In this document: positions 1 through 64,000 of the stretch, piece by piece
Layout: each line of letters begins with the position of its first letter
Position numbering within the stretch: the stretch's first letter is position 1
Origin: Flavobacterium sp. N2038
Lineage (GTDB): Bacteria > Bacteroidota > Bacteroidia > Flavobacteriales > Flavobacteriaceae
Reading direction: 5' to 3'
Assembly (NCBI RefSeq): GCF_025947185.1
Contig: NZ_CP110001.1
Span: forward strand, 124,001 to 188,000
DNA length: 64,000 bases
Position numbers and translations under genes: made by a program
The notes under the pieces: generated by a model
Databases searched by the model: none
Told to the model about the DNA's origin: nothing
Seen by the model: the letters and a program-made list of their open reading frames with translations, nothing else

Positions 1-2
1 AT

Positions 3-107
3 GGTGAAGCGTTGAACAATATTTTGAGAAAAATTGGGTTTATAGATGTTGTGGCTATGCCTCAAACCTTTGGAGTTGCAACCATTTATTCTGCTTCTAA
101 AAAATAG
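3..107 (+). CDS. ubiE: UbiE/MenG C-terminus (partial): demethylmenaquinone methyltransferase
   Basis: The window opens inside this gene; only the last 34 codons are present, ending in MPQTFGVATIYSASKK. UbiE/MenG proteins of Bacteroidota end in a similar segment (a phenylalanine-glycine turn followed by an aliphatic-tyrosine strand and a basic tail), where the enzyme methylates demethylmenaquinone with S-adenosylmethionine in menaquinone synthesis. The identification rests on this short tail and on my recollection that ubiE precedes porT in Flavobacteriaceae. The stop codon is followed after one base by the porT start, so the two genes are probably co-transcribed. Without the catalytic part the call stays tentative. 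Confidence 0.6.
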   Translation, partial: GEALNNILRKIGFIDVVAMPQTFGVATIYSASKK

Positions 108-108
108 T

Positions 109-831
109 ATGAGAAAAACAGTAATCGTAATTTTATTAGTCTTATCGACAAAAGGATATTCGCAATTTGCTAAAAGCATGTTTAGCAAAGATCCCATTAT
201 TAATTTAGAGAACTGGCAAAAACAACGCCTGTACTTTGGTTATTACTTAGGCTTTAATAGTTTTGACTTTAAATTCGATTACAAAAATCCTGTTCAGGAA
301 GATATTCAGGTAAAAAAAACTACCGGCTTTAATGTTGGTGTTGTTGCCGATCTAAGATTGCAGGAATATATCAATTTACGTTTTGAACCGGGTTTATACT
401 ATACAAAACGTGATTTATATTTTCCTGGAGTTGGCAATTTAGAGAAAGATTATTTAAGAGAAGTAAACAGTACATACATCCATTTTCCTTTATTACTGAA
501 ATTTTCAGCTTTACGTACGGGAAATATTCGTCCTTATTTAGTGGGCGGAATGTCTACTACTTTAAACTTATCAAGTAACTCAAAATCTCAGGATGATAAC
601 TGGCAGCAAAAATTCAGAGTTAAACCATGGACAGCTGCTTATGAACTTGGTTTTGGAATAGATATTTTTACCGAATATTTTATTTTCTCGCCTTCTGTAA
701 GAGGTATGTTTGGCATTACCGATGAGTTAATTCGCGACAATGTGACTGCTGAACATCCTGTAAGTCCATACACAGATAATATAGACTCCATGAAATCCAG
801 AGCTATTTTAATAAATTTCACTTTTCATTAA
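109..831 (+). CDS. porT: PorT/SprT-like outer-membrane beta-barrel protein (type IX secretion)
   Basis: This is a 240-residue protein with a signal peptide (MRKTVIVILLVLSTKGYSQ) followed by alternating amphipathic strands typical of small outer-membrane barrels (PorT/porin-like family). PorT, called SprT in gliding Flavobacterium, is needed for assembly of the type IX secretion system; its length matches. I chose the ATG at 109 rather than the in-frame ATG at 46, because the longer form would overlap ubiE and bury the signal peptide. It starts one base after the ubiE stop, the arrangement I expect for flavobacterial porT. Function is inferred from size, topology and position; a generic PorT-family barrel is the alternative. 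Confidence 0.7.
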   Translation: MRKTVIVILLVLSTKGYSQFAKSMFSKDPIINLENWQKQRLYFGYYLGFNSFDFKFDYKNPVQEDIQVKKTTGFNVGVVADLRLQEYINLRFEPGLYYTKRDLYFPGVGNLEKDYLREVNSTYIHFPLLLKFSALRTGNIRPYLVGGMSTTLNLSSNSKSQDDNWQQKFRVKPWTAAYELGFGIDIFTEYFIFSPSVRGMFGITDELIRDNVTAEHPVSPYTDNIDSMKSRAILINFTFH

Positions 832-840
832 AACAATTGC

Positions 841-1569
841 TTAACTATTTCGTTTAAACTCACTAAGAATAATTGCTGTTGCGGTGGCTACATTTAAACT
901 TTCGGTTTTTTGAAGTTCCCCAAATCTTGGAATTGTAAGTCGGCTGGTTACCATTTTTTCAATTTCTGCAGAAATACCATTTGCTTCATTACCCATAATA
1001 ATGATACCATCTTGTGGCAAATCTGTCTGATAAATGTTATCTCCGTCCATAAAAGTTCCAAAGACAGGTAGTTTCGCTTGACTGATAAAGGTTTTCAGAT
1101 CAACATAATTTACATTTACTCTGGCAATAGACCCCATTGTAGCCTGAACCACTTTTGGGTTATAAATATCTACTGTTTCTTTAGAGCAAATAATTTGTTT
1201 AATTCCAAACCAGTCACAAAGACGCAAAATTGTTCCTAAATTTCCGGGATCACGTATATCATCTAAGGCAACAATTAAGCCGGAATCGATTATTTTGTTT
1301 TCGGCAGGAATTTTGAAGACTGCCAAGCAGGAATTTGGAGTCGACAAAGCACTTATTTTTTTAAGTTCCTGGTCATTAATAAGTGTTCGTTTTGAAGACT
1401 GAACAGTTTCAAAATCATTTTGTGTGGTGTATAAATGCTCTAATTCAAAATTGGATTGCAACAATTCTTGAATTACTTTTACTCCTTCAGCAAAGAATAA
1501 TTGATTTGCAAAACGTTGCTTTTTTTGATGTAAACCTGAGATAAGTTTTATTTGGTTTTTACTAACCAT
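841..1569 (-). CDS. TrmH/SpoU-family RNA 2'-O-methyltransferase
   Basis: A 242-residue protein with the SPOUT methyltransferase layout: a substrate-binding N-terminal domain (about 1-95) and a knotted catalytic domain. Motif 1 (DDIRDPGNLGTILR, 103-116), motif 2 (IIMGNEANGIS, 190-200) and motif 3 (LTIPRFGELQKTESLNVATA, 211-230) are all intact, including the asparagine and arginine of motif 1 and the S-adenosylmethionine-binding loops. Enzymes of this type methylate ribose 2'-hydroxyls in 23S rRNA or tRNA; which nucleotide cannot be told from sequence alone. It converges with porT (9 bases between the stops) and is divergent from tamL, whose promoter lies just upstream of its start. Confidence 0.9.
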   Translation of the reverse strand: MVSKNQIKLISGLHQKKQRFANQLFFAEGVKVIQELLQSNFELEHLYTTQNDFETVQSSKRTLINDQELKKISALSTPNSCLAVFKIPAENKIIDSGLIVALDDIRDPGNLGTILRLCDWFGIKQIICSKETVDIYNPKVVQATMGSIARVNVNYVDLKTFISQAKLPVFGTFMDGDNIYQTDLPQDGIIIMGNEANGISAEIEKMVTSRLTIPRFGELQKTESLNVATATAIILSEFKRNS

Positions 1570-1578
1570 AAAATAATG

Positions 1579-1586
1579 TACTTTTG
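1579..1586 (+). promoter_or_regulatory. Promoter -7 box (TACTTTTG) for tamL
   Basis: TACTTTTG matches the Bacteroidota -7 consensus TAnnTTTG perfectly and sits 20 bases before the tamL start. A TTTG at 1551-1554 could be the -33 element, at a slightly long spacing of 24 bases. The box lies in the short gap between the divergent trmH and tamL starts. Confidence 0.5.
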
Positions 1587-1606
1587 AATTAAATATTTAA
1601 AATCAC

Positions 1607-4180
1607 TTGAAAAAGAATTCCACAAAAATAATAGCATTTATCCTAATAGCAATATTTATTTCTGCTTGTAATGCCATAAAAAGAGTTCCCGATGGAAAAA
1701 ATCTTCTTGTAAAAAATAATATTCTGGTTAATGGAAAGTCGTCAAACGACGAAACTGCAGCTAACCAAATGTACCAAAAACCAAATGGAAAGTTATTAGG
1801 CTTCAAATTACGTTTAAATTTATACAATTTAGCCAATTTACATCCTGATTCTACCTACAAAGCAAGATTTGACAATCATCCGGGCAGATATGAACAATGG
1901 TCAAAAGTATTATCTGCAAAACAAGTAGATCGTCTTGGACAATCTTTTTTATATAAAGGTATTCACGAATTCTTAAAAAACACCGGAGAACCACCAGTAG
2001 TTATTGACACTGCAAAAACCAAGAAAACCTTACTGCGTTTAAAATACTATTATTTAAATAATGGCTACTTTAAGGTAAAAACAGATTACGATATTGATAG
2101 TATTGGACTTAAAAAAGCCAAAATAAACTATAACATTACCACAGGTCCGGCTTACAAACTAGATTCTATCAGAACTACGATTTTAACTCCGGCTCTGGAT
2201 TCATTATACAAAGTAAGCAGAGAACCTTCTGTTTTAAAATCTGGAAATCAATATAAAACCACTGATTTTGAAGAAGAAAAAAACCGAATTACAACTTATT
2301 TCAGAAATAGTGGTGCTTATTATTTTCAACCTACATATGTAACTTTTGATATTGATACTATTGGTAAAAAAGACAAAGCCGATGTAAACCTTATCATTAG
2401 CAATAATAGTATACAGGAGAAAGATTCAAGCCGTACCGAACCTTTTAAATTGTATAAAATTAGTGATGTAAACATTTATACCGATTATTCTGCAGCCAAT
2501 GCCAAGACAAAAATTACAGATAGTACGACCTACAACAACTTTAATTTATACAGTTACAAAAAATTAAAGTACAAACCACGTGCTATTACTGACGCTATTT
2601 TTATTACAAAAGGAAGTACATTTTCAGACACAAGAACAACCCTTACTTCCCGATATTTAAATAATTTAAAAATATTCAATTACCCTTCTATTCAATATGA
2701 AGTTGACAAAAGAGACTCAACAGCACAATCGTTAATTGCAAAGGTTTATTTAACACCAAGAAAAAAATACAGTTTTGGCGCAACCTTAGATCTTACACAC
2801 TCTAATATTCAGGATTTTGGTATTGGAGCCAGTCTTTCTGAAACGATTCGAAATGTTTTTAATCGTGCCGAAACTTTAGAAATTTCGACCCGTATGAATA
2901 TTGGTTCTTCGCAGGACATGGCAAATCCGAATAATAATTTCTTTAATGTCTCTGAATACGGAGTAGATTTAAAACTGAATTTCCCAAGGATTCTTTTGCC
3001 TTTTGGAACAGAAAAGATTATTCCGAAAAGAATGATCCCGTCAACATCCATTTCAAGCGGTTTTTCTAAACAAAGAAATATTGGTTTAGATAAAGAAAAC
3101 TTTACGGGAGGAATTGCATACAACTGGTCTCCAAAACGTCATAATACAGCAAAATTAGAATTACTTAATGCACAATATGTACGTAATTTAAATCCTGATA
3201 ATTATTTCAACGTTTACACTTCTTCTTATGACGAATTGAATGGCATTGGTAGAGACTATAACGAAAATCCTCTCAACTGGGGAGATACACCTGAAGAACA
3301 AATCCATAAAAACCTAACTATTCCTGATGGAACAACAGGTTTTACAAATGATGTTTTTAACAATAAAACAACTTTAAGACCTGGAGATCCTCTGTACAAA
3401 GATGTAGAAAGCATTGAAGAAAGAAGAGTACGTTTGACCGAAAATGACTTTATATTAGCGACAAGTTATACTTTTACCAAGACTACTAAAAAAGATCTTG
3501 CAGATAACAATTTCTATCAGTTCAAAACCAAAATAGAATCAGCAGGAACTTTATTATCAGCCGTTTCAAATATTGCTAAACTGCAAAAAAACGACAAAGG
3601 CAACTACGAAATATTCAATCTGGAATATTCAGAATATATTAAAACAGAGTTTGATTATATCAAACACTGGGATTTTGGAAAAGAAAAAGTATTGGCAGTT
3701 CGAAGCTTTTTTGGAATCGCGATTCCATTTGGAAACTCAGATTATATCCCATTTTCGCGAAGTTATTATTCGGGAGGTTCAAATGACAACCGTGCATGGC
3801 AACCTTACTCTTTGGGTCCGGGAAGTACCGATGCAATGGATGATTTTAATGAGGCCAATATGAAGATTGCACTTAGTGCCGAATTTCGATTTAAAATTCT
3901 GGGAGATGTTAAAGGAGCCCTCTTTGCAGATGCCGGAAATATCTGGAATGTGCTCGATAATGTCATCGATGAGAAGGCAAGATTTAACAACGTAAACGAT
4001 TTAGCTGAAATTGCTTTAGGTTCAGGATTTGGTTTACGCTACGATTTAAGCTTCTTTGTTGTTCGATTAGATTTAGGCTTCAAGACCTATAATCCGGCGC
4101 ATGAGAAGGGAGATCGCTGGTTCAAGGAATACAATTTTGGTCACTCGGTTTTAAATTTTGGAATAAATTATCCTTTCTAA
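1607..4180 (+). CDS. tamL: TamL-type BamA/TamA-superfamily outer-membrane lipoprotein
   Basis: An 857-residue protein that begins with a lipoprotein signal peptide (lipobox ISAC, Cys21). POTRA-like segments fill about residues 60-370, and the C-terminal half is a bacterial surface antigen (Omp85) barrel with repeated aromatic-ended strands and the final strand LNFGINYPF. In Bacteroidota the TamA counterpart is a lipoprotein named TamL, thought to work with TamB in moving lipids or proteins to the outer membrane; the lipobox separates it from BamA, which has an ordinary signal peptide. Translation starts at TTG; no ATG gives a signal peptide. A TAnnTTTG box precedes it. It is divergent from the RNA methyltransferase gene and is followed by fbaA. 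Confidence 0.85.
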   Translation: MKKNSTKIIAFILIAIFISACNAIKRVPDGKNLLVKNNILVNGKSSNDETAANQMYQKPNGKLLGFKLRLNLYNLANLHPDSTYKARFDNHPGRYEQWSKVLSAKQVDRLGQSFLYKGIHEFLKNTGEPPVVIDTAKTKKTLLRLKYYYLNNGYFKVKTDYDIDSIGLKKAKINYNITTGPAYKLDSIRTTILTPALDSLYKVSREPSVLKSGNQYKTTDFEEEKNRITTYFRNSGAYYFQPTYVTFDIDTIGKKDKADVNLIISNNSIQEKDSSRTEPFKLYKISDVNIYTDYSAANAKTKITDSTTYNNFNLYSYKKLKYKPRAITDAIFITKGSTFSDTRTTLTSRYLNNLKIFNYPSIQYEVDKRDSTAQSLIAKVYLTPRKKYSFGATLDLTHSNIQDFGIGASLSETIRNVFNRAETLEISTRMNIGSSQDMANPNNNFFNVSEYGVDLKLNFPRILLPFGTEKIIPKRMIPSTSISSGFSKQRNIGLDKENFTGGIAYNWSPKRHNTAKLELLNAQYVRNLNPDNYFNVYTSSYDELNGIGRDYNENPLNWGDTPEEQIHKNLTIPDGTTGFTNDVFNNKTTLRPGDPLYKDVESIEERRVRLTENDFILATSYTFTKTTKKDLADNNFYQFKTKIESAGTLLSAVSNIAKLQKNDKGNYEIFNLEYSEYIKTEFDYIKHWDFGKEKVLAVRSFFGIAIPFGNSDYIPFSRSYYSGGSNDNRAWQPYSLGPGSTDAMDDFNEANMKIALSAEFRFKILGDVKGALFADAGNIWNVLDNVIDEKARFNNVNDLAEIALGSGFGLRYDLSFFVVRLDLGFKTYNPAHEKGDRWFKEYNFGHSVLNFGINYPF

Positions 4181-4194
4181 TGCTAATTAATTCT

Positions 4195-4202
4195 TATTTT
4201 TG
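4195..4202 (+). promoter_or_regulatory. Promoter -7 box (TATTTTTG) for fbaA
   Basis: A perfect TAnnTTTG lies 38 bases before the fbaA ATG and just after the tamL stop, giving a leader of about 30 nucleotides. No clear TTTG -33 element is seen at the usual distance. Confidence 0.45.
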
Positions 4203-4240
4203 CAACCTAAAAACTAAAAACAACTATAAAAAAAATTACA

Positions 4241-5308
4241 ATGGCACACAATATTAAACCAGGAGTAGCTACAGGAGATCAGGTTCAGGAGATTTTTAAT
4301 TATGCGAAAGAAAAAGGATTTGCTTTACCTGCAGTAAACGTTACTGGATCTAGTACAATCAATGGAGTTCTTGAAACTGCTGCTAAACTAAATGCACCAG
4401 TTATCATTCAGTTCTCAAACGGAGGAGCTCAATTTAATGCCGGAAAAGGATTATCTAACGCAGGTGAAAAATCAGCAATCGCTGGAGGAATCGCCGGAGC
4501 AAAACATATTCACACTTTAGCAGAAGCTTATGGTGCAACTGTAATTTTACACACTGACCACTGTGCAAAAAAACTTTTACCTTGGATTGATGGTTTATTA
4601 GATGCTTCTGAAAAACATTTTGCAGAAACAGGAAAACCATTATTCAGTTCTCATATGATCGATTTGTCTGAAGAGCCAATCGAAGAAAATATTGAAATCT
4701 GTAAAGAATACCTGGCTAGAATGAGCAAAATGGGTATGACATTAGAAATTGAACTTGGTATTACAGGTGGTGAAGAAGATGGTGTTGACAACTCTGATGT
4801 TGACAGCTCAAAATTATATACTCAACCAGAAGAAGTAGCTTATGCTTACGAAGAATTATCTAAAGTAAGCCCTAAATTTACAATTGCTGCTGCTTTTGGA
4901 AACGTTCACGGTGTTTACAAACCAGGAAACGTAAAATTAACTCCAAAAATCTTAAAAAATTCTCAGGATTTCGTACAAAACAAATTCAACACTGGACACA
5001 ACCCGGTAGATTTCGTTTTCCACGGAGGTTCAGGTTCTACACTTGAAGAAATTAGAGAAGCTATTGGATACGGAGTTATCAAAATGAACATTGATACAGA
5101 TTTACAATTTGCATATACTGAAGGAATTCGTGACTATATGGTAAACAACATTGAGTATTTAAAAACTCAAATTGGTAACCCAGAAGGTGCTGATGTTCCT
5201 AACAAAAAATATTATGACCCAAGAAAATGGGTTCGTGAGAGCGAAGTAACATTCAATGCAAGACTTGAACAAGCTTTTGCAGATTTAAATAATGTGAATA
5301 CACTATAA
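4241..5308 (+). CDS. fbaA: Class II fructose-bisphosphate aldolase
   Basis: A 355-residue protein matching class IIA aldolases in length and order of motifs. It cleaves fructose 1,6-bisphosphate to dihydroxyacetone phosphate and glyceraldehyde 3-phosphate in glycolysis and gluconeogenesis, in the cytosol. The zinc site is visible: HTDHCAKKLLPW carries Asp106 and His107, VHGVYKPG supplies the second histidine near 228, and HGGSGS near 263 carries the third histidine and the phosphate-binding glycines. NIDTDLQFAYTEG near 283 is the usual substrate loop. It has its own -7 box, and a hairpin-forming repeat separates it from accD. Confidence 0.97.
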   Translation: MAHNIKPGVATGDQVQEIFNYAKEKGFALPAVNVTGSSTINGVLETAAKLNAPVIIQFSNGGAQFNAGKGLSNAGEKSAIAGGIAGAKHIHTLAEAYGATVILHTDHCAKKLLPWIDGLLDASEKHFAETGKPLFSSHMIDLSEEPIEENIEICKEYLARMSKMGMTLEIELGITGGEEDGVDNSDVDSSKLYTQPEEVAYAYEELSKVSPKFTIAAAFGNVHGVYKPGNVKLTPKILKNSQDFVQNKFNTGHNPVDFVFHGGSGSTLEEIREAIGYGVIKMNIDTDLQFAYTEGIRDYMVNNIEYLKTQIGNPEGADVPNKKYYDPRKWVRESEVTFNARLEQAFADLNNVNTL

Positions 5309-5319
5309 TAAAAAGTTTC

Positions 5320-5368
5320 AGGTTTAAAGTTTCAAGTTTCAGGTTTCGCAACTTGAAACCTGAAACCT
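5320..5368. repeat. Imperfect inverted repeat built of TTTCAGG/TTTCAAG heptamers
   Basis: Two 19-base arms (5320-5338 and 5350-5368) are reverse complements with two mismatches, and the loop carries another copy of the heptamer-like unit. It lies between fbaA and accD. No T-run follows directly, so it is more likely a dispersed repeat than an intrinsic terminator, although it would fold in RNA. Similar TTTCAGG-type units recur between genes in Flavobacterium genomes, as far as I recall. Confidence 0.55.
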
Positions 5369-5389
5369 AAAACAAAAAAAACATTCAAT

Positions 5390-6244
5390 ATGGCTTGGTT
5401 TAAAAGACAAGAAAAAGGGATTACGACCGCGACAGAAGATAAGATGGACGTTCCGAAAGGATTGTGGTACAAATCTCCTACTGGAAAAATTATTGATGCA
5501 GACGAATTAGCGAGAAACTTATTCGTAAGCCCTGAAGATGATTTTCACGTTCGAATTGGAAGCGCAACCTATTTTGAAATTTTATTCGACAACAACGAAT
5601 TTGTTGAGTTAGATAAAAACATGACATCAAAAGATCCTCTGCACTTTGTGGATACAAAAAAATATGCGGAAAGATTGAAAGATGTAATGGAAAAAACTCA
5701 TCTTAAAGACGCTGTACGTACGGGAGTAGGAAAATCTAAAGGAAAAGAGCTTGTAATTTGCTGTATGGATTTTGCCTTTATCGGTGGATCTATGGGAGCA
5801 GTTGTAGGGGAAAAAATCGCAAGAGGAATTGATCATGCGATCAAAAACAAACTTCCTTTTGTAATGATTTCTAAATCTGGTGGAGCTCGTATGATGGAAG
5901 CTGCTTATTCTTTAATGCAATTAGCAAAAACTTCTGTAAAACTAGCTCAGCTAGCCGAAGCTAAATTACCTTATATCTCTCTTTGTACAGATCCAACAAC
6001 GGGTGGAACAACTGCATCTTACGCAATGTTAGGAGACATCAACATCTCTGAGCCGGGCGCTTTGATTGGTTTTGCTGGTCCTCGTGTTGTTCGTGACACT
6101 ACAGGAAAAGACTTACCAGAAGGTTTCCAAACTGCTGAGTTCTTATTAGAGCACGGTTTCTTAGACTTTATCACGCCTAGAAAAGAATTGAAAGATAAGA
6201 TCAACTTATATATCGATTTGATTCAGAATAATGATATTAGATAG
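5390..6244 (+). CDS. accD: Acetyl-CoA carboxylase carboxyltransferase subunit beta
   Basis: A 284-residue protein of the crotonase-like carboxyltransferase fold. It pairs with AccA to transfer the carboxyl group from biotin-BCCP to acetyl-CoA, the first step of fatty acid synthesis. Recognisable stretches are the [13 protein letters not shown] and [11 protein letters not shown] turns and the strongly conserved [17 protein letters not shown] and IGFAGPRVV region, which form the acyl-CoA and biotin sites. The N-terminal zinc-ribbon region is present in outline ([29 protein letters not shown]) but all four zinc-binding cysteines of the E. coli type are replaced; the first cysteines in the protein are the CC of ICCMD near residue 121. 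It is followed by a strong terminator. Confidence 0.95.
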
Positions 6245-6267
6245 TTTCAAAACTATACAAAATAGAA

Positions 6268-6294
6268 AATCCCAAGAAATTGCTTCTTGGGATT
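6268..6294 (+). terminator. Intrinsic terminator after accD
   Basis: An 11-bp perfect stem (AATCCCAAGAA with TTCTTGGGATT) with a 5-base loop runs straight into a T-run, 24 bases after the accD stop. Confidence 0.85.
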
Positions 6295-6338
6295 TTTTGT
6301 TTTAAACCATATAAGTTTTATAAGAACATTTAAGGTTT

Positions 6339-6365
6339 CCTGCAAGGTTTTGAAAACCTTGTAGG
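6339..6365. repeat. Palindromic repeat CCTGCAAGGTTTT / GAAAACCTTGTAGG
   Basis: A 27-base near-perfect palindrome (one G.T wobble in the RNA) stands in the 304-base gap between accD and the HTH gene, apart from both the terminator and the promoter boxes. I recall CAAGGTTTT-AAAACCTTG palindromes as dispersed repeats in Flavobacterium genomes; within this window I see only this copy. No T-run follows, so it is not a second terminator. Confidence 0.5.
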
Positions 6366-6440
6366 TAGACAAAAACTACACCGTTTCACTTAAAAAAAAT
6401 ACAATACGATTTAAGCAACACATACTTGTCTGAAAAATTG

Positions 6441-6544
6441 TATTTTTGTTTTTGCATAAATGATAATCGCTTTATTGTATCATACCAATACAAACCTGTT
6501 TTTTACAGAAATCTATTTTTTCTAAAGTAATATAAATATCTTTG
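6441..6544 (+). promoter_or_regulatory. Two candidate -7 boxes upstream of the HTH gene
   Basis: TATTTTTG at 6441-6448 and TATCTTTG at 6537-6544 both match TAnnTTTG. The first would give a leader of about 95 nucleotides. The second ends only four bases before the ATG at 6549, so a transcript from it would start at or just inside the start codon. Neither has a well-placed TTTG -33 element. Confidence 0.4.
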
Positions 6545-6548
6545 AATT

Positions 6549-6947
6549 ATGAGCACAGCAGCAAAACCAAGACACATAGGACGACAAATAAGCCGTATTC
6601 GCGAACTTAAAGATATGAAGCAAGAAGCTCTCGCTCAAGCTTTAGGAACATCTCAGCAAACCATATCTGCAATAGAAAATAGCGAAACCATAGACGATGC
6701 TAAACTTGCAGAAGTAGCAAAAGCGCTTGGAGTAAGTGTTGAAGCAATTAAAAACTTTACTGAAGAAAATATGATAAATTATTTTAATAATTTTTATGAC
6801 AACAGCTGTAATGGAGCAAATGGAATGTTTCATGCGAATTATTGCACATTCAATCCATTAGACAAAGTGCTTGAACTTTATGAACGTATGCTTCAGGCAG
6901 AAAAAGAAAAAGTTGAGTACTTAGAAAAATTATTAAAAGAGAAATAA
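6549..6947 (+). CDS. Small XRE-family helix-turn-helix regulator
   Basis: A 132-residue cytosolic protein. Residues 10-65 form a Cro/CI-type HTH: IGRQISRIRELKDMKQEALA is helix 1 to 2, LGTSQQTISAIENSE is the recognition helix, and LAEVAKALGVSVEAIKNF completes the five-helix bundle. The rest (about 66-105) is an asparagine-, tyrosine- and phenylalanine-rich linker, and the end (LYERMLQAEKEKVEYLEKLLKEK region, 109-132) is a charged coiled coil likely used for dimerisation. The HTH needs the residues encoded from the first ATG, so the start is secure although a -7 box ends four bases before it. It stands alone between two terminators, which suggests autoregulation rather than an operon target. 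Targets are unknown. Confidence 0.8.
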   Translation: MSTAAKPRHIGRQISRIRELKDMKQEALAQALGTSQQTISAIENSETIDDAKLAEVAKALGVSVEAIKNFTEENMINYFNNFYDNSCNGANGMFHANYCTFNPLDKVLELYERMLQAEKEKVEYLEKLLKEK

Positions 6948-6975
6948 TCTTTCTAAAACATACGCATTCAATATA

Positions 6976-7003
6976 AAATCTCAAGGAATTTCTCTTGAGA
7001 TTT
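6976..7003 (+). terminator. Intrinsic terminator after the HTH gene
   Basis: AAATCTCAAG pairs with CTTGAGATTT (plus one G.T pair) around a short loop, followed by seven T residues. Confidence 0.85.
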
Positions 7004-7034
7004 TTTTATATCCTTATTTTAAATCTGATTTTTT

Positions 7035-7649
7035 ATGGCAAGAATTTTTATTGGTTTTATGATTTGTTTTCTCTTTTTGAATTGTAGTAAAAAAGAAAAT
7101 AATACAAGCATCAAAAACAAGCCTTATATTATCTCTCAAAATAATAAAAAAATAATTAATGGCAAAGATAGTATTCCCCTTCCCCCTCCTATTCCTGGCT
7201 GGCTATATTATGGAACAAATTCGTTTATAATAGATACTGATTCGAAAATATACTATTTTCAAAGAGACGAAATTAATCATATTTGCGGAAATTGGAAAAA
7301 AAGTGATACAATTCCAAACTTTATTGGTTTACAACCAAAAGATTTGATCGAAATACCCACTAACAATATATCCGATTTTATAAAAGCAAATTATAAACAA
7401 AAATTCAAAAACATCACTTACATATGTTCTAAAACTGATACTTTACAATCAGAATCTTTTTTTGTTTTAGAAAAGGCATTAAAGTCACAAGAAAAATACG
7501 GAGATTATTACAATATAAGGAGAACAACACAAGAAGAAGATACTGTCTTGAAATACAAGAAAAACAATGAATTTTATAACTCAGAAGATATTAATTGGGA
7601 TAAAAATAGAATTACATTTCCTTTCATAAAACCCAAATTAAATCATTAA
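7035..7649 (+). CDS. Uncharacterised lipoprotein, 204 aa
   Basis: The N-terminus MARIFIGFMICFLFLNC is a lipoprotein signal peptide with the acceptor Cys17, followed by SKKENN, so the protein is probably anchored in the inner or outer membrane facing the periplasm. The mature part has a short proline run (DSIPLPPPIPGW, about 48-59) and many aromatic and lysine residues; no known domain or catalytic motif is recognisable. Two cysteines after the acceptor (HICGNW and YICSKTD) could form a disulfide. No partner gene is evident; it lies between a terminator and a repeat cluster. I do not recognise the family. Confidence 0.65.
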   Translation: MARIFIGFMICFLFLNCSKKENNTSIKNKPYIISQNNKKIINGKDSIPLPPPIPGWLYYGTNSFIIDTDSKIYYFQRDEINHICGNWKKSDTIPNFIGLQPKDLIEIPTNNISDFIKANYKQKFKNITYICSKTDTLQSESFFVLEKALKSQEKYGDYYNIRRTTQEEDTVLKYKKNNEFYNSEDINWDKNRITFPFIKPKLNH

Positions 7650-7659
7650 AATATAGATC

Positions 7660-7743
7660 GTTCCTACGGAACTTCTGAATGCGGGATTTCATTTTTCAAC
7701 GGAATAAATTCCGTTGCTATCAAATATTTCATTCCTACGGAAT
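7660..7743. repeat. Cluster of three TTCC...GGAA palindromes
   Basis: Three short palindromes lie in a row: GTTCCTACGGAAC (7660-7672), CAACGGAATAAATTCCGTTG (7697-7716) and ATTCCTACGGAAT (7731-7743). The shared TTCCTACGGAA core and the regular spacing point to a composite dispersed repeat rather than a terminator; no long T-run follows any unit. It fills the gap between two convergent genes. Confidence 0.6.
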
Positions 7744-7777
7744 TTTCAATACTGCTCCGTCGAGTAAAATCCGCAAA

Positions 7778-8665
7778 TTACCCCGCTTTTTTCAAATCTT
7801 TTTTCAATTCTTTTTCAGCAATTTTAAAAGCCAGTTTCTCGCGCCAGACAGCATAACGTTCTCTAAAGACTACTTTAATTGCACTATCTACTGCGCCATG
7901 TCTAAATAAACTCCAAACGCTCGCCATTTTGCGGCCAATAGAACTATCCCAAGCGCGAAGTGTTAGAGAGAAAGAACCATCTATATAACGCATCCAGTGC
8001 CACATACCTGTTGGCATGAATAATGTATCTCCGTGTTCCAGAAAAACTTCATAACCTTCGACACCTTTTAGAGCGGGAAATTTTTCAAAATCGGGATTCG
8101 CAACATCATAATCTTCTAAAGCGTAGGTAGTATTAGGAAGACAATAGAGTCGTTTTTTCCATTTGTTATCAAACAATATAATATGTTTTCTACCACCAAA
8201 ATGAGTATGAAAAAGATGAGGTAAATCGATATCATAATGCAGAAAAGTAATTGCTTTTGAACCTCCAAAAAACATGGCTGGCATACTTTCTATAAAACCT
8301 CCCATTAGTTCCTTAGGAACTTTTACGTCATCAATTAACTCGGGCCTGTGTTTGAAAAGATTGAAGAAAAAAATACGCAGTTGTGTTGGCTCTCTTTTTA
8401 TTAAATCAAGATATTCGCCAAACTTCATACTGGCAATAGAAGCATTAATTACTTTTGTTGGATCTGCTTTTGAGTTATCGACCAATTTAACTTCAATATC
8501 TCCCGCAATGTGCTTAAAATAATCTGTAGACCACTTTTCTCTTGCAGGCCAATCTTTTGTAAGCCCCTTAATAATTAAGGGCTTCCTCTTATCTAAATAG
8601 TTTTTTTTAAAATCTTCTCTAGAAATAGACTCAACAGTATCAACAGGTTTTAGAATAAAGCTCAT
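7778..8665 (-). CDS. Cupin-like (JmjC-type) Fe(II)/2-oxoglutarate oxygenase
   Basis: A 295-residue cytosolic protein of the Cupin_8/JmjC-like family. The iron triad is visible: His143 and Asp145 in FLHYDIDLPH and His223 in PTGMWHWMRYIDGS. Lys160 or Lys163 region (GGRKHIILF) fits the 2-oxoglutarate-binding strand, and the VFLEHGDTLFMPTGMWH stretch is the typical second half of the double-stranded beta helix. Relatives hydroxylate proteins (for example ribosomal proteins or other factors) or small molecules; the substrate here cannot be inferred. The last 60 residues are helical and basic and may hold a dimerisation region. It is transcribed alone, from a promoter just upstream. Confidence 0.85.
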   Translation of the reverse strand: MSFILKPVDTVESISREDFKKNYLDKRKPLIIKGLTKDWPAREKWSTDYFKHIAGDIEVKLVDNSKADPTKVINASIASMKFGEYLDLIKREPTQLRIFFFNLFKHRPELIDDVKVPKELMGGFIESMPAMFFGGSKAITFLHYDIDLPHLFHTHFGGRKHIILFDNKWKKRLYCLPNTTYALEDYDVANPDFEKFPALKGVEGYEVFLEHGDTLFMPTGMWHWMRYIDGSFSLTLRAWDSSIGRKMASVWSLFRHGAVDSAIKVVFRERYAVWREKLAFKIAEKELKKDLKKAG

Positions 8666-8694
8666 TTATATATTGATTTAAATTGTCTGCATAT

Positions 8695-8726
8695 CAAAAA
8701 TATCTAATTATTTCAAAATTTACAAT
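8695..8726 (-). promoter_or_regulatory. Promoter for the cupin-like gene
   Basis: On the minus strand ATTG (8723-8726), a 20-base spacer and TATTTTTG (8695-8702) match the -33/-7 arrangement of Bacteroidota promoters; the ATG is 29 bases downstream. Confidence 0.55.
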
Positions 8727-8748
8727 TAAATAACACAAAAACAACATA

Positions 8749-10017
8749 TTACATCCCTGTTCTAATAGCCTCAACAGGATCTAAATTTGCAGCTGAAATT
8801 GCAGGCAGAATTCCCGAAATTAACCCAATAAGCGCTGCCAGTGTTGTACCTAGCATTATATTTCCAAAACTTAAAACAAATTCAAAATCAAGTGCTTTAG
8901 TTAAAATAAGTGCAATTCCCCAAACCATTAGCAACCCTATAATCCCACCAATAACTGAAAGAATTATTGCTTCAAATAAAAATTGAAAAAGAATAAATCT
9001 GTTTTTTGCTCCCAGTGATTTTTGTATTCCTATTAAATTGGTTCTTTCTTTTACTGAAACGAACATAATATTGGCGATTCCAAAACCTCCAACCAAAAGA
9101 GAAAACCCACTTATAATCCAGCCTACAACATTCATCTGACCTAGAATTCCATCAATAAAATCAGTAAATCCGGAAAGAACATTAACAAAAAAGTTATCCA
9201 TTTCCCCTGCTTTCATTCCTCGAATTGCACGTAATTTTTGCGCTATTTCAGCTTTGTACGCATCCATATCTATCCCTTTTACCGGTTTTAAAACAATAAC
9301 CGGCGTCATCGAATCGCTGTCACCATACATACGTCTCAGGAAATTGGCCGGTAAATAAACAGAAGTATCATTGCTATCGCCAAAAAATCCGGCTCCTTGT
9401 TTTTCCATTACACCAATCACCGTAAAACGCTGCCCGTATAAACGAATACTTTTACCAATTGGATCACTGGTTCCAAAAAGACCTTCGGCAATATCGTAAC
9501 CCAAAACAATTACCGCAGTGCCGGAATTAGATTCAGATTCATTGTAAAATCTTCCTTTATCAAAACTCAATCCGTCAATATCGACCATTTCACTCGATGA
9601 AGGAATAATATTCACGTCGCTAACGGTTTTCGAATCGTATTTTAAACTTTCATGATTAACAAACAGCTGATAAGCAACCTGCTCTGTATTATTAAGCGAG
9701 TTTTTCAAGCCAATGTATTCATCATACTTTACATTTGGAAACTGCTCTCTCTTCCATTGTGGAATTTCGGATGGTCCAAAGCAATATTTCATTAAATAAA
9801 TCGTATTTTTATCTAAACTGCTCAAATCTTTAGATATTTTCCTGTCTAAAGAATCTACCGCAGCCAATACAGCAATGATTGAAAAAATACCAATTGTAAC
9901 ACCCAGCAGCGATAATAAAGTTCGTAATTTATTATTTCGTAAAGCGTTTATGGCAAAGCTGAGACTTTCTTTTAATAATCTTAGATAAAGAAGCATATAG
10001 TAGTATTTTTCAATCAA
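8749..10017 (-). CDS. MacB/FtsX-type ABC transporter permease
   Basis: A 422-residue inner-membrane protein with the MacB layout: a first membrane helix after a basic NNKLRTLLSLLGVTIGIFSIIAV segment (about 30-53), a large periplasmic MacB_PCD domain (about 55-280), and three C-terminal helices forming the FtsX permease domain with the VKERTNLIGIQKSLGAK motif and a final LDPVEAIRTGM. Such permeases form tripartite or mechanotransmission exporters with an ATPase and often a membrane-fusion protein. Neither partner is next to it here, so they must be encoded elsewhere. The ATG at 9996 (MLLYLRLLKES) is a reasonable alternative start seven codons downstream. Confidence 0.88.
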   Translation of the reverse strand: MIEKYYYMLLYLRLLKESLSFAINALRNNKLRTLLSLLGVTIGIFSIIAVLAAVDSLDRKISKDLSSLDKNTIYLMKYCFGPSEIPQWKREQFPNVKYDEYIGLKNSLNNTEQVAYQLFVNHESLKYDSKTVSDVNIIPSSSEMVDIDGLSFDKGRFYNESESNSGTAVIVLGYDIAEGLFGTSDPIGKSIRLYGQRFTVIGVMEKQGAGFFGDSNDTSVYLPANFLRRMYGDSDSMTPVIVLKPVKGIDMDAYKAEIAQKLRAIRGMKAGEMDNFFVNVLSGFTDFIDGILGQMNVVGWIISGFSLLVGGFGIANIMFVSVKERTNLIGIQKSLGAKNRFILFQFLFEAIILSVIGGIIGLLMVWGIALILTKALDFEFVLSFGNIMLGTTLAALIGLISGILPAISAANLDPVEAIRTGM

Positions 10018-10128
10018 GTAAAATTCAATAATTTAAAAACAAAAACCTAATAAAAGTTAACTTACTCATCAGTAGATTTTTTTACTATAATGTTACATTA
10101 ATTTCTTTAAAATAATATTTAAAAAAAC

Positions 10129-10136
10129 TACTTTTG
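10129..10136 (+). promoter_or_regulatory. Promoter -7 box (TACTTTTG) for purH
   Basis: A perfect TAnnTTTG lies 25 bases before the purH ATG; a TTTA near 10106 may stand in for the -33 TTTG. No PurR-type or riboswitch structure is seen in the short leader. Confidence 0.5.
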
Positions 10137-10161
10137 CAGTCTCAAAAATCATAACTACACG

Positions 10162-11688
10162 ATGAGCACAACTAAAAAAATACAATCAGCATTAATATCT
10201 GTTTTTTCTAAAGACGGATTAGAGCCAATTGTTAGAAAATTACACGAACAAAACGTAACACTTTACTCAACCGGAGGAACTGAAGACTTCATTAAAAACC
10301 TTGGAATCCCTGTAGTTCCTGTTGAAGACATTACTTCTTTTCCTGAAATTCTTGGAGGAAGAGTAAAAACTTTACACCCAAAGATTTTTGGCGGAATTTT
10401 AAATCGTCAGGATAATGAAAGTGATGTTCAGCAAATGAAAGAATTTGACATTCCTCAAATTGATTTGGTAATTGTTGACTTATACCCTTTTGAAAAAACT
10501 GTAGCTTCTGGTGCAAGCGAGCAAGATATTATAGAAAAAATTGATATCGGCGGAATTTCATTAATCCGTGCTGGTGCAAAAAACTTCAAAGACACTGTAA
10601 TTGTAGCTTCGGTTAACGAATATAGCTTGCTTTTGGATTTGATTACAGAACAAAACGGATCTACAACTCTTGAAAACAGAAGATTGCTGGCTACAAAAGC
10701 ATTTCATGTTTCTTCTCACTATGACGGAGCTATTTTCAATTATTTTAATACCGACGAAACGATCTACAAAGAAAGCATTGCAGATGGTCAAGTTTTAAGA
10801 TATGGTGAAAATCCACATCAAAAAGGATTCTTTTTTGGAGATTTTGATGCAATGTTCAAAAAAGTTCACGGAAAAGAGTTATCTTACAACAACTTATTGG
10901 ATGTTGATGCTGCAGTTAATTTAATTGCTGAATTTAAAACAGACGGACCAACATTTGCTATTTTAAAACATAATAATGCATGTGGTTTAGCTTCCAGAAA
11001 AACAATTAGCGAAGCGTATTTGGCAGCTTTGGCCTGCGATCCGACTTCAGCTTTTGGCGGAGTTTTGATTGCAAATACCAAAATTGATTTGGCAACTGCA
11101 CAGGAAATCAACAAATTATTCTGCGAAGTTGTTATTGCTCCAGCTTATGATGATGAGGCAATTGTAGTATTACAAGAAAAGAAAAACAGAATTATTTTAG
11201 TTCAAAATGAAGTTGAATTACCAGCTCGTCAGGTAAGAACTTGTCTTAATGGTTTGTTAATTCAGGACAGAAATAATATTACGGATAATAAAGAGCATCT
11301 AAAAACCGTTACAATTACAGAACCTACTGCTCAGGAGATCGAAGATTTGATCTTTGCTTCAAAAATTTGCAAGAATACAAAATCAAACACAATTGTATTT
11401 GCAAAAAACGGAACATTAATTTCATCAGGAACAGGTCAGACATCAAGAGTCGATGCTTTAATGCAGGCTGTTGACAAAGCCAAAGCTTTTGGATTTGATT
11501 TAACAGGCGCTTCGATGGCGAGTGATGCATTTTTTCCATTTCCGGATTGTGTAGAATTAGCTAAAAAAGCGGGAATTACAGCAGTAATTCAGCCAGGAGG
11601 TTCAATAAAAGACGAATTAAGTATAAATTATTGCAATGAAAACAATCTTGCAATGGTATTTACAGGAACTCGTCATTTTAAACATTAA
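10162..11688 (+). CDS. purH: Bifunctional AICAR formyltransferase/IMP cyclohydrolase
   Basis: A 508-residue protein matching PurH from end to end. The N-terminal IMP cyclohydrolase domain (about 1-195) has the MGS-like fold with STGGTEDFIK and the GGRVKTLHPKI motif. The C-terminal AICAR transformylase domain carries LRYGENPHQKG (about 213-223), the catalytic KHNNACG (about 270) and the end SINYCNENNLAMVFTGTRHFKH. It performs the last two steps of purine synthesis to IMP. It has its own promoter and is followed after 57 bases by mreB, which also has a promoter box. Confidence 0.97.
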   Translation: MSTTKKIQSALISVFSKDGLEPIVRKLHEQNVTLYSTGGTEDFIKNLGIPVVPVEDITSFPEILGGRVKTLHPKIFGGILNRQDNESDVQQMKEFDIPQIDLVIVDLYPFEKTVASGASEQDIIEKIDIGGISLIRAGAKNFKDTVIVASVNEYSLLLDLITEQNGSTTLENRRLLATKAFHVSSHYDGAIFNYFNTDETIYKESIADGQVLRYGENPHQKGFFFGDFDAMFKKVHGKELSYNNLLDVDAAVNLIAEFKTDGPTFAILKHNNACGLASRKTISEAYLAALACDPTSAFGGVLIANTKIDLATAQEINKLFCEVVIAPAYDDEAIVVLQEKKNRIILVQNEVELPARQVRTCLNGLLIQDRNNITDNKEHLKTVTITEPTAQEIEDLIFASKICKNTKSNTIVFAKNGTLISSGTGQTSRVDALMQAVDKAKAFGFDLTGASMASDAFFPFPDCVELAKKAGITAVIQPGGSIKDELSINYCNENNLAMVFTGTRHFKH

Positions 11689-11694
11689 TTTGTT

Positions 11695-11702
11695 TAACTT
11701 TG
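11695..11702 (+). promoter_or_regulatory. Promoter -7 box (TAACTTTG) for mreB
   Basis: A perfect TAnnTTTG starts six bases after the purH stop and 43 bases ahead of the mreB ATG, so the rod-shape cluster can be transcribed independently of purH. Confidence 0.5.
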
Positions 11703-11745
11703 TTCGATAAATAATTTATAACATTTTAAACCCCAAAAAAAACTT

Positions 11746-12774
11746 ATGGGATTTTTTGATTTCATGACTGAGGATATTGCAATAGACCTTGGTACCGCAA
11801 ACACTTTAATCATTCATAATGATAAAGTTGTTATTGACAGCCCCTCTATCGTAGCACGCGACAGAGTATCAGGCAAAATCATCGCTGTTGGTAAAGAAGC
11901 CAACATGATGCAAGGTAAAACGCATGAAAATATCAAGACCATAAGGCCTTTGAAAGATGGTGTAATTGCCGATTTTGATGCTTCGGAAAAAATGATCAAT
12001 ATGTTCATTAAAAGTATTCCGGCATTAAAAAAGAGAATGTTTACTCCAGCATTGAGAATGGTAGTTTGTATTCCTTCTGGAATTACTGAGGTTGAAATGC
12101 GTGCAGTAAAAGAATCTTGTGAAAGAGTAAACGGAAAAGAAGTTTACCTGATTCATGAACCAATGGCCGCAGCAATCGGTATTGGAATCGACATCATGCA
12201 ACCAAAAGGAAACATGATTGTTGATATTGGAGGTGGTACAACCGAAATCGCTGTTATTGCATTAGGTGGTATTGTATGTGATAAATCTGTAAAAATTGCA
12301 GGTGACGTTTTTACAAATGATATCGTTTATTACATGCGTACACAACATAACCTTTTTGTTGGAGAAAGTACTGCTGAGAAAATCAAAATTCAAATTGGTG
12401 CAGCTATTGAAGACTTAGATGGTCCACCAGAAGAAATGTCTGTACAGGGTAGAGATTTACTTACCGGAAAACCAAAACAAGTTGATGTTTCTTATCGTGA
12501 AATTGCAAAAGCTTTAGACAAATCTATTCAGCGTATTGAAGATGCAGTAATGGAAACTTTATCTCAGACTCCTCCAGAATTAGCTGCCGATATTTATAAT
12601 ACTGGTATTTATTTAGCCGGTGGTGGATCGATGTTAAGAGGTCTTGACAAACGTATTTCTCAAAAGACTGACTTACCGGTTTATATTGCAGAAGATCCAT
12701 TAAGAGCAGTTGTTCGCGGTACAGGAATGGCACTTAAAAACATTGCAAAATTTAAAAGCATCTTAATTAAATAA
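11746..12774 (+). CDS. mreB: Rod shape-determining actin MreB
   Basis: A 342-residue bacterial actin. Phosphate 1 loop DLGTANTLI (about 14-22), phosphate 2 loop DIGGGTTEIAVIA (about 161-173) and adenosine loop YLAGGGSMLRGL (about 290-301) are intact. The membrane-binding start MGFFDFMTEDIAIDLG is of the loop type seen in MreB without a long amphipathic helix. MreB filaments on the inner membrane guide lateral wall synthesis together with MreC, MreD, PBP2 and RodA, all encoded directly downstream. A perfect hairpin follows in the gap to mreC and may set the ratio of MreB to the later products. Confidence 0.97.
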   Translation: MGFFDFMTEDIAIDLGTANTLIIHNDKVVIDSPSIVARDRVSGKIIAVGKEANMMQGKTHENIKTIRPLKDGVIADFDASEKMINMFIKSIPALKKRMFTPALRMVVCIPSGITEVEMRAVKESCERVNGKEVYLIHEPMAAAIGIGIDIMQPKGNMIVDIGGGTTEIAVIALGGIVCDKSVKIAGDVFTNDIVYYMRTQHNLFVGESTAEKIKIQIGAAIEDLDGPPEEMSVQGRDLLTGKPKQVDVSYREIAKALDKSIQRIEDAVMETLSQTPPELAADIYNTGIYLAGGGSMLRGLDKRISQKTDLPVYIAEDPLRAVVRGTGMALKNIAKFKSILIK

Positions 12775-12797
12775 GATTCAAAATAATAAATCTATAT

Positions 12798-12839
12798 ATT
12801 TTATTAGAGTTAAATTCAATCATTTAACTCTAATAAAAT
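12798..12839 (+). promoter_or_regulatory. Perfect 18-bp inverted repeat between mreB and mreC
   Basis: ATTTTATTAGAGTTAAAT (12798-12815) and its exact reverse complement (12822-12839) flank a six-base loop. It lies 24 bases after the mreB stop and 44 before mreC. It is not followed by a T-run, so it does not look like a standard terminator; RNA processing, protection of the mreB 3' end or partial attenuation are possible. Confidence 0.7.
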
Positions 12840-12883
12840 CTGAAATCATAAGCATATCCTGAAACAAAATAACCAAACAAGAA

Positions 12884-13708
12884 ATGCAGCAAATTTTTAA
12901 TTTCATTATAAGAAACAGTAATCGATTGCTGTTTTTGCTGCTTTTAGGTATATCGTTGGCGCTAACAATCCAATCGCATTCTTTCCATAGAAGCAAAGTA
13001 ATCAGTTCTGCTAATTTTCTGAGCGGTGGTGTTTATGAAAAAATTAATCATTTAAATGAATATTTGAATTTAAGAACCGAAAATGACGAACTTGTACTTG
13101 AAAATGCAAGATTAAAAAGTCTTTTATTCAATAAAGAAGATACCACAAAAATACCTTTGGCAGATAGTATAAAAGGTGTAAAACCTGCTGATATTATTGT
13201 TTCAAAAGTAATTCACAACTCTTATAATACTCACGAAAACTATATTACTCTAAATTCTGGAGCCAATGATGGCGTAAAACAAGATATGGGGGTAATTAAT
13301 AGTCTTGGAATTATTGGAGTAATAGATAACACATCACCAAGATACTCAACTGTGGTAAGTATTTTAAATATGAAATCACAGATTAATGCCAAAATCAAAA
13401 AATCAAATCATTTTGGTTCTTTGACCTGGAACGGAAAAAGTACTGGTTATGTTCAACTGGAGGATGTTCCGAGATTGGCTTCAATTAAAAAGGGTGACAC
13501 AATCGTAACTGGTGGTCAATCTGTAATTTTTCCTGAAGGAATCAACATTGGTACTGTAGACAAAATTTACATTAAAGATAAAACGAGTTTTTACGTCATA
13601 AATGTTAAACTATTTAATGACATGACAAATCTTGGACATGTTTACATTATAAAAAGTAAAGACAGAGAAGAACTTATTAATTTAGAAAAAAAGGAAAAAG
13701 ATGAATAG
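12884..13708 (+). CDS. mreC: Rod shape-determining protein MreC
   Basis: A 274-residue bitopic inner-membrane protein: short cytosolic start, one membrane helix (NRLLFLLLLGISLALTIQ, about 13-30), a coiled coil (about 55-90, LNEYLNLRTENDELVLENARL), then the two-barrel MreC domain with NSGANDGVKQDMGVI and GDTIVTGGQSVIFPEGINIG. MreC connects MreB to PBP2 in the periplasm and activates wall synthesis. Its last eight bases overlap mreD, implying coupled translation. The length agrees with other Bacteroidota MreC proteins. Confidence 0.95.
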   Translation: MQQIFNFIIRNSNRLLFLLLLGISLALTIQSHSFHRSKVISSANFLSGGVYEKINHLNEYLNLRTENDELVLENARLKSLLFNKEDTTKIPLADSIKGVKPADIIVSKVIHNSYNTHENYITLNSGANDGVKQDMGVINSLGIIGVIDNTSPRYSTVVSILNMKSQINAKIKKSNHFGSLTWNGKSTGYVQLEDVPRLASIKKGDTIVTGGQSVIFPEGINIGTVDKIYIKDKTSFYVINVKLFNDMTNLGHVYIIKSKDREELINLEKKEKDE

Positions 13709-14207
13709 CGCGTTGTTAGTCAATGTTTTTCGATTTATTATGTTGCTGGCAATTCAGATTGTTATTTTCAACAATATGAATTTTTTAGGATACATAAGTC
13801 CTTTTCCATATATTCTGTATATAATTTTATATCCTGTAAACAGTAACAGATCTGGCTTGATCATTTCAAGCTTTTTACTTGGAATAATGATGGATATGTT
13901 TTGTAATTCAGGTGGAATTCATGCAACAGCCTGTGTAATTCTTGCCTATTACAGACCCTATATATTTAAATTTTCATTTGGTTTAAGTTATGAATACCAA
14001 ACCATAAAATTAAATGAATCTTTAACGCCCGAACGTTTTTCATTTATTTTGGTTTCTGTTTTACTACATCATATAGTACTATTTATACTCGAAGCGTTTC
14101 AGTTTAAATTCATCTGGGACATTTTACTTCGAACGTTGTTCAGTTCGATATTTACAATAATCATATCAATAATAATAATTTACCTTATTAAGCCTAATAA
14201 ACGATGA
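13701..14207 (+). CDS. mreD: Rod shape-determining protein MreD
   Basis: A 168-residue inner-membrane protein with about five membrane helices and little soluble sequence. Identification rests on position between mreC and mrdA and on the MreD-like pattern (NNMNFLGYISPFPYILYIIL, then a GIMMDMF turn and a polar HATACVILAYYRPY segment). It is part of the elongasome. It overlaps mreC by eight bases and mrdA by four (ATGA), so the three are translated as a unit. Confidence 0.9.
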   Translation: MNSALLVNVFRFIMLLAIQIVIFNNMNFLGYISPFPYILYIILYPVNSNRSGLIISSFLLGIMMDMFCNSGGIHATACVILAYYRPYIFKFSFGLSYEYQTIKLNESLTPERFSFILVSVLLHHIVLFILEAFQFKFIWDILLRTLFSSIFTIIISIIIIYLIKPNKR

Positions 14208-16168
14208 GAAAAATATTGCTACCCGCTTTAATTATCATTGCAGGATCTTTGCTGGTGATCAGGGTGTTTTATTTGCAAATTATTGATGATTCTTTTAAAT
14301 TAAAATCTGAAAATAATGCAATTAAGAAGCAGTATGATTACCCTGAAAGAGGATACATTTATGACAGAAATGGCAAACTTTTAGTTGCCAACCAGGCTTC
14401 TTATGACATCATGGTTATCCCACGAGATATTAAAGAAGACCTAAATGTAGATGAATTTTGTACTTTATTAAATATCACTAAAGAAGATTACGAGAAAAGA
14501 ATTGCCAAAGCAAAGGTTTACAGCCCGAGACTTCCTTCGGTATTTTTAGCACAATTAAACAAAAGCGAATTTGCAGCTTTTCAGGAAAAAATCAGAAAAT
14601 TTGAAGGTTTCTATTTCCAAAAACGCTCACTTCGTGATTACGAGGTAGATTATGGTGCTAATATTTTTGGGTTCATCACGCAAGTTTCGGAAGGACTAAT
14701 TGCTAAAAATCCTTACTATAACAGTGGAGATTTAATTGGAAAACAAGGTGTTGAACAAAGTTACGAGGAAGTCTTACGCGGAATAAAAGGTGTAAAATAC
14801 ATTCAGAAAGACAAATACAATAGAGAAATAGGCTCCTATAAAAATGGAAAATACGACACTATTGCCGTAGCAGGGGAAGATATTAATATAACTATTGATG
14901 CTGAACTTCAGAAATATGGTGAAGAATTAATGATCAACAAAAGAGGTGGAATTGTTGCTATTGAACCTAAAAGCGGTGAAATTTTAGCACTTGTTACTGC
15001 TCCATCTTACGATCCTGGAATTTTAGTTGGAAGACAAAGATCTAAGAATTATACTCTTTTATATCACGACTCTATTGCAAACCCTTTATTTGACAGAGGC
15101 CTTTTAGCACAATATCCGCCAGGATCTCCATTTAAAATTTTAACTGGACTTGTTGCACTTCAGGAAGGTGTTATCAATGAGCAAACTACTTTTATGTGTC
15201 ATCATGGATTTAGTTATGGCCGAGGTCGTTTTATGAAATGCCACGGCTTTGGCCCACATCAATTACATAACGGAATTTACAATTCTTGTAATACCTATTT
15301 TGCTCAGGCTTACATGTTAACTATAAACAAATATCCTAATCCAGGTAAAGCAGTAGATGTTTGGAGCGATCACGTTAAAAGTTTTGGGTTAGGCCAGTTT
15401 ATGGGTTATGATTTACCAACTGGTAAAAGAGGAAATATACCAACTTCTAAAACATACAAGAAAATCTATCCTAACGGAGGCTGGAGAAGTACAACAATTG
15501 TATCAAACGCTATTGGTCAGGGAGAAGTTTTAATGACACCTATTCAACTTGCCAATATGATGGCGACAGTTGCAAATCAGGGTTACTACTACACTCCTCA
15601 TATCATTAAAAAAATTGAAGGAAAAAAGATAGATCCTAAATTTACAACAAGACACGAAACTACAATTGACAAAAAATATTTCCCGCCAGTTATAAGTGGT
15701 TTATTTGACGTTTATAACAAAGGTACTGCTTATGCTCTTAGAGTTGAAGGTATTGATATTTGCGGAAAAACGGGTACAGCTGAGAATTATGCCAAAATAA
15801 ACGGTAAAAGAGAAAAGCTTAAAGATCACTCTATATTTGTGGCTTTTGCACCAAAAGATAATCCAAAAATTGCCATCGCGGTTATGATTGAAAACGGAGG
15901 TTTTGGCGCAACAGTTGCGGGTCCTATTGCCAGTTTGATGATTGAAAAATATTTAAGAAAGAAAATCACAAGAAACGATCTGGAAATTCGCGTTCTTAAT
16001 AAAAGTTTAGCAAGCGAATATGCAAAACTAGGCGGAATGAACGCAGCCAGCGCAATTGAATCGACACCAAAAGACTCTGTTTTAAAAGCAAAAATTGTTG
16101 TACCTAAACCAGCAGCTCCAAAAAGTGAAATTAAAAAAACATCAATAGACACCACTAAAAAGAACTAA
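14204..16168 (+). CDS. mrdA: Penicillin-binding protein 2 (elongation transpeptidase)
   Basis: A 654-residue class B penicillin-binding protein. One membrane helix near the start (ILLPALIIIAGSLLVIRVFYL), a PBP dimerisation domain (about 40-215, beginning with the ERGYIYDRNGKLLVAN motif), then the transpeptidase domain: SPFK with catalytic Ser308 and Lys311, SCN near 364, and KTGTAEN near 523. It crosslinks new peptidoglycan in side-wall growth, in complex with RodA. The last 50 residues are a proline- and lysine-rich tail (PKDSVLKAKIVVPKPAAPKS) beyond the usual domain end. The start overlaps mreD. Confidence 0.96.
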   Translation: MRKILLPALIIIAGSLLVIRVFYLQIIDDSFKLKSENNAIKKQYDYPERGYIYDRNGKLLVANQASYDIMVIPRDIKEDLNVDEFCTLLNITKEDYEKRIAKAKVYSPRLPSVFLAQLNKSEFAAFQEKIRKFEGFYFQKRSLRDYEVDYGANIFGFITQVSEGLIAKNPYYNSGDLIGKQGVEQSYEEVLRGIKGVKYIQKDKYNREIGSYKNGKYDTIAVAGEDINITIDAELQKYGEELMINKRGGIVAIEPKSGEILALVTAPSYDPGILVGRQRSKNYTLLYHDSIANPLFDRGLLAQYPPGSPFKILTGLVALQEGVINEQTTFMCHHGFSYGRGRFMKCHGFGPHQLHNGIYNSCNTYFAQAYMLTINKYPNPGKAVDVWSDHVKSFGLGQFMGYDLPTGKRGNIPTSKTYKKIYPNGGWRSTTIVSNAIGQGEVLMTPIQLANMMATVANQGYYYTPHIIKKIEGKKIDPKFTTRHETTIDKKYFPPVISGLFDVYNKGTAYALRVEGIDICGKTGTAENYAKINGKREKLKDHSIFVAFAPKDNPKIAIAVMIENGGFGATVAGPIASLMIEKYLRKKITRNDLEIRVLNKSLASEYAKLGGMNAASAIESTPKDSVLKAKIVVPKPAAPKSEIKKTSIDTTKKN

Positions 16169-16180
16169 AGATTATTTCAA

Positions 16181-17416
16181 ATGAAAAATCAAAGTGTAAA
16201 AAATAACATTGACTGGATAAGTGTTTTTATCTACATCACGTTAGTAATATTGGGGTGGTTAAATATCTATTCTTCATCATTATTATCAACAGAAGGAACA
16301 TATCAAAAACAATTAATTTTTATTGGTTGTACTATTCCTTTGATATTTGTTGTACTTTTTGTTGATGGAAAATTTTATGAAAAGTATGCCAGTATAATTT
16401 TTGGTGTATCATTACTCTCTCTTGCCGGCCTTTTCCTTTTTGGAAAAACGATTGCCGGGCAAAGATGCTGGTATGCCATTGGAAGTTTTACTTTACAACC
16501 TTCAGAGTTTGCAAAAGCAGCTACTTCACTAGCTCTGGCAAAATATTTAAGTGATTCACAAATCAATCTAAAAGAGGTAAACAGGCAAATTCAGGCTCTG
16601 GCAATTGTATTTCTACCCGTTATACTTATTCTGCCACAGCCGGATCCCGGAAGTGCATTAATCTATAGTATCTTTATTATTGTACTATATAGAGAAGGAT
16701 TACCATCATGGTATGTTCTTACAGGTTTTATTACTATTCTTTTATTTGTACTTACACTGGTTTTAGAACCATACGTGGTAATACTTTTAGCTGCGCTAGT
16801 ATTGGCAGTTATACATTTTAAAGGTCGGGTTGTAGACAGAAATTTGCTAATGAGCGGTATTCTTTTGGCCTTAGCCTCAGCTTTTGTTTTTTCTGTAGAT
16901 TATGTATTTGATCACGTTTTTAAGCAACACCATAGAGATCGATTCAATATTTTACTTGGAAAAACAGTAGACATGAAAGGTATTGGATACAACACCAACC
17001 AATCTGAAATTGCGATTGGATCAGGAGGCTGGCTTGGAAAAGGTTTTTTACAAGGAACTCAGACTAAAGGAGGCTTTGTACCGGAACAACATACAGATTA
17101 CATTTTTACAACGGTTGGAGAAGAATGGGGCTTTGTTGGATCATTAGTCGTAATTGCTCTTTTTGTTGGTTTATTTTTGAGAGTTATTTATTTAGCAGAA
17201 AGACAGAAAACCAAATTTAGCAGAGTTTATGGCTATTGTGTTGCCGGAATTCTTTTCATTCACTTTTTTGTAAATATTGCTATGGTTATTGGAATTTTCC
17301 CTACAATTGGGGTTCCTCTGCCCTTTTTCTCCTACGGAGGTTCCGGATTATGGGGATTCACTATTCTACTCTTTATTTTCTTAAAAATGGATGCTAATAA
17401 GGTTAATGAGTGGTAG
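16181..17416 (+). CDS. rodA: Rod shape-determining SEDS glycosyltransferase RodA
   Basis: A 411-residue protein of the FtsW/RodA/SpoVE family with about ten membrane helices. Family signatures present are the GSFTLQPSEFAKAA loop (about 107-120), PQPDPGSALIY (about 155-165) containing the essential acidic residue, GIGYNTNQSEIAIGSGG, and the closing GVPLPFFSYGGSGL (about 377-390). It polymerises lipid II into glycan strands for cell elongation, paired with PBP2 encoded 12 bases upstream. It is the last gene of the mre cluster; a bidirectional terminator stands 275 bases further on. Confidence 0.95.
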   Translation: MKNQSVKNNIDWISVFIYITLVILGWLNIYSSSLLSTEGTYQKQLIFIGCTIPLIFVVLFVDGKFYEKYASIIFGVSLLSLAGLFLFGKTIAGQRCWYAIGSFTLQPSEFAKAATSLALAKYLSDSQINLKEVNRQIQALAIVFLPVILILPQPDPGSALIYSIFIIVLYREGLPSWYVLTGFITILLFVLTLVLEPYVVILLAALVLAVIHFKGRVVDRNLLMSGILLALASAFVFSVDYVFDHVFKQHHRDRFNILLGKTVDMKGIGYNTNQSEIAIGSGGWLGKGFLQGTQTKGGFVPEQHTDYIFTTVGEEWGFVGSLVVIALFVGLFLRVIYLAERQKTKFSRVYGYCVAGILFIHFFVNIAMVIGIFPTIGVPLPFFSYGGSGLWGFTILLFIFLKMDANKVNEW

Positions 17417-17544
17417 GTTTAAATACTCCATATTTTAAATCACTTTACCTGTTCACTATTTCTTAATCCAAATTCCAATTATAGAAGTTTCGCTTTTGCA
17501 TTGGATAAAAACATAAAAATCATTCTGTAAACATAGCCCTTGGC

Positions 17545-17620
17545 TTCAACCATGGGAAACGAATGAAATAGAATGCAAATTATATAAACATACAATTATA
17601 TATTCTGCCCTATGGTTGAA
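17545..17620. repeat. Long-looped inverted repeat (TTCAACCAT / ATGGTTGAA)
   Basis: In the 327-base gap after rodA, TTCAACCATGGG (17545-17556) faces CCC-T-ATGGTTGAA (17608-17620) across a 51-base AT-rich loop that contains a further AGAAT/ATTCT pairing. It resembles a degenerate member of a dispersed palindromic repeat (CATGGTTGAAAC type) that I recall from Flavobacterium. Apart from this and the terminator, I see no gene or promoter in the gap. Confidence 0.45.
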
Positions 17621-17690
17621 ATCGCAGACTATTTAAATGCGGTATAATTCAATTTCTATTTGAATAAAATCATCTAAAATAACAGAAAAT

Positions 17691-17725
17691 AAAAAAGTCC
17701 GAAGTATAATACTTCGGACTTTTTT
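17691..17725. terminator. Bidirectional terminator between rodA and the DedA gene
   Basis: A 16-bp perfect stem (AAAAAAGTCCGAAGTA with TACTTCGGACTTTTTT) with a three-base loop has A and T runs on both sides, as expected between two convergent genes. Confidence 0.9.
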
Positions 17726-17743
17726 ATTTCTCAAACTTTATGT

Positions 17744-18424
17744 CTAAACATGTTCACTTGGTCTCTTTTTTAAAAGCTTTAAAAGAACAGGAAATGTAGA
17801 AATAATAACTATAATAATAATGATATATTCAATATGCTCTTTTAAGTCTATTCCTTGTTTCAAGAACACACCGTAAAGATAATGTCCCGCAAAAATCAAT
17901 AAAAACGACCATAAAAAAGAACTTAATACATTGTAGAACATAAACTTCTTTTTATCCATCGAAACTATACCCGCAATGATTGGTGCAAAAGTTCTGAAGA
18001 TTGGAAGAAAACGCGCATATATGATTGCTTTTCCGCCATATTTTTCAAAGAAGTCTTTTGATTGTAAAAGGTATTTTTTCTTAAACCAGAACGTATCTTC
18101 TTTCTTAAATAAGTAATAACCACTTTTTGCTCCAAACCAATAACCGGTCATATTACCAAAAACTCCCATAATAGCTACAGCCAGTGAAAGTAAAAAGACA
18201 TTAATAAAATCACCTGGAATATAAACCACATTCTGGATTAAATCACGACTGTAAATACCCGCCAAAAAAAGTAAACTATCTCCCGGCAGAAAAAAGCCTG
18301 CAAAAAGTCCTGTTTCAGCAAAAACTATAAACAGAACAATAAACAACCCAATTTCAAAACCTCCGATACTTAAAGTTATATAAAATTCAGGGTTTATTAA
18401 CTGGGTCCAATCAAAATTATTCAT
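17744..18424 (-). CDS. DedA-family membrane protein
   Basis: A 226-residue inner-membrane protein of the DedA/SNARE-associated family, proposed to act as undecaprenyl-phosphate or phospholipid translocases. The re-entrant motif ETGLFAGFFLPGDSLLFLAG and the second half YARFLPIFRTFAPIIAG, with its conserved arginines, are present, and four to five membrane helices follow the usual order. I take the ATG at 18424 (MNNFDWTQLINPEF) as the start; an upstream ATG at 18466 would add 14 residues that have no family counterpart. It converges on rodA with a shared terminator. The lipid transported is unknown. Confidence 0.88.
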   Translation of the reverse strand: MNNFDWTQLINPEFYITLSIGGFEIGLFIVLFIVFAETGLFAGFFLPGDSLLFLAGIYSRDLIQNVVYIPGDFINVFLLSLAVAIMGVFGNMTGYWFGAKSGYYLFKKEDTFWFKKKYLLQSKDFFEKYGGKAIIYARFLPIFRTFAPIIAGIVSMDKKKFMFYNVLSSFLWSFLLIFAGHYLYGVFLKQGIDLKEHIEYIIIIIVIISTFPVLLKLLKKRPSEHV

Positions 18425-18521
18425 AAAAAGAATTTGGTTATACTTATAAATGGGTGAAATTAACAATAATTTGCTTTAACCACAATTAAATGCTTTATTT
18501 TAAAGATAAATTAACTATTAA

Positions 18522-18549
18522 AAAAGCCCAAGTATAAACTTGGGCTTTT
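18522..18549 (-). terminator. Intrinsic terminator after the HMA gene
   Basis: On the minus strand a 12-bp stem (AAAAGCCCAAGT with ACTTGGGCTTTT) with a four-base loop is followed by T residues, five bases after the HMA-protein stop codon. It separates this operon from the DedA gene. Confidence 0.88.
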
Positions 18550-18553
18550 AAAA

Positions 18554-18898
18554 CTATTCGTGTCTTTCGTATTTACAACAAGAATGAAGATTATCGTAAT
18601 CAGCATCCGTTGCTTTAACCTCTTTGGTATCATGACCTGCTTTTGCAATGGCCTTGTTTAAATCTTGTGTTGAAGACTTTTCTTCATTTAAAATTACACT
18701 CAATTGGTGTGAACTTATGTCCCAGGTTGCCGTTTTCACACCCGGAACTCCAAACGCGGCTTTTTCAATACGTTTTTTGCATTGTTCACAATTACCATTT
18801 ACCTCTGTTGTGTATTTTAAATTCTTGTTCTTTTTATCCTGAGCTTGTGTAGTGATCCCAAAAAACGCTAGCAATACAATTAAAATTATGTTTTTCAT
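18554..18898 (-). CDS. Periplasmic heavy-metal-associated (HMA) domain protein
   Basis: A 114-residue exported protein: signal peptide MKNIILIVLLAFFGITTQAQ, then an HMA ferredoxin-like fold (about 27-95) whose metal-binding motif is NCEQC (Cys37 and Cys40), close to the MxCxxC type but with Asn in place of the residue before the first cysteine. GVPGVKTATWDISSHQLSV is the typical second strand. A second cysteine pair (HSCCKYERHE) lies at the end. It probably binds copper or zinc in the periplasm. It follows a TonB-dependent receptor by 29 bases and ends at a terminator, so the two appear to form one operon. Confidence 0.85.
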   Translation of the reverse strand: MKNIILIVLLAFFGITTQAQDKKNKNLKYTTEVNGNCEQCKKRIEKAAFGVPGVKTATWDISSHQLSVILNEEKSSTQDLNKAIAKAGHDTKEVKATDADYDNLHSCCKYERHE

Positions 18899-18927
18899 TT
18901 TGTCTAATATTAAAGTTTTAAATTAAT

Positions 18928-20934
18928 CTATTTTATTTTAAATCGCAATCCTGCATAATACATTTGTCCAAAGATTGGCGCATATGCTATCGAAGCATCA
19001 AAATTGGATCCAAATGGGTCGTCTGCTCCTAAAATTGCTTTTTGTTGTTTGTAATTCCCAATATTTTCTCCACCTACATAAACCTCAAAAACGGGAGAAA
19101 AAACCCTTGTTACCTGAGCATTCATAACTGCATAAGATGGTGAGAAATCCGGGAATTGATCTTCGACCGGATTAGAAGCTGTATATGGCAGCTGTTGTTT
19201 TCCTGACCAATTGAAGGTATAATCAAACTTCCATTGTTTTCCATTGTTTGAAGGTGTTTCATATTCCAGATTTCCTAAAAAACGATGTTTTGCCTGAAGT
19301 GGACGTTGAAAAGTTCCTCTTAGATAATCCGTTTGAATGTCGTAATATTTATAAGCTGTCCTTAAATTAAGATTATGGATCAGTTCATAATTAAATTCTA
19401 ACTGCAGGCTATTTGCAAAAGAACTTCCTTTTAAATTATAAAATAAAACGTCCTGAGGACTTTGCATCAAATCAACAACGGCCTGATTTTGAAAATCAGT
19501 TCTGTATAAGTCAAAACCTGCTTCGGCATTTTTATTAAAAAGCTTAAATTTCTGCGAAAAGCTTACACCATAATTCCATGCAATTTCAGGATTTAATCCA
19601 TAAATCTTTCCATTAGTATCTAAAATTGAAAATGTTCTGGAACTTGCAAAAAGCTGTTGATTTTCGGCAAAAATATTTGCCGAACGTTTCCCTCTTCCAG
19701 CAGAAAAACGAACTACTCCATTTTTCCATGGATTATATCTCAGGTGTAAGCGTGGTGTCACAAAAAATCCTAATCGATTATGGTTGTCAACTCTTCCTCC
19801 CAAAATCAAACTAAAATTATCTGTATTGTCATAGGTATATTCAAAAAATGCTCCAACAGAATTATCAACTCTGCTATAATCATTTACATTCACAAATTCC
19901 TGATACTGATCGTAAGTAAAATTCAATCCGGTTGTGAATTTGTGCATCGTGTTACTGATAATCGAATTGAAAATTAAATTCGAATAAAAACTATTTTGTT
20001 TAATATCATATTGATTTAGACCATAATATGAATCTTGTTTATGACTATTAAAAGCATTTTGAAAACCAATACTTTGATAAGGCATATCTGGAAAAACATA
20101 TCCGATTTTGGTCGACACATCAAAACGTTCTGTATTGATTTCTGAACCCCAGTGATTTGTAGTTCCACGATCGCGATCTTTGTCAAAATCAACTTCTCCG
20201 GTTTGCTTTTTATCATTCATGTATCTGAAATTGATAAAACTTACCAATCCGCTCTCAGCATCATAATATTGATAGCGATTTAAAACATTGATTTGTTTCC
20301 CTAACGGATTATCCAGAAAACCATCATTGTTCATATCGTTTTTTGCGACACGGGTATTACCGTGAACAAACAAACTTGTTGCCCATTTATCTGATAGTTT
20401 TTTATTAAACTGAGTATTCAATTCAAAACGGGCATCTGTAGAACCGTAAGCATTCAGAAAAAACGGGACATCATTTAATGGCTTTAAAAGCTCTGTGTTT
20501 ATTTGTCCCGAAATACTTTCATATCCATTGATAACACTTCCGGCACCTTTTGTAATCTGAACACTTTCTATCCAGGTTCCCGGAGTAAAAGACAATCCAT
20601 AGGCCTGAGAAGCGCCACGAACAGATGGAATATTTTCTTCGGTAATCATTAGATACGGACTAGTTAAACCTAACATTTTAATTTGTTTGGTTCCGGTTAA
20701 GGCATCCGAAAAATTGACATCGATAGAAGGATTGGTCTCAAAACTCTCAGCCAGATTACAGCAAGCAGCTTTTAAAAGTTCTTTACTGGTGATAACTGAT
20801 GTATTAGCGGTAAGGGTGTATGATTTTTTAATTCCCTTTTGCTTTTTGGTGATTTTTACTTCTTCCAAATCTTCTTGCGAAAAAACAGACACAGAAAGTA
20901 AAATCATGCCCAAAAGCATAATATTTTTGTGCAT
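18928..20934 (-). CDS. TonB-dependent outer-membrane receptor, probably metal related
   Basis: A 668-residue receptor: signal peptide MHKNIMLLGMILLSVSVFSQ, a possible TonB box (EDLEEVKITK), a plug domain (about 40-150) and a 22-strand barrel ending in GQMYYAGLRFKIK. There is no carboxypeptidase-like or STN domain at the N-terminus, unlike the receptors at 27-37 kb. A Cys58-Cys59 pair (KAACCNLAESFETNPS) opens the plug. With an HMA protein downstream and an HYC_CC_PP protein upstream, I infer uptake of copper or a metal chelate; vitamin or siderophore uptake is the alternative. Confidence 0.9.
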   Translation of the reverse strand: MHKNIMLLGMILLSVSVFSQEDLEEVKITKKQKGIKKSYTLTANTSVITSKELLKAACCNLAESFETNPSIDVNFSDALTGTKQIKMLGLTSPYLMITEENIPSVRGASQAYGLSFTPGTWIESVQITKGAGSVINGYESISGQINTELLKPLNDVPFFLNAYGSTDARFELNTQFNKKLSDKWATSLFVHGNTRVAKNDMNNDGFLDNPLGKQINVLNRYQYYDAESGLVSFINFRYMNDKKQTGEVDFDKDRDRGTTNHWGSEINTERFDVSTKIGYVFPDMPYQSIGFQNAFNSHKQDSYYGLNQYDIKQNSFYSNLIFNSIISNTMHKFTTGLNFTYDQYQEFVNVNDYSRVDNSVGAFFEYTYDNTDNFSLILGGRVDNHNRLGFFVTPRLHLRYNPWKNGVVRFSAGRGKRSANIFAENQQLFASSRTFSILDTNGKIYGLNPEIAWNYGVSFSQKFKLFNKNAEAGFDLYRTDFQNQAVVDLMQSPQDVLFYNLKGSSFANSLQLEFNYELIHNLNLRTAYKYYDIQTDYLRGTFQRPLQAKHRFLGNLEYETPSNNGKQWKFDYTFNWSGKQQLPYTASNPVEDQFPDFSPSYAVMNAQVTRVFSPVFEVYVGGENIGNYKQQKAILGADDPFGSNFDASIAYAPIFGQMYYAGLRFKIK

Positions 20935-21010
20935 AAAAAAATGATTTTAATGTTAATTAGAAAACTGCTTTTTTATAATTTCTTTAATAGAAAAATACAA
21001 GCAGAAAAGG

Positions 21011-21027
21011 CAAGCCAAAGTGGCTTG
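21011..21027 (-). promoter_or_regulatory. Small hairpin between the HYC_CC_PP gene and the receptor
   Basis: CAAGCCA and TGGCTTG form a 7-bp stem with a three-base loop, with a pyrimidine-rich stretch after it on the minus strand. It may be a weak terminator or attenuator in the gap of 108 bases between two genes of the same direction. Confidence 0.35.
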
Positions 21028-21042
21028 ATTCTAACATTAAAA

Positions 21043-21441
21043 TCAGGAGTAAAAAATATATTGATTGTACAATTTAAATAAGGGGGGCGCATTGGCATCA
21101 GAATAATAGGCTATTATCTGATTTGTTTTGAAATTTGGAACTGCCAAAAATGCAATTGGCTTGAATTCCTGAATTACTGCAGGAAAATCAAGTTGAAAAA
21201 AGAAGATCTTAAAAGTAGCATGATCTGATTTTTTTTCAATATGCACCACTTTGTCTTTACAACAAGATGATTTTTTTTCAGAAGCTCCGCAACATTTCTT
21301 TTCAGGTGTTCCCGAAACTGTAGTATTTAAAGAAACAGAAGCAATTTCACCTCCGCAATAATGCACATCAAAAGCAAATCCAATGTTGGAAACCAACAAT
21401 AGAAGAGCTAAAAATAAACCTGTGCACTTTTTTAAATTCAT
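21043..21441 (-). CDS. HYC_CC_PP family secreted protein
   Basis: A 132-residue protein that shows the three marks that name this family: HYC (27-29, in FDVHYCGGEIASV), doubled cysteines (50-51 and 60-61, in KKCCG and SSCCKDK) and PP (119-120, in NAPPLFKLYNQ). An N-terminal hydrophobic segment (about 7-24) acts as a signal peptide or anchor. The function of the family is not established; the cysteine pairs and the receptor-HMA neighbours suggest metal sensing or binding. A TAATTTTG box ends four bases before its ATG, so its transcript may have almost no leader. Confidence 0.85.
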   Translation of the reverse strand: MNLKKCTGLFLALLLLVSNIGFAFDVHYCGGEIASVSLNTTVSGTPEKKCCGASEKKSSCCKDKVVHIEKKSDHATFKIFFFQLDFPAVIQEFKPIAFLAVPNFKTNQIIAYYSDANAPPLFKLYNQYIFYS

Positions 21442-21445
21442 ATTG

Positions 21446-21453
21446 CAAAATTA
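21446..21453 (-). promoter_or_regulatory. -7 box (TAATTTTG) directly before the HYC_CC_PP start
   Basis: A perfect TAnnTTTG on the minus strand is separated from the ATG by only CAAT, the same geometry as the box at 6537-6544. Initiation from it would give a leaderless or nearly leaderless transcript. Confidence 0.4.
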
Positions 21454-21486
21454 TCTAAAAAGACTTAAAAAAATTCTAATGAAATG

Positions 21487-21933
21487 TTATTTTTTGAAAT
21501 TTTCCTGCTGGTAATAAAATGCAGGAATAAATAACAAGACAAATATTGGTTGAATTATAAATCGTCTTACATAAAACAAAAGCCAATTTCCGTCGGGAAA
21601 ACATTCCAGGATTAAAACAAATACTCCAATTAGAAATACTAAAAAAAACAGGTATAAAAAAGTACTGAATTTTAACATCTCAATATCTCTGAACAAATTA
21701 TAAATTAGAGCTAAAGATAAAATTGAATTTAGGAAATAACGCAATAACAGCCCGCAAACAAGCTTTAAAACATCAACTTCAGGATAAGGAACATTTTTAA
21801 ATTCAGCTTCAAAATAGACTAAAAAAGGATCATAAAAAAGACTATTCTCAAAAGCCCTGATTAAGCCAAAACATAATACAATAAGAATCGAAATTCCAAT
21901 TTTATTTCGATGCCTGATTAATTTACTTAGCAT
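21487..21933 (-). CDS. Exosortase F-associated membrane protein
   Basis: A 148-residue membrane protein with about four hydrophobic segments, ending in a basic tail (PAFYYQQENFKK). Its reading frame overlaps the end of the XrtF gene by 11 bases, and it fits the flavobacterial family found next to XrtF (exosortase F system-associated protein). It starts MLSKLIRHRNKIGISILIVLCFGLIRAFE. Its role is unknown; the tight overlap and constant pairing suggest a subunit or helper of XrtF. It has no catalytic motif that I recognise. Confidence 0.8.
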   Translation of the reverse strand: MLSKLIRHRNKIGISILIVLCFGLIRAFENSLFYDPFLVYFEAEFKNVPYPEVDVLKLVCGLLLRYFLNSILSLALIYNLFRDIEMLKFSTFLYLFFLVFLIGVFVLILECFPDGNWLLFYVRRFIIQPIFVLLFIPAFYYQQENFKK

Positions 21934-22459
21934 ATTTTGAAAATTTACTTACCCATATAACCCAAAGTGCAAAAACGACCCCATAAATAATCAGAGGAAA
22001 AAGAACTCCATGTATAAAATGAAGATGCTGTGGATAATTAAAAAGCAATACGGTCAAAAGAGCAATTCGGATAACATTTAAAACATAAATAAGCAGTATC
22101 CCAAATAAAATAAAAAGTAAAGTCGATTTAAATTTCCCTGAAAAGGCAATTACAAAAGATACAAATAAAATTATAACGCTTACTGCATTACAACCTTCAA
22201 TTATCCTGATAATGTATTTATTATTATAACAAACGTCTAAACAAGATTCATGTATACTTTGTACAATTTTTATGTCTGAGTTAAAAAAAAGCATTAAGCT
22301 TTGTACATGACTGCCAACTACCTTTGTAATTCCGTCAACCTCTTTTAAAGCGAAACTATTTAAATATACCTTATAAAGTAAAGTAAGTACAATATACACC
22401 GAGAAAAAAGTGCCTATAAAAATTAAGAAAGGTTTAAATTGTGCTAAATATTTTTTCAA
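21923..22459 (-). CDS. xrtF: Exosortase family protein XrtF
   Basis: A 178-residue integral membrane transpeptidase-like protein. The exosortase/archaeosortase triad is present: Cys90 in EGCNAVSV, Arg131 in NVIRIALL and His150 in HFIHGVLFPL, each at the edge of a membrane helix. Exosortases cleave C-terminal sorting signals of the PEP-CTERM type and may hand the protein to a glycan or lipid anchor. XrtF is the flavobacterial branch; I know of no established substrate. The start codon is TTG, 13 bases after a TAAATTTG box. It overlaps its partner gene and no sorting-signal protein was recognised in this window. Confidence 0.88.
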   Translation of the reverse strand: MKKYLAQFKPFLIFIGTFFSVYIVLTLLYKVYLNSFALKEVDGITKVVGSHVQSLMLFFNSDIKIVQSIHESCLDVCYNNKYIIRIIEGCNAVSVIILFVSFVIAFSGKFKSTLLFILFGILLIYVLNVIRIALLTVLLFNYPQHLHFIHGVLFPLIIYGVVFALWVIWVSKFSKYAK

Positions 22460-22472
22460 TGGATTTTTTTTT

Positions 22473-22513
22473 CAAATTTATGTATTTTTTGAGAGTAGCT
22501 TTAAATACTTTTG
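22473..22513. promoter_or_regulatory. Divergent -7 boxes for xrtF and the GAF gene
   Basis: On the minus strand TAAATTTG (22473-22480) faces xrtF; on the plus strand TACTTTTG (22506-22513) precedes the GAF gene by 17 bases. Both match TAnnTTTG, within the short gap between the two divergent starts. Confidence 0.45.
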
Positions 22514-22530
22514 TATAAAATTATTACATC

Positions 22531-22986
22531 ATGACTTTTCAGGAATTACAACCAAAAGTAAGCGCTATTGTAGCTGAAAACAGTACAAACAGAGACGAAA
22601 AATTATTAGCAATCTGTCAATTGCTAAATGAAAACATAGAATATTATAACTGGGTTGGTTTTTATTTTGCCAATCACGAGAACAAAACATTGCACCTTGG
22701 TCCTTATATTGGAGCAGAAACAGATCATACCGTTATTCCGTTTGGAAAAGGAATTTGTGGTCAGGTAGCCGAAAGTAATGCCAATTTTGTAGTGCCGGAT
22801 GTAGCTGCACAAGACAATTATATTGCCTGCAGTTTTACTGTTAAGTCAGAGATTGTTGTACCTTTATTTGTAAACGAAGTAAATATTGGTCAGATTGATA
22901 TTGACAGCCATGTTATTGATCCTTTTACAGAAGCTGACGAGAGATTTTTAGAATTTGTAAATCAAGAAGTTGCAAAATTATTCTAG
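22531..22986 (+). CDS. GAF-domain protein resembling free methionine-R-sulfoxide reductase
   Basis: A 151-residue single GAF domain with the fRMsr pattern: WVGFYF, LHLGPYIG, FGKGICGQVAES, DNYIACSFTVKSEIVVPLF. fRMsr enzymes reduce free methionine-R-sulfoxide using three cysteines. Two are present (Cys76 in GKGICG and Cys100 in YIACS), but the one expected before them, after the LGPY..G turn, is absent (GAETDHTVIP). The remaining pair could still react by a two-cysteine cycle, or the protein may bind a ligand only. Cytosolic, with its own promoter; it is followed by an unrelated secreted protein. Confidence 0.8.
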   Translation: MTFQELQPKVSAIVAENSTNRDEKLLAICQLLNENIEYYNWVGFYFANHENKTLHLGPYIGAETDHTVIPFGKGICGQVAESNANFVVPDVAAQDNYIACSFTVKSEIVVPLFVNEVNIGQIDIDSHVIDPFTEADERFLEFVNQEVAKLF

Positions 22987-22991
22987 AAGAG

Positions 22992-23011
22992 CTATTTTTA
23001 GGTAAAAATAG
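22992..23011 (+). promoter_or_regulatory. Palindrome CTATTTTTA-GG-TAAAAATAG
   Basis: Two perfect 9-base arms lie between the GAF stop (five bases before) and the next ATG (six bases after). In RNA it would fold against the start of the downstream gene; in DNA it could be an operator. It lacks a T-run, so a terminator is unlikely. Confidence 0.4.
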
Positions 23012-23017
23012 AACTGA

Positions 23018-23713
23018 ATGAAAAGCAATATCTTCCTTTTTCTGCTTCTGATAATTTCAGTTAATCTGTGTGCACAAATTAACATGGTCTCAAAGAAAAT
23101 CTTTTTAGACTCGTTAAATCATGAATGCACACCCGAAAAATATACTTATACAAGAGTGATCACCAACTATTCTCAAAAAAGTGTCCGCTACGTTGTAACT
23201 GATTTTTATAAGAACGGAAGAAAAAAAATGACCGGAGCCACTTTAGATAAAGATCTTCTAAAAAAGGATGGAGAATTTATTTGTTATTACAAAAACGGAG
23301 CAAAAGAATCTGTCGTAAATTATTCTCAGGATCATAAAGAAGGCAAGGAAATTAATTGGTATGAAACCCAAAATAAAAAATCTGAAAAGCAGAATATCTG
23401 GAATCCTAAAACGAAGACTGTTCAAACTTTAATTCTTAACTTTTGGAATACAGAAAATGAACAGAAGGTAATTGATGGAAATGGAGAATATGCAAGTACA
23501 GATAATTTTGTTACTGAAAATGGGATTTTAAAAAATGGTTTAAAACAAGGTGTCTGGCAAGGAAATGATGCTGTGCGTAAAATTACATTTACTGAAAACT
23601 ACGACAAAGGAATCTTAATCTCGGGAGTAGGTGTAACCGAAAACAATACAAACTATTCTTATTCTTCATTAAATGAAAGAATAGCGCCTAAAAAAACACC
23701 ATCAAATCGTTAA
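23018..23713 (+). CDS. Secreted hypothetical protein with MORN/YwqK-like repeats
   Basis: A 231-residue protein with a signal peptide (MKSNIFLFLLLIISVNLCAQ). The middle has repeats of the Y-x-N-G-x-x-x type (DFYKNGRKKMTGA, CYYKNGAKESVVNY, HKEGKEINWY, and LKNGLKQGVWQG), as in the MORN and YwqK families of beta-hairpin repeats, which are common in secreted Bacteroidota proteins of unknown use. No catalytic motif is visible. It lies between a GAF gene and rpsO, and a perfect palindrome sits just before its start. I would not assign a function. Confidence 0.65.
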   Translation: MKSNIFLFLLLIISVNLCAQINMVSKKIFLDSLNHECTPEKYTYTRVITNYSQKSVRYVVTDFYKNGRKKMTGATLDKDLLKKDGEFICYYKNGAKESVVNYSQDHKEGKEINWYETQNKKSEKQNIWNPKTKTVQTLILNFWNTENEQKVIDGNGEYASTDNFVTENGILKNGLKQGVWQGNDAVRKITFTENYDKGILISGVGVTENNTNYSYSSLNERIAPKKTPSNR

Positions 23714-23756
23714 AAACGAATTTCTTAGGCCTTATTTTTAGATTCTTTTGTTTTTT

Positions 23757-23788
23757 TTTGATTTTTCTGTTTTTTTAATCTAATTTTG
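23757..23788 (+). promoter_or_regulatory. Promoter for rpsO
   Basis: TTTG (23757-23760), a 20-base spacer and TAATTTTG (23781-23788) give a full -33/-7 match to the Bacteroidota consensus, with the rpsO ATG 55 bases downstream. Confidence 0.65.
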
Positions 23789-23843
23789 CACCCGTCTTAC
23801 AAAAGTTGTATGACATACATAAAAATCATTAAATAATATTGGA

Positions 23844-24110
23844 ATGTATTTAACTAAAGAAAAGAAAGAAGAGATTTTCGCACAACACGGTGGTGCAACA
23901 AACACTGGAAACGCAGAAGGTCAAATTGCATTGTTCACTTACAGAATTTCTCACTTAACTGAACACTTGAAAAAAAATCGTCACGATTACAACACTGAGC
24001 GTTCTCTTGTACTATTAGTAGGTAAAAGAAGAGCTTTGTTGGATTACTTGAAAAAGAAAGAAATCAACAGATATCGTGAGATTATCAAAGTATTGAATAT
24101 CAGAAAATAA
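23844..24110 (+). CDS. rpsO: 30S ribosomal protein S15
   Basis: An 88-residue protein of the usual S15 length. It binds the central domain of 16S rRNA early in 30S assembly. The signature run is visible: QHGGATNTGNAEGQIALFTYRI (15-36 region), HLKKNRHDYNTERSLVLLVGKR with the conserved His, Asp and Ser, and LLDYLKKKEINRYREIIKVL at the end. It is followed by a weak hairpin and then pnp, the rpsO-pnp order known from many bacteria. Confidence 0.98.
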   Translation: MYLTKEKKEEIFAQHGGATNTGNAEGQIALFTYRISHLTEHLKKNRHDYNTERSLVLLVGKRRALLDYLKKKEINRYREIIKVLNIRK

Positions 24111-24120
24111 TCAATATAGA

Positions 24121-24144
24121 AAAGAGGTGCGAAAGTGCCTCTTT
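24121..24144 (+). terminator. Weak intrinsic terminator between rpsO and pnp
   Basis: AAAGAGGTGC and GTGCCTCTTT pair (two G.U pairs in RNA) around a GAAA tetraloop and run into TTTTTG. Partial read-through into pnp is plausible, as in other rpsO-pnp pairs. Confidence 0.7.
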
Positions 24145-24193
24145 TTGTTTTTACATTACAAGCATTTATAAGAAAAAAAGTTTGGTTTTTCAT

Positions 24194-24250
24194 TGGGTTT
24201 TAGATAACAACAACTACACACAACAACAACTACAACACAACTAAAACCCA
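24194..24250 (+). promoter_or_regulatory. pnp leader: 10-bp stem closing a CA-only loop
   Basis: TGGGTTTTAG (24194-24203) is the exact reverse complement of CTAAAACCCA (24241-24250). The 37 bases between them contain no G and only three T, being mostly CAA and ACA units in two near copies. The stem ends 26 bases before the pnp ATG. Such an unpaired single-stranded loop next to pnp could be a binding site for PNPase itself or another single-strand RNA-binding protein. Whether the whole stem is transcribed depends on the promoter used; read-through from rpsO would include it. Confidence 0.55.
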
Positions 24251-24276
24251 TTGTATAATCAATAAGGAAAAAATTT

Positions 24277-26412
24277 ATGATTCCACAATTATTTGTAGAA
24301 AAGATCGATTTAGGTGATGGCAGAAGCATCACAATCGAGACAGGACGTTTAGCTAAACAAGCTGATGGTTCTGTAGTAGTAAGAATGGGCGACACTATGA
24401 TCCTTGCAACAGCAGTTTCAGCTCGCACATCAAACCCAGGCGTTGATTTTTTACCATTAACGGTAGATTACCGCGAAAAATTCGCAGCAGCAGGTCGTTT
24501 CCCTGGAGGTTTCTTCAAGAGAGAAGCACGTCCAAGCGACAGCGAAGTATTAACAATGAGATTAGTAGACCGTGTATTGCGTCCGCTTTTCCCAGATGAT
24601 TACCATGCTGAAACACAAGTTATGATTCAGTTAATGTCTCATGACGAAGAAGTTATGCCAGATGCTTTAGCTGGTTTAGCTGCTTCTGCAGCATTAGCAG
24701 TTTCAGATATTCCATTCTATAACTTAATTTCTGAAGTACGTGTTGCACGTATCGACGGAAAATTAGTAATCAACCCAAGCAGAGAAGATTTAGAAAAATC
24801 AGACATTGATATGATGATTGGAGCTTCTATGGATTCTGTTGCCATGGTTGAAGGTGAGATGAAAGAAATTTCAGAAGCTGAAATGATCGAAGCTATTAAG
24901 TTTGCTCACGAAGCTATCAAAGTTCAAATTCAGGCACAATTACGTTTACAAGCTGCTTTTGGTAAAAAAGAAATTCGTACTTACGAAGGTGAGAAAGAAA
25001 ACGAAGAAATTTACAAAAAAGTAAAAGCTGCAGCATACGATAAAATCTATGCTATTGCAAAAGTTGGTTCAGCTAAACACGAAAGAGGTGCTGCATTTGC
25101 TGAAGTAAAAGAAGAAGTTAAAGCTTTATTTACTGAAGAAGAATTAGCTGCTGACGGTGATTTAGTTTCAAAATATTTCTACAAAACAAACAAAGAAGCT
25201 GTTCGTAATGTAGTATTAGAATTAGGTGTACGTTTAGATGGTAGAAAAACTACAGATATCAGACCAATCTGGTGTGAGACTGATTATTTACCAAGAGTTC
25301 ACGGTTCTTCTTTATTTACTCGTGGAGAAACTCAGGCTTTGGCAACTGTAACTTTAGGAACTTCCAGAGAAGCTAACCAGATCGATTCTCCATCTGAGCA
25401 AGGTGAAGAGAAATTCTACTTACACTATAACTTCCCTCCTTTCTCTACTGGTGAAGCAAAACCACTAAGAGGAACTTCAAGAAGAGAAGTTGGTCACGGT
25501 AACTTAGCTCAAAGAGCTTTAAAAAATATGATTCCTGCTGATTGTCCTTATACAATTCGTGTTGTTTCTGAGGTTTTAGAATCTAACGGTTCTTCTTCTA
25601 TGGCAACAGTTTGTGCCGGAACAATGGCTTTGATGGATGCTGGGGTTCAAATGGTAAAACCAGTTTCTGGGATTGCTATGGGATTGATTACTGACGGAGA
25701 GAAATTTGCTGTATTGTCTGATATTTTAGGTGACGAAGATCACTTAGGAGATATGGACTTTAAAGTAACCGGAACTGCTGACGGTATTACAGCTTGTCAA
25801 ATGGACATCAAAATTGATGGTTTACGTTATGACATTATGGAGCAAGCTTTAGCTCAAGCTCGTGATGGACGTTTACACATTTTAGGAAAATTAACTGAAA
25901 CTATCGCTGCACCAAGAGCTGACGTAAAAGCTCATGCACCAAAAATCATTACCAGAACTATTCCTGGAAACTTTATTGGAGCATTAATTGGACCTGGTGG
26001 AAAAGTAATTCAGGAATTACAAAAAGCTACCGGAACAACTATTGTAATCAACGAAGTTGATGAGCAAGGTGTTATCGAAATCTTGGGTACAGATCCTGCT
26101 GGAATTGAAGCGGTATTAGCAAAAATTGCTTCTATTACTTTCAAACCACAAATGGGAGAAGCTTACGAAGTAAAAGTGATCAAAATGCTTGATTTTGGAG
26201 CTGTAGTAGAATATACTGCTGCACCAGGAAACGAAGTATTGCTTCACGTATCTGAATTAGCTTGGGAGCGTACTGAAAATGTAGCTGATGTAGTTAAAAT
26301 GGGAGATGTTTTCCAAGTGAAATACTTAGGAGTTGACCCAAAAACTAAAAAAGAAAAAGTGTCTAAAAAAGCACTTGTTCCAAGACCTCCACGTGAGGAG
26401 AAAAAAGAGTAA
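24277..26412 (+). CDS. pnp: Polyribonucleotide nucleotidyltransferase (PNPase)
   Basis: A 711-residue protein with the full PNPase order: first RNase PH domain (about 12-145), helical linker, second RNase PH domain with the active-site region ([43 protein letters not shown]), KH domain (about 560-620, [16 protein letters not shown]) and S1 domain (about 630-700, [21 protein letters not shown]). It degrades RNA 3' to 5' by phosphorolysis, and may work in a degradosome. It follows rpsO, has a structured leader, and is closed by a strong terminator. Confidence 0.97.
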
Positions 26413-26447
26413 TCAGATCTTAGTTTACTAAAGGTTTATTCATAGAT

Positions 26448-26479
26448 AAATCCCGTTTCATTTAACCGAAACGGGATTT
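26448..26479 (+). terminator. Intrinsic terminator after pnp
   Basis: AAATCCCGTTTC pairs with GAAACGGGATTT (12 bp) around an 8-base loop, followed by TTTTG. Confidence 0.9.
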
Positions 26480-26567
26480 TTTGTTTTTACATCTACTTTT
26501 CAACCTAAAACTACACGGTTAAAACACTAGACTACAACGTTTTCAGAAAACACATTATAGGTTAAAT

Positions 26568-26603
26568 AATGTTGTTGGTTTAAAAATCAATGTTGTTGGT
26601 TTA
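26568..26603 (+). promoter_or_regulatory. Direct repeat AATGTTGTTGGTTTA x2, 21 bp apart
   Basis: The 15-base unit occurs at 26568-26582 and 26589-26603, identical and exactly 21 bp (two helical turns) apart. It lies 70-105 bases upstream of the first gene of the duplicated receptor locus. Same-face direct repeats of this period are typical of two-component or LytTR-type activator sites. The equivalent region ahead of the second module (33218-33440) does not contain the unit. Confidence 0.5.
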
Positions 26604-26672
26604 ATTTATTTTTTTTTAAAACTTCATTAACATAGTTTTATATAGAAAACAGCTACACAAAACCACATATTG

Positions 26673-27476
26673 ATGAGAAAGGATATTGCACAGTCAAGAA
26701 TTAAAACAATATTATTTATTACTGTCTCTTTTAAATTCAAACTGTATTGCAAAAACCTACCATTAAAAATCACAAATTACTCAACAGTAATTTTCATCCT
26801 GCTATTCCTTTCAATCAACAGTTTTTCTCAAACTAATGAAAAAAAAGAAGTCTCTAATTATCTGGACAAAACAATTGGCGAAGAAATTTTAAACATCAAT
26901 AATGGCAAAATTCATATTGATCCATATAATCTTAAAAACGATCACAACTATTATTTAAATAAAAACTTCGTAAAAGGATCTGTTTTTTATGATAATCAAT
27001 TATATGAAAACATTCTCATAAAGTATGACATATATAAAGACCAACTTGTAAAATCATTCAAGAACAATAATACATTCGGTATAACGCTTATAAATGAAAA
27101 AACAGATTATTTTTTGATCGAAAATAAAAGATTTGTCAATATTGACAATAAGTATAAGTATCCAAAAGTCATCACCGGTTTTTTTGAAGAAAAATATTTA
27201 GGTAAAAATATCTCCCTGTACATTAAACCCTTTAAAACAGCAAAAGAAATTATTATTGAAAATAATTTATATACAGAATTCAAAGAATATAACAACTACC
27301 AACTTCTTTATAATTCAAAATTTACATCTGTAAACACACAGAAAGAAATCCTCACGATATTTCCTCAACTAAAAAAAGAAATAAAAGATTATTACAAAAA
27401 AAATAAAATCCCAGAAGAGGCAAGCCCATACCAGTTCAAAGCAGATTTAATAAAATTTATTGATAACAATTTATAA
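26673..27476 (+). CDS. Secreted protein of unknown family, first gene of receptor module 1
   Basis: A 267-residue protein, related along its length to the protein at 33441-34184: shared LNINNG..H..P (near 70), a YENILIKYDIYKDQL block (near 112) against YDNVLLKYDIHQDQL, KRFVN, and a C-terminal IFP.LKKEI..YYK. The hydrophobic segment with a SPI-like end (FILLFLSINSFSQ) comes only after 40 residues, so the true start may be downstream at a non-ATG codon; TTG at 26670 and ATG at 26673 are the only clear candidates. The fold seems all-beta and tyrosine-rich. I recall similar YENV.L.YDI proteins beside STN-type receptors, but no function is known. TBDR gene follows by 19 bases. Confidence 0.7.
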   Translation: MRKDIAQSRIKTILFITVSFKFKLYCKNLPLKITNYSTVIFILLFLSINSFSQTNEKKEVSNYLDKTIGEEILNINNGKIHIDPYNLKNDHNYYLNKNFVKGSVFYDNQLYENILIKYDIYKDQLVKSFKNNNTFGITLINEKTDYFLIENKRFVNIDNKYKYPKVITGFFEEKYLGKNISLYIKPFKTAKEIIIENNLYTEFKEYNNYQLLYNSKFTSVNTQKEILTIFPQLKKEIKDYYKKNKIPEEASPYQFKADLIKFIDNNL

Positions 27477-27495
27477 GCTCTATTCCAAAATCTAA

Positions 27496-30258
27496 ATGAA
27501 AAAACACTTTATCTTCTGTTTATTTTTGTTATTGCCAATCTTTCTTTTTTCTCAGGAAAAAAATATTTCTATAGAATATTCAAATGTAACACGAAAAAAA
27601 GCTATCGAAATACTAGAAAAAAACACTTCTTTTCACTTCTATTTTAAAGACCAATGGTTATCAGACAGTGAGCTTATTTCAGGCGAATTTAAGAATACCT
27701 CTATTTCAGTAATTTTAGATGCTATTTTGAATAACACGACCATAAATTACATTATTGACAACAACAATATTATTCTAAGCAATGGTCTTTTAATCTCAAA
27801 TATTATAACTGAAAAATATTTTGAACCGACCGATGATAAAAGTGTTAACAAGGCCACTAATTTGCCAATTATTCCAATTTATAATAAACAGTATCTAAAT
27901 GATTCTAAAAAAGACTCAGACTCTATTATTTCTCTTGGAAAACAGTCTTTGATAAACGCATCTCAAACCTATACTTTATCAGGCTACATTAAAGACAGGA
28001 TTACAGGAAAACCAGAATACAACATCACAATTAAAGTAAAAGACAAAGACATAAGTACAGTAAGTGATGTAAATGGTTATTACAGTTTTAGAGTTCCTGC
28101 AGGTATCAATATAATTGAGGCACAATCCATCAGTCATCAGTCAAAGGCTAAAAAAATTGTACTTTACAACAATGGGAAAGCTGATTTTAATTTGGATGAA
28201 AATGTAAATGCACTTAAAGAAGTTGTCATCGAAAATAAAAAAACAAGAAATGTAACCTCAGCAGTTGCAGGTCTTACCAGTATTGATATCGAAAACATCA
28301 AAAATGTGCCTTTAATTTTGGGCGAAAGAGACATTTTTAAAGTTGCTACAACACTTCCGGGGATAAAAACTGCAGGAGAAGGTTCTGCGGGCTTTAATGT
28401 ACGAGGAGGAAAAGATGATCAAAACTTATTTTTATTAGACAACGCTTCTTTATACAACCCATCTCACTTTTTAGGCTTCTTTTCTTCTGTCAATCCTTTT
28501 ACAACAAAAAAAGCCGACATATACAAAGGAAGTATTCCTGCTGAGTTTGGAGGAAGACTTTCTTCTGTTTTTGATATTAAATCAAAAAATGGAAATACCG
28601 AAAAAGTTTCTGGTGAAGCCGGAATTGGGCCTGTAATGAGCAATGTTACTCTTGAAATTCCGATCGTAAAAGGAAAATCAAGCTTATTATTTGGTGGCAG
28701 AGCAAGTTATTCTGACTGGATTCTGAGAACTATTAAAGATCCTGAACTAGATAATAGTCAAGCCTCTTTTTATGATGTGATTTTAAAATACAATCATCAA
28801 ATCAGTAAAAAAGATAATCTCGAAACCTCTCTGTATTATAGTCATGATAAATACAGCATTAACTCAGATTCCATCTACAAATACAACAACTTATTAGCAA
28901 CCGTAAAATGGGATCATGATTTTAATGCAAAAAATAAATCTTCCCTAATTGTTACCAATAGTCAGTATAATTTTAACATCGATTACGATTCTCAGCCTGA
29001 AAAATCATTTGATTACGGCTATAAAATCAATGAAACTCAGTTTGTTTTTAAAATGAGATACAATCTCAATGAAAAACATTCCTTTAATTATGGCGTTAGC
29101 AGCAAAATGTATAATGTTAAACCTGGCTTCCTCAAATCAACAGGTGACAACTCTCTGATTAAAGATATTACACTTGAAAAGGAAAAAGCTTTAGAATCGG
29201 CTTTATTCTTTACCGAAAATTATAAGGTCAGTGATAAACTTTTAATTGATCTAGGTTTGCGTTATTCTTTTTATTCTGCACTTGGCCCTTCTACGCAAAA
29301 CATCTATCAGGATGACCGCCCAAAATCTGACAAAACTGTTATTGATACCAAGATCTACAATAATAATGAGTCTATAAAAACGTATGGAGGTTTTGAGCCC
29401 AGAATTTCAGCGCGATATTTTATACTTCCGGATTTATCTGTAAAAGCAAGTTTTGACAGAACCTATCAATACATGCATTTACTATCAACTAATACCACAC
29501 AATCTCCTATGGATGTATGGAAACTTTCTGATTTAAATACTGAGCCACAATCTTCCAATCAGTTTTCGTTAGGGTTTTTCAAAAATATAATTCAAAAATC
29601 ATTAGAACTAAGTATAGAAGGTTATTATAAACGCTCAAAAAACATTCTGGATTATAAAGTTGGTGCCGAATTATTTTTGAACGAAAACATCGAAACGGAA
29701 CTTCTTCAGGGAGAAGGAAAAGCCTATGGAGTTGAATTTTTGATCAAAAAAGAAAAAGGAAATTTTAATGGCTGGTTAAGCTATACTTATTCCAGAGCCT
29801 TAATAAAACTTGACAGTAGATTTGATGCTGAAAAAATAAACAACGGAGATTATTTCCCTACAAATTATGACAAACCGCATGATTTTAGCGCTATTTTAAA
29901 CTACAAATTCACAAAGAGATACAGTTTGTCAACCAATTTTGTTTACCAAACCGGCAGACCTGTCACTTTTCCGATTGGGTCGTATGATTTTGCAGGAGAG
30001 GATTTTACTTTATATAGTAATCGCAACCAATATAGAATTCCGGATTATTACAGATTGGATATTGGTCTCAATTTTGAAGGAAATCACAAAATAAAAAAAC
30101 TCGCACATAGTTTCTGGAATCTTTCAGTCTACAATGTTCTGGGAAGAAACAACCCGTATAATGTTTATTTTGTTACTGAAGATAGAAAAATCAAGGCATA
30201 CAAAACATCTATTTTTTCTGTTCCAATTCCGACAATAACCTATAACATTAAATTTTAA
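27496..30258 (+). CDS. TonB-dependent receptor with STN and carboxypeptidase-like domains (module 1)
   Basis: A 920-residue outer-membrane receptor: signal peptide (MKKHFIFCLFLLLPIFLFSQ), STN domain (about 22-92, ending NNNIILSNG), a linker, a carboxypeptidase-regulatory-like beta sandwich (about 153-235, LSGYIKDRITGKPEYN), plug (about 250-365, FNVRGGKDDQNLFLLD and IPAEFGGRLSSVFDI) and a barrel ending PIPTITYNIKF. The STN domain usually contacts a FecR-type anti-sigma factor; no FecI or FecR gene is near. LKEVVIENKK could be the TonB box. It is closely similar to the receptor at 34185, and sits between the unknown secreted protein and a DUF4249 lipoprotein. No SusD gene is present, so it is not a standard SusCD glycan transporter. 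Confidence 0.92.
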   Translation: MKKHFIFCLFLLLPIFLFSQEKNISIEYSNVTRKKAIEILEKNTSFHFYFKDQWLSDSELISGEFKNTSISVILDAILNNTTINYIIDNNNIILSNGLLISNIITEKYFEPTDDKSVNKATNLPIIPIYNKQYLNDSKKDSDSIISLGKQSLINASQTYTLSGYIKDRITGKPEYNITIKVKDKDISTVSDVNGYYSFRVPAGINIIEAQSISHQSKAKKIVLYNNGKADFNLDENVNALKEVVIENKKTRNVTSAVAGLTSIDIENIKNVPLILGERDIFKVATTLPGIKTAGEGSAGFNVRGGKDDQNLFLLDNASLYNPSHFLGFFSSVNPFTTKKADIYKGSIPAEFGGRLSSVFDIKSKNGNTEKVSGEAGIGPVMSNVTLEIPIVKGKSSLLFGGRASYSDWILRTIKDPELDNSQASFYDVILKYNHQISKKDNLETSLYYSHDKYSINSDSIYKYNNLLATVKWDHDFNAKNKSSLIVTNSQYNFNIDYDSQPEKSFDYGYKINETQFVFKMRYNLNEKHSFNYGVSSKMYNVKPGFLKSTGDNSLIKDITLEKEKALESALFFTENYKVSDKLLIDLGLRYSFYSALGPSTQNIYQDDRPKSDKTVIDTKIYNNNESIKTYGGFEPRISARYFILPDLSVKASFDRTYQYMHLLSTNTTQSPMDVWKLSDLNTEPQSSNQFSLGFFKNIIQKSLELSIEGYYKRSKNILDYKVGAELFLNENIETELLQGEGKAYGVEFLIKKEKGNFNGWLSYTYSRALIKLDSRFDAEKINNGDYFPTNYDKPHDFSAILNYKFTKRYSLSTNFVYQTGRPVTFPIGSYDFAGEDFTLYSNRNQYRIPDYYRLDIGLNFEGNHKIKKLAHSFWNLSVYNVLGRNNPYNVYFVTEDRKIKAYKTSIFSVPIPTITYNIKF

Positions 30259-30276
30259 TTCATCTATCACATCAAT

Positions 30277-31449
30277 ATGAATGTATCAATAATCAAAAAA
30301 ATGACGTTGGCTCTTTTTGTTTGTGTTATTTTATCGGGCTGCACAGAACAATACGTTTTTCAAAACCAGGATTTTGAAGACGCAATGATTGTCGAAGCCA
30401 CATTAACAAATGAATTAAAACATCATGAAATAAACATTTCAAGAACCAGACTTCTTAACGATACTATAAAAATTGCCGAGTCTGGAGCTAACGTTACTGT
30501 TGTTGACAGCGACAGTAATGAATTTCATTTTGATGAAAAAGACGGAAAATATATTTCTTCAAATGAATTTAAAATAGAACCAAATAAGAACTACCAATTA
30601 AAAATAACAACCAAATCCGGAAAATCATATATTTCTTCACCAGAAACTTTAACTACACCAAACACTATTGATTTAGAAGCTAAAGTGGCTGAAAAAGATG
30701 GCATACAAGGTGTTCAGATTAATGTTAAAAGTTTTGATCCTGCAAATACATCTAAATATTATCGTTATGAATATGACGAGACTTATAAAGTACAAACTGT
30801 TTACAATACAACAGAACGTGTAGAATTAGTACCTTATCAAAATACGTTTAAAATGATTATAGTCCCGGCCGAACCAAATACTCATATTTGCTACAGCACA
30901 AAACATTCGACTGGCATTATACAAACAAATACAAAAGATTTAACCGAAGACCGCGTAAACTTTCCTGTTCGCTTTATTGACAAATCAAATTATATAATCG
31001 CTTATCGTTACAGTATTTTGGTTTCTCAGTACACGCAAAATCAATCTGCTTACGATTACTATAATACATCCAAAAAAATGATAGATTCAGGAGAATTGTT
31101 ATCTCCAAACCAGCCCGGATACATTATCGGAAATATCAAATCAACTTCAGATTCATCAGAAAAAGTGGTCGGTTTCTTTGAGGTTGCCTCGGTTTCAAAA
31201 AAAAGAATCTTTTTCAATTTTAACGACATTTTTCCATCAGATGATCCAACGCTATTCTTTAGAAAATGCGAGCCAGAAGAAATCCAGTTTAGTGTAATAC
31301 CCATGGACAATTATAAAGTACTCACCACTCATGTTTATATAGGAGGAGGTCCGGGAATGTCTCCAACATCATACTGGATGGTTGAAAAAGAATGCGGAGA
31401 TTGTACATCATTTTCTTCTAACGTAATACCTTCATTTTGGGAAAATTAA
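30277..31449 (+). CDS. DUF4249 lipoprotein (module 1)
   Basis: A 390-residue lipoprotein: lipobox LSGC with Cys22, then the family start TEQYVFQNQDFEDAMIVEA. It matches DUF4249 (a family encoded beside TonB receptors in Bacteroidota), with Ig-like beta-rich N-terminal part (ANVTVVDSDSNEFHFDEKDGKY, NYQLKITTKSGKSY) and a distinctive end CGDCTSFSSNVIPSFWEN. It probably sits on the outer-membrane surface and captures or delivers the ligand of the receptor encoded 18 bases upstream, the place SusD has in other systems; that role is inference. ATG at 30301 would shorten the signal peptide. Its end overlaps the next gene by 13 bases. Confidence 0.88.
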   Translation: MNVSIIKKMTLALFVCVILSGCTEQYVFQNQDFEDAMIVEATLTNELKHHEINISRTRLLNDTIKIAESGANVTVVDSDSNEFHFDEKDGKYISSNEFKIEPNKNYQLKITTKSGKSYISSPETLTTPNTIDLEAKVAEKDGIQGVQINVKSFDPANTSKYYRYEYDETYKVQTVYNTTERVELVPYQNTFKMIIVPAEPNTHICYSTKHSTGIIQTNTKDLTEDRVNFPVRFIDKSNYIIAYRYSILVSQYTQNQSAYDYYNTSKKMIDSGELLSPNQPGYIIGNIKSTSDSSEKVVGFFEVASVSKKRIFFNFNDIFPSDDPTLFFRKCEPEEIQFSVIPMDNYKVLTTHVYIGGGPGMSPTSYWMVEKECGDCTSFSSNVIPSFWEN

Positions 31450-33125
31450 ACATACAATTAGCTTTTTTACTGTTATTAGTAAATTTCACTTTTAAAAGTA
31501 GTGCTCAAAATAATACTGCTTTGGGTGCGGAATCAATATTAGTTAAAACTAATACTTCGGTAATCTTAACCGGCGAAACATTATATTACCAATTGTACTG
31601 TTTAAATAAAACGAATGTATTTTCTGATATCAGTGAAATTGCATATTTAGAAGTAATTAACGATCAGAAAGAAAGTGTATTTAAAAATAAAATTAGTCTG
31701 AAAAACGGAATTGGATCAGGCGATTATTTTATTCCAACAGTATTAAAAACGGGAAACTATAAGCTTATTGCCTATACAAACTGGATGTTAAACAATAGTC
31801 AGAATAACTTTTTTGAAAAAGACTTTACCATCATAAATCCATTTCAGGAACATATAAACATGACTATTGATAGTACATCTGTAAAAACTGGCGTTTATAA
31901 AAATGGAACCCAAAATACATCTGAAAACATTCTTTTAAGTCTTGACAAAGAAAAATATTCTAAAAGAGAAAAAGCCACTCTTGTAATACCAAAAGCATTA
32001 GATAAAGGAAACTATTTTTTAAATATCAAAAAAATAGATCTTATCCCTACATACCCAAGTAACGAAACTATTAATACTTATGTAAATCTAAAACAAGAAA
32101 TAAAGGTACTTCCAGAAACAAGAGGCGAAATTATAACCGGATATATAACTCCAAAATCTGGAGCTTCTAATTTAGACTCTAAAATAGTTACACTATCTAT
32201 TCCTGGAAAAAATTTCATCTTCAAAACAACCCAAACAGATAGCAACGGAAAATTCATTTTTTTAATTGATAAACAAACCAGTACATCAGATTGTTATGTA
32301 CAATTATCAGAACCTGACAAAGAAAACTATACTATTGCAATAGATAAAACGCCAGGTCCGGATTTATCGAATTTGATTTTCTCCAATAAAACCTCTATTT
32401 CCAGCAAAAATTTGAAAGCAATTCAAGAGCGCTCATTGGCAACTCAGGTAGAGAACGTTTATTTTTCACAAAAAAAAGACAGTCTTATCGAAGCTATCCA
32501 TACAGATTTCTTTTTTCAGCCTACCGAAAAAAAATATAATCTCGATGATTTCGAAAGATTTAGAACGTTTAAAGAAACAATAATAGAAATTGTTACTGAA
32601 CTTAATTTTAAAGATTACAATCAGCTTCCGGCACTATACTTAAGCGATTCCAGATACAATATTATACAATCTCCTGAACCTTGTCTGATTTTGGTTGACG
32701 GACTACAAATTCAGGATATAAATGCACTATTAAATTATAATGCCTATCAAATTCAAAATATTAGCGTTGTTAACAGACCCTACTGTTATGGCCCTAAAAT
32801 ATTCAACGGAATTGTCAGTATTATTACAAAAAACAACGATTTTGCAACTATTTATACTGATAAAAGCATTTTAAAAACGACAATCTTAAGGCCTGAACCT
32901 GCAAAAGTTTATTTTGAACCACAATATGAAACATCAAATGCGCTTAGCCGAATTCCTGATTACAGACATCAATTACTTTGGAAACCAAATATAGCTTTTA
33001 AAAATAGCGAAATGGCTATCTCTTTTTATACCTCTGATATTTCCGGAGATTATGAAATCATCCTGGAAGGAATTACCGAAACCGGAAATTATGTTCATTT
33101 TTATAAAACATTCAAAACTGAATAA
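31437..33125 (+). CDS. Macroglobulin-like (MG2)/plug-like secreted protein (module 1)
   Basis: A 562-residue exported protein starting at TTG (MGKLNIQLAFLLLLVNFTFKSSAQ signal peptide). Residues about 30-130 look like an MG2 beta sandwich (SVILTGETLYYQLYCLN, GDYFIPTVLKTGNYKLIAYT). A second beta domain follows (about 225-300, EIITGYITPKSG), then a short TonB-plug-like domain (about 415-475, ILVDGLQIQDINALLNY and YGPKIFNGIVSIITKNND) and a final beta domain (RIPDYRHQLLWKPNIAF, SFYTSDISGDYEIILEG). Bacteroidota encode such MG2-plug proteins next to surface loci; their role is not known. It has no barrel. It overlaps the DUF4249 gene and is closed by a terminator. Confidence 0.75.
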   Translation: MGKLNIQLAFLLLLVNFTFKSSAQNNTALGAESILVKTNTSVILTGETLYYQLYCLNKTNVFSDISEIAYLEVINDQKESVFKNKISLKNGIGSGDYFIPTVLKTGNYKLIAYTNWMLNNSQNNFFEKDFTIINPFQEHINMTIDSTSVKTGVYKNGTQNTSENILLSLDKEKYSKREKATLVIPKALDKGNYFLNIKKIDLIPTYPSNETINTYVNLKQEIKVLPETRGEIITGYITPKSGASNLDSKIVTLSIPGKNFIFKTTQTDSNGKFIFLIDKQTSTSDCYVQLSEPDKENYTIAIDKTPGPDLSNLIFSNKTSISSKNLKAIQERSLATQVENVYFSQKKDSLIEAIHTDFFFQPTEKKYNLDDFERFRTFKETIIEIVTELNFKDYNQLPALYLSDSRYNIIQSPEPCLILVDGLQIQDINALLNYNAYQIQNISVVNRPYCYGPKIFNGIVSIITKNNDFATIYTDKSILKTTILRPEPAKVYFEPQYETSNALSRIPDYRHQLLWKPNIAFKNSEMAISFYTSDISGDYEIILEGITETGNYVHFYKTFKTE

Positions 33126-33175
33126 ATAAATCAAATCTCCTAAAACGGAATCTTTGACCTAATAAAGATTTACTA

Positions 33176-33217
33176 GCTAAAAGCCCCGGTTCAAATAAAT
33201 GAATTGGGGTTTTTAGC
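33176..33217 (+). terminator. Terminator after receptor module 1
   Basis: A 17-bp stem (33176-33192 with 33201-33217; three G.U pairs) containing CCCC/GGGG and ending in a T-rich arm separates the two modules. It makes each module an independent transcription unit. Confidence 0.75.
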
Positions 33218-33392
33218 TTTATTTTAATGCTCCATAAATTTCATATAACAATATAATCTAAGAACAAAATTTACTCTGAGTACATTAAAAAGCTCGTTCC
33301 TGATTGCGAAGTTTGTCGTATTTTTTTTCATAAAAAAGCGATATTTTGTTATATTTTAACAATTGTTCATGCTTTTTGTAAGATTATTTTAA

Positions 33393-33400
33393 TAAATTTG
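33393..33400 (+). promoter_or_regulatory. -7 box (TAAATTTG) for receptor module 2
   Basis: A perfect TAnnTTTG lies 41 bases before the TTG start of module 2. TTTG at 33375-33378 is closer than usual for a -33 element (14 bases). The rest of the 315-base gap, apart from the terminator, holds no gene; AACAATTGTT at 33358-33367 is a small palindrome. Confidence 0.45.
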
Positions 33401-33440
33401 AAAAACCACCAAAAAACGAACCTTAAAACCACTAAATCCT

Positions 33441-34184
33441 TTGAAAAATTATCAAAAGAAGGCTTTATATTTATTAATATTTAGTACCATCTCAAACGTT
33501 TCGTATTTATATTCCCAATCTTCTGACAAATCCTCAATTTACGAATTCTTCGACAACAATGTTGGCAGGGATAACTTAAACATAAACAATGGGGTTCTGC
33601 ATAGTGAACCTTTTAGACCAATTGCCGATAAACACAGGTACTACATCAACGAGTTTAATTCCGGGAGTTTAGGTTTTGAAGATGAAATTTACGACAACGT
33701 TCTGCTTAAATATGATATTCATCAGGATCAGTTAATCTTCAAACAAAACGATCAAACAGATAATCTTGCCATTAATCTGATAAAAGACAAGGTCAATTTC
33801 TTTAGTATTAAAAACAAAAAGTTTGTCAATTTAAAATCTGAGACATTAAAATTCCCCGGTATCGTAAATGGAATTTATGAGGAAAGTTATGTTGGAGATC
33901 TGGTATCGCTATATATAAAACATCATAAAGAAAAGATCAAGGTTTTTCAATCAGATGGTGTCTACTACAATTTCATCTACAAAAACGATTATATCATCAA
34001 GTACAACAATTATTTTTATAAGGTTGAATCTGAAAAAGAGGTAAAAAAGATATTTCCTTCTGTCAAAAAAGAAATTAATAATTATTATAAAATTGACAAA
34101 AAGTTAGAGCGTTCAGACAAAACTCAATTCATGGAAAATCTGACAAAGCAAATCAATAGTTTTTTAAAAAAAAGTTCGACATAA
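33441..34184 (+). CDS. Secreted protein of unknown family, first gene of receptor module 2
   Basis: A 247-residue paralogue of the protein at 26673-27476. It starts at TTG with a clear signal peptide (MKNYQKKALYLLIFSTISNVSYLYSQ). The shared core is NLNINNGVLHSEPF, an aromatic YYINEF turn, YDNVLLKYDIHQDQL, KKFVNLK and KIFPSVKKEINNYYK; it has no cysteines that I can see in the mature part and seems all beta with a helical end. Its stop codon is followed immediately by the receptor ATG, so the two are translated together. The constant place ahead of an STN receptor hints at a periplasmic or surface helper. Function unknown. Confidence 0.75.
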   Translation: MKNYQKKALYLLIFSTISNVSYLYSQSSDKSSIYEFFDNNVGRDNLNINNGVLHSEPFRPIADKHRYYINEFNSGSLGFEDEIYDNVLLKYDIHQDQLIFKQNDQTDNLAINLIKDKVNFFSIKNKKFVNLKSETLKFPGIVNGIYEESYVGDLVSLYIKHHKEKIKVFQSDGVYYNFIYKNDYIIKYNNYFYKVESEKEVKKIFPSVKKEINNYYKIDKKLERSDKTQFMENLTKQINSFLKKSST

Positions 34185-36971
34185 ATGAAAAAAATTACTC
34201 TTCTACTCTTTTTTTTACTCGCCTTTCAACAAATTATCTATAGTCAGGTTATAAGTGATAAAGTTTCTGTCGATTTAAAAAATGCGAATCTAAAAACGGC
34301 AATCCAAAACATTGAGCAAACATCTCATTTTAAATTTTATTTTGATGAAAGATGGCTGGATTCAGATAGTACCGTTATTTCAAAACAATTTAAAGAAGTT
34401 CGTATTTCGGAAGTTCTTGAGGACATCTTTCAAAACACCAGCATCAATTTCTTTATTTCTGAAAATAAAATTATACTTAGCAATAACAGTGTAATATACA
34501 ATCAGCTTCCTGATGATTACTTTGGAATTCCCTTGGAGAAAGATGAAAATGGAGAGCCTTTAACTCCTATTTTTTATCAACAGTTTGATTCTATAAAAAG
34601 AACAAATACCCGAAATCCCAACAAAAATCTTCGGGACATTATTCTTATTGGAAAAGAAGGAAAAAATCAAAAAAAGAAGACCTATACCCTTTCCGGATAT
34701 ATAAAAGGAGGAAAAAACAAAACCGGAATCGCTAATATATTAGTGAAGATTCCTGAAACCGAATTTACCGCAGTTACAGATAAAGAAGGACATTACAAAT
34801 TACAAGTCCCAGCCGGAATAAGTACAGTTGAAACCGAAAGTTTTGCTTATGATAAAGTATCTAAGAAAATCATGGTGTACAATGATGGGACTTTAAATTT
34901 TAATGTTACTGATAATATAAATCAGCTTAATGAAGTTTTAATAAAAACAAATAAAAGCAAAACAGCAAAATCAGCAATTACGGGAGTTACAACCATAGAT
35001 TCAGAAGGTATTAAAAATGTACCACTGGTTTTAGGAGAACGTGACATTTTGAAAGTAGCACTAACTTTACCCGGTATTAAAACCGCAGGAGAAGGTTCTG
35101 CTGGTTATAACGTTCGAGGCGGTAAAGAAGATCAAAATTTATTTTTATTAGATCAGGCTGTTTTATACAATCCATCTCACTTTTTTGGCTTTTTTACAGC
35201 CTTAAACCCTTACACAACAAAAAAAGTAGATATTTACAAAGGAAGTATTCCTGCTGAATTTGGAGGCAGATTATCTTCTGTTTTTGATATCACTTCAAAA
35301 ACAGGAAACTATAACAAATTTGAAGGTGAAGGAGGTATTGGTCCGGCAACAAGTAATCTTATGCTGTCTACTCCGGTTGTAAAAGGAAAATCAAGTCTTG
35401 TTGTTGGAGGAAGAGCAAGTTATTCTGACTGGATATTAAAAACCCTCGACGACGAGGATCTAAAAAATAGTCAGGCTTCTTTTTATGATGTAATTTTAAA
35501 ATACAATCATAAAATTAACAACAATAACGATATTGAGTCTACTTTATATTATAGTCATGATAAATTTAGTGTTTCGTCTGATTCTTTGTACAAGTACAGC
35601 AATCGTTTAGCGACACTAAAATGGAATCACACTTTCAATGAAAAAAACAAAGGTTCTCTGATACTAACCAATAGTGAGTATAAATTTAATATTGATTATG
35701 AGACGACAGGTATAAATTCATTTGATTTTGGATATAAAATCAATGACACACAGGCTGCCCTTAAAATGTCTTATTTGTACAGTGATAAGCACAAAATATC
35801 ATATGGAATTTCAAGTAAATTGTATGGAATAAATCCCGGGTATTTAAAACCTACAAATCCTGATTCGTCATTAATTCCGGTTGATATTGAAAAAGAACGA
35901 GGTCTGGAATCTGCCGTGTATATTGGCGATAATTTTAAAATTACTGATAAATTCTTATTGGATTTTGGTTTGCGTTATTCCAGATTTTCTGCTTTAGGAC
36001 CATCTACACAGCGAGTTTATCAGGAGAATCTCCCAATTAGCGATGCAACTGTGGTAGAGACTAAAACTTATAAAAACAATGAAGTAATTAAAAGTTATGG
36101 CGGTTTTGAACCTAGAATTGCTGCGCGTTACTTTATAACGGATGATTTTTCTGTAAGAGCCAGTTATGACAAAACCTATCAATACATTCATTTATTATCA
36201 AATAACACCACACAATCACCAACAGATATCTGGAAGCTTTCAGATTTAAATGTAAAACCAGAAGATGCTCAACAGGTTTCACTTGGTTTTTATAAGAATT
36301 TAAAGAATGACGAATTAGAATTAAGTCTGGAAGGCTATTATAAAAAATCAAATAATATTTTAGATTATAAGGTGGGTGCCAGTTTACTATTAAATGAAAA
36401 TATTGAAACCGAACTTTTACAAGGTCAGGGAAAAGCATATGGAGTTGAAGTCCTTCTGAAAAAATCCGAAGGTCGTCTTAACGGATGGTTAGGCTATACA
36501 TACTCAAGATCTTTAATTAAACTGAACAGCCAGTTTAATGAAGAAAAAGTAAATGACGGTAAATATTTTGCATCAAATTTTGACAAACCACATGACTTTA
36601 GTGCAGTTTTAAACTACAGAATTACAAAACGTTATAGTTTTTCAAGTAATTTTATATATCAAACCGGCCGCCCGATTACGTACCCAATTGGGACGTATGA
36701 TTATGGAAATGCGCAATACACTGTTTATAGTGACCGAAACAAATTCAGAATTCCTGATTATTTCAGGTTAGATCTTGGTTTTAATATTGAAGGAAATCAT
36801 AAGATAAAAAAATTAGCACATAGCTTTTGGAATATCTCAGTTTATAATGTTTTAGGAAGAAACAATCCTTATTCTGTATTTTTCGTAACAGATCAGGGCC
36901 AGATTAAAGCCTATAAAACATCCATTTTTTCGATTCCAATTCCTAGTATCACATATAACTTCAAGTTTTAA
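34185..36971 (+). CDS. TonB-dependent receptor with STN and carboxypeptidase-like domains (module 2)
   Basis: A 928-residue receptor with the same domain order as the module 1 receptor: signal peptide (ends IIYSQ), STN (about 22-95, VSVDLKNANLKTAIQNIEQ), beta-sandwich (about 165-245), plug (YNVRGGKEDQNLFLLDQ, IPAEFGGRLSSVFDI) and barrel ending PIPSITYNFKF. Long stretches are the same in both proteins, including the barrel segment NENIETELLQGQGKAYGVE, so they arose by duplication. The linker between STN and beta sandwich is the most divergent part. It is the start of a run with two DUF4249 genes; no FecIR or SusD partner is present. The ligand is unknown. Confidence 0.92.
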   Translation: MKKITLLLFFLLAFQQIIYSQVISDKVSVDLKNANLKTAIQNIEQTSHFKFYFDERWLDSDSTVISKQFKEVRISEVLEDIFQNTSINFFISENKIILSNNSVIYNQLPDDYFGIPLEKDENGEPLTPIFYQQFDSIKRTNTRNPNKNLRDIILIGKEGKNQKKKTYTLSGYIKGGKNKTGIANILVKIPETEFTAVTDKEGHYKLQVPAGISTVETESFAYDKVSKKIMVYNDGTLNFNVTDNINQLNEVLIKTNKSKTAKSAITGVTTIDSEGIKNVPLVLGERDILKVALTLPGIKTAGEGSAGYNVRGGKEDQNLFLLDQAVLYNPSHFFGFFTALNPYTTKKVDIYKGSIPAEFGGRLSSVFDITSKTGNYNKFEGEGGIGPATSNLMLSTPVVKGKSSLVVGGRASYSDWILKTLDDEDLKNSQASFYDVILKYNHKINNNNDIESTLYYSHDKFSVSSDSLYKYSNRLATLKWNHTFNEKNKGSLILTNSEYKFNIDYETTGINSFDFGYKINDTQAALKMSYLYSDKHKISYGISSKLYGINPGYLKPTNPDSSLIPVDIEKERGLESAVYIGDNFKITDKFLLDFGLRYSRFSALGPSTQRVYQENLPISDATVVETKTYKNNEVIKSYGGFEPRIAARYFITDDFSVRASYDKTYQYIHLLSNNTTQSPTDIWKLSDLNVKPEDAQQVSLGFYKNLKNDELELSLEGYYKKSNNILDYKVGASLLLNENIETELLQGQGKAYGVEVLLKKSEGRLNGWLGYTYSRSLIKLNSQFNEEKVNDGKYFASNFDKPHDFSAVLNYRITKRYSFSSNFIYQTGRPITYPIGTYDYGNAQYTVYSDRNKFRIPDYFRLDLGFNIEGNHKIKKLAHSFWNISVYNVLGRNNPYSVFFVTDQGQIKAYKTSIFSIPIPSITYNFKF

Positions 36972-36976
36972 AAATC

Positions 36977-38200
36977 ATGAAATTTTTTAAAAAAATATAC
37001 CTTTTTCTTGTTCTTGCATTCGCTGTAAGCGGATGTACTGAACAGTATGTTTTTCAAAATACAGATTTTGAAAGTGCTCTTGTTGTTGAAGGTACAATTA
37101 CAAATGAATTTAAAAATCAAACCATAAGAGTTTCTCAAGTATACCAATTGGAAGAAACAGGACCACGATTTGAAAAGGGTGCAAATGTTTATATCACAGA
37201 TGACAAAGGAAATGAATATCAATTTGAAGAAAAAGATACCGTTTATGCTTCTATTTCAGCGTTTAAAGCAGAACCCGGCAGAAAATATCAGTTAAAAATT
37301 AAAACAAAAGAGGGCAAAAATTATACTTCTGATGAACAAACCTTAACTACAGAAACTAAAATAGAAAACATGACCGCTACAGTCGAAACTGTTCAGGGAC
37401 AAAGAGGAGTTCAAATAAATGTAAACAGTTACGACCCGACAAATACTTCAAAATATTACAGATATGAGTACACTGAAACCTATAAAATAATTGCGCCTAA
37501 ATGGGATTCCAGAAAAACTATCTTGCAAATGATTCCGGCTATTCCGCCAGATCCTGAAAATGATTTTCCTGGCAGTCCTGCCGGAGAAGCTATTTTAGTA
37601 GTTCCAAGAACAAGAGAAACCGAAACCTGCTTTTCAACCAAAAAATCAGATCAGGTTCTTTTAACCAACACAAGTGGTAATAGTGATGATCGTGTTCATT
37701 ATCCTGTTCGTTTTATCAGCGATCAGAATTATATCATATCGCATCGCTATACTATTTTTGTAAAGCAGTATATTCAGAATTTATCTGCTTATACTTTCTA
37801 TAAAACATTAAGAGATTTATCCACTTCCGGAAGTGTATTGTCTCCTAAACAGCCTGGATTTTTTTATGGAAATATAAAATCTGTCGAAAATCCTTCTGAA
37901 AAAGTTATTGGTTTCTTTGAGGTCTCTGCGGTTTCTTCAGAAAGAATTTACTTTAACTATAAAGACTTGTTTCCAAATGAGCCTCTTCCTCCATATTATG
38001 AAACCGATTGTGCACAAAGGGAGTTTTTAGATTGCGAAGGAGACCCGCCTTGTAGCGGAATCCCGTTGCGTTCTTCTATACGTTCTAATTCTTTGGTACA
38101 CTATGCATCGGGCGCCAGTACTTATTTTATGGTAAAACCCGCTTGTGGAGACTGTACTTCATTTTCATCTAATATCGTTCCTCCATTTTGGGTAGATTAA
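36977..38200 (+). CDS. DUF4249 lipoprotein 2a (module 2)
   Basis: A 407-residue lipoprotein with lipobox VSGC (Cys20) and the family start TEQYVFQNTDFESALVVEG. It is very similar to the next gene, both in protein and DNA, over the N-terminal 160 residues (KNQTIR.SQVYQL, RKYQLKIKTKEGKNYTSD). Compared with the module 1 copy it has extra segments: a proline-rich insert (IPAIPPDPENDFPGSPAGE, near 190) and a cysteine-containing loop (LDCEGDPPCSGIPLR, near 350). The end CGDCTSFSSNIVPPFWVD is the family tail. It is 5 bases after the receptor and 13 bases before 2b. Surface ligand binding is inferred. Confidence 0.88.
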   Translation: MKFFKKIYLFLVLAFAVSGCTEQYVFQNTDFESALVVEGTITNEFKNQTIRVSQVYQLEETGPRFEKGANVYITDDKGNEYQFEEKDTVYASISAFKAEPGRKYQLKIKTKEGKNYTSDEQTLTTETKIENMTATVETVQGQRGVQINVNSYDPTNTSKYYRYEYTETYKIIAPKWDSRKTILQMIPAIPPDPENDFPGSPAGEAILVVPRTRETETCFSTKKSDQVLLTNTSGNSDDRVHYPVRFISDQNYIISHRYTIFVKQYIQNLSAYTFYKTLRDLSTSGSVLSPKQPGFFYGNIKSVENPSEKVIGFFEVSAVSSERIYFNYKDLFPNEPLPPYYETDCAQREFLDCEGDPPCSGIPLRSSIRSNSLVHYASGASTYFMVKPACGDCTSFSSNIVPPFWVD

Positions 38201-38213
38201 TTCTTAAAAACTT

Positions 38214-39446
38214 ATGAAATATTTTATACTTAAAATATCTATTTTTCTTCTCTTAGTTACGGCTCTTACAGGCTGTACAGAACAATACGCTTTTAAAAGT
38301 AATAATTTTGAAAGTGCTCTTGTTGTTGAAGGTACTATTACAAATGAAATAAAAAATCAAACTATAAGAATTTCTCAGGTCTATCAATTGGATGAAACAG
38401 GTCCAAAATTTGAAACAGGAGCCAATGTCTTTGTTACAGACGATCAGGGAAATGAATATCAATTTGAACAAAAAGACACTGTGTATGCTTCTCTCGTACA
38501 ATTTAAAGCTGAGCCGGGTAGAAAGTATCAGTTAAAAATTAAAACAAAAGAGGGCAAAAATTACACCTCTGACCAGCAAACTTTAACTACCGAAACCAAG
38601 ATTGACAACGTTACAGCAACTGTTGAAACTGTTCACGGAGAAAGAGGTGTTCAGATCAATGTAAATAGTTATGACCCTACTAACACATCAAAATATTACA
38701 GATATGAATATGCTGAAACCTACAAAATAATAGCGCCAAGATGGTACTTTTTTAAAGCTGATGTTGTGTTCACCCCGGCAATACCTCCAGATCCTATGAA
38801 TGATTTCCCAGGACAGCCTGCATCAGAGGGAATTGCAGTAACGCCCAGAACTGGCGAAAGTAAAACCTGTTACTCTACAAAAAAATCTGAGGATATTCTT
38901 TTAAACAATACTAGCACCCTTAGTGAAGATCGCGTACATTATCCGGTACGATTTATTAGCGATCAGAATTATATCATAACTCATCGTTATAGTATTTTCG
39001 TAAAGCAATATGTTCAGAATTTAGCAGCTTATACTTTTTATAAAACATTACGGGATTTATCATCTTCGGGTAGTGTCCTTTCTCCTAAACAACCAGGATT
39101 CTTTTATGGAAATATACAATGCGTTGAAAATCCTTCTGAAAAAGTCATTGGCTTTTTTGAAGTTTCTTCTGTTTCTTCAGAACGAATTTATTTCAATTAT
39201 TCTGATTTGTTTCCAAATGAGCCGCCTCCTCCTTACTACGAAAGTGATTGTGAACCAGAACAATTTTACAATTGTGACCTTCCGGAACCTCCATGCCGGG
39301 GAGCAGCTTTACGCTCAATGATTCGTACAAGATCACGATTGCTTTTTTCATGGAACAATATGACCATTTATGATATGGTAAAACCAGCCTGTGGGGATTG
39401 CACCACTTTTTCATCTAATATCGTTCCTCCATTTTGGGTAGACTAA
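38214..39446 (+). CDS. DUF4249 lipoprotein 2b (module 2)
   Basis: A 410-residue lipoprotein with lipobox LTGC (Cys21), a tandem copy of the preceding gene. The N-terminal beta domain and the tail (CGDCTTFSSNIVPPFWVD) are almost the same, while two patches differ: the segment near 180-215 (WYFFKADVVFTPAIPPDPMN) and the cysteine loop near 345-375 (YNCDLPEPPCRGAALRS followed by RTRSRLLFSWNNM). Differences limited to these loops suggest that they contact the ligand. Transcribed with the receptor and the MG2-like gene, 13 bases after 2a. Confidence 0.88.
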   Translation: MKYFILKISIFLLLVTALTGCTEQYAFKSNNFESALVVEGTITNEIKNQTIRISQVYQLDETGPKFETGANVFVTDDQGNEYQFEQKDTVYASLVQFKAEPGRKYQLKIKTKEGKNYTSDQQTLTTETKIDNVTATVETVHGERGVQINVNSYDPTNTSKYYRYEYAETYKIIAPRWYFFKADVVFTPAIPPDPMNDFPGQPASEGIAVTPRTGESKTCYSTKKSEDILLNNTSTLSEDRVHYPVRFISDQNYIITHRYSIFVKQYVQNLAAYTFYKTLRDLSSSGSVLSPKQPGFFYGNIQCVENPSEKVIGFFEVSSVSSERIYFNYSDLFPNEPPPPYYESDCEPEQFYNCDLPEPPCRGAALRSMIRTRSRLLFSWNNMTIYDMVKPACGDCTTFSSNIVPPFWVD

Positions 39447-39504
39447 TTTTTAAGAATTTATGAAACAACTTTCAACATACAGACAAACCTTAATTCTGGA
39501 CTTA

Positions 39505-41247
39505 ATGAAACGCTCTATAATTTTAATTGCAATTTTATTAAGCGCTTTTAGTTTTGCCCAGTCTCGTGTTAATGATAATTTAAAAACATCAACACAGGAA
39601 ACTATTTTTCTTCACGCTAATACCTCGACTTTTCTTACAGGCGAAACATTATTTTATAAATTATATTGCTTAAATCCTCTTAACAACAAACCAAGTCAAA
39701 TAAGCAAAATTGCGTATATTGAACTTGTTGATAATGAAAAAAAGTCTTTTCAAAAAAACAAAGTCTATCTTGAAAAAGGAATTGGAGCTGGCGACTATTT
39801 TATACCTACAACTTTAAAGACCGGTAATTACAAATTAATTGCCTACACCAAATGGATGCTCAACAATCCAAAATCACAAACTTTTGAAATCGATATTTTT
39901 ATAATAAATCCTTTTCAAACGCAGGAGCCAAATGAAAATGTAACTTTTGACAGCACTCTAAAAAATAACATTTCATCATCTCAGGCGTATACTACTAATT
40001 CTTATGCCGATAATGAAAAAAGAATTGACTTTGAGTTTGACAAGGAAAGTTATTACACGAGAGAAAAAGCGACTTTAAAAATAAAATCATTAACTGAAAC
40101 GATCGAAAAAGGTAATTACTCTGTTTCCATTAGAAAAACAGATCAAATTCCAACACTAAAACAAACCACGCCACAAGAATTTATCGCAAGAACCTCTGGT
40201 AGTTATGAAAACAATACCATTACTTCTTATGCTTATATTCCAGAATTAAGAGCTGAATTGATTACGGGTTCAATTGTATCAAAGAGTAATAATTCTGTAA
40301 GCAATAAATCGATCTCGCTTTCATTACCCGGAAAAGAATATGTATTAAAAATAGTTAAAACAAATTCGGATGGTAAGTTCGCATTTTTGCTGGATCATTT
40401 TCCAAATTTCTCAAGTGCAATTATGCAAATTCTTGACCCAAATCCTGCAGATTACAGTATTGTTTTAGATCCGCTTCCAACCTTTGACACCTCAAAATTA
40501 AAATTTTCATCAAAGCTAAATTTAACAGAGAATCTCAAAAGCGATATTGAAGATCGTTCAACAGCAAGCCAGATACAAAATGCTTATTATCAGACTAAAA
40601 AAGACAGCTTAGTTCAGGAAGCTGTCATTAGTCCTTTTTTCAACACGATAGAAAAAACATATATACTGGATGACTATACCCGTTTCCCAACTTTAAAAGA
40701 AAATGTAGTTGAAGTAATAATCGAGTTATACTACAGAAAAAACAATGGTAAATACCAATTGAGGGTTAGAAATGATCACAAAGACTTAGAATCTTATGGG
40801 CCTCCTTTAGTAATTGTTGACGGTCTTCAAATTCAGGATCCAAGTGACCTTTTCGAATATAATATGGGGAATGTTGACAAAGTCAGTCTTATTACAGAGC
40901 CTTATGTTTATGGGCCAGATTTGTACGGTGGTCTTATTAGTTTTGAAACCAAAAACAGCGATTTTGCCACTAACTACGTTAAAAAGTATTTAAAAACAAC
41001 TGACATTCAAAGGCCTAATCCTGAAAAAGTTTATTACAATCCTGATTATAGTTCTGGAAACACCTTAAAAAGAATTCCGGATTACAGATATCAATTACTT
41101 TGGAAACCTAATTTAAAATTAGATCAAAAAGAAGATAATATTTCTTTTTACACTTCTGATTTAAAAGGAAATTTTGAGGTGGTTTTAGAAGGTTTTACAG
41201 AAGAAGGAAAACCGGTCTATGTTTCAAAAAACATTACCGTAAAATAG
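39505..41247 (+). CDS. Macroglobulin-like (MG2)/plug-like secreted protein (module 2)
   Basis: A 580-residue paralogue of the protein at 31437-33125. I chose ATG 39505 because it opens directly with a signal peptide (MKRSIILIAILLSAFSFAQ); the ATG at 39460 would put 15 polar residues ahead. Order: MG2-like sandwich (TSTFLTGETLFYKLYCLNPL, TLKTGNYKLIAYTKWMLN), middle beta domain (AELITGSIVSKSNNSV), short plug-like domain (LVIVDGLQIQDPSDLFEY, VYGPDLYGGLISFETK) and end domain (RIPDYRYQLLWKPNLKL, SFYTSDLKGNFEVVLEG). It may bind or restrain protein-type ligands at the surface or in the periplasm, but that is only inferred from the MG2 part. Confidence 0.75.
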   Translation: MKRSIILIAILLSAFSFAQSRVNDNLKTSTQETIFLHANTSTFLTGETLFYKLYCLNPLNNKPSQISKIAYIELVDNEKKSFQKNKVYLEKGIGAGDYFIPTTLKTGNYKLIAYTKWMLNNPKSQTFEIDIFIINPFQTQEPNENVTFDSTLKNNISSSQAYTTNSYADNEKRIDFEFDKESYYTREKATLKIKSLTETIEKGNYSVSIRKTDQIPTLKQTTPQEFIARTSGSYENNTITSYAYIPELRAELITGSIVSKSNNSVSNKSISLSLPGKEYVLKIVKTNSDGKFAFLLDHFPNFSSAIMQILDPNPADYSIVLDPLPTFDTSKLKFSSKLNLTENLKSDIEDRSTASQIQNAYYQTKKDSLVQEAVISPFFNTIEKTYILDDYTRFPTLKENVVEVIIELYYRKNNGKYQLRVRNDHKDLESYGPPLVIVDGLQIQDPSDLFEYNMGNVDKVSLITEPYVYGPDLYGGLISFETKNSDFATNYVKKYLKTTDIQRPNPEKVYYNPDYSSGNTLKRIPDYRYQLLWKPNLKLDQKEDNISFYTSDLKGNFEVVLEGFTEEGKPVYVSKNITVK

Positions 41248-41292
41248 ATGTTTCTGTAGTGCATAAATTTATTTTTTTACAATAGTTAAATT

Positions 41293-41322
41293 AAATCGGA
41301 AAGTATTTTACTCTTCCGATTT
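41293..41322 (+). terminator. Intrinsic terminator after receptor module 2
   Basis: AAATCGGAAG pairs with CTTCCGATTT around a 10-base loop and is followed by more T residues, 45 bases after the last module 2 stop. Confidence 0.85.
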
Positions 41323-41454
41323 TTTTTATCTCTCTAATAATCAATACAAAATATCTTTTATAAATATAAAAAACATAAAAAATTAAATTATTTTTATTTA
41401 ATTGTAACTTTTTTGATACTTCATACGTATAACCATTTGTACACTTAAAAATTG

Positions 41455-41459
41455 AGGAG
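41455..41459 (+). promoter_or_regulatory. Shine-Dalgarno sequence AGGAG before rpoD
   Basis: AGGAG stands eight bases ahead of the rpoD ATG, an ideal Shine-Dalgarno spacing. Most genes in the window have only A-rich leaders, as expected for Bacteroidota, in which the ribosome usually hides the anti-Shine-Dalgarno of 16S rRNA. Confidence 0.7.
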
Positions 41460-41467
41460 ACAAAAAC

Positions 41468-42331
41468 ATGAGACAACTTAAAATCACCAAGCAGGTAACT
41501 AATCGTGAAACTGCATCGTTAGATAAATATCTACAAGAAATCGGAAAAGTTGACCTAATTACCGCTGATGAAGAGGTAGAATTAGCACAAAGAATAAAAG
41601 CAGGTGATCAAAGAGCATTAGAAAAATTAACAAAAGCCAACCTACGTTTCGTTGTATCGGTTGCTAAACAATATCAAAATCAAGGATTAACTCTTCCTGA
41701 CTTAATTAACGAAGGAAACTTAGGTTTAATTAAAGCTGCACAACGTTTTGATGAAACTCGTGGTTTCAAATTTATCTCTTACGCAGTTTGGTGGATTCGT
41801 CAATCGATCCTTCAGGCATTAGCAGAACAATCCCGTATCGTTCGTTTACCTTTAAACAAAATTGGTTCTATCAATAAAATCAACAAAATGTATGCTTTAT
41901 TAGAGCAATCTAACGAGCGTCCACCTTCTGCTGAAGAAATTGCAAAAGAACTAGACATGACTGTAAATGACGTAAAAGAGTCTATGAAAAACTCTGGTCG
42001 TCACTTATCAATGGATGCACCTCTTGTTGAGGGAGAAGATTCTAACCTTTATGACGTTTTACGTTCCGGAGAATCTCCAAACCCAGACAGAGAATTAATT
42101 CACGAATCTTTACGTACTGAAATCGAGCGTTCGTTAGAGACATTAACTCCAAGAGAGGCAGATGTTGTTCGTTTGTATTTTGGTCTTGGCGATCAACACC
42201 CAATGACATTAGAAGAAATTGGAGAGACTTTCGACTTAACTCGTGAGCGTGTACGTCAGATTAAAGAAAAAGCAATCCGTAGATTGAAACATACTTCAAG
42301 AAGTAAAATCCTTAAAACTTATTTAGGTTAA
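41468..42331 (+). CDS. rpoD: Primary RNA polymerase sigma factor RpoD/SigA
   Basis: A 287-residue sigma-70 of the short Bacteroidota type, without region 1.1. Region 1.2 ([20 protein letters not shown], about 17-36), region 2 with the -10 recognition helix ([29 protein letters not shown], about 90-118), region 3 (about 130-195) and region 4 with the -35 helix-turn-helix ([29 protein letters not shown], about 246-275) are complete. It directs the core polymerase to housekeeping promoters of the TTTG/TAnnTTTG type. It stands alone between two terminators and carries a rare Shine-Dalgarno. Confidence 0.95.
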
Positions 42332-42359
42332 TATTAAAATATAAATTCCAATATATTTA

Positions 42360-42399
42360 AAATTCCAAATACCAATATAAAAGTTGGAATTTGGAATTT
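42360..42399. repeat. Inverted repeat of TTTGGAA units after rpoD
   Basis: AAATTCCAAATACCAA and TTGGAATTTGGAATTT pair over 16 bases with one mismatch around an eight-base loop, 28 bases after rpoD. Further TTCCAA/TTTGGAA units flank it (near 42346 and 42419), so it looks like a cluster of repeated heptamer-like units; it may also help end rpoD transcripts, as TTTTA follows. Confidence 0.5.
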
Positions 42400-42477
42400 T
42401 ATTCGAAAATTATAATATTTGGAATTTTAAAGCAAACAACAGTTTGATTGACTGTTCGTTTTTTGATTGATGATTGA

Positions 42478-42500
42478 AACTCCGGCTGATTACCGGAGTT
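42478..42500. terminator. Intrinsic terminator between rpoD and the DUF3857 gene
   Basis: AACTCCGG pairs with CCGGAGTT around a seven-base loop and is followed by TTTTA on the plus strand; two A residues extend it, so it may serve the convergent gene less well. Confidence 0.8.
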
Positions 42501-42574
42501 TTTTATTTAAAGATATTTCTGTAAATACTCAAAACATCAAAAACCAAATACTTTTAAGGCTAAGAAGTTAAAGC

Positions 42575-44728
42575 CTACTGTTTTTTAAGCATGACTTTTT
42601 CCTGAGTAAATTGATATGCCGCTTCTAAGAATGCTATAATTTTACTCCAATTTGCATTAGGCTCGTAGTAGTTATTGTATTTTTTTGTGGCCTTAATTAT
42701 CAGTTTATTATCTTCTAAAGAAGCCACACTAATAAATTCCCCCGTTGAATTTTGAACATTTTTATTTAATTTTTCGATTCCTGAAATTTTATATCCCGCA
42801 GGAATTTCAAAAACAATTTCATTTTCAAAAGCTCTCGGAAATGGCATGTATACATTGTTTTTTCGACCTGCTTCTTTTTTGTCAATTTCAACCTGATTGG
42901 TCAGCATTTTTCCAATTTCAACAATATAATTTTCGCCCGCTTTTTTTATAAAATTGTTCTTTATTTCAAATTCTTCCTCATACGAAACTGGTGAATTATC
43001 GCCATATCTACCCGTATTTGTAATTTTAATAATTGGGTTTTCAATCTCAAAATCAAATTCTCCCGAAAGAGATTTTTTCTCATCTTCTTTCTGTATATCT
43101 CTTAATTTGTTTTTCAGAGCATCAAACTCCTTGGTATATTGTTCGCGCTTGCTTTTACTCCCTACTTTATCAATAACTCTTTCTGTTCCATATTTTTGAT
43201 AATCTTCATCTACATAATCATAAAACTTCAATTTCTCTCTTTGTTCATCACTCTTGAAATGCCCATAAAACGATGATGATCTTTTAACATTCAGGTTAGA
43301 CAAATCAGAGCCCATTGATACATTCGTAACTACTTTTGCAACATTATCTTTAACTGTAGTTGACGGTAAATTCACTTCCTCTACATTTGCAATATTCCTA
43401 TTATTAACGTAGTCCATTATATACCCTTTTGTATTTTCCAGATTATAATTAATTGTTCCAGGTATGGTATAAGGATCACAATATTCAAGATATAAAGGAT
43501 TTGGTGTATTGATCCGCAATAACGGAGTCAGGTTTTTTTGAATTAATAAATCATCCAGAGAACCATTGTTCCTGGCCGTGGCCAGTATAATGTTGTAATC
43601 GACTTTAAACTCTTTCATATACGCCATGAAATAGTAAATAAACGACATTTCGTTAGCAAAGAAATTAGGATTTTTATACATCGCGTACGAATTAAAAATA
43701 TCCGCCTCTTTAATTACTGCCGATTCAATATACTGTGTAAAATACTGATGTCTGGCAAATAAGTAAACTGCTTTTATTTTTTCTTCTTCATTTTCAAAGG
43801 TTTTTCCTTTCAAGAACTTTAGCGTTTCATCTAAATCAAAAACAGCATGAAATTTCTTTTCATAAGCATCGAAGATATCATCTTTATTAACTGTTTTTCT
43901 AAAAGTATTACGATCTTTTGGCAGAAAAACATCTGCATAAGCAGGTGTAGCATTACCAGATTTTCTTGAGAAAAACACCTGAAATTTATAACATGGCAGT
44001 TCTACTAAAGGATAAAACCATCTTGGAAATTCATTTTTATCAATATCATGAGCCGATAATTCGTATGATTTAGTATGCTTTTTTCCAGAACTAACTTCTT
44101 TTAATTCGGGAGCTCCATTGTATGTATTAAAACTCACGTAAAAATCCTCTTCTACCAAGAATTTCATTTTTCTATTCATAATAGGATAAACATCTCCTAA
44201 TGTATTCTCAACTGGATCAAAACTTTGAATTTCACTAGCAAAAGGCTCATAAGAATAGTAATAATAATCTATAACATCTCCTATTTCCAGACTATTTATG
44301 GCTATTTTTTTCTGATCATCAACCTTCTTTGCGTCTTTATTGACATCAACTTCAATCTCATCTCCGTTTGGTTTAACAATTTTAATTCCTAAAAATGTTG
44401 TTCCTTCTTTATAACTGTATCCTTTTGTAGTTCTAAACTTGTCTTTGAATGAGAATTCAGAAAATTCTTTGACAGAAGTTTCGTCCTGAAGTTTTATTCT
44501 TTGTCTAAAAGCGCTTGTATACACTACTTTTACGCCAGAATTATGGTAATCATAATATTCATATTTATAAATAATAACGGCTGATTCATTTTTCCATTTA
44601 TCTGGTGTTTTGGTCACCGTTTTAAAAGTATCTGATTTCCCCCAAAAGAAATCTTTTACTTCGGTTTTATCCTGTGAATAAGATGAGAAACAAATTGTAA
44701 TAAAGAAAATAAGTAGTATTCTATTCAT
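42575..44728 (-). CDS. Exported DUF3857 protein with degenerate transglutaminase domain
   Basis: A 717-residue protein with a signal peptide (MNRILLIFFITICFSSYSQ). It follows the DUF3857/transglutaminase plan of its upstream neighbour: an N-terminal beta domain (about 50-260, with INSLEIGDVIDYYYYSYE), a helical middle domain and a C-terminal beta domain. In the helical domain, where the neighbour has the catalytic RYGDCKG, this protein reads NPNFFANEMSFIYYFMAYM, with no cysteine, so it is probably not an active transglutaminase or protease. It may bind peptides or act as a partner of the active protein encoded six bases upstream. Confidence 0.75.
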   Translation of the reverse strand: MNRILLIFFITICFSSYSQDKTEVKDFFWGKSDTFKTVTKTPDKWKNESAVIIYKYEYYDYHNSGVKVVYTSAFRQRIKLQDETSVKEFSEFSFKDKFRTTKGYSYKEGTTFLGIKIVKPNGDEIEVDVNKDAKKVDDQKKIAINSLEIGDVIDYYYYSYEPFASEIQSFDPVENTLGDVYPIMNRKMKFLVEEDFYVSFNTYNGAPELKEVSSGKKHTKSYELSAHDIDKNEFPRWFYPLVELPCYKFQVFFSRKSGNATPAYADVFLPKDRNTFRKTVNKDDIFDAYEKKFHAVFDLDETLKFLKGKTFENEEEKIKAVYLFARHQYFTQYIESAVIKEADIFNSYAMYKNPNFFANEMSFIYYFMAYMKEFKVDYNIILATARNNGSLDDLLIQKNLTPLLRINTPNPLYLEYCDPYTIPGTINYNLENTKGYIMDYVNNRNIANVEEVNLPSTTVKDNVAKVVTNVSMGSDLSNLNVKRSSSFYGHFKSDEQREKLKFYDYVDEDYQKYGTERVIDKVGSKSKREQYTKEFDALKNKLRDIQKEDEKKSLSGEFDFEIENPIIKITNTGRYGDNSPVSYEEEFEIKNNFIKKAGENYIVEIGKMLTNQVEIDKKEAGRKNNVYMPFPRAFENEIVFEIPAGYKISGIEKLNKNVQNSTGEFISVASLEDNKLIIKATKKYNNYYEPNANWSKIIAFLEAAYQFTQEKVMLKKQ

Positions 44729-44734
44729 GCTGTT

Positions 44735-46657
44735 TTATGATTTGGTAAAAATTATTTGTTGGTTATAAATTGTTTTAAGATTTTTATTGAAGTCATTCCA
44801 TTTTGCCATATCGGCCGTTTTCAGCACAGCATTTTTAAACACAAATTGTTTCTTGTAAACAATGTCTTTGCCAACCTGTTTAAAAGAAATCAGAATACTG
44901 AAATCTTCTTCATTTACGTTTAGATTTTCAGGTAGTTTACTCAGTTTATATCCAGCAGGAATCTCCAGAACGACATTAGATTCGTAATTTGTTTTATAAT
45001 TGAGTTCGTAATTTGTTTTTCTGTCTTTAAATTCAAAATTTTTATATTCATCCATGTAAGCTAAGTCTACAAAAATATCATTATCAAATTTTGAAACTTT
45101 ATTTTGAACATCTAAATCATAATTCAAAGAAAGTTTCAAATCTCTGTTTTTTAAATCTGAAGTTTTAATATTGCTGGCCGTAATATTTTTATCATTTCCG
45201 GAAAGGTATTTTTCTAGAGTCTCACCTTTTTTATTATTTTCAAAAGAATTAAAAATATTTAAAAATTCCGTTTTACTTTCACCTGAATAGGTTTTAGAAC
45301 AGCTACCGCTCAATTTATCATTATCAACGATTAATCTGGCATTATAAATTTCTTTATTTAATTCGCTTCCCGAAACCGGAACTTTCTTAATAATAAATTT
45401 ATCTCCATCTTCAATCAATACTTCCTTATTTTGAATTCTTTCTGCATCTTCTCCAAAAGAATTATACTTCTCTGTACCGTCTATAAAATAGGTTTTACCT
45501 TTATAAAACAACGTACAAATCATATGATTATCAACCGCAAGAGAAGGTGTTGTATAATCATACAAAATATGTTTAGTACCAATCCAGGTAAGTCTGGCGT
45601 CAAATCCTGCTAATTTTAGCATTTGTTTACTAAGGTTTGCCATTCCTTTGCAATCACCATATCTTTTTTCAAAAACATTTTGTGCTTCGTCTGGTTTAAA
45701 ACCGGCAATTCCGTCTTCAAACGCTATGTATCTGATATTATCCTGTACCCAGTAATATATATTCTTGATTTTTTCTTCATCCGTTTTTGCTGAAGCTGTC
45801 AATTCTGTAACTTTAGCAGCCAGCAGGCTCGTATCATCTTTCATAGAATCTACTAATGATTTATACCATTTATATAAATCTGCCGTCGAATTAAAAAGCA
45901 TTGTCTCCTTATCTTTATACTTAAATGATTTTGCAATAACCAGAACATGCGGATAGATATAACTTCTTCCCGGCGTTCTTTTTTCTTTATAAAAAGCATC
46001 AACATTTTCCAAAATATAGGTGTAAATTGTAGCACCATTTCTATCGTCACGTTTTTCCGTTTTAGAAACAGCTTTCCCTTCAAAATTAAATTCCTTTAAT
46101 TCTAAACTTAACCAATCCGGAACTGTAACTGTAATCTCTTTTTTGATAACCGGATACTCATCATTAAAATACAAAGAGGTAAAATATTTAATATCACTAT
46201 ATTTTTTCTCAAGCTCATAAATATAGGAATAACCCTGAACCGGAAAATCTACATTCATATACTTTACACGGGCATCATTGTAAAACAAATCATTGTCCTT
46301 GTAAAACTGATCTTTTATCTCAAAACCGGTATTTTTTTGATTTCTATATTTCAGAATAAAACTTTCAATCGATGATTCATTATCATAAAACTCATATTTA
46401 TTAATATCAGCTCTATGATTAATATTCATTAAGACTTCTCTGGTAGAATTTTTAACCACAACTTTAGCATCGCTCTTGTTAAGTTCAAAGGTTATATTTT
46501 CTTTACTTTCTAAAATGACAACATCATCTTTAGCATATTTTTCTCTAAGTGATTTTGCTAATTGAATGTCTTCTGGTGTAGGGTCTAATGCTTTTTGTCC
46601 ATAGAGCATGTTTGCAGATAAAAAAAAAGTAATAATTGAAAGTAAAGGTATTTTCAT
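44735..46657 (-). CDS. Exported DUF3857/transglutaminase-like protein
   Basis: A 640-residue protein. ATG 46657 gives a good signal peptide (MKIPLLSIITFFLSANMLYGQ); the ATG at 46678 adds seven residues. DUF3857 spans about 50-240 and the transglutaminase-like core about 265-385: Cys in KRYGDCKGMANLSKQ, His in VDNHMICTLFY, and Asp in YFIDGTEKYNSFG form the papain-like triad. The C-terminal part is all beta (ESNVVLEIPAGYKLSKLPE). Such proteins are frequent in Bacteroidota periplasm; substrates are unknown. It is translated with the inactive relative downstream. Confidence 0.82.
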   Translation of the reverse strand: MKIPLLSIITFFLSANMLYGQKALDPTPEDIQLAKSLREKYAKDDVVILESKENITFELNKSDAKVVVKNSTREVLMNINHRADINKYEFYDNESSIESFILKYRNQKNTGFEIKDQFYKDNDLFYNDARVKYMNVDFPVQGYSYIYELEKKYSDIKYFTSLYFNDEYPVIKKEITVTVPDWLSLELKEFNFEGKAVSKTEKRDDRNGATIYTYILENVDAFYKEKRTPGRSYIYPHVLVIAKSFKYKDKETMLFNSTADLYKWYKSLVDSMKDDTSLLAAKVTELTASAKTDEEKIKNIYYWVQDNIRYIAFEDGIAGFKPDEAQNVFEKRYGDCKGMANLSKQMLKLAGFDARLTWIGTKHILYDYTTPSLAVDNHMICTLFYKGKTYFIDGTEKYNSFGEDAERIQNKEVLIEDGDKFIIKKVPVSGSELNKEIYNARLIVDNDKLSGSCSKTYSGESKTEFLNIFNSFENNKKGETLEKYLSGNDKNITASNIKTSDLKNRDLKLSLNYDLDVQNKVSKFDNDIFVDLAYMDEYKNFEFKDRKTNYELNYKTNYESNVVLEIPAGYKLSKLPENLNVNEEDFSILISFKQVGKDIVYKKQFVFKNAVLKTADMAKWNDFNKNLKTIYNQQIIFTKS

Positions 46658-46845
46658 TAGTAGGATTATTTGTCGCAATTTACAAAAAAACCCATACGAA
46701 TCACTTATTTCTTATCTTTTGATTTACTAAATTCCTTCTTGTTTTTTATAATTAAAATAAGGGCAAATTTTTATTACATTACAAATAAATTTGGCAAAAC
46801 GCAGCGTATATAAACTTATGAAAACTTTACAAAAATCTTTGCTCC

Positions 46846-46857
46846 CGATAGCTATCG
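46846..46857. repeat. Palindrome CGATAGCTATCG upstream of rpe
   Basis: A perfect 12-base palindrome with extra C and T residues at its left (CTCCCGATAGCTATCG), 18 bases before the rpe -7 box. It resembles a half-eroded CCCGATAGCTATCGGG repeat that I recall as common in Flavobacterium; a regulator site near the promoter is the other reading. Confidence 0.4.
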
Positions 46858-46875
46858 CGATTGCGCTTAAAAATT

Positions 46876-46883
46876 TATCTTTG
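46876..46883 (+). promoter_or_regulatory. Promoter -7 box (TATCTTTG) for rpe
   Basis: A perfect TAnnTTTG lies 23 bases before the rpe ATG. No TTTG is found at the usual -33 place; the palindrome at 46846-46857 occupies that area. Confidence 0.5.
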
Positions 46884-46906
46884 CAAAAACAACACACAAC
46901 TACATA

Positions 46907-47575
46907 ATGAAAAATACACTTATTGCTCCTTCTGTTCTTGCAGCTGATTTTGCTAATTTACAGCGTGATATCGAAATGATTAACAACAGCCAGGCTGACT
47001 GGTTTCACATTGATATTATGGACGGAGTTTTTGTTCCGAATATCTCTTTCGGAATGCCGGTTTTAGAAGCCATTTCAAAACATGCAAAAAAATATATTGA
47101 TGTGCATCTAATGATCATTGATCCGGATCGATATATCAAAACTTTTGCAGACTTAGGAGCCAATGGTCTTACCGTACACTACGAAGCCTGCACACACTTA
47201 CACAGAACTTTACAAGCTATTAAAGCTGAAGGAATGAAAGCTGGAGTTGCCATTAACCCACACACTAATATCGACTTATTAGAAGACGTTATAAATGATA
47301 TTGACTTAGTTTGTATTATGAGTGTTAATCCAGGTTTTGGGGGCCAGTCGTTTATTGAAAACACTTATGCTAAAGTTGCTAAACTAAAGGCTTTGATTAC
47401 ACGCAAAAATGCTTCAACATTAATTGAAATTGACGGTGGTGTAACCAGTAAAAATGCAAAACAGTTAGTAGAAGCCGGAGCAGATGTTTTGGTTGCCGGG
47501 AGTTTTGTTTTTAAAGCCGAAAACCCTACACAAACTGTAGCAGAATTAAAAACTCTGACTACTTTTTCTAAATAA
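46907..47575 (+). CDS. rpe: Ribulose-phosphate 3-epimerase
   Basis: A 222-residue TIM-barrel enzyme that interconverts ribulose 5-phosphate and xylulose 5-phosphate in the pentose phosphate pathway. Family motifs are present in order: PSVLAADFANL (8-18), WFHIDIMDGVFVPNISFG with the metal His and Asp (about 32-49), VHLMI (about 66-70), HYEAC, MSVNPGFGGQSFIENT (about 139-154) and EIDGGVTSKNA with the catalytic Asp (about 173-183). It is closed by a terminator and convergent with the glutaminase gene. Confidence 0.97.
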   Translation: MKNTLIAPSVLAADFANLQRDIEMINNSQADWFHIDIMDGVFVPNISFGMPVLEAISKHAKKYIDVHLMIIDPDRYIKTFADLGANGLTVHYEACTHLHRTLQAIKAEGMKAGVAINPHTNIDLLEDVINDIDLVCIMSVNPGFGGQSFIENTYAKVAKLKALITRKNASTLIEIDGGVTSKNAKQLVEAGADVLVAGSFVFKAENPTQTVAELKTLTTFSK

Positions 47576-47579
47576 AAAG

Positions 47580-47605
47580 GAAAGCCCAAATAATTTTGGG
47601 CTTTC
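47580..47605. terminator. Terminator between rpe and the glutaminase gene
   Basis: GAAAGCCCAAA pairs with TTTGGGCTTTC (11 bp) around TAAT, with A-rich and T-rich flanks, four bases after the rpe stop. The original end of the glutaminase frame (47633) lies just beyond, which fits use by both genes. Confidence 0.85.
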
Positions 47606-47632
47606 TTCTAATATCACATTTAAACCTGAACC

Positions 47633-48663
47633 TTACTTAGGTTCAATCCAATATGGGTTCACTTTAAGCTGTTCCACAATATACTGAATCACTTTTTGTG
47701 CTTTCAAACTGTTGCCAAATTTATCTAAGGGAGGTGAAATAACAGCTATTCCAAATTTACCCGGCACACTGTCAACATTCCTCCTCCAACACCACTCTTT
47801 GCCGGAAGACCAGAATTAAACAACCAAATACCCGAATTATCATAAAGACCGGCAGTTGCCATTACTGGCAAAGTATACATAATCGTTGTCTGACTCACAA
47901 CTTTATTCTTTGTAACAGGATTCACACCCCCATTTGCAAGTGTAGCCGCCATGGTAGCAAGATCTTTTACATTTACATTCAATGCGCATTGTTTGGTATA
48001 AATATCAGTAGATTGTACTGGATCAAAATACATTCTGTCGTATGCCAACAACAAATGCGCTATAGCCTGATTACGTAAATTATCACTAGCCTCACTTACA
48101 TATACCGGGCGGTTTATAGAAAGTTGTCTTCCTGCAAAATCACTTTGGATTTTCATAATTTCTTTCCATTTTGCTATTGAATCATTCCCTTTCACAAGGC
48201 TTGTTGCAGCAATCGCACCGGGATTTACAAGTGGATTAATTTTATCTCCTTTATGCATTTCTACGGCTACAATAGAATTAAATGGCAATCCGGTCGCATC
48301 TACACCTATTTTTTCTTGCAAAACCTGAGGGCCATAATCTTCAATTACCTTTGCCATTGTAAATACTTTTGATATACTTTGTATAGAAACCATAGAATTT
48401 ATATCACCTTTAGTATATACAGTTCCATCTGTAGTGACTATCGCAATACCAAAAATATTGGGATCTACATTCGCAAGTTCTTTAATATAGTCAGCATTTT
48501 TACCTTCATTTAAATCTTTAAATTTATTGTAGGCATCGTTTAAAACTTTTTCTATATTTTGCTTCGTTAACGTTTTTTGGCTATAGCCCTGGTTTATAGT
48601 GAAAATAATCATCAAAACAGCAAAAATATTTTGTTGTTTTATTCTAAAAAAAATGTAATCCAT
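47633..48663 (-). pseudogene. glsA: Exported glutaminase A, frameshifted near its C-terminus
   Basis: The reading frame from 48663 codes for 305 residues: signal peptide (MDYIFFRIKQQNIFAVLMIIFTINQGYSQ) and a serine-dependent glutaminase domain with SISK (Ser96, Lys99), VNPGAIAA and SGVGGG near 290. It then ends early in MLTVCRVNLE at 47746. In the next frame the family tail continues at once: VPGKFGIAVISPPLDKFGNS and on to NPYWIEPK, stopping at 47633. One base is missing near 47768; restored, the product would have 343 residues. The enzyme hydrolyses glutamine to glutamate and ammonia, here outside the cytosol. The change could be a real mutation or a sequencing error; the short form lacks the last strand and helix. 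Confidence 0.85.
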
Positions 48664-48680
48664 GATAGTTTTTATTTAAT

Positions 48681-48711
48681 GTTTGCCTCTTAAATAGGGC
48701 AAACAAAATTA
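48681..48711 (-). promoter_or_regulatory. glsA -7 box with overlapping inverted repeat
   Basis: On the minus strand TAATTTTG (48704-48711) is a -7 box, and an inverted repeat (GTTTGCC at 48681-48687, GGCAAAC at 48698-48704) starts at its last base and covers the expected transcription start. This is where a repressor operator or a leader hairpin would lie, 18 bases before the gene. Confidence 0.45.
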
Positions 48712-48874
48712 CCCATAATTTTTTCGTAGTGGAACATTTTCTTCAATATATACAAAACAAATATTATCAGCGATTTATCCCCTTTTAAAACAAAAAAAGA
48801 AGAAATCATACTTAAAAGACAACTGAACATATTCCTGTTTTCTACTCTTTTTATAGTGGATTGAATAATTACAA

Positions 48875-49654
48875 TTAAAAGCTCTTACTAGTTTTTAAGT
48901 TTTTTAGATTCGGAAAGAAATCAATTCCGGTCATTTTCTCTAACGTTTCGATAGGAACTACAAAATCATAAATAGGCTTATCACTGTCTTCATTTGGAAC
49001 CAGAAAAGCAATTGCTTTGTGTTCTTTTCCGGATTTAGCCACAACAATTTTATAAAAATACTCTGGGACAGAAACTTTTTCTGTTCCGATTTTTTTATCA
49101 GAATCTTTCAAAATCCCGCCTGTTACAACATAAATATCATTATATTTCCCAGCCCAATAACGTGTTTTTTGCTCTATTCTATTCCAGATTCCGCTGTTGA
49201 AATCATGTTTTTGAGGCGAAATATTTGAGGTGTAAAATGTATCATTATAGGTATCCTCATTGAACTCCATGTCACCAGCCGGACAAAGATGTCCTTTATC
49301 ATACCCGGATTTTTTATAGTTTCTCCAGTCTGCCGAACCCGTTGTTACTTTTGGATCTTCAATAAAATACGGACGCTTATAATCCTTATTCTTCAAATAA
49401 TCCTTTTTTAATTCATAAGCAACCCACTCAGCCTGCTCAAATTTTTCATTATACGAAAGTGTATAATACTTGTGCTTTACAATTTGTCCCGTTGTTGAAG
49501 TTGGCAAATATGCAACTGTGTATAAAGAATCAGTACTGTTTTGCACTGATGTAAAAGACGTTTGTTTTTCCTCCTCTATCTTCGTTTCAATATTTTCTTT
49601 TTTACAGGAAAACAATACAAAACCAATCAAACCTAAGACAATATAATTCTTCAT
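48875..49654 (-). CDS. DNA/RNA non-specific endonuclease, lipoprotein
   Basis: A 259-residue NUC-family (His-Me finger) nuclease with a lipoprotein signal peptide (MKNYIVLGLIGFVLFSC, Cys17). The active-site motif reads DKGH (119-122, in GYDKGHLCPAGDM) where the textbook form is DRGH; His122 is the general base, and the metal Asn and Glu are in TSNISPQ (Asn144) and WNRIEQKTR (Asn158, Glu161). It degrades DNA and RNA in the periplasm or at the surface, perhaps for nutrient gain. It is encoded alone, 90 bases from the protease gene, from which a terminator divides it. Confidence 0.88.
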   Translation of the reverse strand: MKNYIVLGLIGFVLFSCKKENIETKIEEEKQTSFTSVQNSTDSLYTVAYLPTSTTGQIVKHKYYTLSYNEKFEQAEWVAYELKKDYLKNKDYKRPYFIEDPKVTTGSADWRNYKKSGYDKGHLCPAGDMEFNEDTYNDTFYTSNISPQKHDFNSGIWNRIEQKTRYWAGKYNDIYVVTGGILKDSDKKIGTEKVSVPEYFYKIVVAKSGKEHKAIAFLVPNEDSDKPIYDFVVPIETLEKMTGIDFFPNLKNLKTSKSF

Positions 49655-49681
49655 CTACTTTATTTTTAATAAACTTACAAA

Positions 49682-49718
49682 AAAACGCTCCATAAATTTT
49701 AAATCTATGGAGCGTTTT
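49682..49718 (-). terminator. Intrinsic terminator after the tail-specific protease gene
   Basis: AAAACGCTCCATA pairs with TATGGAGCGTTTT (13 bp) around an 11-base AT-rich loop, 25 bases after the protease stop on the minus strand. Confidence 0.85.
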
Positions 49719-49743
49719 AATAACAAATTAATTCTTTGTCGAA

Positions 49744-51906
49744 CTAAGATTTTACCAATTTATCCTTTTTCATTTTAGGAGTAACTGTATTTTTTACATA
49801 ACTTTTTGTCTGCAAATCATCTAAAACATTTAATGCTTCTTCTACATAAACGTCTTTTGATAATGCCTGATGCCAAGCTTCTCTTTTTTCTTTTAAAGTA
49901 GCATCATTATTCATTTCAAGTTCTTCATAAGGCAATGATTTAAAAACCAGATTGTTTTTGTAATCGGCAATTGGCTTGTATTTTTTACCTTCATTCTCTA
50001 CCTGTTCCTGAGTTGCTTTAAAGTTCTTAATATTTAAACTATAAGTATTCTCTTTGTTTTTAATATCAATCCATTTTGCGTTGTCTTCAATCAATTTAAA
50101 CTGATCGTTATTTGCAATTCTGTTTCTGCTATTATTAATTGCCTGAGCAAATTTTTCATTAGAGGTCCATGTGCTGTAATCTGCCGGATCAATTTTGTCC
50201 CAAGGCATTGCATTATCAATATCACGTTCACCCATTTTCAGGTAAGCATAACGATCTGGCATAACCACATCACTATGAACTCCTTCTAACTGAGTTGAAC
50301 CTCCGTTAATTCTATAGAATTTTTGTCCGGTAATTTTTAAAGCACCAAGATCTCCATAGTTTGCATTTCTAACAAACTGATTTAAATCTAATACCGTTTG
50401 TACTGTTCCTTTACCATAAGTTTGTTTACTACCAATGATTACACCACGTTTGTAATCCTGAATTGCAGCAGCCAAAATTTCTGAAGCCGAAGCAGAGAAG
50501 CTATTAACCATAATTACTAATGGTCCGTCCCACTCTATTTTTTTGTCTTTATCGTATAAAACTTCTTTCTTCATTCCGGCTGATTTCACCTGAACAATTG
50601 GTCCTTCCTGAATAAACAATCCAGCGATATCAACAACTGTAGACAAAGATCCACCACCATCATCACGAACATCAAGTACGATACCATTAATATCCTCTTT
50701 TTTCAGTCTTTCTACTTCAAGAGCAATATCTTTTCCGGCATCGCGACCATCTTTATTCTCAAAATCGATATAGAATTTAGGTAAATAAATTACTCCGTAT
50801 TTCAATCCGTTTCTTTCAACAACACTAGATTTTGCATACGTTTCTTCTATTTCAACTACATCTCTTATAATAGAAATAACCTTAATACTTCCGTCAACTT
50901 TTTTAACAGTAAGTTTTACTTCTGTTCCTTTATGCCCTTTAATTTTTTTCACAACATCATCAAGACGCATTCCAACCACATCAACTGGTTCTTCGTTTCC
51001 TTGTGCTACTTTCAAAATTAAATCACCTGCCTCAAGTTGTTTTCCTTTCCATGCTGGTCCGCCTGAAATCAATTCATCAATTTGAGTAAAATCATTTTTC
51101 TTGGTCAATCGGGCACCAATACCTTCTAATTTACCACTGATATTAACATCAAAACGATCTTTTTCTTCAGGAGCAAAATAACTTGTATGAGGATCAAAAC
51201 GAGTCATGATCGAGTTAACATAAACAGAAAACCAATCTTCTGTATTCAGATCTTTTATCAGACTAAAATTGTCATCTAAAGATTTCAAAGAGCTTTCACG
51301 TGTTTCTTTTTCTAATGTTTCAAAAGATTTCTCCTTGTATGCAGGATCTGTCTTCTTTTTATCTTCTTCTAATTTTTGCTTTGTTACCAGTGAAGAAAGA
51401 GTAGACAATTTAATTTGTTTTCTCCATCTTTCATTTATTTCAACAGCATTTTTTGCATATGGTAACTTATCGTAATCAGCATTAAAAGTCTCATCAACAG
51501 TATAATTAAATGGCTGAGCTAAAATCGTTTTATAACGTTTTTTACTTTCTTCCATACGTTTCATTAATCTTGTATATGTAAGATTAAAAAACGTTAAGTC
51601 TTTGTTTAAAAACTGATCATCAAGCTGTAATTCGTACTGCTTGAATTCATCGATATCAGACTGAAGAAAAAATCGCTTCGAAGGATCAAGCGCATCTATA
51701 TAATCTTTAAAAATTCCTTTAGAAAATTCATCGTTGATTTCAGCAGGATGATAATGTCCTTTTTCAATAACAAACGCAAGCAATTCTAAAAGTGTTTTAT
51801 CTCTGTTTGGGTCCGGATCCTGTGACTTATCTGCATTTAGCTTAAATGCAAACAAGGTAACTGACAGGCATAATACGGCTATAAGTATTTTATAATTTCT
51901 TTTCAT
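49744..51906 (-). CDS. prc: Carboxy-terminal (tail-specific) processing protease
   Basis: A 720-residue S41 protease of the long Prc/Tsp type. ATG 51906 starts the signal peptide or anchor (MKRNYKILIAVLCLSVTLFAF); ATG 51930 would add eight residues. Order: N-terminal helical domain (about 40-240), PDZ domain (about 250-330, FTQIDELISGGPAWKGKQLEAG), catalytic S41 domain with Ser in NSFSASASEI and Lys in GSKQTYGKGTVQT, and a DUF3340-like C-terminal domain. It cleaves periplasmic proteins at their C-termini and trims cell-wall enzymes in other bacteria. It stands alone. Confidence 0.93.
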   Translation of the reverse strand: MKRNYKILIAVLCLSVTLFAFKLNADKSQDPDPNRDKTLLELLAFVIEKGHYHPAEINDEFSKGIFKDYIDALDPSKRFFLQSDIDEFKQYELQLDDQFLNKDLTFFNLTYTRLMKRMEESKKRYKTILAQPFNYTVDETFNADYDKLPYAKNAVEINERWRKQIKLSTLSSLVTKQKLEEDKKKTDPAYKEKSFETLEKETRESSLKSLDDNFSLIKDLNTEDWFSVYVNSIMTRFDPHTSYFAPEEKDRFDVNISGKLEGIGARLTKKNDFTQIDELISGGPAWKGKQLEAGDLILKVAQGNEEPVDVVGMRLDDVVKKIKGHKGTEVKLTVKKVDGSIKVISIIRDVVEIEETYAKSSVVERNGLKYGVIYLPKFYIDFENKDGRDAGKDIALEVERLKKEDINGIVLDVRDDGGGSLSTVVDIAGLFIQEGPIVQVKSAGMKKEVLYDKDKKIEWDGPLVIMVNSFSASASEILAAAIQDYKRGVIIGSKQTYGKGTVQTVLDLNQFVRNANYGDLGALKITGQKFYRINGGSTQLEGVHSDVVMPDRYAYLKMGERDIDNAMPWDKIDPADYSTWTSNEKFAQAINNSRNRIANNDQFKLIEDNAKWIDIKNKENTYSLNIKNFKATQEQVENEGKKYKPIADYKNNLVFKSLPYEELEMNNDATLKEKREAWHQALSKDVYVEEALNVLDDLQTKSYVKNTVTPKMKKDKLVKS

Positions 51907-52086
51907 AAACTTAATAATAGCATTCATCAAATTTTTTAATCTAAGTTACGGTAAAAACTGTGCCAACAAAGCCAAGCTCACTATAATTTTTTGTTAAAGA
52001 TATAAAATAGTTTGGTGCTCAAAAGTCTTCTAAGATTTAGTTTACAATTTTTATTTATTTGTTAGTATTCTACCAAAATCTGTTAC

Positions 52087-52094
52087 TACATTTG
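52087..52094 (+). promoter_or_regulatory. Promoter -7 box (TACATTTG) for surE
   Basis: A perfect TAnnTTTG lies 46 bases before surE; TTTG at 52058-52061 is 25 bases further upstream, slightly long for a -33 element. Confidence 0.5.
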
Positions 52095-52140
52095 CCAAAA
52101 CAAGCCTTAATTTTGACAATAAAAAAATAGACCTGATAGC

Positions 52141-52920
52141 ATGAAAGACGAAAAACCACTAATATTAGTAACTAATGACGATGGAATTCTGGCACCGGGA
52201 ATCAGAGCTTTAATAAGTGTAATGGAAACTATTGGTGAAGTTGTGGTTGTCGCTCCTGATAAACCTCAAAGTGCCATGGGACATGCTATAACCATAAATA
52301 ACACCTTATTTCTCGATAAAATTTCAAAAGACGATGATACTGTTACCGAATACAGCTGTTCCGGAACTCCTGTCGATTGCGTAAAACTGGCAGTAAACGA
52401 GATATTAAAACGAAAACCCGATCTTTGTGTTTCAGGAATAAATCATGGCTCCAACTCTTCGATTAATGTAATTTATTCCGGAACAATGAGTGCTGCTGTT
52501 GAAGCGGGAATAGAGGGAATCCAGGCAATTGGTTTCTCTTTACTGGATTTTGACTGGAATGCCGATTTTGAACCTATAAAATCATTCGTAAAAAAAATCA
52601 CTTTAGAAACTCTGGCCAATAAATTACCTGCAGGTGTCGTTCTAAATGTAAATTTTCCGAAATTGAAAGAAAACGAAATAAAAGGAATAAAAATTTGTCG
52701 TCAGGCAAAAGCTTATTATGCTCAAAAATTTGACAAAAGACAAACTCCTTTCGGAAAAGACTATTACTGGCTTACCGGAAAATTCACAAATGAAGACAAA
52801 GGAGAAGACACAGACGAATGGGCTCTCGAAAATGGTTATATTTCTGTTGTTCCTGTTCAATTTGATTTAACCGCTCATCATTCAATGCAACAACTTAATA
52901 CCTGGAAATTAAATGAATAA
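52141..52920 (+). CDS. surE: 5'/3'-nucleotidase SurE
   Basis: A 259-residue metal-dependent phosphatase. The start LVTNDDGILAPGIRAL holds the metal-binding Asp-Asp pair (14-15), AMGHAITI and CSGTPVDCVKLAV follow, and SGINHGSNSSINVIYSGTMSAA (about 99-120) completes the active site. SurE removes phosphate from nucleoside monophosphates and short polyphosphate and helps stationary-phase survival. It opens a plus-strand run, overlapping the following small membrane-protein gene by eight bases. Confidence 0.95.
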   Translation: MKDEKPLILVTNDDGILAPGIRALISVMETIGEVVVVAPDKPQSAMGHAITINNTLFLDKISKDDDTVTEYSCSGTPVDCVKLAVNEILKRKPDLCVSGINHGSNSSINVIYSGTMSAAVEAGIEGIQAIGFSLLDFDWNADFEPIKSFVKKITLETLANKLPAGVVLNVNFPKLKENEIKGIKICRQAKAYYAQKFDKRQTPFGKDYYWLTGKFTNEDKGEDTDEWALENGYISVVPVQFDLTAHHSMQQLNTWKLNE

Positions 52921-53185
52921 ATTAGACATACTTATTGGTTTTATAATCGGAATTATCACTTCTCTTATTGGAAGTTATCTTTTCATTAAACTTTTTACTT
53001 CGTTTGACCTTTCAAATGGAATTCAAACCATAAAACAATACGGCTATCTGGGTAAAGTAATTACTTTGGGAACTGTTTTGGATTTGATTTTGTTTCTGTT
53101 TCTCCTAAAAAGAAACAAGGAATTAATGGCCAGAGGGGTTGTTTTTGCCGTGATTGTTCTGGCGATTTCGACTTTATTTATTTAA
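52913..53185 (+). CDS. Small membrane protein, 90 aa
   Basis: A 90-residue protein with three hydrophobic segments (about 5-27, 45-62 and 71-89) separated by short polar loops (SFDLSNGIQTIKQYGY, KRNKELMARG), so probably three membrane helices. It overlaps surE by eight bases and comes before lpxB; this constant place suggests a membrane function tied to that run, but I do not recognise a named family and no polar catalytic residues stand out. Confidence 0.75.
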   Translation: MNKLDILIGFIIGIITSLIGSYLFIKLFTSFDLSNGIQTIKQYGYLGKVITLGTVLDLILFLFLLKRNKELMARGVVFAVIVLAISTLFI

Positions 53186-53189
53186 ATCC

Positions 53190-53197
53190 TATCTTTG
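53190..53197 (+). promoter_or_regulatory. Internal -7 box (TATCTTTG) before lpxB
   Basis: A perfect TAnnTTTG starts five bases after the small membrane-protein stop and 57 bases before the lpxB ATG, allowing lpxB, the NlpC/P60 gene and comEC to be transcribed apart from surE. Confidence 0.45.
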
Positions 53198-53253
53198 TTC
53201 TGCAAAAAAAATATCGTGTTCAATAATTGTAACACACTTTCAAAAAAATCAAT

Positions 53254-54372
53254 ATGAAATATTACATCATAGCTGGAGAGGCTTCCGGAGATTTGCATGG
53301 TTCTAATTTAATGAAAGCTTTATACGAAGAAGATCCTCAGGCTGAGATTCGATTTTGGGGTGGTGATTTAATGCAGAAAGCCGGCGGAACGTTAGTAAAA
53401 CACTATCGCGAATTGGCTTTTATGGGGTTTGTTGAAGTTCTTTTTAACTTAAAAACCATTCTGAACAATATCAAAATTTGCAAAAAAGATATTTCCGAAT
53501 TTAAACCGGACGTTTTAATTTTTATTGATTATCCCGGCTTCAATATGCGTATTGCAAAGTGGGCAAAAGAACTCAATTACAAAACTCATTATTATATTTC
53601 TCCGCAAATTTGGGCCTGGAAAGAAAACAGAATCAAGGCAATAAAACATGATGTAGATAAAATGTTTGTTATTCTTCCTTTTGAAAAAAGTTTCTATGAA
53701 GATAAACATGGCTTTCCTGTAGATTTTGTTGGACATCCTTTAATTGATGCCATTCAGAATCAACCTCCTTTTGACGAAACTGTTTTTAGAAAAGAAAACA
53801 AATTGGGAGACAAACCAATTATTGCGCTTTTACCGGGAAGCCGTAAACAAGAAATAATAAAAATGCTAAGCGTAATGCTTAGTGTTGTTGATGATTTTCA
53901 GGATTACGAATTTGTCATTGCAGGCGCACCAAGTCAGGATTACGAATTTTATCAGCAGTTTATAAAAAACCAAAATATCGCATTTGTTTCGAATAAAACA
54001 TATGATTTATTGCGTTCTTCTACTGCAGCTTTAGTTACTTCCGGAACAGCAACTTTAGAAACGGCACTTTTTAAAGTTCCCGAAGTGGTTTGCTATAAAG
54101 GAAGTTCTATTTCATATCAAATTGCAAAACGTATTATTACACTTAAATACATTTCGCTTGTCAATTTAATTATGGATCAGGAAGTTGTAACTGAATTGAT
54201 TCAAAATGAATGCAACACGAAACGTATTAAAGAAGAACTTCAAAAATTATTAGAGCCCGCTTCTCGCGAAAAATTATTGAAGAATTATGATATTCTGGAA
54301 CAAAAATTAGGCGGAGTTGGTGCCAGCAAAAAAACAGCGAAACTTATTGTAGCCGATTTAAAACAAATTTAA
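53254..54372 (+). CDS. lpxB: Lipid-A-disaccharide synthase
   Basis: A 372-residue GT19 glycosyltransferase that joins UDP-diacylglucosamine and lipid X to the lipid A disaccharide at the inner face of the inner membrane. Motifs: AGEASGDLHGSNLM (4-17), WGGDLMQKAGG (about 34-44), YISPQIWAWKENR (about 117-129), VGHPLID (about 158-164), LLPGSRKQEI (about 193-202) and SGTATLETAL (about 267-276). Its presence shows a Gram-negative outer membrane. It is followed after four bases by the NlpC/P60 lipoprotein gene. Confidence 0.96.
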   Translation: MKYYIIAGEASGDLHGSNLMKALYEEDPQAEIRFWGGDLMQKAGGTLVKHYRELAFMGFVEVLFNLKTILNNIKICKKDISEFKPDVLIFIDYPGFNMRIAKWAKELNYKTHYYISPQIWAWKENRIKAIKHDVDKMFVILPFEKSFYEDKHGFPVDFVGHPLIDAIQNQPPFDETVFRKENKLGDKPIIALLPGSRKQEIIKMLSVMLSVVDDFQDYEFVIAGAPSQDYEFYQQFIKNQNIAFVSNKTYDLLRSSTAALVTSGTATLETALFKVPEVVCYKGSSISYQIAKRIITLKYISLVNLIMDQEVVTELIQNECNTKRIKEELQKLLEPASREKLLKNYDILEQKLGGVGASKKTAKLIVADLKQI

Positions 54373-54382
54373 TTTTTTGATT

Positions 54383-54868
54383 TTGAAAAGAATAATCGCT
54401 TTACTGTTTTTTATCCTCTTTTTTGCTTCCTGCAAATCTACTTCGGCTGTAACAACTAAGAAGGAATCTAAACGGGAAAACAAATATGTTGTCAATCATC
54501 TAATTGAAACTGCAACGGATAATATTGGTGTTCGTTATAAAGCTGGTGGTACAACAAAAAGCGGTTACGATTGTTCAGGATTAGTTTTTACCACTTTTGA
54601 ATCAGAAAATATAAAACTACCCCGAAGTTCATTTGAACAAGCAAAAATTGGAGTAGTAATCCCAATGAAAGATGCTCAAAAAGGAGATTTAATATTTTTT
54701 AAAACTAACAAAAGCAAACAAATTAATCACGTTGGACTTATTACTGAAGTAAGCTCAAATGAAATCAAATTTGTACATTCATCGACCTCAAAAGGCGTTA
54801 TTATCTCCTCTACCAAAGAGCCTTATTATCAAAATTCATTTGCTCAGATAAACAGAATTATCGAATAA
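54383..54868 (+). CDS. NlpC/P60 (C40) peptidoglycan hydrolase lipoprotein
   Basis: A 161-residue lipoprotein. I take the TTG at 54383 as start (MKRIIALLFFILFFASC, lipid Cys17); TTG at 54377 would add two residues. The NlpC/P60 domain covers about 40-160, with the catalytic Cys in YDCSGLVFTTF, His in NHVGLITEV, and a polar residue in the FVHSSTSKGV strand. Such enzymes cut the bond between D-Glu and the diamino acid in wall peptides. It begins ten bases after lpxB and lies 49 bases before comEC. Confidence 0.9.
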   Translation: MKRIIALLFFILFFASCKSTSAVTTKKESKRENKYVVNHLIETATDNIGVRYKAGGTTKSGYDCSGLVFTTFESENIKLPRSSFEQAKIGVVIPMKDAQKGDLIFFKTNKSKQINHVGLITEVSSNEIKFVHSSTSKGVIISSTKEPYYQNSFAQINRIIE

Positions 54869-54917
54869 ATATTTTTTTTGATTCTTTTTTCTTACAAAAT
54901 TTCAATACTTTTAGAAC

Positions 54918-56951
54918 ATGAAAGTATTAGATTTCCCTTTAGCCAAAATTACAGTTTGGTTTCTTGCCGGCATAATAATGGCTTATTATTTAATGCCATC
55001 TCTTTTTCTTGCTGTTTTTGCTTTTTCAATTGGAGCGATTCTTTTTGCAACTTCATGTTTCATTGCCAGAAAACACAATAAAATCATTCCTTTTTTTGGA
55101 GCTGCCACGTATTACACCTCATTTTTTCTTGGTGTATTAACTTTATTATTTCATACCGATTCGCTTCAAAAATCTAATTACATACATTGTAGTAAGGCTT
55201 TCGAAACTCCTCACCATATCACATTTACGGTACGGGAAAAGCTTAAAAGCAATTCCTATAACGATCGATACACCGCATTGATAAACGAAATTAACAATGA
55301 AAATTATCACGGAAAAATCATTATAAACGTAGCTAAAGACAGCTTAAACCCAATTATTATTGGAAACATTATCAAAGTAAAAACAACTTTACAACACAAT
55401 AGCCCAAGCAAAAATCCCAATCAATTTGATTATAGTAAGTACCTAGCAGACAGACAAATATTTGCTCAGATATATATAAACAAATCAGAAATAGGCATTA
55501 ATAAAAAACTAAAAAAAGATATCTGGTATTATTCAGGATGCTTGCACAGGCGCATTATCGAAAATCTAAAAAAGGCACATTTCAATGCTGCTGAAATGAA
55601 TGTTGCACTGGCACTAATTCTGGGACAACAACAAGAAATCTCATCAGAAATTATTCAGGATTATCAATATTCTGGTGCCACACATATTTTATCCGTATCG
55701 GGTTTGCATGTGGGTTTCATAATGCTGTTTATTAACTTTATTTTAAAACCTATTCCAAACACCCGAAAAGGTTCTTTTATAAAACTCTTTAGTATTTTAA
55801 TTTCATTAGGTGCATTTGCAGTAATTTCAGGCCTATCTCCGTCTGTATTACGTTCTGTAGTTATGTTTTCTTTTGTTGCCACAGGAGACCATCTTAGACG
55901 AAGCGGAAACATTTATCATACATTACTAGTTTCTCTTTTTCTAATATTATTATTTGAACCTTACTTTCTATTTGATGTTGGATTTCAATTAAGTTATATC
56001 GCCTTATTTTTCATTATTTGGCTGCAACCTTTACTAAAAACTATTTGGTCCCCTAAAAGTAAATTTCTTATTTATATTTGGGATGCCCTGACTGTTTCAT
56101 TTGCAGCACAAATTGGCGCATTTCCTTTGTGTTTATATTATTTTCATCAGTTTCCCGGGCTTTTCTTTGTGACCAATATTGCAATAATTCCGGTTTTGTC
56201 TTTCATAATGATTGCAGGAATTATCGTTATGATTTTTGCCATTTTTACTTCGCCGCCTGAATTTCTAGTTTTAATTTTTGAAAAAAGTATCTATCTGTTA
56301 AACGAAATTATTCATTACGTAGCGTCATTTGAATCCTTTGTTATACTAGATATCAGCTTTAATTTTTATTATCTAGTTGCATTTTACCTTTTTATTATCT
56401 CGAATATAATTTGGTTTCTTAAACCAACCTTTAACAAACTTGTCTTTGTGTTAATAACCATAATTTTATTGCAGCTTTCTTTCATCATCACAAAAAAAGA
56501 AATAGAAAATCAGCAAGAACTAATTGTTTACAATACAAAAGGAAAAACACTTATTAGCGAAAAAACAGGCAAAAAAATTATAGTTTTTTCGGATGATAAA
56601 CTTATTCTGAACGAATCAAAAAACAGTACATTAAATAATTATATAGTTGGGAATTACGGTCAACTTAAAGCCGTAAATAAAATGCGCAACTTATTTTTTT
56701 ATAAAGGCAGCAAGATTTTCATAATTGACAGCACCGGGATTTACAGCACTAAAATTCAACCGGATATTTTGCTATTAATTCAAAACCCTAAGGTAAATTT
56801 AGAACGTGTCCTTAAAGATATTCATCCAAAAATTGTGATTGCTGATGCTTCAAATTCGTATGCGATCCAAAAAAGCTGGAAAACAACGTGCATCAAAAAA
56901 AACATCCCTTTTCATGCTACAGCCGAAAAGGGATTCTACAAATTAAATTAA
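54918..56951 (+). CDS. comEC: ComEC/Rec2-family competence membrane protein
   Basis: A 677-residue inner-membrane protein. It has the DUF4131 N-terminal part (about 25-190: two or three helices and an OB-like domain GKIIINVAKDSLNP) and the Competence domain (about 225-500), with ALILGQQQEIS, HILSVSGLHVGFIMLF and GLSPSVLRSVVMF. The last 150 residues form a soluble beta domain (IVYNTKGKTLISEKTGKKIIVF), without the HxHxDH motif of the metallo-beta-lactamase domain found in long ComEC proteins. It transports single-stranded DNA across the inner membrane during transformation. Last gene of the surE-lpxB run. Confidence 0.92.
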   Translation: MKVLDFPLAKITVWFLAGIIMAYYLMPSLFLAVFAFSIGAILFATSCFIARKHNKIIPFFGAATYYTSFFLGVLTLLFHTDSLQKSNYIHCSKAFETPHHITFTVREKLKSNSYNDRYTALINEINNENYHGKIIINVAKDSLNPIIIGNIIKVKTTLQHNSPSKNPNQFDYSKYLADRQIFAQIYINKSEIGINKKLKKDIWYYSGCLHRRIIENLKKAHFNAAEMNVALALILGQQQEISSEIIQDYQYSGATHILSVSGLHVGFIMLFINFILKPIPNTRKGSFIKLFSILISLGAFAVISGLSPSVLRSVVMFSFVATGDHLRRSGNIYHTLLVSLFLILLFEPYFLFDVGFQLSYIALFFIIWLQPLLKTIWSPKSKFLIYIWDALTVSFAAQIGAFPLCLYYFHQFPGLFFVTNIAIIPVLSFIMIAGIIVMIFAIFTSPPEFLVLIFEKSIYLLNEIIHYVASFESFVILDISFNFYYLVAFYLFIISNIIWFLKPTFNKLVFVLITIILLQLSFIITKKEIENQQELIVYNTKGKTLISEKTGKKIIVFSDDKLILNESKNSTLNNYIVGNYGQLKAVNKMRNLFFYKGSKIFIIDSTGIYSTKIQPDILLLIQNPKVNLERVLKDIHPKIVIADASNSYAIQKSWKTTCIKKNIPFHATAEKGFYKLN

Positions 56952-56972
56952 TATAATCTAATTCAACAGTTT

Positions 56973-57425
56973 TCATTCACTTGGATGCAAAATTGCGTTT
57001 GATTCTGCAATCCATGCCTTTGCTCCGCCAGGCTTATAGGATAATTTTCCTAAAGCATTAAAGGTCGTTTTACTTTTTCGAATAGAAGCACTTGCAAAAC
57101 AAACTTCCGGCAACTCTTCAACTCCAAAGGCATTTTTAAGTTTAATATTTTGTTCTTTGTCACTATCAGAAGCAGAACTGTCAGATAGATCCAATTTTAC
57201 CAGAATAACATTATCACGTGACCACACGGCAAAATCCGGGGTTTTAAATATTTCATTCTGAAGATTTTCTGGTACACCTGAGGCAGTGAACAAAATTAAC
57301 ATTGGTCTTCTTTGTTCATTACTTATTGCAATAGCATCAGTCATGTTTGTTCTCCAAACTAAATTCTGTGCCTTCATAAAAAATGAACCAAAAAAGAACA
57401 GTAGGATAAGTAATTTTTTAGTCAT
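56973..57425 (-). CDS. Thioredoxin-like exported protein lacking CxxC
   Basis: A 150-residue protein with a signal peptide (MTKKLLILLFFFGSFFMKAQ; ATG 57425 preferred over 57467). It aligns throughout with the thioredoxin-like protein at 57647-58123 (LQNEIFKTPDFAVW against LQNEVLKTPEFKKW; DNVILVKLDLS against DNVVLVELDYP), but where that one has GSDWCGWCIRLQ this has ASGVPENLQ: both catalytic cysteines and three residues are gone. It cannot act as a dithiol oxidoreductase; a binding or chaperone-like role is possible. A hairpin terminator separates it from its relative. Confidence 0.8.
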   Translation of the reverse strand: MTKKLLILLFFFGSFFMKAQNLVWRTNMTDAIAISNEQRRPMLILFTASGVPENLQNEIFKTPDFAVWSRDNVILVKLDLSDSSASDSDKEQNIKLKNAFGVEELPEVCFASASIRKSKTTFNALGKLSYKPGGAKAWIAESNAILHPSE

Positions 57426-57595
57426 ACTATATTGGTTTTGGTTAGAATAGCAAGACGAAATTAACATTATATTTTAATTATCCAATTTTTATTAATACAA
57501 AAAATACATAATATGTTTTTTTACAAACAATAAAATATCAAATACATAATTTACCCAAATTAAAGAAAACTTTTTCTTACTAAAGCATAAAAAAA

Positions 57596-57620
57596 CTCCT
57601 TGTACATTTTGCACAAGGAG
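57596..57620 (-). terminator. Intrinsic terminator after the active thioredoxin-like gene
   Basis: CTCCTTGT pairs with ACAAGGAG around a nine-base loop and, on the minus strand, is followed after one base by a T-run. Confidence 0.8.
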
Positions 57621-57646
57621 CTTTTTTCTTTCTATATTCTAATTTC

Positions 57647-58123
57647 TTAAGACTTCTTAGGAGGATTTACAATTCCGTTTGCAACTGTTAACCATGCTGT
57701 TGGCCCACCAGCAACATAACCTGTCTGACCAAGCCCTTTAAAATTAACTTTTCCGTCTTTAGATTCTGCGCTTGTAAAATAAATTGTTGGAAATCCCTGA
57801 ATCCCGAAAGCTTGCTGCAATTCGTTATTCTGATTTTTTAATTCTGGAGACTGCGCTGTTCTTCGCGGATAATCCAGCTCAACTAAAACAACATTATCTG
57901 TAGCCCATTTTTTAAACTCAGGTGTTTTCAAAACCTCATTTTGCAAACGAATACACCATCCGCACCAATCGCTTCCGGTAAAAAACATCAACAATGGCTT
58001 ATGTACATTATTACTTACTGTAATCGCTTCCTTTACATCTGTATACCATTTCAGTTCTTTGTCCTGAGCCTGTGCTGCAAGTGCTCCAACAAAAAATAAC
58101 GCTACTAGAAATATTCTTTTCAT
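57647..58123 (-). CDS. Exported thioredoxin-like protein with CGWC
   Basis: A 158-residue protein (ATG 58123, signal peptide MKRIFLVALFFVGALAAQAQ; 58141 is an alternative). It has the thioredoxin_7-like fold with DWCGWCIRLQ (Cys54 and Cys57) and a cis-proline turn GFPTIYF. It probably reduces or isomerises disulfides in the periplasm. It is the last gene of the minus-strand run that begins with dipeptidyl peptidase IV, 52 bases after the second POT gene, and is closed by a terminator. Confidence 0.88.
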   Translation of the reverse strand: MKRIFLVALFFVGALAAQAQDKELKWYTDVKEAITVSNNVHKPLLMFFTGSDWCGWCIRLQNEVLKTPEFKKWATDNVVLVELDYPRRTAQSPELKNQNNELQQAFGIQGFPTIYFTSAESKDGKVNFKGLGQTGYVAGGPTAWLTVANGIVNPPKKS

Positions 58124-58175
58124 AATGTTTATATTTTTCACAAATTTAAGTAAAAAATGAGTCGCTAAATACGTC

Positions 58176-59660
58176 CTATTTTACTTCTTGCATTAATTTT
58201 TTAATCAACGGCATAGCAATTATGAAAACAACACCAGCAACTACCGCATAAATTGCCAATTGATAATAACCATCAGTATAAGCAATCAACTTAGACATTA
58301 AAGTAGTTCCAGTATTTGCATTTGACATTTCAGCTCCTAATTTTCCAGCAGCAAACTGCCCAAATGCACTAGATAAAAACCATAACCCCATCATCATACC
58401 AAATAATCTTTTTGGAGACAACTTAGTAATTACAGACATTCCGATTGGACCAATACATAATTCTCCAAGTGTATATAGAAGGTATCCTAAAGCAAAAACA
58501 TCTAGAGAACTTAACCCGTCTTTATTAACAAAAAATCTTGCAGCATAAAAAATAAAGAATCCCGCCGCTAATAAAAGGAATGACAAACTAAATTTAATAA
58601 TCGTATTTGGCTCAATTTTTCGCTTCGCCATATATATCCACAACAATCCAACAAGTGGACTAAAGATAATTACATACATAGAATTTATACTATTATTCAC
58701 CACGTTTGGATCAATATTAAAAAACAACAAATTGCTTGATAAATTGTCTTTTGCAAATAATGACAACGAGCCTCCTGATTGTTCAGAAATAGCCATAAAC
58801 ATAAAATACGCAAAAATAAAGATAAATGCCGCCAACAGCTTAAGTTGCTGTTTTCCTTCTTTAATCATTATTAATTCATATATAAAATATACTAATGCCA
58901 AAATCCCTATCGTATACATAAAATACTCTGTATAATCAGAATTTATAACCATTATGTAAACAAGTGGAATTACCAGTATTGAACCAGCATAAACTGCAAT
59001 TTCGTAAAGACTGCGTTTTTTAGGTGTCTGTTTTTCTAATGGAGAATTTCCTATTGGAGCAAGATGTTTTTTAGTCAAAAGAAATGTTATAACCCCAATA
59101 ATCATAACAATTGCAGCAGAAAGGAAGCACAAACTCCATGAATAATTTTTCCCTAAATAAATAGGAATAGCTCCTCCTAGCATTCCGCCAATATTAATTC
59201 CCGCATAAAACAATCCGTAACCTGCGTCACGGCGTGTGTCATTTTCATGATACAATTCACCTACCATTGAAGAAACATTTGGCTTAAAAAAACCTGTTCC
59301 AATAATAGAAAGCGTTATTCCGTAATAAAAGAAATCATGCGGATTTGCAGCAATAAGCAAATTCCCCAAAATCATAACGATTCCTCCAAAAAGAAGCGAC
59401 TTTTTAAAACCTAAAACTTTATCAGCAAAAATTCCCCCAATAAATGTAAAAGCATAAACAAAAGCCTGTACAGCACCATATTGAAGATTTGCTTTTCCTT
59501 CAACCAAACCTAATTGATCTACCATGAAAACTGCTAAAACCCCTCTCATTCCGTAGAAGCAAAAACGCTCCCACATTTCAACTAAAAACAAATACCACAA
59601 TTGTTTTGGGTATTTACCTTCAAAATTTTGAATTTCGTCTAAAGTAATTTTATGTTCCAT
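58176..59660 (-). CDS. POT-family proton-coupled peptide transporter (second)
   Basis: A 494-residue major facilitator protein of the POT/PTR2 family. The ExxER proton motif is in VEMWERFCFYGMRG, the PTR2 signature in GTGFFKPNVSSMVGELY, and the second in FYAGINIGGMLGG; about 12-14 membrane helices. It imports di- and tripeptides with protons. I prefer ATG 59660 (MEHKITLDEI), one base after the stop of the first POT gene; ATG 59675 would overlap it by 14 bases. A paralogue of that protein but only moderately similar. Confidence 0.92.
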   Translation of the reverse strand: MEHKITLDEIQNFEGKYPKQLWYLFLVEMWERFCFYGMRGVLAVFMVDQLGLVEGKANLQYGAVQAFVYAFTFIGGIFADKVLGFKKSLLFGGIVMILGNLLIAANPHDFFYYGITLSIIGTGFFKPNVSSMVGELYHENDTRRDAGYGLFYAGINIGGMLGGAIPIYLGKNYSWSLCFLSAAIVMIIGVITFLLTKKHLAPIGNSPLEKQTPKKRSLYEIAVYAGSILVIPLVYIMVINSDYTEYFMYTIGILALVYFIYELIMIKEGKQQLKLLAAFIFIFAYFMFMAISEQSGGSLSLFAKDNLSSNLLFFNIDPNVVNNSINSMYVIIFSPLVGLLWIYMAKRKIEPNTIIKFSLSFLLLAAGFFIFYAARFFVNKDGLSSLDVFALGYLLYTLGELCIGPIGMSVITKLSPKRLFGMMMGLWFLSSAFGQFAAGKLGAEMSNANTGTTLMSKLIAYTDGYYQLAIYAVVAGVVFIIAMPLIKKLMQEVK

Positions 59661-59661
59661 A

Positions 59662-61347
59662 TTATCTAACACCATGCATCATTTTTTTCAAGAATGGAGT
59701 CAAAGCAAATAAGATAATTGCCGCAATACCTGTAAGCACTACAAATACCATAAAGAACTCATATAAATTGTGTATTTCAAATCCGGCAAAAAAGTGGTTA
59801 TGAGCACTAATTTGGTGTTTTTCTAATAAAGATAATTGCTCCGTAGTTGGCACAATTTTGTTATCTAAAACTGCCTGAAGATCAATTCCTAATTCTTTAG
59901 CTTTTGCAAATTTATCCCCCGTTGCAGGTAAGATAGAACCCAAAGTTCCCCCTAATGCATAACCAGACGCATTAGACAAGAAAAATACTCCGTATAATAA
60001 TGAAGCGAAACGTTTTGGAGATAATTTACCAACCAATGACAAACCAATTGGAGACAAACATAACTCAGCACACGTATTCAAGAAATACAACAAGATAAGC
60101 CATTTTACTAATAACAATCCTGAAGTTCCAATGTACGAAACCTGAGTAGCGATCATAAAGAAACTAATCGAAATTACTACTAAACCTACCGCTAATTTTA
60201 CTGGAGAAATCGGCTCTTTGCCTTTAGCTCTTAAAGTATCCCAAAGAATACTGAAAGGCACTGCTAAGATAACAACAAATAATCCGTTAAAAATCTGAAC
60301 CATTGATGGAGGCATTTGCCAGCCAAAGAAGTTTCTATCTGTTTGATTATCTGCAATAAATGTTAAAGATGAACCCGCTTGCTCGAAAGCTGCCCAGAAG
60401 AAAATGATAAAAAACGAAACGATATAGATTACAATAATTCTATCTCTTTCAACTTTAGTTAACGAGGTATCAGAAATAATCAATCCCGCTAACGACAATC
60501 CACTAGAATAAATTAAAGTATAAATTAAATTCTGACCTACTACATAGTGAAAAAAGAACCCTAAACCAACAAATGCTAATCCGGCAATCAACAAAGCTTT
60601 ACTAGAAAAATTAGCTTTTTGTGCTTCTCCTTCTTCAAAATCAGAAGCCTCATTTTTAGAAGGCAAACCTCCTAATGGTCTTCCTTCAGGAGAAACTACA
60701 TATTTGTTTTTCAAGAAGTAAAAAAGAATTGTTCCCAACAACATCGCAACAGAAGCCGCCATGAATCCCCATCTAAAAGCATGAATATCTCTAATTCCGC
60801 CAGCATCTTTTACATCTCCTAACAAAGGACAAATAGACTGACCTAAAAAAGCTCCGATATTAATTCCCATATAGAAAATAGTAAAAGCACTATCTAATTT
60901 TGTTTTCTCCTGTTTAGGATACAAACTTCCAACCATACTTGAAATGTTTGGTTTAAAGAATCCGTTACCAAAAACAATAACACCTAAAGCAGAGTACATA
61001 ATCACTTTAGCCAAACCTAAATTAGATTCAAAAACACTTCCACTGGTAAACAACAACAATTGCCCAATTGCCATAAGTAATCCACCTAATAAGATACAAT
61101 TTCTGTTTCCTAAAAAACGATCGGCAACAAAACCTCCTAACATTGGAGTTAAATAACAAAGTCCCAGAAAACCTCCATAAATTAAAGAAGCTTCTTCTTC
61201 CTTCATTAATAATGAGTTTACAAGAAATAAAGTCAATAACGCTCGCATTCCATAAAAATTGAATCGCTCCCACATCTCCGTTCCAAATAATACCCAAAGT
61301 CCTTTTGGATGCGCAGTTTTTACTTGAGTTTCTCCCATATTATTCAT
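59662..61347 (-). CDS. POT-family proton-coupled peptide transporter (first)
   Basis: A 561-residue POT transporter with the same motifs (ExxER in TEMWERFNFYGMRA, GNGFFKPNISSMVGSLY, FYMGINIGAFLGQ). It is longer than its neighbour: a polar loop of about 30 residues between helices 6 and 7 (GGLPSKNEASDFEEGEAQ) and an extra segment of about 50 residues before the last helix (KAKELGIDLQAVLDNKIVP). It begins 28 bases after the dipeptidyl peptidase stop, so peptides released by that enzyme can be taken up by products of the same transcript. Confidence 0.92.
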   Translation of the reverse strand: MNNMGETQVKTAHPKGLWVLFGTEMWERFNFYGMRALLTLFLVNSLLMKEEEASLIYGGFLGLCYLTPMLGGFVADRFLGNRNCILLGGLLMAIGQLLLFTSGSVFESNLGLAKVIMYSALGVIVFGNGFFKPNISSMVGSLYPKQEKTKLDSAFTIFYMGINIGAFLGQSICPLLGDVKDAGGIRDIHAFRWGFMAASVAMLLGTILFYFLKNKYVVSPEGRPLGGLPSKNEASDFEEGEAQKANFSSKALLIAGLAFVGLGFFFHYVVGQNLIYTLIYSSGLSLAGLIISDTSLTKVERDRIIVIYIVSFFIIFFWAAFEQAGSSLTFIADNQTDRNFFGWQMPPSMVQIFNGLFVVILAVPFSILWDTLRAKGKEPISPVKLAVGLVVISISFFMIATQVSYIGTSGLLLVKWLILLYFLNTCAELCLSPIGLSLVGKLSPKRFASLLYGVFFLSNASGYALGGTLGSILPATGDKFAKAKELGIDLQAVLDNKIVPTTEQLSLLEKHQISAHNHFFAGFEIHNLYEFFMVFVVLTGIAAIILFALTPFLKKMMHGVR

Positions 61348-61375
61348 TATTATATTAAAGGTTAATTGATTTAGA

Positions 61376-63547
61376 TTATAAATTTTCTTTGATAAAATTA
61401 GTCATTTTGTTATACAATTGAATTCTTGTTTTTCCACCATAAATACCATGGTTTTTATCTGGATAGATTTGAGAATCGAATTGTTTATTTGCCTGAATTA
61501 AAGCTTCCATCATTTGCATTGAATTCTGAACATGAACATTATCATCACCAGAACCATGAATTAATAAAAACTTACCTTTTAATTTATCAACGTGATTTAT
61601 TGGAGAGTTTTGATCGTATCCGCTTGCATTTTCCTGAGGAGTCTGCATGTATCTCTCTGTATAAACACTGTCATAAAATCTCCAGTTTGTTACCGGAGCA
61701 ACAGCGATTGCCATTTTGAAAACATCGTTTCCTTGAAAAATACAGTTAGAAGCCATAAAACCACCATAACTCCATCCGAAAATACCAATTCTTGAAGCGT
61801 CAACATAAGGATATGCTCCAATTACTTTTGCAGCGTCAATCTGATCTTCAACTTCGTATTTTCCTAATTCTTTTTGAGTAACTTTTTTGAAATCTGCACC
61901 TTTAAAACCAGTTCCTCTACCATCAATACAAGCTACAATATAACCTTGTTGTGTAAGTGATAAAAACCAGTAATCATCGCTATTATTCCAATCGTTGTTT
62001 ACTTGTTGTGATCCCGGACCAGAATATTGGTACATGAAAACAGGATATTTTTTTGAAGGATCAAAATCTTTCGGTTTTAAAATCCATGCATTAAGTTCGT
62101 TTCCTTTTGCCGTTTTTAAAACAAAGAATTCTTTTGCAGGAAGGTTATATGCTTTTAATTTATCAGCAAGAGCCTGATTATTCTCGATAACCTGAATTTC
62201 TTTTCCTGTTTTAGCCTCGTTTAAAGTATAAGTTGTAGGCTGTAAATTACTTGAGAAAGTATTAATAAAGTATTGGAAATTTGGACTAAAAGTAGCTGCA
62301 CTTGTTCCTACTTTTGAAGTTAAACGTACTTTGTTTTTTCCGTCTAAACCAATTCTGTAAATATCTCTGTTGATAGAACCATTTTCTGTAGACTGATAGA
62401 AAATAGTTTTTGTTTTTTCGTCTAAACCGTAGTATGAAACCACTTCCCAGTTTCCTTTTGTAACCTGGTTTTTAAGTTTTCCAGTTTTATCATAAACATA
62501 AATATGATTAAAACCATCTTTTTCGCTTGTCCAGATAAAACTATTATCTTTTAAGAAAGTCAAATTATCTGTAATATCAACATATGCTTTGTCTTTTTCA
62601 TTCAAAACAACTTTTGCTGCTGCAGTTGTTCCATCGACAAATAATAAATCAAGATTATCCTGATGACGATTTAAAACCTGAGCAGACAATACATTAGCAT
62701 CATTTGTCCATTTTAATCTTGCGATATAAAAATCATTATAATTACCTAAATCAACTTTTTTAGTACTGTTTCCAACTACATCGTATACATGCAAAGAAAC
62801 TACCGAATTCTTCTCTCCCGCTTTTGGATACTTAAAAGTTTCAACTGTTGGATATAAATCTTTATGAAACATAGACATAGAAAACTCCGGAACAGCACTT
62901 TCATCAAAACGGATGTAAGCTATTTTTTTACTGTCTTTACTCCAGTCAAAAGCCCGTACAAAAGCAAATTCTTCTTCATAAACCCAATCCGTAATACCAT
63001 TTATAACAGCATTTTTCTTTCCGTCAGTTGTAACAGCTGTAGATTTTTTTGAAGCTAAATCATACACATAAAGATTATTTTCTCTTGCATAAGCGATTTT
63101 AGTTCCGTCTGGTGAAAAAGTTGGCTCCTGAATTTGAAAATCAACCAATTTTGTTAGTGATTTTGAAGCGATATCGTATAAAAAATAATCTGCTGTAAAT
63201 GAATGACGAAAGATTTTATTAGTATGAGTAGCAACTAAAATCTTTTTTTCTGAAGCATCAAAGATGTAGCTATCAATTCCGTCAGCAAGTTCTTTGTAGT
63301 TTTTTGTATCAATTAAGTTAGATACCTTTTTTAAAGTTGCAAAATCGTATAAATCAATCTGCTTGCTCCTGGTTGACTGATCTACATTTAAAACAGTGTA
63401 TTGATCTGTGTTTTTTAAAGATTGCAATTCATCCATTCCTTTTGCACGGAATGCACCGCCATAAATGCTCTCAACAGTAATTTTTTGTTGACCAAAAACA
63501 GTCGCAACAAATAACAAAAGCATTACAGTAATTTTACTTGTATTCAT
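61376..63547 (-). CDS. Dipeptidyl peptidase IV (S9 family)
   Basis: A 723-residue exported serine peptidase: signal peptide (MNTSKITVMLLLFVATVFGQ), DPP-IV beta-propeller (about 60-460; VYEEEFAFVRAFDWS holds the Glu-Glu pair that binds the substrate N-terminus) and alpha/beta hydrolase domain with GWSYGGFM (Ser593), Asp in HGSGDDNVH and His in KNHGIYGG. It removes Xaa-Pro or Xaa-Ala dipeptides from peptides in the periplasm. It heads a minus-strand run with two POT dipeptide importers and a thioredoxin-like protein, a peptide-salvage unit. Confidence 0.94.
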   Translation of the reverse strand: MNTSKITVMLLLFVATVFGQQKITVESIYGGAFRAKGMDELQSLKNTDQYTVLNVDQSTRSKQIDLYDFATLKKVSNLIDTKNYKELADGIDSYIFDASEKKILVATHTNKIFRHSFTADYFLYDIASKSLTKLVDFQIQEPTFSPDGTKIAYARENNLYVYDLASKKSTAVTTDGKKNAVINGITDWVYEEEFAFVRAFDWSKDSKKIAYIRFDESAVPEFSMSMFHKDLYPTVETFKYPKAGEKNSVVSLHVYDVVGNSTKKVDLGNYNDFYIARLKWTNDANVLSAQVLNRHQDNLDLLFVDGTTAAAKVVLNEKDKAYVDITDNLTFLKDNSFIWTSEKDGFNHIYVYDKTGKLKNQVTKGNWEVVSYYGLDEKTKTIFYQSTENGSINRDIYRIGLDGKNKVRLTSKVGTSAATFSPNFQYFINTFSSNLQPTTYTLNEAKTGKEIQVIENNQALADKLKAYNLPAKEFFVLKTAKGNELNAWILKPKDFDPSKKYPVFMYQYSGPGSQQVNNDWNNSDDYWFLSLTQQGYIVACIDGRGTGFKGADFKKVTQKELGKYEVEDQIDAAKVIGAYPYVDASRIGIFGWSYGGFMASNCIFQGNDVFKMAIAVAPVTNWRFYDSVYTERYMQTPQENASGYDQNSPINHVDKLKGKFLLIHGSGDDNVHVQNSMQMMEALIQANKQFDSQIYPDKNHGIYGGKTRIQLYNKMTNFIKENL

Positions 63548-63665
63548 CAGAATTATTTAATTTTAAAAAAGAGCCCAATTTTAGTGAAAAAAATAAACAT
63601 ATTACACATTATAAGTGTTAAATGTAAAAAAAAATAACGATTGCGTATTTTCATCTTTCAAATAC

Positions 63666-63698
63666 ATTGCAATGAAAAGTCTTAAAATAGTATCTTTG
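63666..63698 (+). promoter_or_regulatory. Promoter for the HMG-CoA reductase gene
   Basis: ATTG (63666-63669), a 21-base spacer and TATCTTTG (63691-63698) match the Bacteroidota -33/-7 consensus; the ATG lies 29 bases downstream. One of the best promoters in the window. Confidence 0.6.
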
Positions 63699-63727
63699 CA
63701 GCAACATTATTATTTAATATACTGAGA

Positions 63728-64000
63728 ATGAACAACGCTGTTGCCGGATTTTCTAAATTATCCAAAAAAGAAAAAATTAATTGGATTGCCAATGAATACT
63801 TTTCTACTCCAGAAGAAGCACTAAATATTATAAGAAATTACTGGAATTCAGACAAAAAGCTCCAACAACTGCATGACGAATTCATCGAAAATACAATTAC
63901 AAACCTATATATTCCTCTTGGAGTTGCCCCTAATTTTTTGATCAATGGAAAATATAAAACAATTCCAATGGCAATCGAAGAAAGTTCAGTTGTTGCTGCA
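63728..64000 (+). CDS. mvaA: Class II hydroxymethylglutaryl-CoA reductase (partial)
   Basis: Only the first 91 codons are in the window. They contain the class II HMG-CoA reductase pattern: FSKLSKKEKINWI, ENTITNLYIPLGVAPNFLIN (catalytic Glu region, about 57-76) and PMAIEESSVVAA (about 80-91). These enzymes interconvert HMG-CoA and mevalonate; in Flavobacteriaceae, which use the mevalonate route to isoprenoids, it is presumably the biosynthetic step despite being of the type called degradative. It has its own promoter and is divergent from the dipeptidyl peptidase gene. Confidence 0.88.
   Translation, partial: MNNAVAGFSKLSKKEKINWIANEYFSTPEEALNIIRNYWNSDKKLQQLHDEFIENTITNLYIPLGVAPNFLINGKYKTIPMAIEESSVVAA

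Follow-up and report, generated by a model that had tools for sequence, protein, structure and literature searches.

A conserved module of a TonB-dependent receptor, DUF4249 lipoproteins, a small exported protein and a predicted macroglobulin-like protein with a barrel-less plug in Flavobacterium and related families

Two adjacent gene units in the 4.67 Mb genome of Flavobacterium sp. N2038 have the same composition: an exported protein, a TonB-dependent receptor (TBDR) of the STN type, one or two DUF4249 lipoproteins and an MG2/plug-like protein. Our analysis shows the unit to be a genuine module: its four families co-occur in other genomes, and this constant set, as the initial annotation called it, extends across several families of the class. 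The receptors have a TonB box but none was found in the short plug proteins. The reading that we prefer, tentatively, is that the unit encodes an uptake complex of TBDR and DUF4249 together with accessory proteins in the periplasm, one of which would be a passive plug acting at the periplasmic side of the receptor.

Two units between pnp and a sigma-70 gene

The units lie in tandem within the window, i.e. the whole stretch of 64,000 nucleotides that was analysed, and are bounded by pnp and a sigma-70 gene. A check of the frames found the nine reading frames where the initial annotation had placed them.

24277-26412, pnp (PNPase), the 5' neighbour of unit A
26448-26479, terminator of pnp, hairpin and T run (terminator scan)
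26670-27476, plus strand, exported protein of unit A, start codon uncertain, homologue of 33441-34184 (37%)
27496-30258, plus strand, TBDR of unit A, with weak FecR_C/STN-like N-terminus, CarbopepD_reg_2, Plug and barrel
30277-31449, plus strand, DUF4249 lipoprotein of unit A (Pfam, 131.9 bits), lipobox SGC
31437-33125, plus strand, predicted alpha-2-macroglobulin-like protein of unit A with inserted barrel-less plug, 44% to 39460-41247
33175-33218, plus strand, terminator-like hairpin of unit A (scan)
33441-34184, plus strand, exported protein of unit B, modelled as a beta-rich core, then four helices (pLDDT 79)
34185-36971, plus strand, TBDR of unit B (Pfam)
34926-34943, plus strand, presumed TonB box of receptor B, LNEVLI (aligned columns, 75 receptors)
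36977-38200, plus strand, DUF4249 lipoprotein 1 of unit B (144.6 bits)
38214-39446, plus strand, DUF4249 lipoprotein 2 of unit B (153.5 bits), 76% identical to lipoprotein 1
39460-41247, plus strand, predicted alpha-2-macroglobulin-like protein of unit B with CarboxypepD_reg-like and plug-like inserts (model pLDDT 78, structure matches)
39595-39909, plus strand, predicted MG2 domain, residues 46-150 of plug protein B (Pfam below cut-off, model, structure match)
40024-40209, plus strand, predicted first half of MG6-like domain, residues 189-250 of plug protein B (model, structure match)
40255-40467, plus strand, predicted CarboxypepD_reg-like domain, residues 266-336 of plug protein B (model, weak family matches)
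40654-40989, plus strand, predicted barrel-less TonB-plug-like domain, residues 399-510 of plug protein B, not preceded by any TonB box that we could find (profile comparison)
41071-41244, plus strand, predicted second half of MG6-like domain, residues 538-595 of plug protein B (model, structure match)
41293-41322, plus strand, bulged terminator-like hairpin with T run of unit B (folding)
41468-42331, sigma-70 gene of the RpoD/SigA kind, with scores below cut-off for the RpoD models listed

Each unit is closed by its own terminator, as had been proposed. That of unit A comes from the scan, and the segment around it (33160-33230) folds at -28.5 kcal/mol (z -6.6); that of unit B is absent from the scan list and clear on folding (z -3.2, with 2 of 200 shuffles equally good). 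No Rfam family matched at gathering scores within 24000-43000, and a single pattern for Bacteroidota-type promoters had no match upstream of either unit.

These units had been called tandemly duplicated. They are indeed tandem paralogues, with identities far above chance, but the split is old because the paralogues are just 37-60% identical (exported protein 37%, TBDR 60%, DUF4249 45%, plug protein 44%). In a tree where the A receptors are represented by the window copy only, receptor A branches at the base of the Flavobacterium group, a part of the tree that is unresolved. On both grounds we reject a recent duplication. The unit A copy is present in five of 22 named Flavobacterium loci, absent from 15 that reach pnp and undecidable in two.

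Two other parts of the window deserve mention. On the minus strand, two long genes follow the sigma-70 gene in a row (42575-46678); a transglutaminase-like core (42.7 bits) is found in the second of them (44735-46678), and the first has no Pfam match at 1e-5. Further along the minus strand (58176-63547), a DPP-IV type peptidase (61376-63547) adjoins two peptide transporters of the POT family (59662-61347 and 58176-59675), a cluster that lies 17 kb away from the module.

Conservation of the gene set

Using plug protein B as query, we retrieved 31 loci in named genomes, a count that is conditional on the plug gene because the loci were selected by it. The 22 Flavobacterium loci all have the exported protein, the TBDR, DUF4249 and the plug protein upstream of the sigma-70 gene, some of them with extra genes between the module and the latter. 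Among these named loci the closest plug protein is that of F. branchiicola (L009, 95%), and F. johnsoniae CI04 has a copy of the module too (L010). All four genes are also found, at 29-53% identity, in an Allomuricauda MAG and a Flavobacteriia MAG, with no match to pnp or the sigma-70 gene in the locus. In seven loci (Dokdonia, Mucilaginibacter) only a longer relative of the plug protein was found by BLAST (E 1e-5).

A profile of the plug protein (E <= 1e-10) matches 67 of the 149 sampled Flavobacteriaceae genomes. For the short form we took all 29 full-length places outside the N2038 genome among the matches listed: DUF4249 adjoins every one of them, the TBDR adjoins all 28 that could be tested (one contig is too short), and the exported protein lies beside 17 of 27 testable genes and is absent from the remaining 10. 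Nine long relatives of about 800 aa, among many listed, have none of the three partner genes. The gene order is TBDR-plug-DUF4249 in three loci (L058, L083 and L123), so membership is steadier than order.

For the phylum we sampled 296 genomes, of which the plug profile (E <= 1e-30) finds 21 and the exported protein (E <= 1e-5) 43. The two genes adjoin each other in 20 of the 21, the exported one being split in two frames in G203. In the exception (G415) the contig measures 7.7 kb; here three plug-profile frames (517-906 aa) follow in a row behind a DUF4249 gene that lies at the end of the contig (L112), a possible plug-rich variant. Outside Flavobacteriaceae, nine of ten copies have all four genes (eight of nine genomes, from families f3, f4, f9 and f10), as have three f8 genomes found via the exported protein. 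Over the other families of the class, 12 of the 13 copies examined are complete and the thirteenth is on a cut contig. Within the genus, 10 of 18 genomes (our own included) have both the plug and the exported genes and eight have neither.

We then considered the neighbourhoods of 49 stretches, of which 40 hold the module (two of these overlap) and nine a standalone plug relative, keeping flanking clusters present in at least three of them. The commonest cluster is found in seven stretches and is probably lineage synteny. No further gene recurs widely beside the module in these stretches, and no gene of ligand metabolism is linked to it. The initial annotation had DUF4249 in place of SusD, and this holds: the partner is DUF4249 throughout, and a SusD-like gene occurs in at least three of the 49 neighbourhoods (L031, L077 and L109; a lower bound, given the threshold), each time outside the unit.

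Receptors, lipoproteins and accessory proteins

Pfam places barrel, Plug and CarbopepD_reg_2 above cut-off in both window receptors. The STN domains that the initial annotation gave them are less clear, since STN is just below cut-off in receptor B (28.1 against 28.4) and the N-terminus of receptor A has a weak FecR_C-like match alone (16.7 against 24.4). Among 10 other module receptors (E <= 0.01), Plug is seen in 10 and the barrel PF00593 in five; an STN or FecR_C-like N-terminus is seen in eight of the 10, every time below the cut-offs. The receptors have no clear sequence relative in the PDB. The aligned LNEVLI-type columns, which by comparison with SusC-type receptors would be the TonB box, are kept in the module receptors (L in 75/75, E in 73/75, V or I in 75/75), and no such box was found in the aligned columns of 76 short plug proteins; these sets, like those of 104 and 105 proteins used below, include related species and some genomes twice, and L051 and L075 overlap. 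A narrow pattern for the box gave misleading counts (40/75 receptors, 30/104 plug proteins), matching strings such as VVEVII inside the plug domain of plug protein B, and was abandoned for the aligned columns. In Flavobacterium sp. YO12 (L016, 1342-4100) the receptor gene of the module is split over two overlapping frames, by frameshift or sequencing error.

All three window lipoproteins are DUF4249 (131.9-153.5 bits against a Pfam cut-off of 28.5), a family with no clear sequence relative in the PDB. A crude lipobox test is positive in 88 of 105 DUF4249 proteins. The residues after the cysteine are mostly T or V, then E, then Q, P or E, then Y or F, unlike SDDFE, the export signal derived from the SusD proteins of F. 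johnsoniae (PMC5080379); surface exposure is assumed here from the pairing with a TBDR. Copy number varies: in 74 stretches, some of which hold two units (L051, L113 and L114 dropped as redundant), there is one copy in 52, two in 15, three in five and four in two. The copies are monophyletic in nine of the 22 multi-copy stretches (quick tree), so these lipoproteins have been duplicated locally several times, gene conversion being the alternative. Four further DUF4249 genes of the genome score above cut-off and each follows a receptor (frames of 278-346 aa), and an eighth match falls below it. In the same genome (L142, G000:C1:1497703-1502918) an ECF sigma factor, FecR, a TBDR and DUF4249 form a cluster, the lipoprotein of which is perhaps under Fec-type control.

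The exported proteins of both units match no Pfam or NCBIfam family at E 0.1, and 18 members of the wider family gave two chance-level Pfam matches and nothing more. The model of the unit B protein (pLDDT 79) has a single N-terminal hydrophobic helix of the signal-peptide kind. The crude test finds a lipobox in one of 62 exported proteins, and in five of 72 shorter and four of 29 longer plug-profile matches. Since they mostly lack a lipobox, exported and plug proteins are probably periplasmic, and the plug protein is predicted to be soluble; next to the 88/105 of DUF4249, these low counts make the "surface machine" of the initial annotation too broad a term. A crude pattern for the Q-rule of signal peptidase I (PMC5837995) was positive in 99/104 plug proteins, 65/65 exported proteins and 75/75 receptors, but was set aside as not discriminating because it is also positive in 62/108 DUF4249 proteins.

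Of 19 weaker matches to the exported protein that we inspected, three (one family, f8) are modules and 16 are not. Weak matches also occur in ten genomes outside the class, and none of the six inspected is a module. Eight genes next to non-module relatives (three LysR-type regulators, two nucleotidyl transferases, a methyltransferase-like gene, an amidohydrolase and TonB) gave no common hint of function, and we discarded them as a clue. In one genome (G391, L126, 8226-9974) a distant relative lies directly before a TonB gene. The split gene of G203 (L120, 9335-10041; 160 and 96 aa) stands beside open receptor, DUF4249 and plug frames, which hints either that the exported protein is dispensable or at a sequencing error.

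The model of plug protein B matches complement C3 and alpha-2-macroglobulin in their MG2 domain and their split MG6 domain. Residues 189-250 and 538-595 are read as the halves of MG6, the second starting with a conserved PDxRxx[LF]xW, with CarboxypepD_reg-like and plug-like domains inserted within the split. This slot holds the anaphylatoxin in C3 and the bait region in alpha-2-macroglobulin, and in the model the place of the bait region is apparently occupied by the CarboxypepD_reg and plug pair. The assignment is based on Foldseek E-values and VIA-align; the whole-chain TM-scores of Foldseek against C3 and alpha-2-macroglobulin are low (<= 0.23 by query), and cleaved C3 chains align over residues 44-250 only. 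The MG2 part of the label "MG2/plug-like" agrees with the model and with MG2 matches in 18 of 20 family members (E <= 0.1); in the window Pfam has MG2 below cut-off in plug protein B (21.7 against 32.8), does not see it in plug protein A, and sees no Plug in either. Above cut-off, MG2 is found in four of eight module relatives scanned. CarboxypepD_reg-type matches are weak (6/20 and 4/20 family members). Plug PF07715 has no match in the 20 members at E 0.1, is below cut-off in one of eight module plug proteins (long forms) scanned, and exceeds it in two standalone relatives (L061 and L067). A profile of the plug-like region (436-510) matched the colicin I receptor at E 0.034, and hhalign of receptor plug against accessory plug gave a weak match (P 0.028, probability 1.8%). 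Plug protein A scores 725 bits against a plug-protein profile that itself includes its sequence.

Proposed roles and known systems

We infer a mechanism from domain make-up and gene linkage. Each unit would give one outer-membrane uptake complex, in which the TBDR would be the energised gate and the DUF4249 lipoproteins exchangeable lids catching the ligand above it. Two soluble periplasmic accessories would act on the inner side: the small beta-rich exported protein, and a cut-down alpha-2-macroglobulin/C3-like scaffold (MG2 and split MG6) bearing CarboxypepD_reg and plug. This last pair would resemble the N-terminal part of the receptor minus its barrel and TonB box. The passive plug may dock where the receptor opens to the periplasm, or else on the STN/CarboxypepD_reg arm of the receptor, there to receive the ligand or keep the path open or shut as TonB pulls the receptor's own plug. 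As to its origin, we consider it possible, with somewhat less confidence than the role itself, that the gating cassette of a TonB receptor (CarboxypepD_reg and plug) was copied without the barrel, lost the TonB box and came to sit in a macroglobulin scaffold of the complement type, giving a soluble second plug that acts in trans on a receptor with a lid.

Signalling might be invoked instead. The free plug or the exported protein would partner the receptor STN in the periplasm, replacing FecR as reporter, which could make sense of the STN/FecR_C-like N-termini (in 8/10 module receptors, below cut-offs) where no FecI/FecR recurs. Five FecR genes exist in the genome, none within the window, and FecI/FecR is not recurrent beside the module in the 49 stretches, in agreement with the initial annotation; elsewhere in the genome a TBDR-DUF4249 pair does lie behind an ECF sigma factor and FecR. 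Yet no regulator of any kind recurs beside the module, and the single hydrophobic helix of the modelled exported protein is of the signal-peptide kind, which leaves us thinking this role unlikely.

We regard the import of proteins or peptides as equally improbable. Here the macroglobulin scaffold would bind or shield an incoming polypeptide in the periplasm, and known members of the complement/alpha-2-macroglobulin fold, which the model shares, do bind proteins. But a shared fold is no proof of function, the thioester motif CxEQ is found in none of the 76 short forms (the string occurs in one of 27 long forms), and no peptidase recurs beside the unit, a single M19 peptidase lying near L109. 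The constant set of the initial annotation holds; neither its "novel ligand class" nor its hint at "protein or peptide binding" is supported.

That an ordinary TBDR-DUF4249 pair carries two hitch-hiking genes of unrelated function is very unlikely: the four other DUF4249 genes of the genome do follow receptors, with no plug gene outside the two units, but the same genes have been kept together over several families and the flanking genes have not. Least probable of all is that the small exported protein is the cargo of a TonB-dependent export or surface-assembly process, such as has been reported for the Myxococcus xanthus proteins Oar and PopC (PMC6434023); the exported-protein gene, where present, immediately precedes the receptor gene, but it is absent from 10 of 27 testable copies, its distant relatives lie in unrelated places, and DUF4249 lids point to uptake.

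Little is known of what becomes of a ligand in the periplasm after a TonB receptor has opened, and many Bacteroidota receptors with DUF-type lids have no assigned ligand. A conserved, predicted soluble plug on a complement-type scaffold, beside one receptor subfamily in several bacterial families, makes both questions accessible to genetics in a tractable genus. If our preferred reading of a passive plug is true, it would serve as a gate or acceptor in the periplasm such as we did not find described for any transporter in the literature searched, and the macroglobulin fold would be seen in a setting other than protease trapping.

In SusCD systems a TBDR with CarboxypepD_reg and Plug is accompanied by a lipoprotein partner. 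The module resembles SusCD/RagAB in this, but its partner is DUF4249 and its receptors fail the SusC/RagA model (20.7 bits for receptor B against a cut-off of 368.25, no match for receptor A at E 0.1). From Fec-type signalling receptors it differs by the lack of linked FecI/FecR. The plug protein shares with the alpha-2-macroglobulin/C3 superfamily MG2 and a split MG6 (model); in contrast to it, the short form has neither the domains that lie between MG2 and MG6 nor the thioester motif, and its predicted insert is CarboxypepD_reg-like and plug-like. A search of the literature, subscription papers and preprints excluded and partly among the matches listed, found neither a barrel-less plug on a macroglobulin scaffold nor an exported family of this kind as companion of TBDR-DUF4249. 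XusAB (PMC13142918) and BtuBG (PMC10404256) also combine a TonB-dependent transporter with a non-SusD surface lipoprotein, but of another family (XusB is DUF4374) and with known ligands, and the descriptions compared do not mention a barrel-less plug protein. Also close by description is BT2172-BT2173 of Bacteroides thetaiotaomicron, a TonB-dependent transporter gene beside a DUF4249 gene, whose joint function was proposed and which is conserved in dozens of genera (PMC11003636, citing Price et al.); the module differs by one to four DUF4249 proteins per unit, an STN-type receptor and two extra genes. The pairing of TBDR and DUF4249 as a proposed functional unit is already published; the parts for which the literature searched gave no description are the predicted barrel-less plug on a macroglobulin scaffold and its exported companion.
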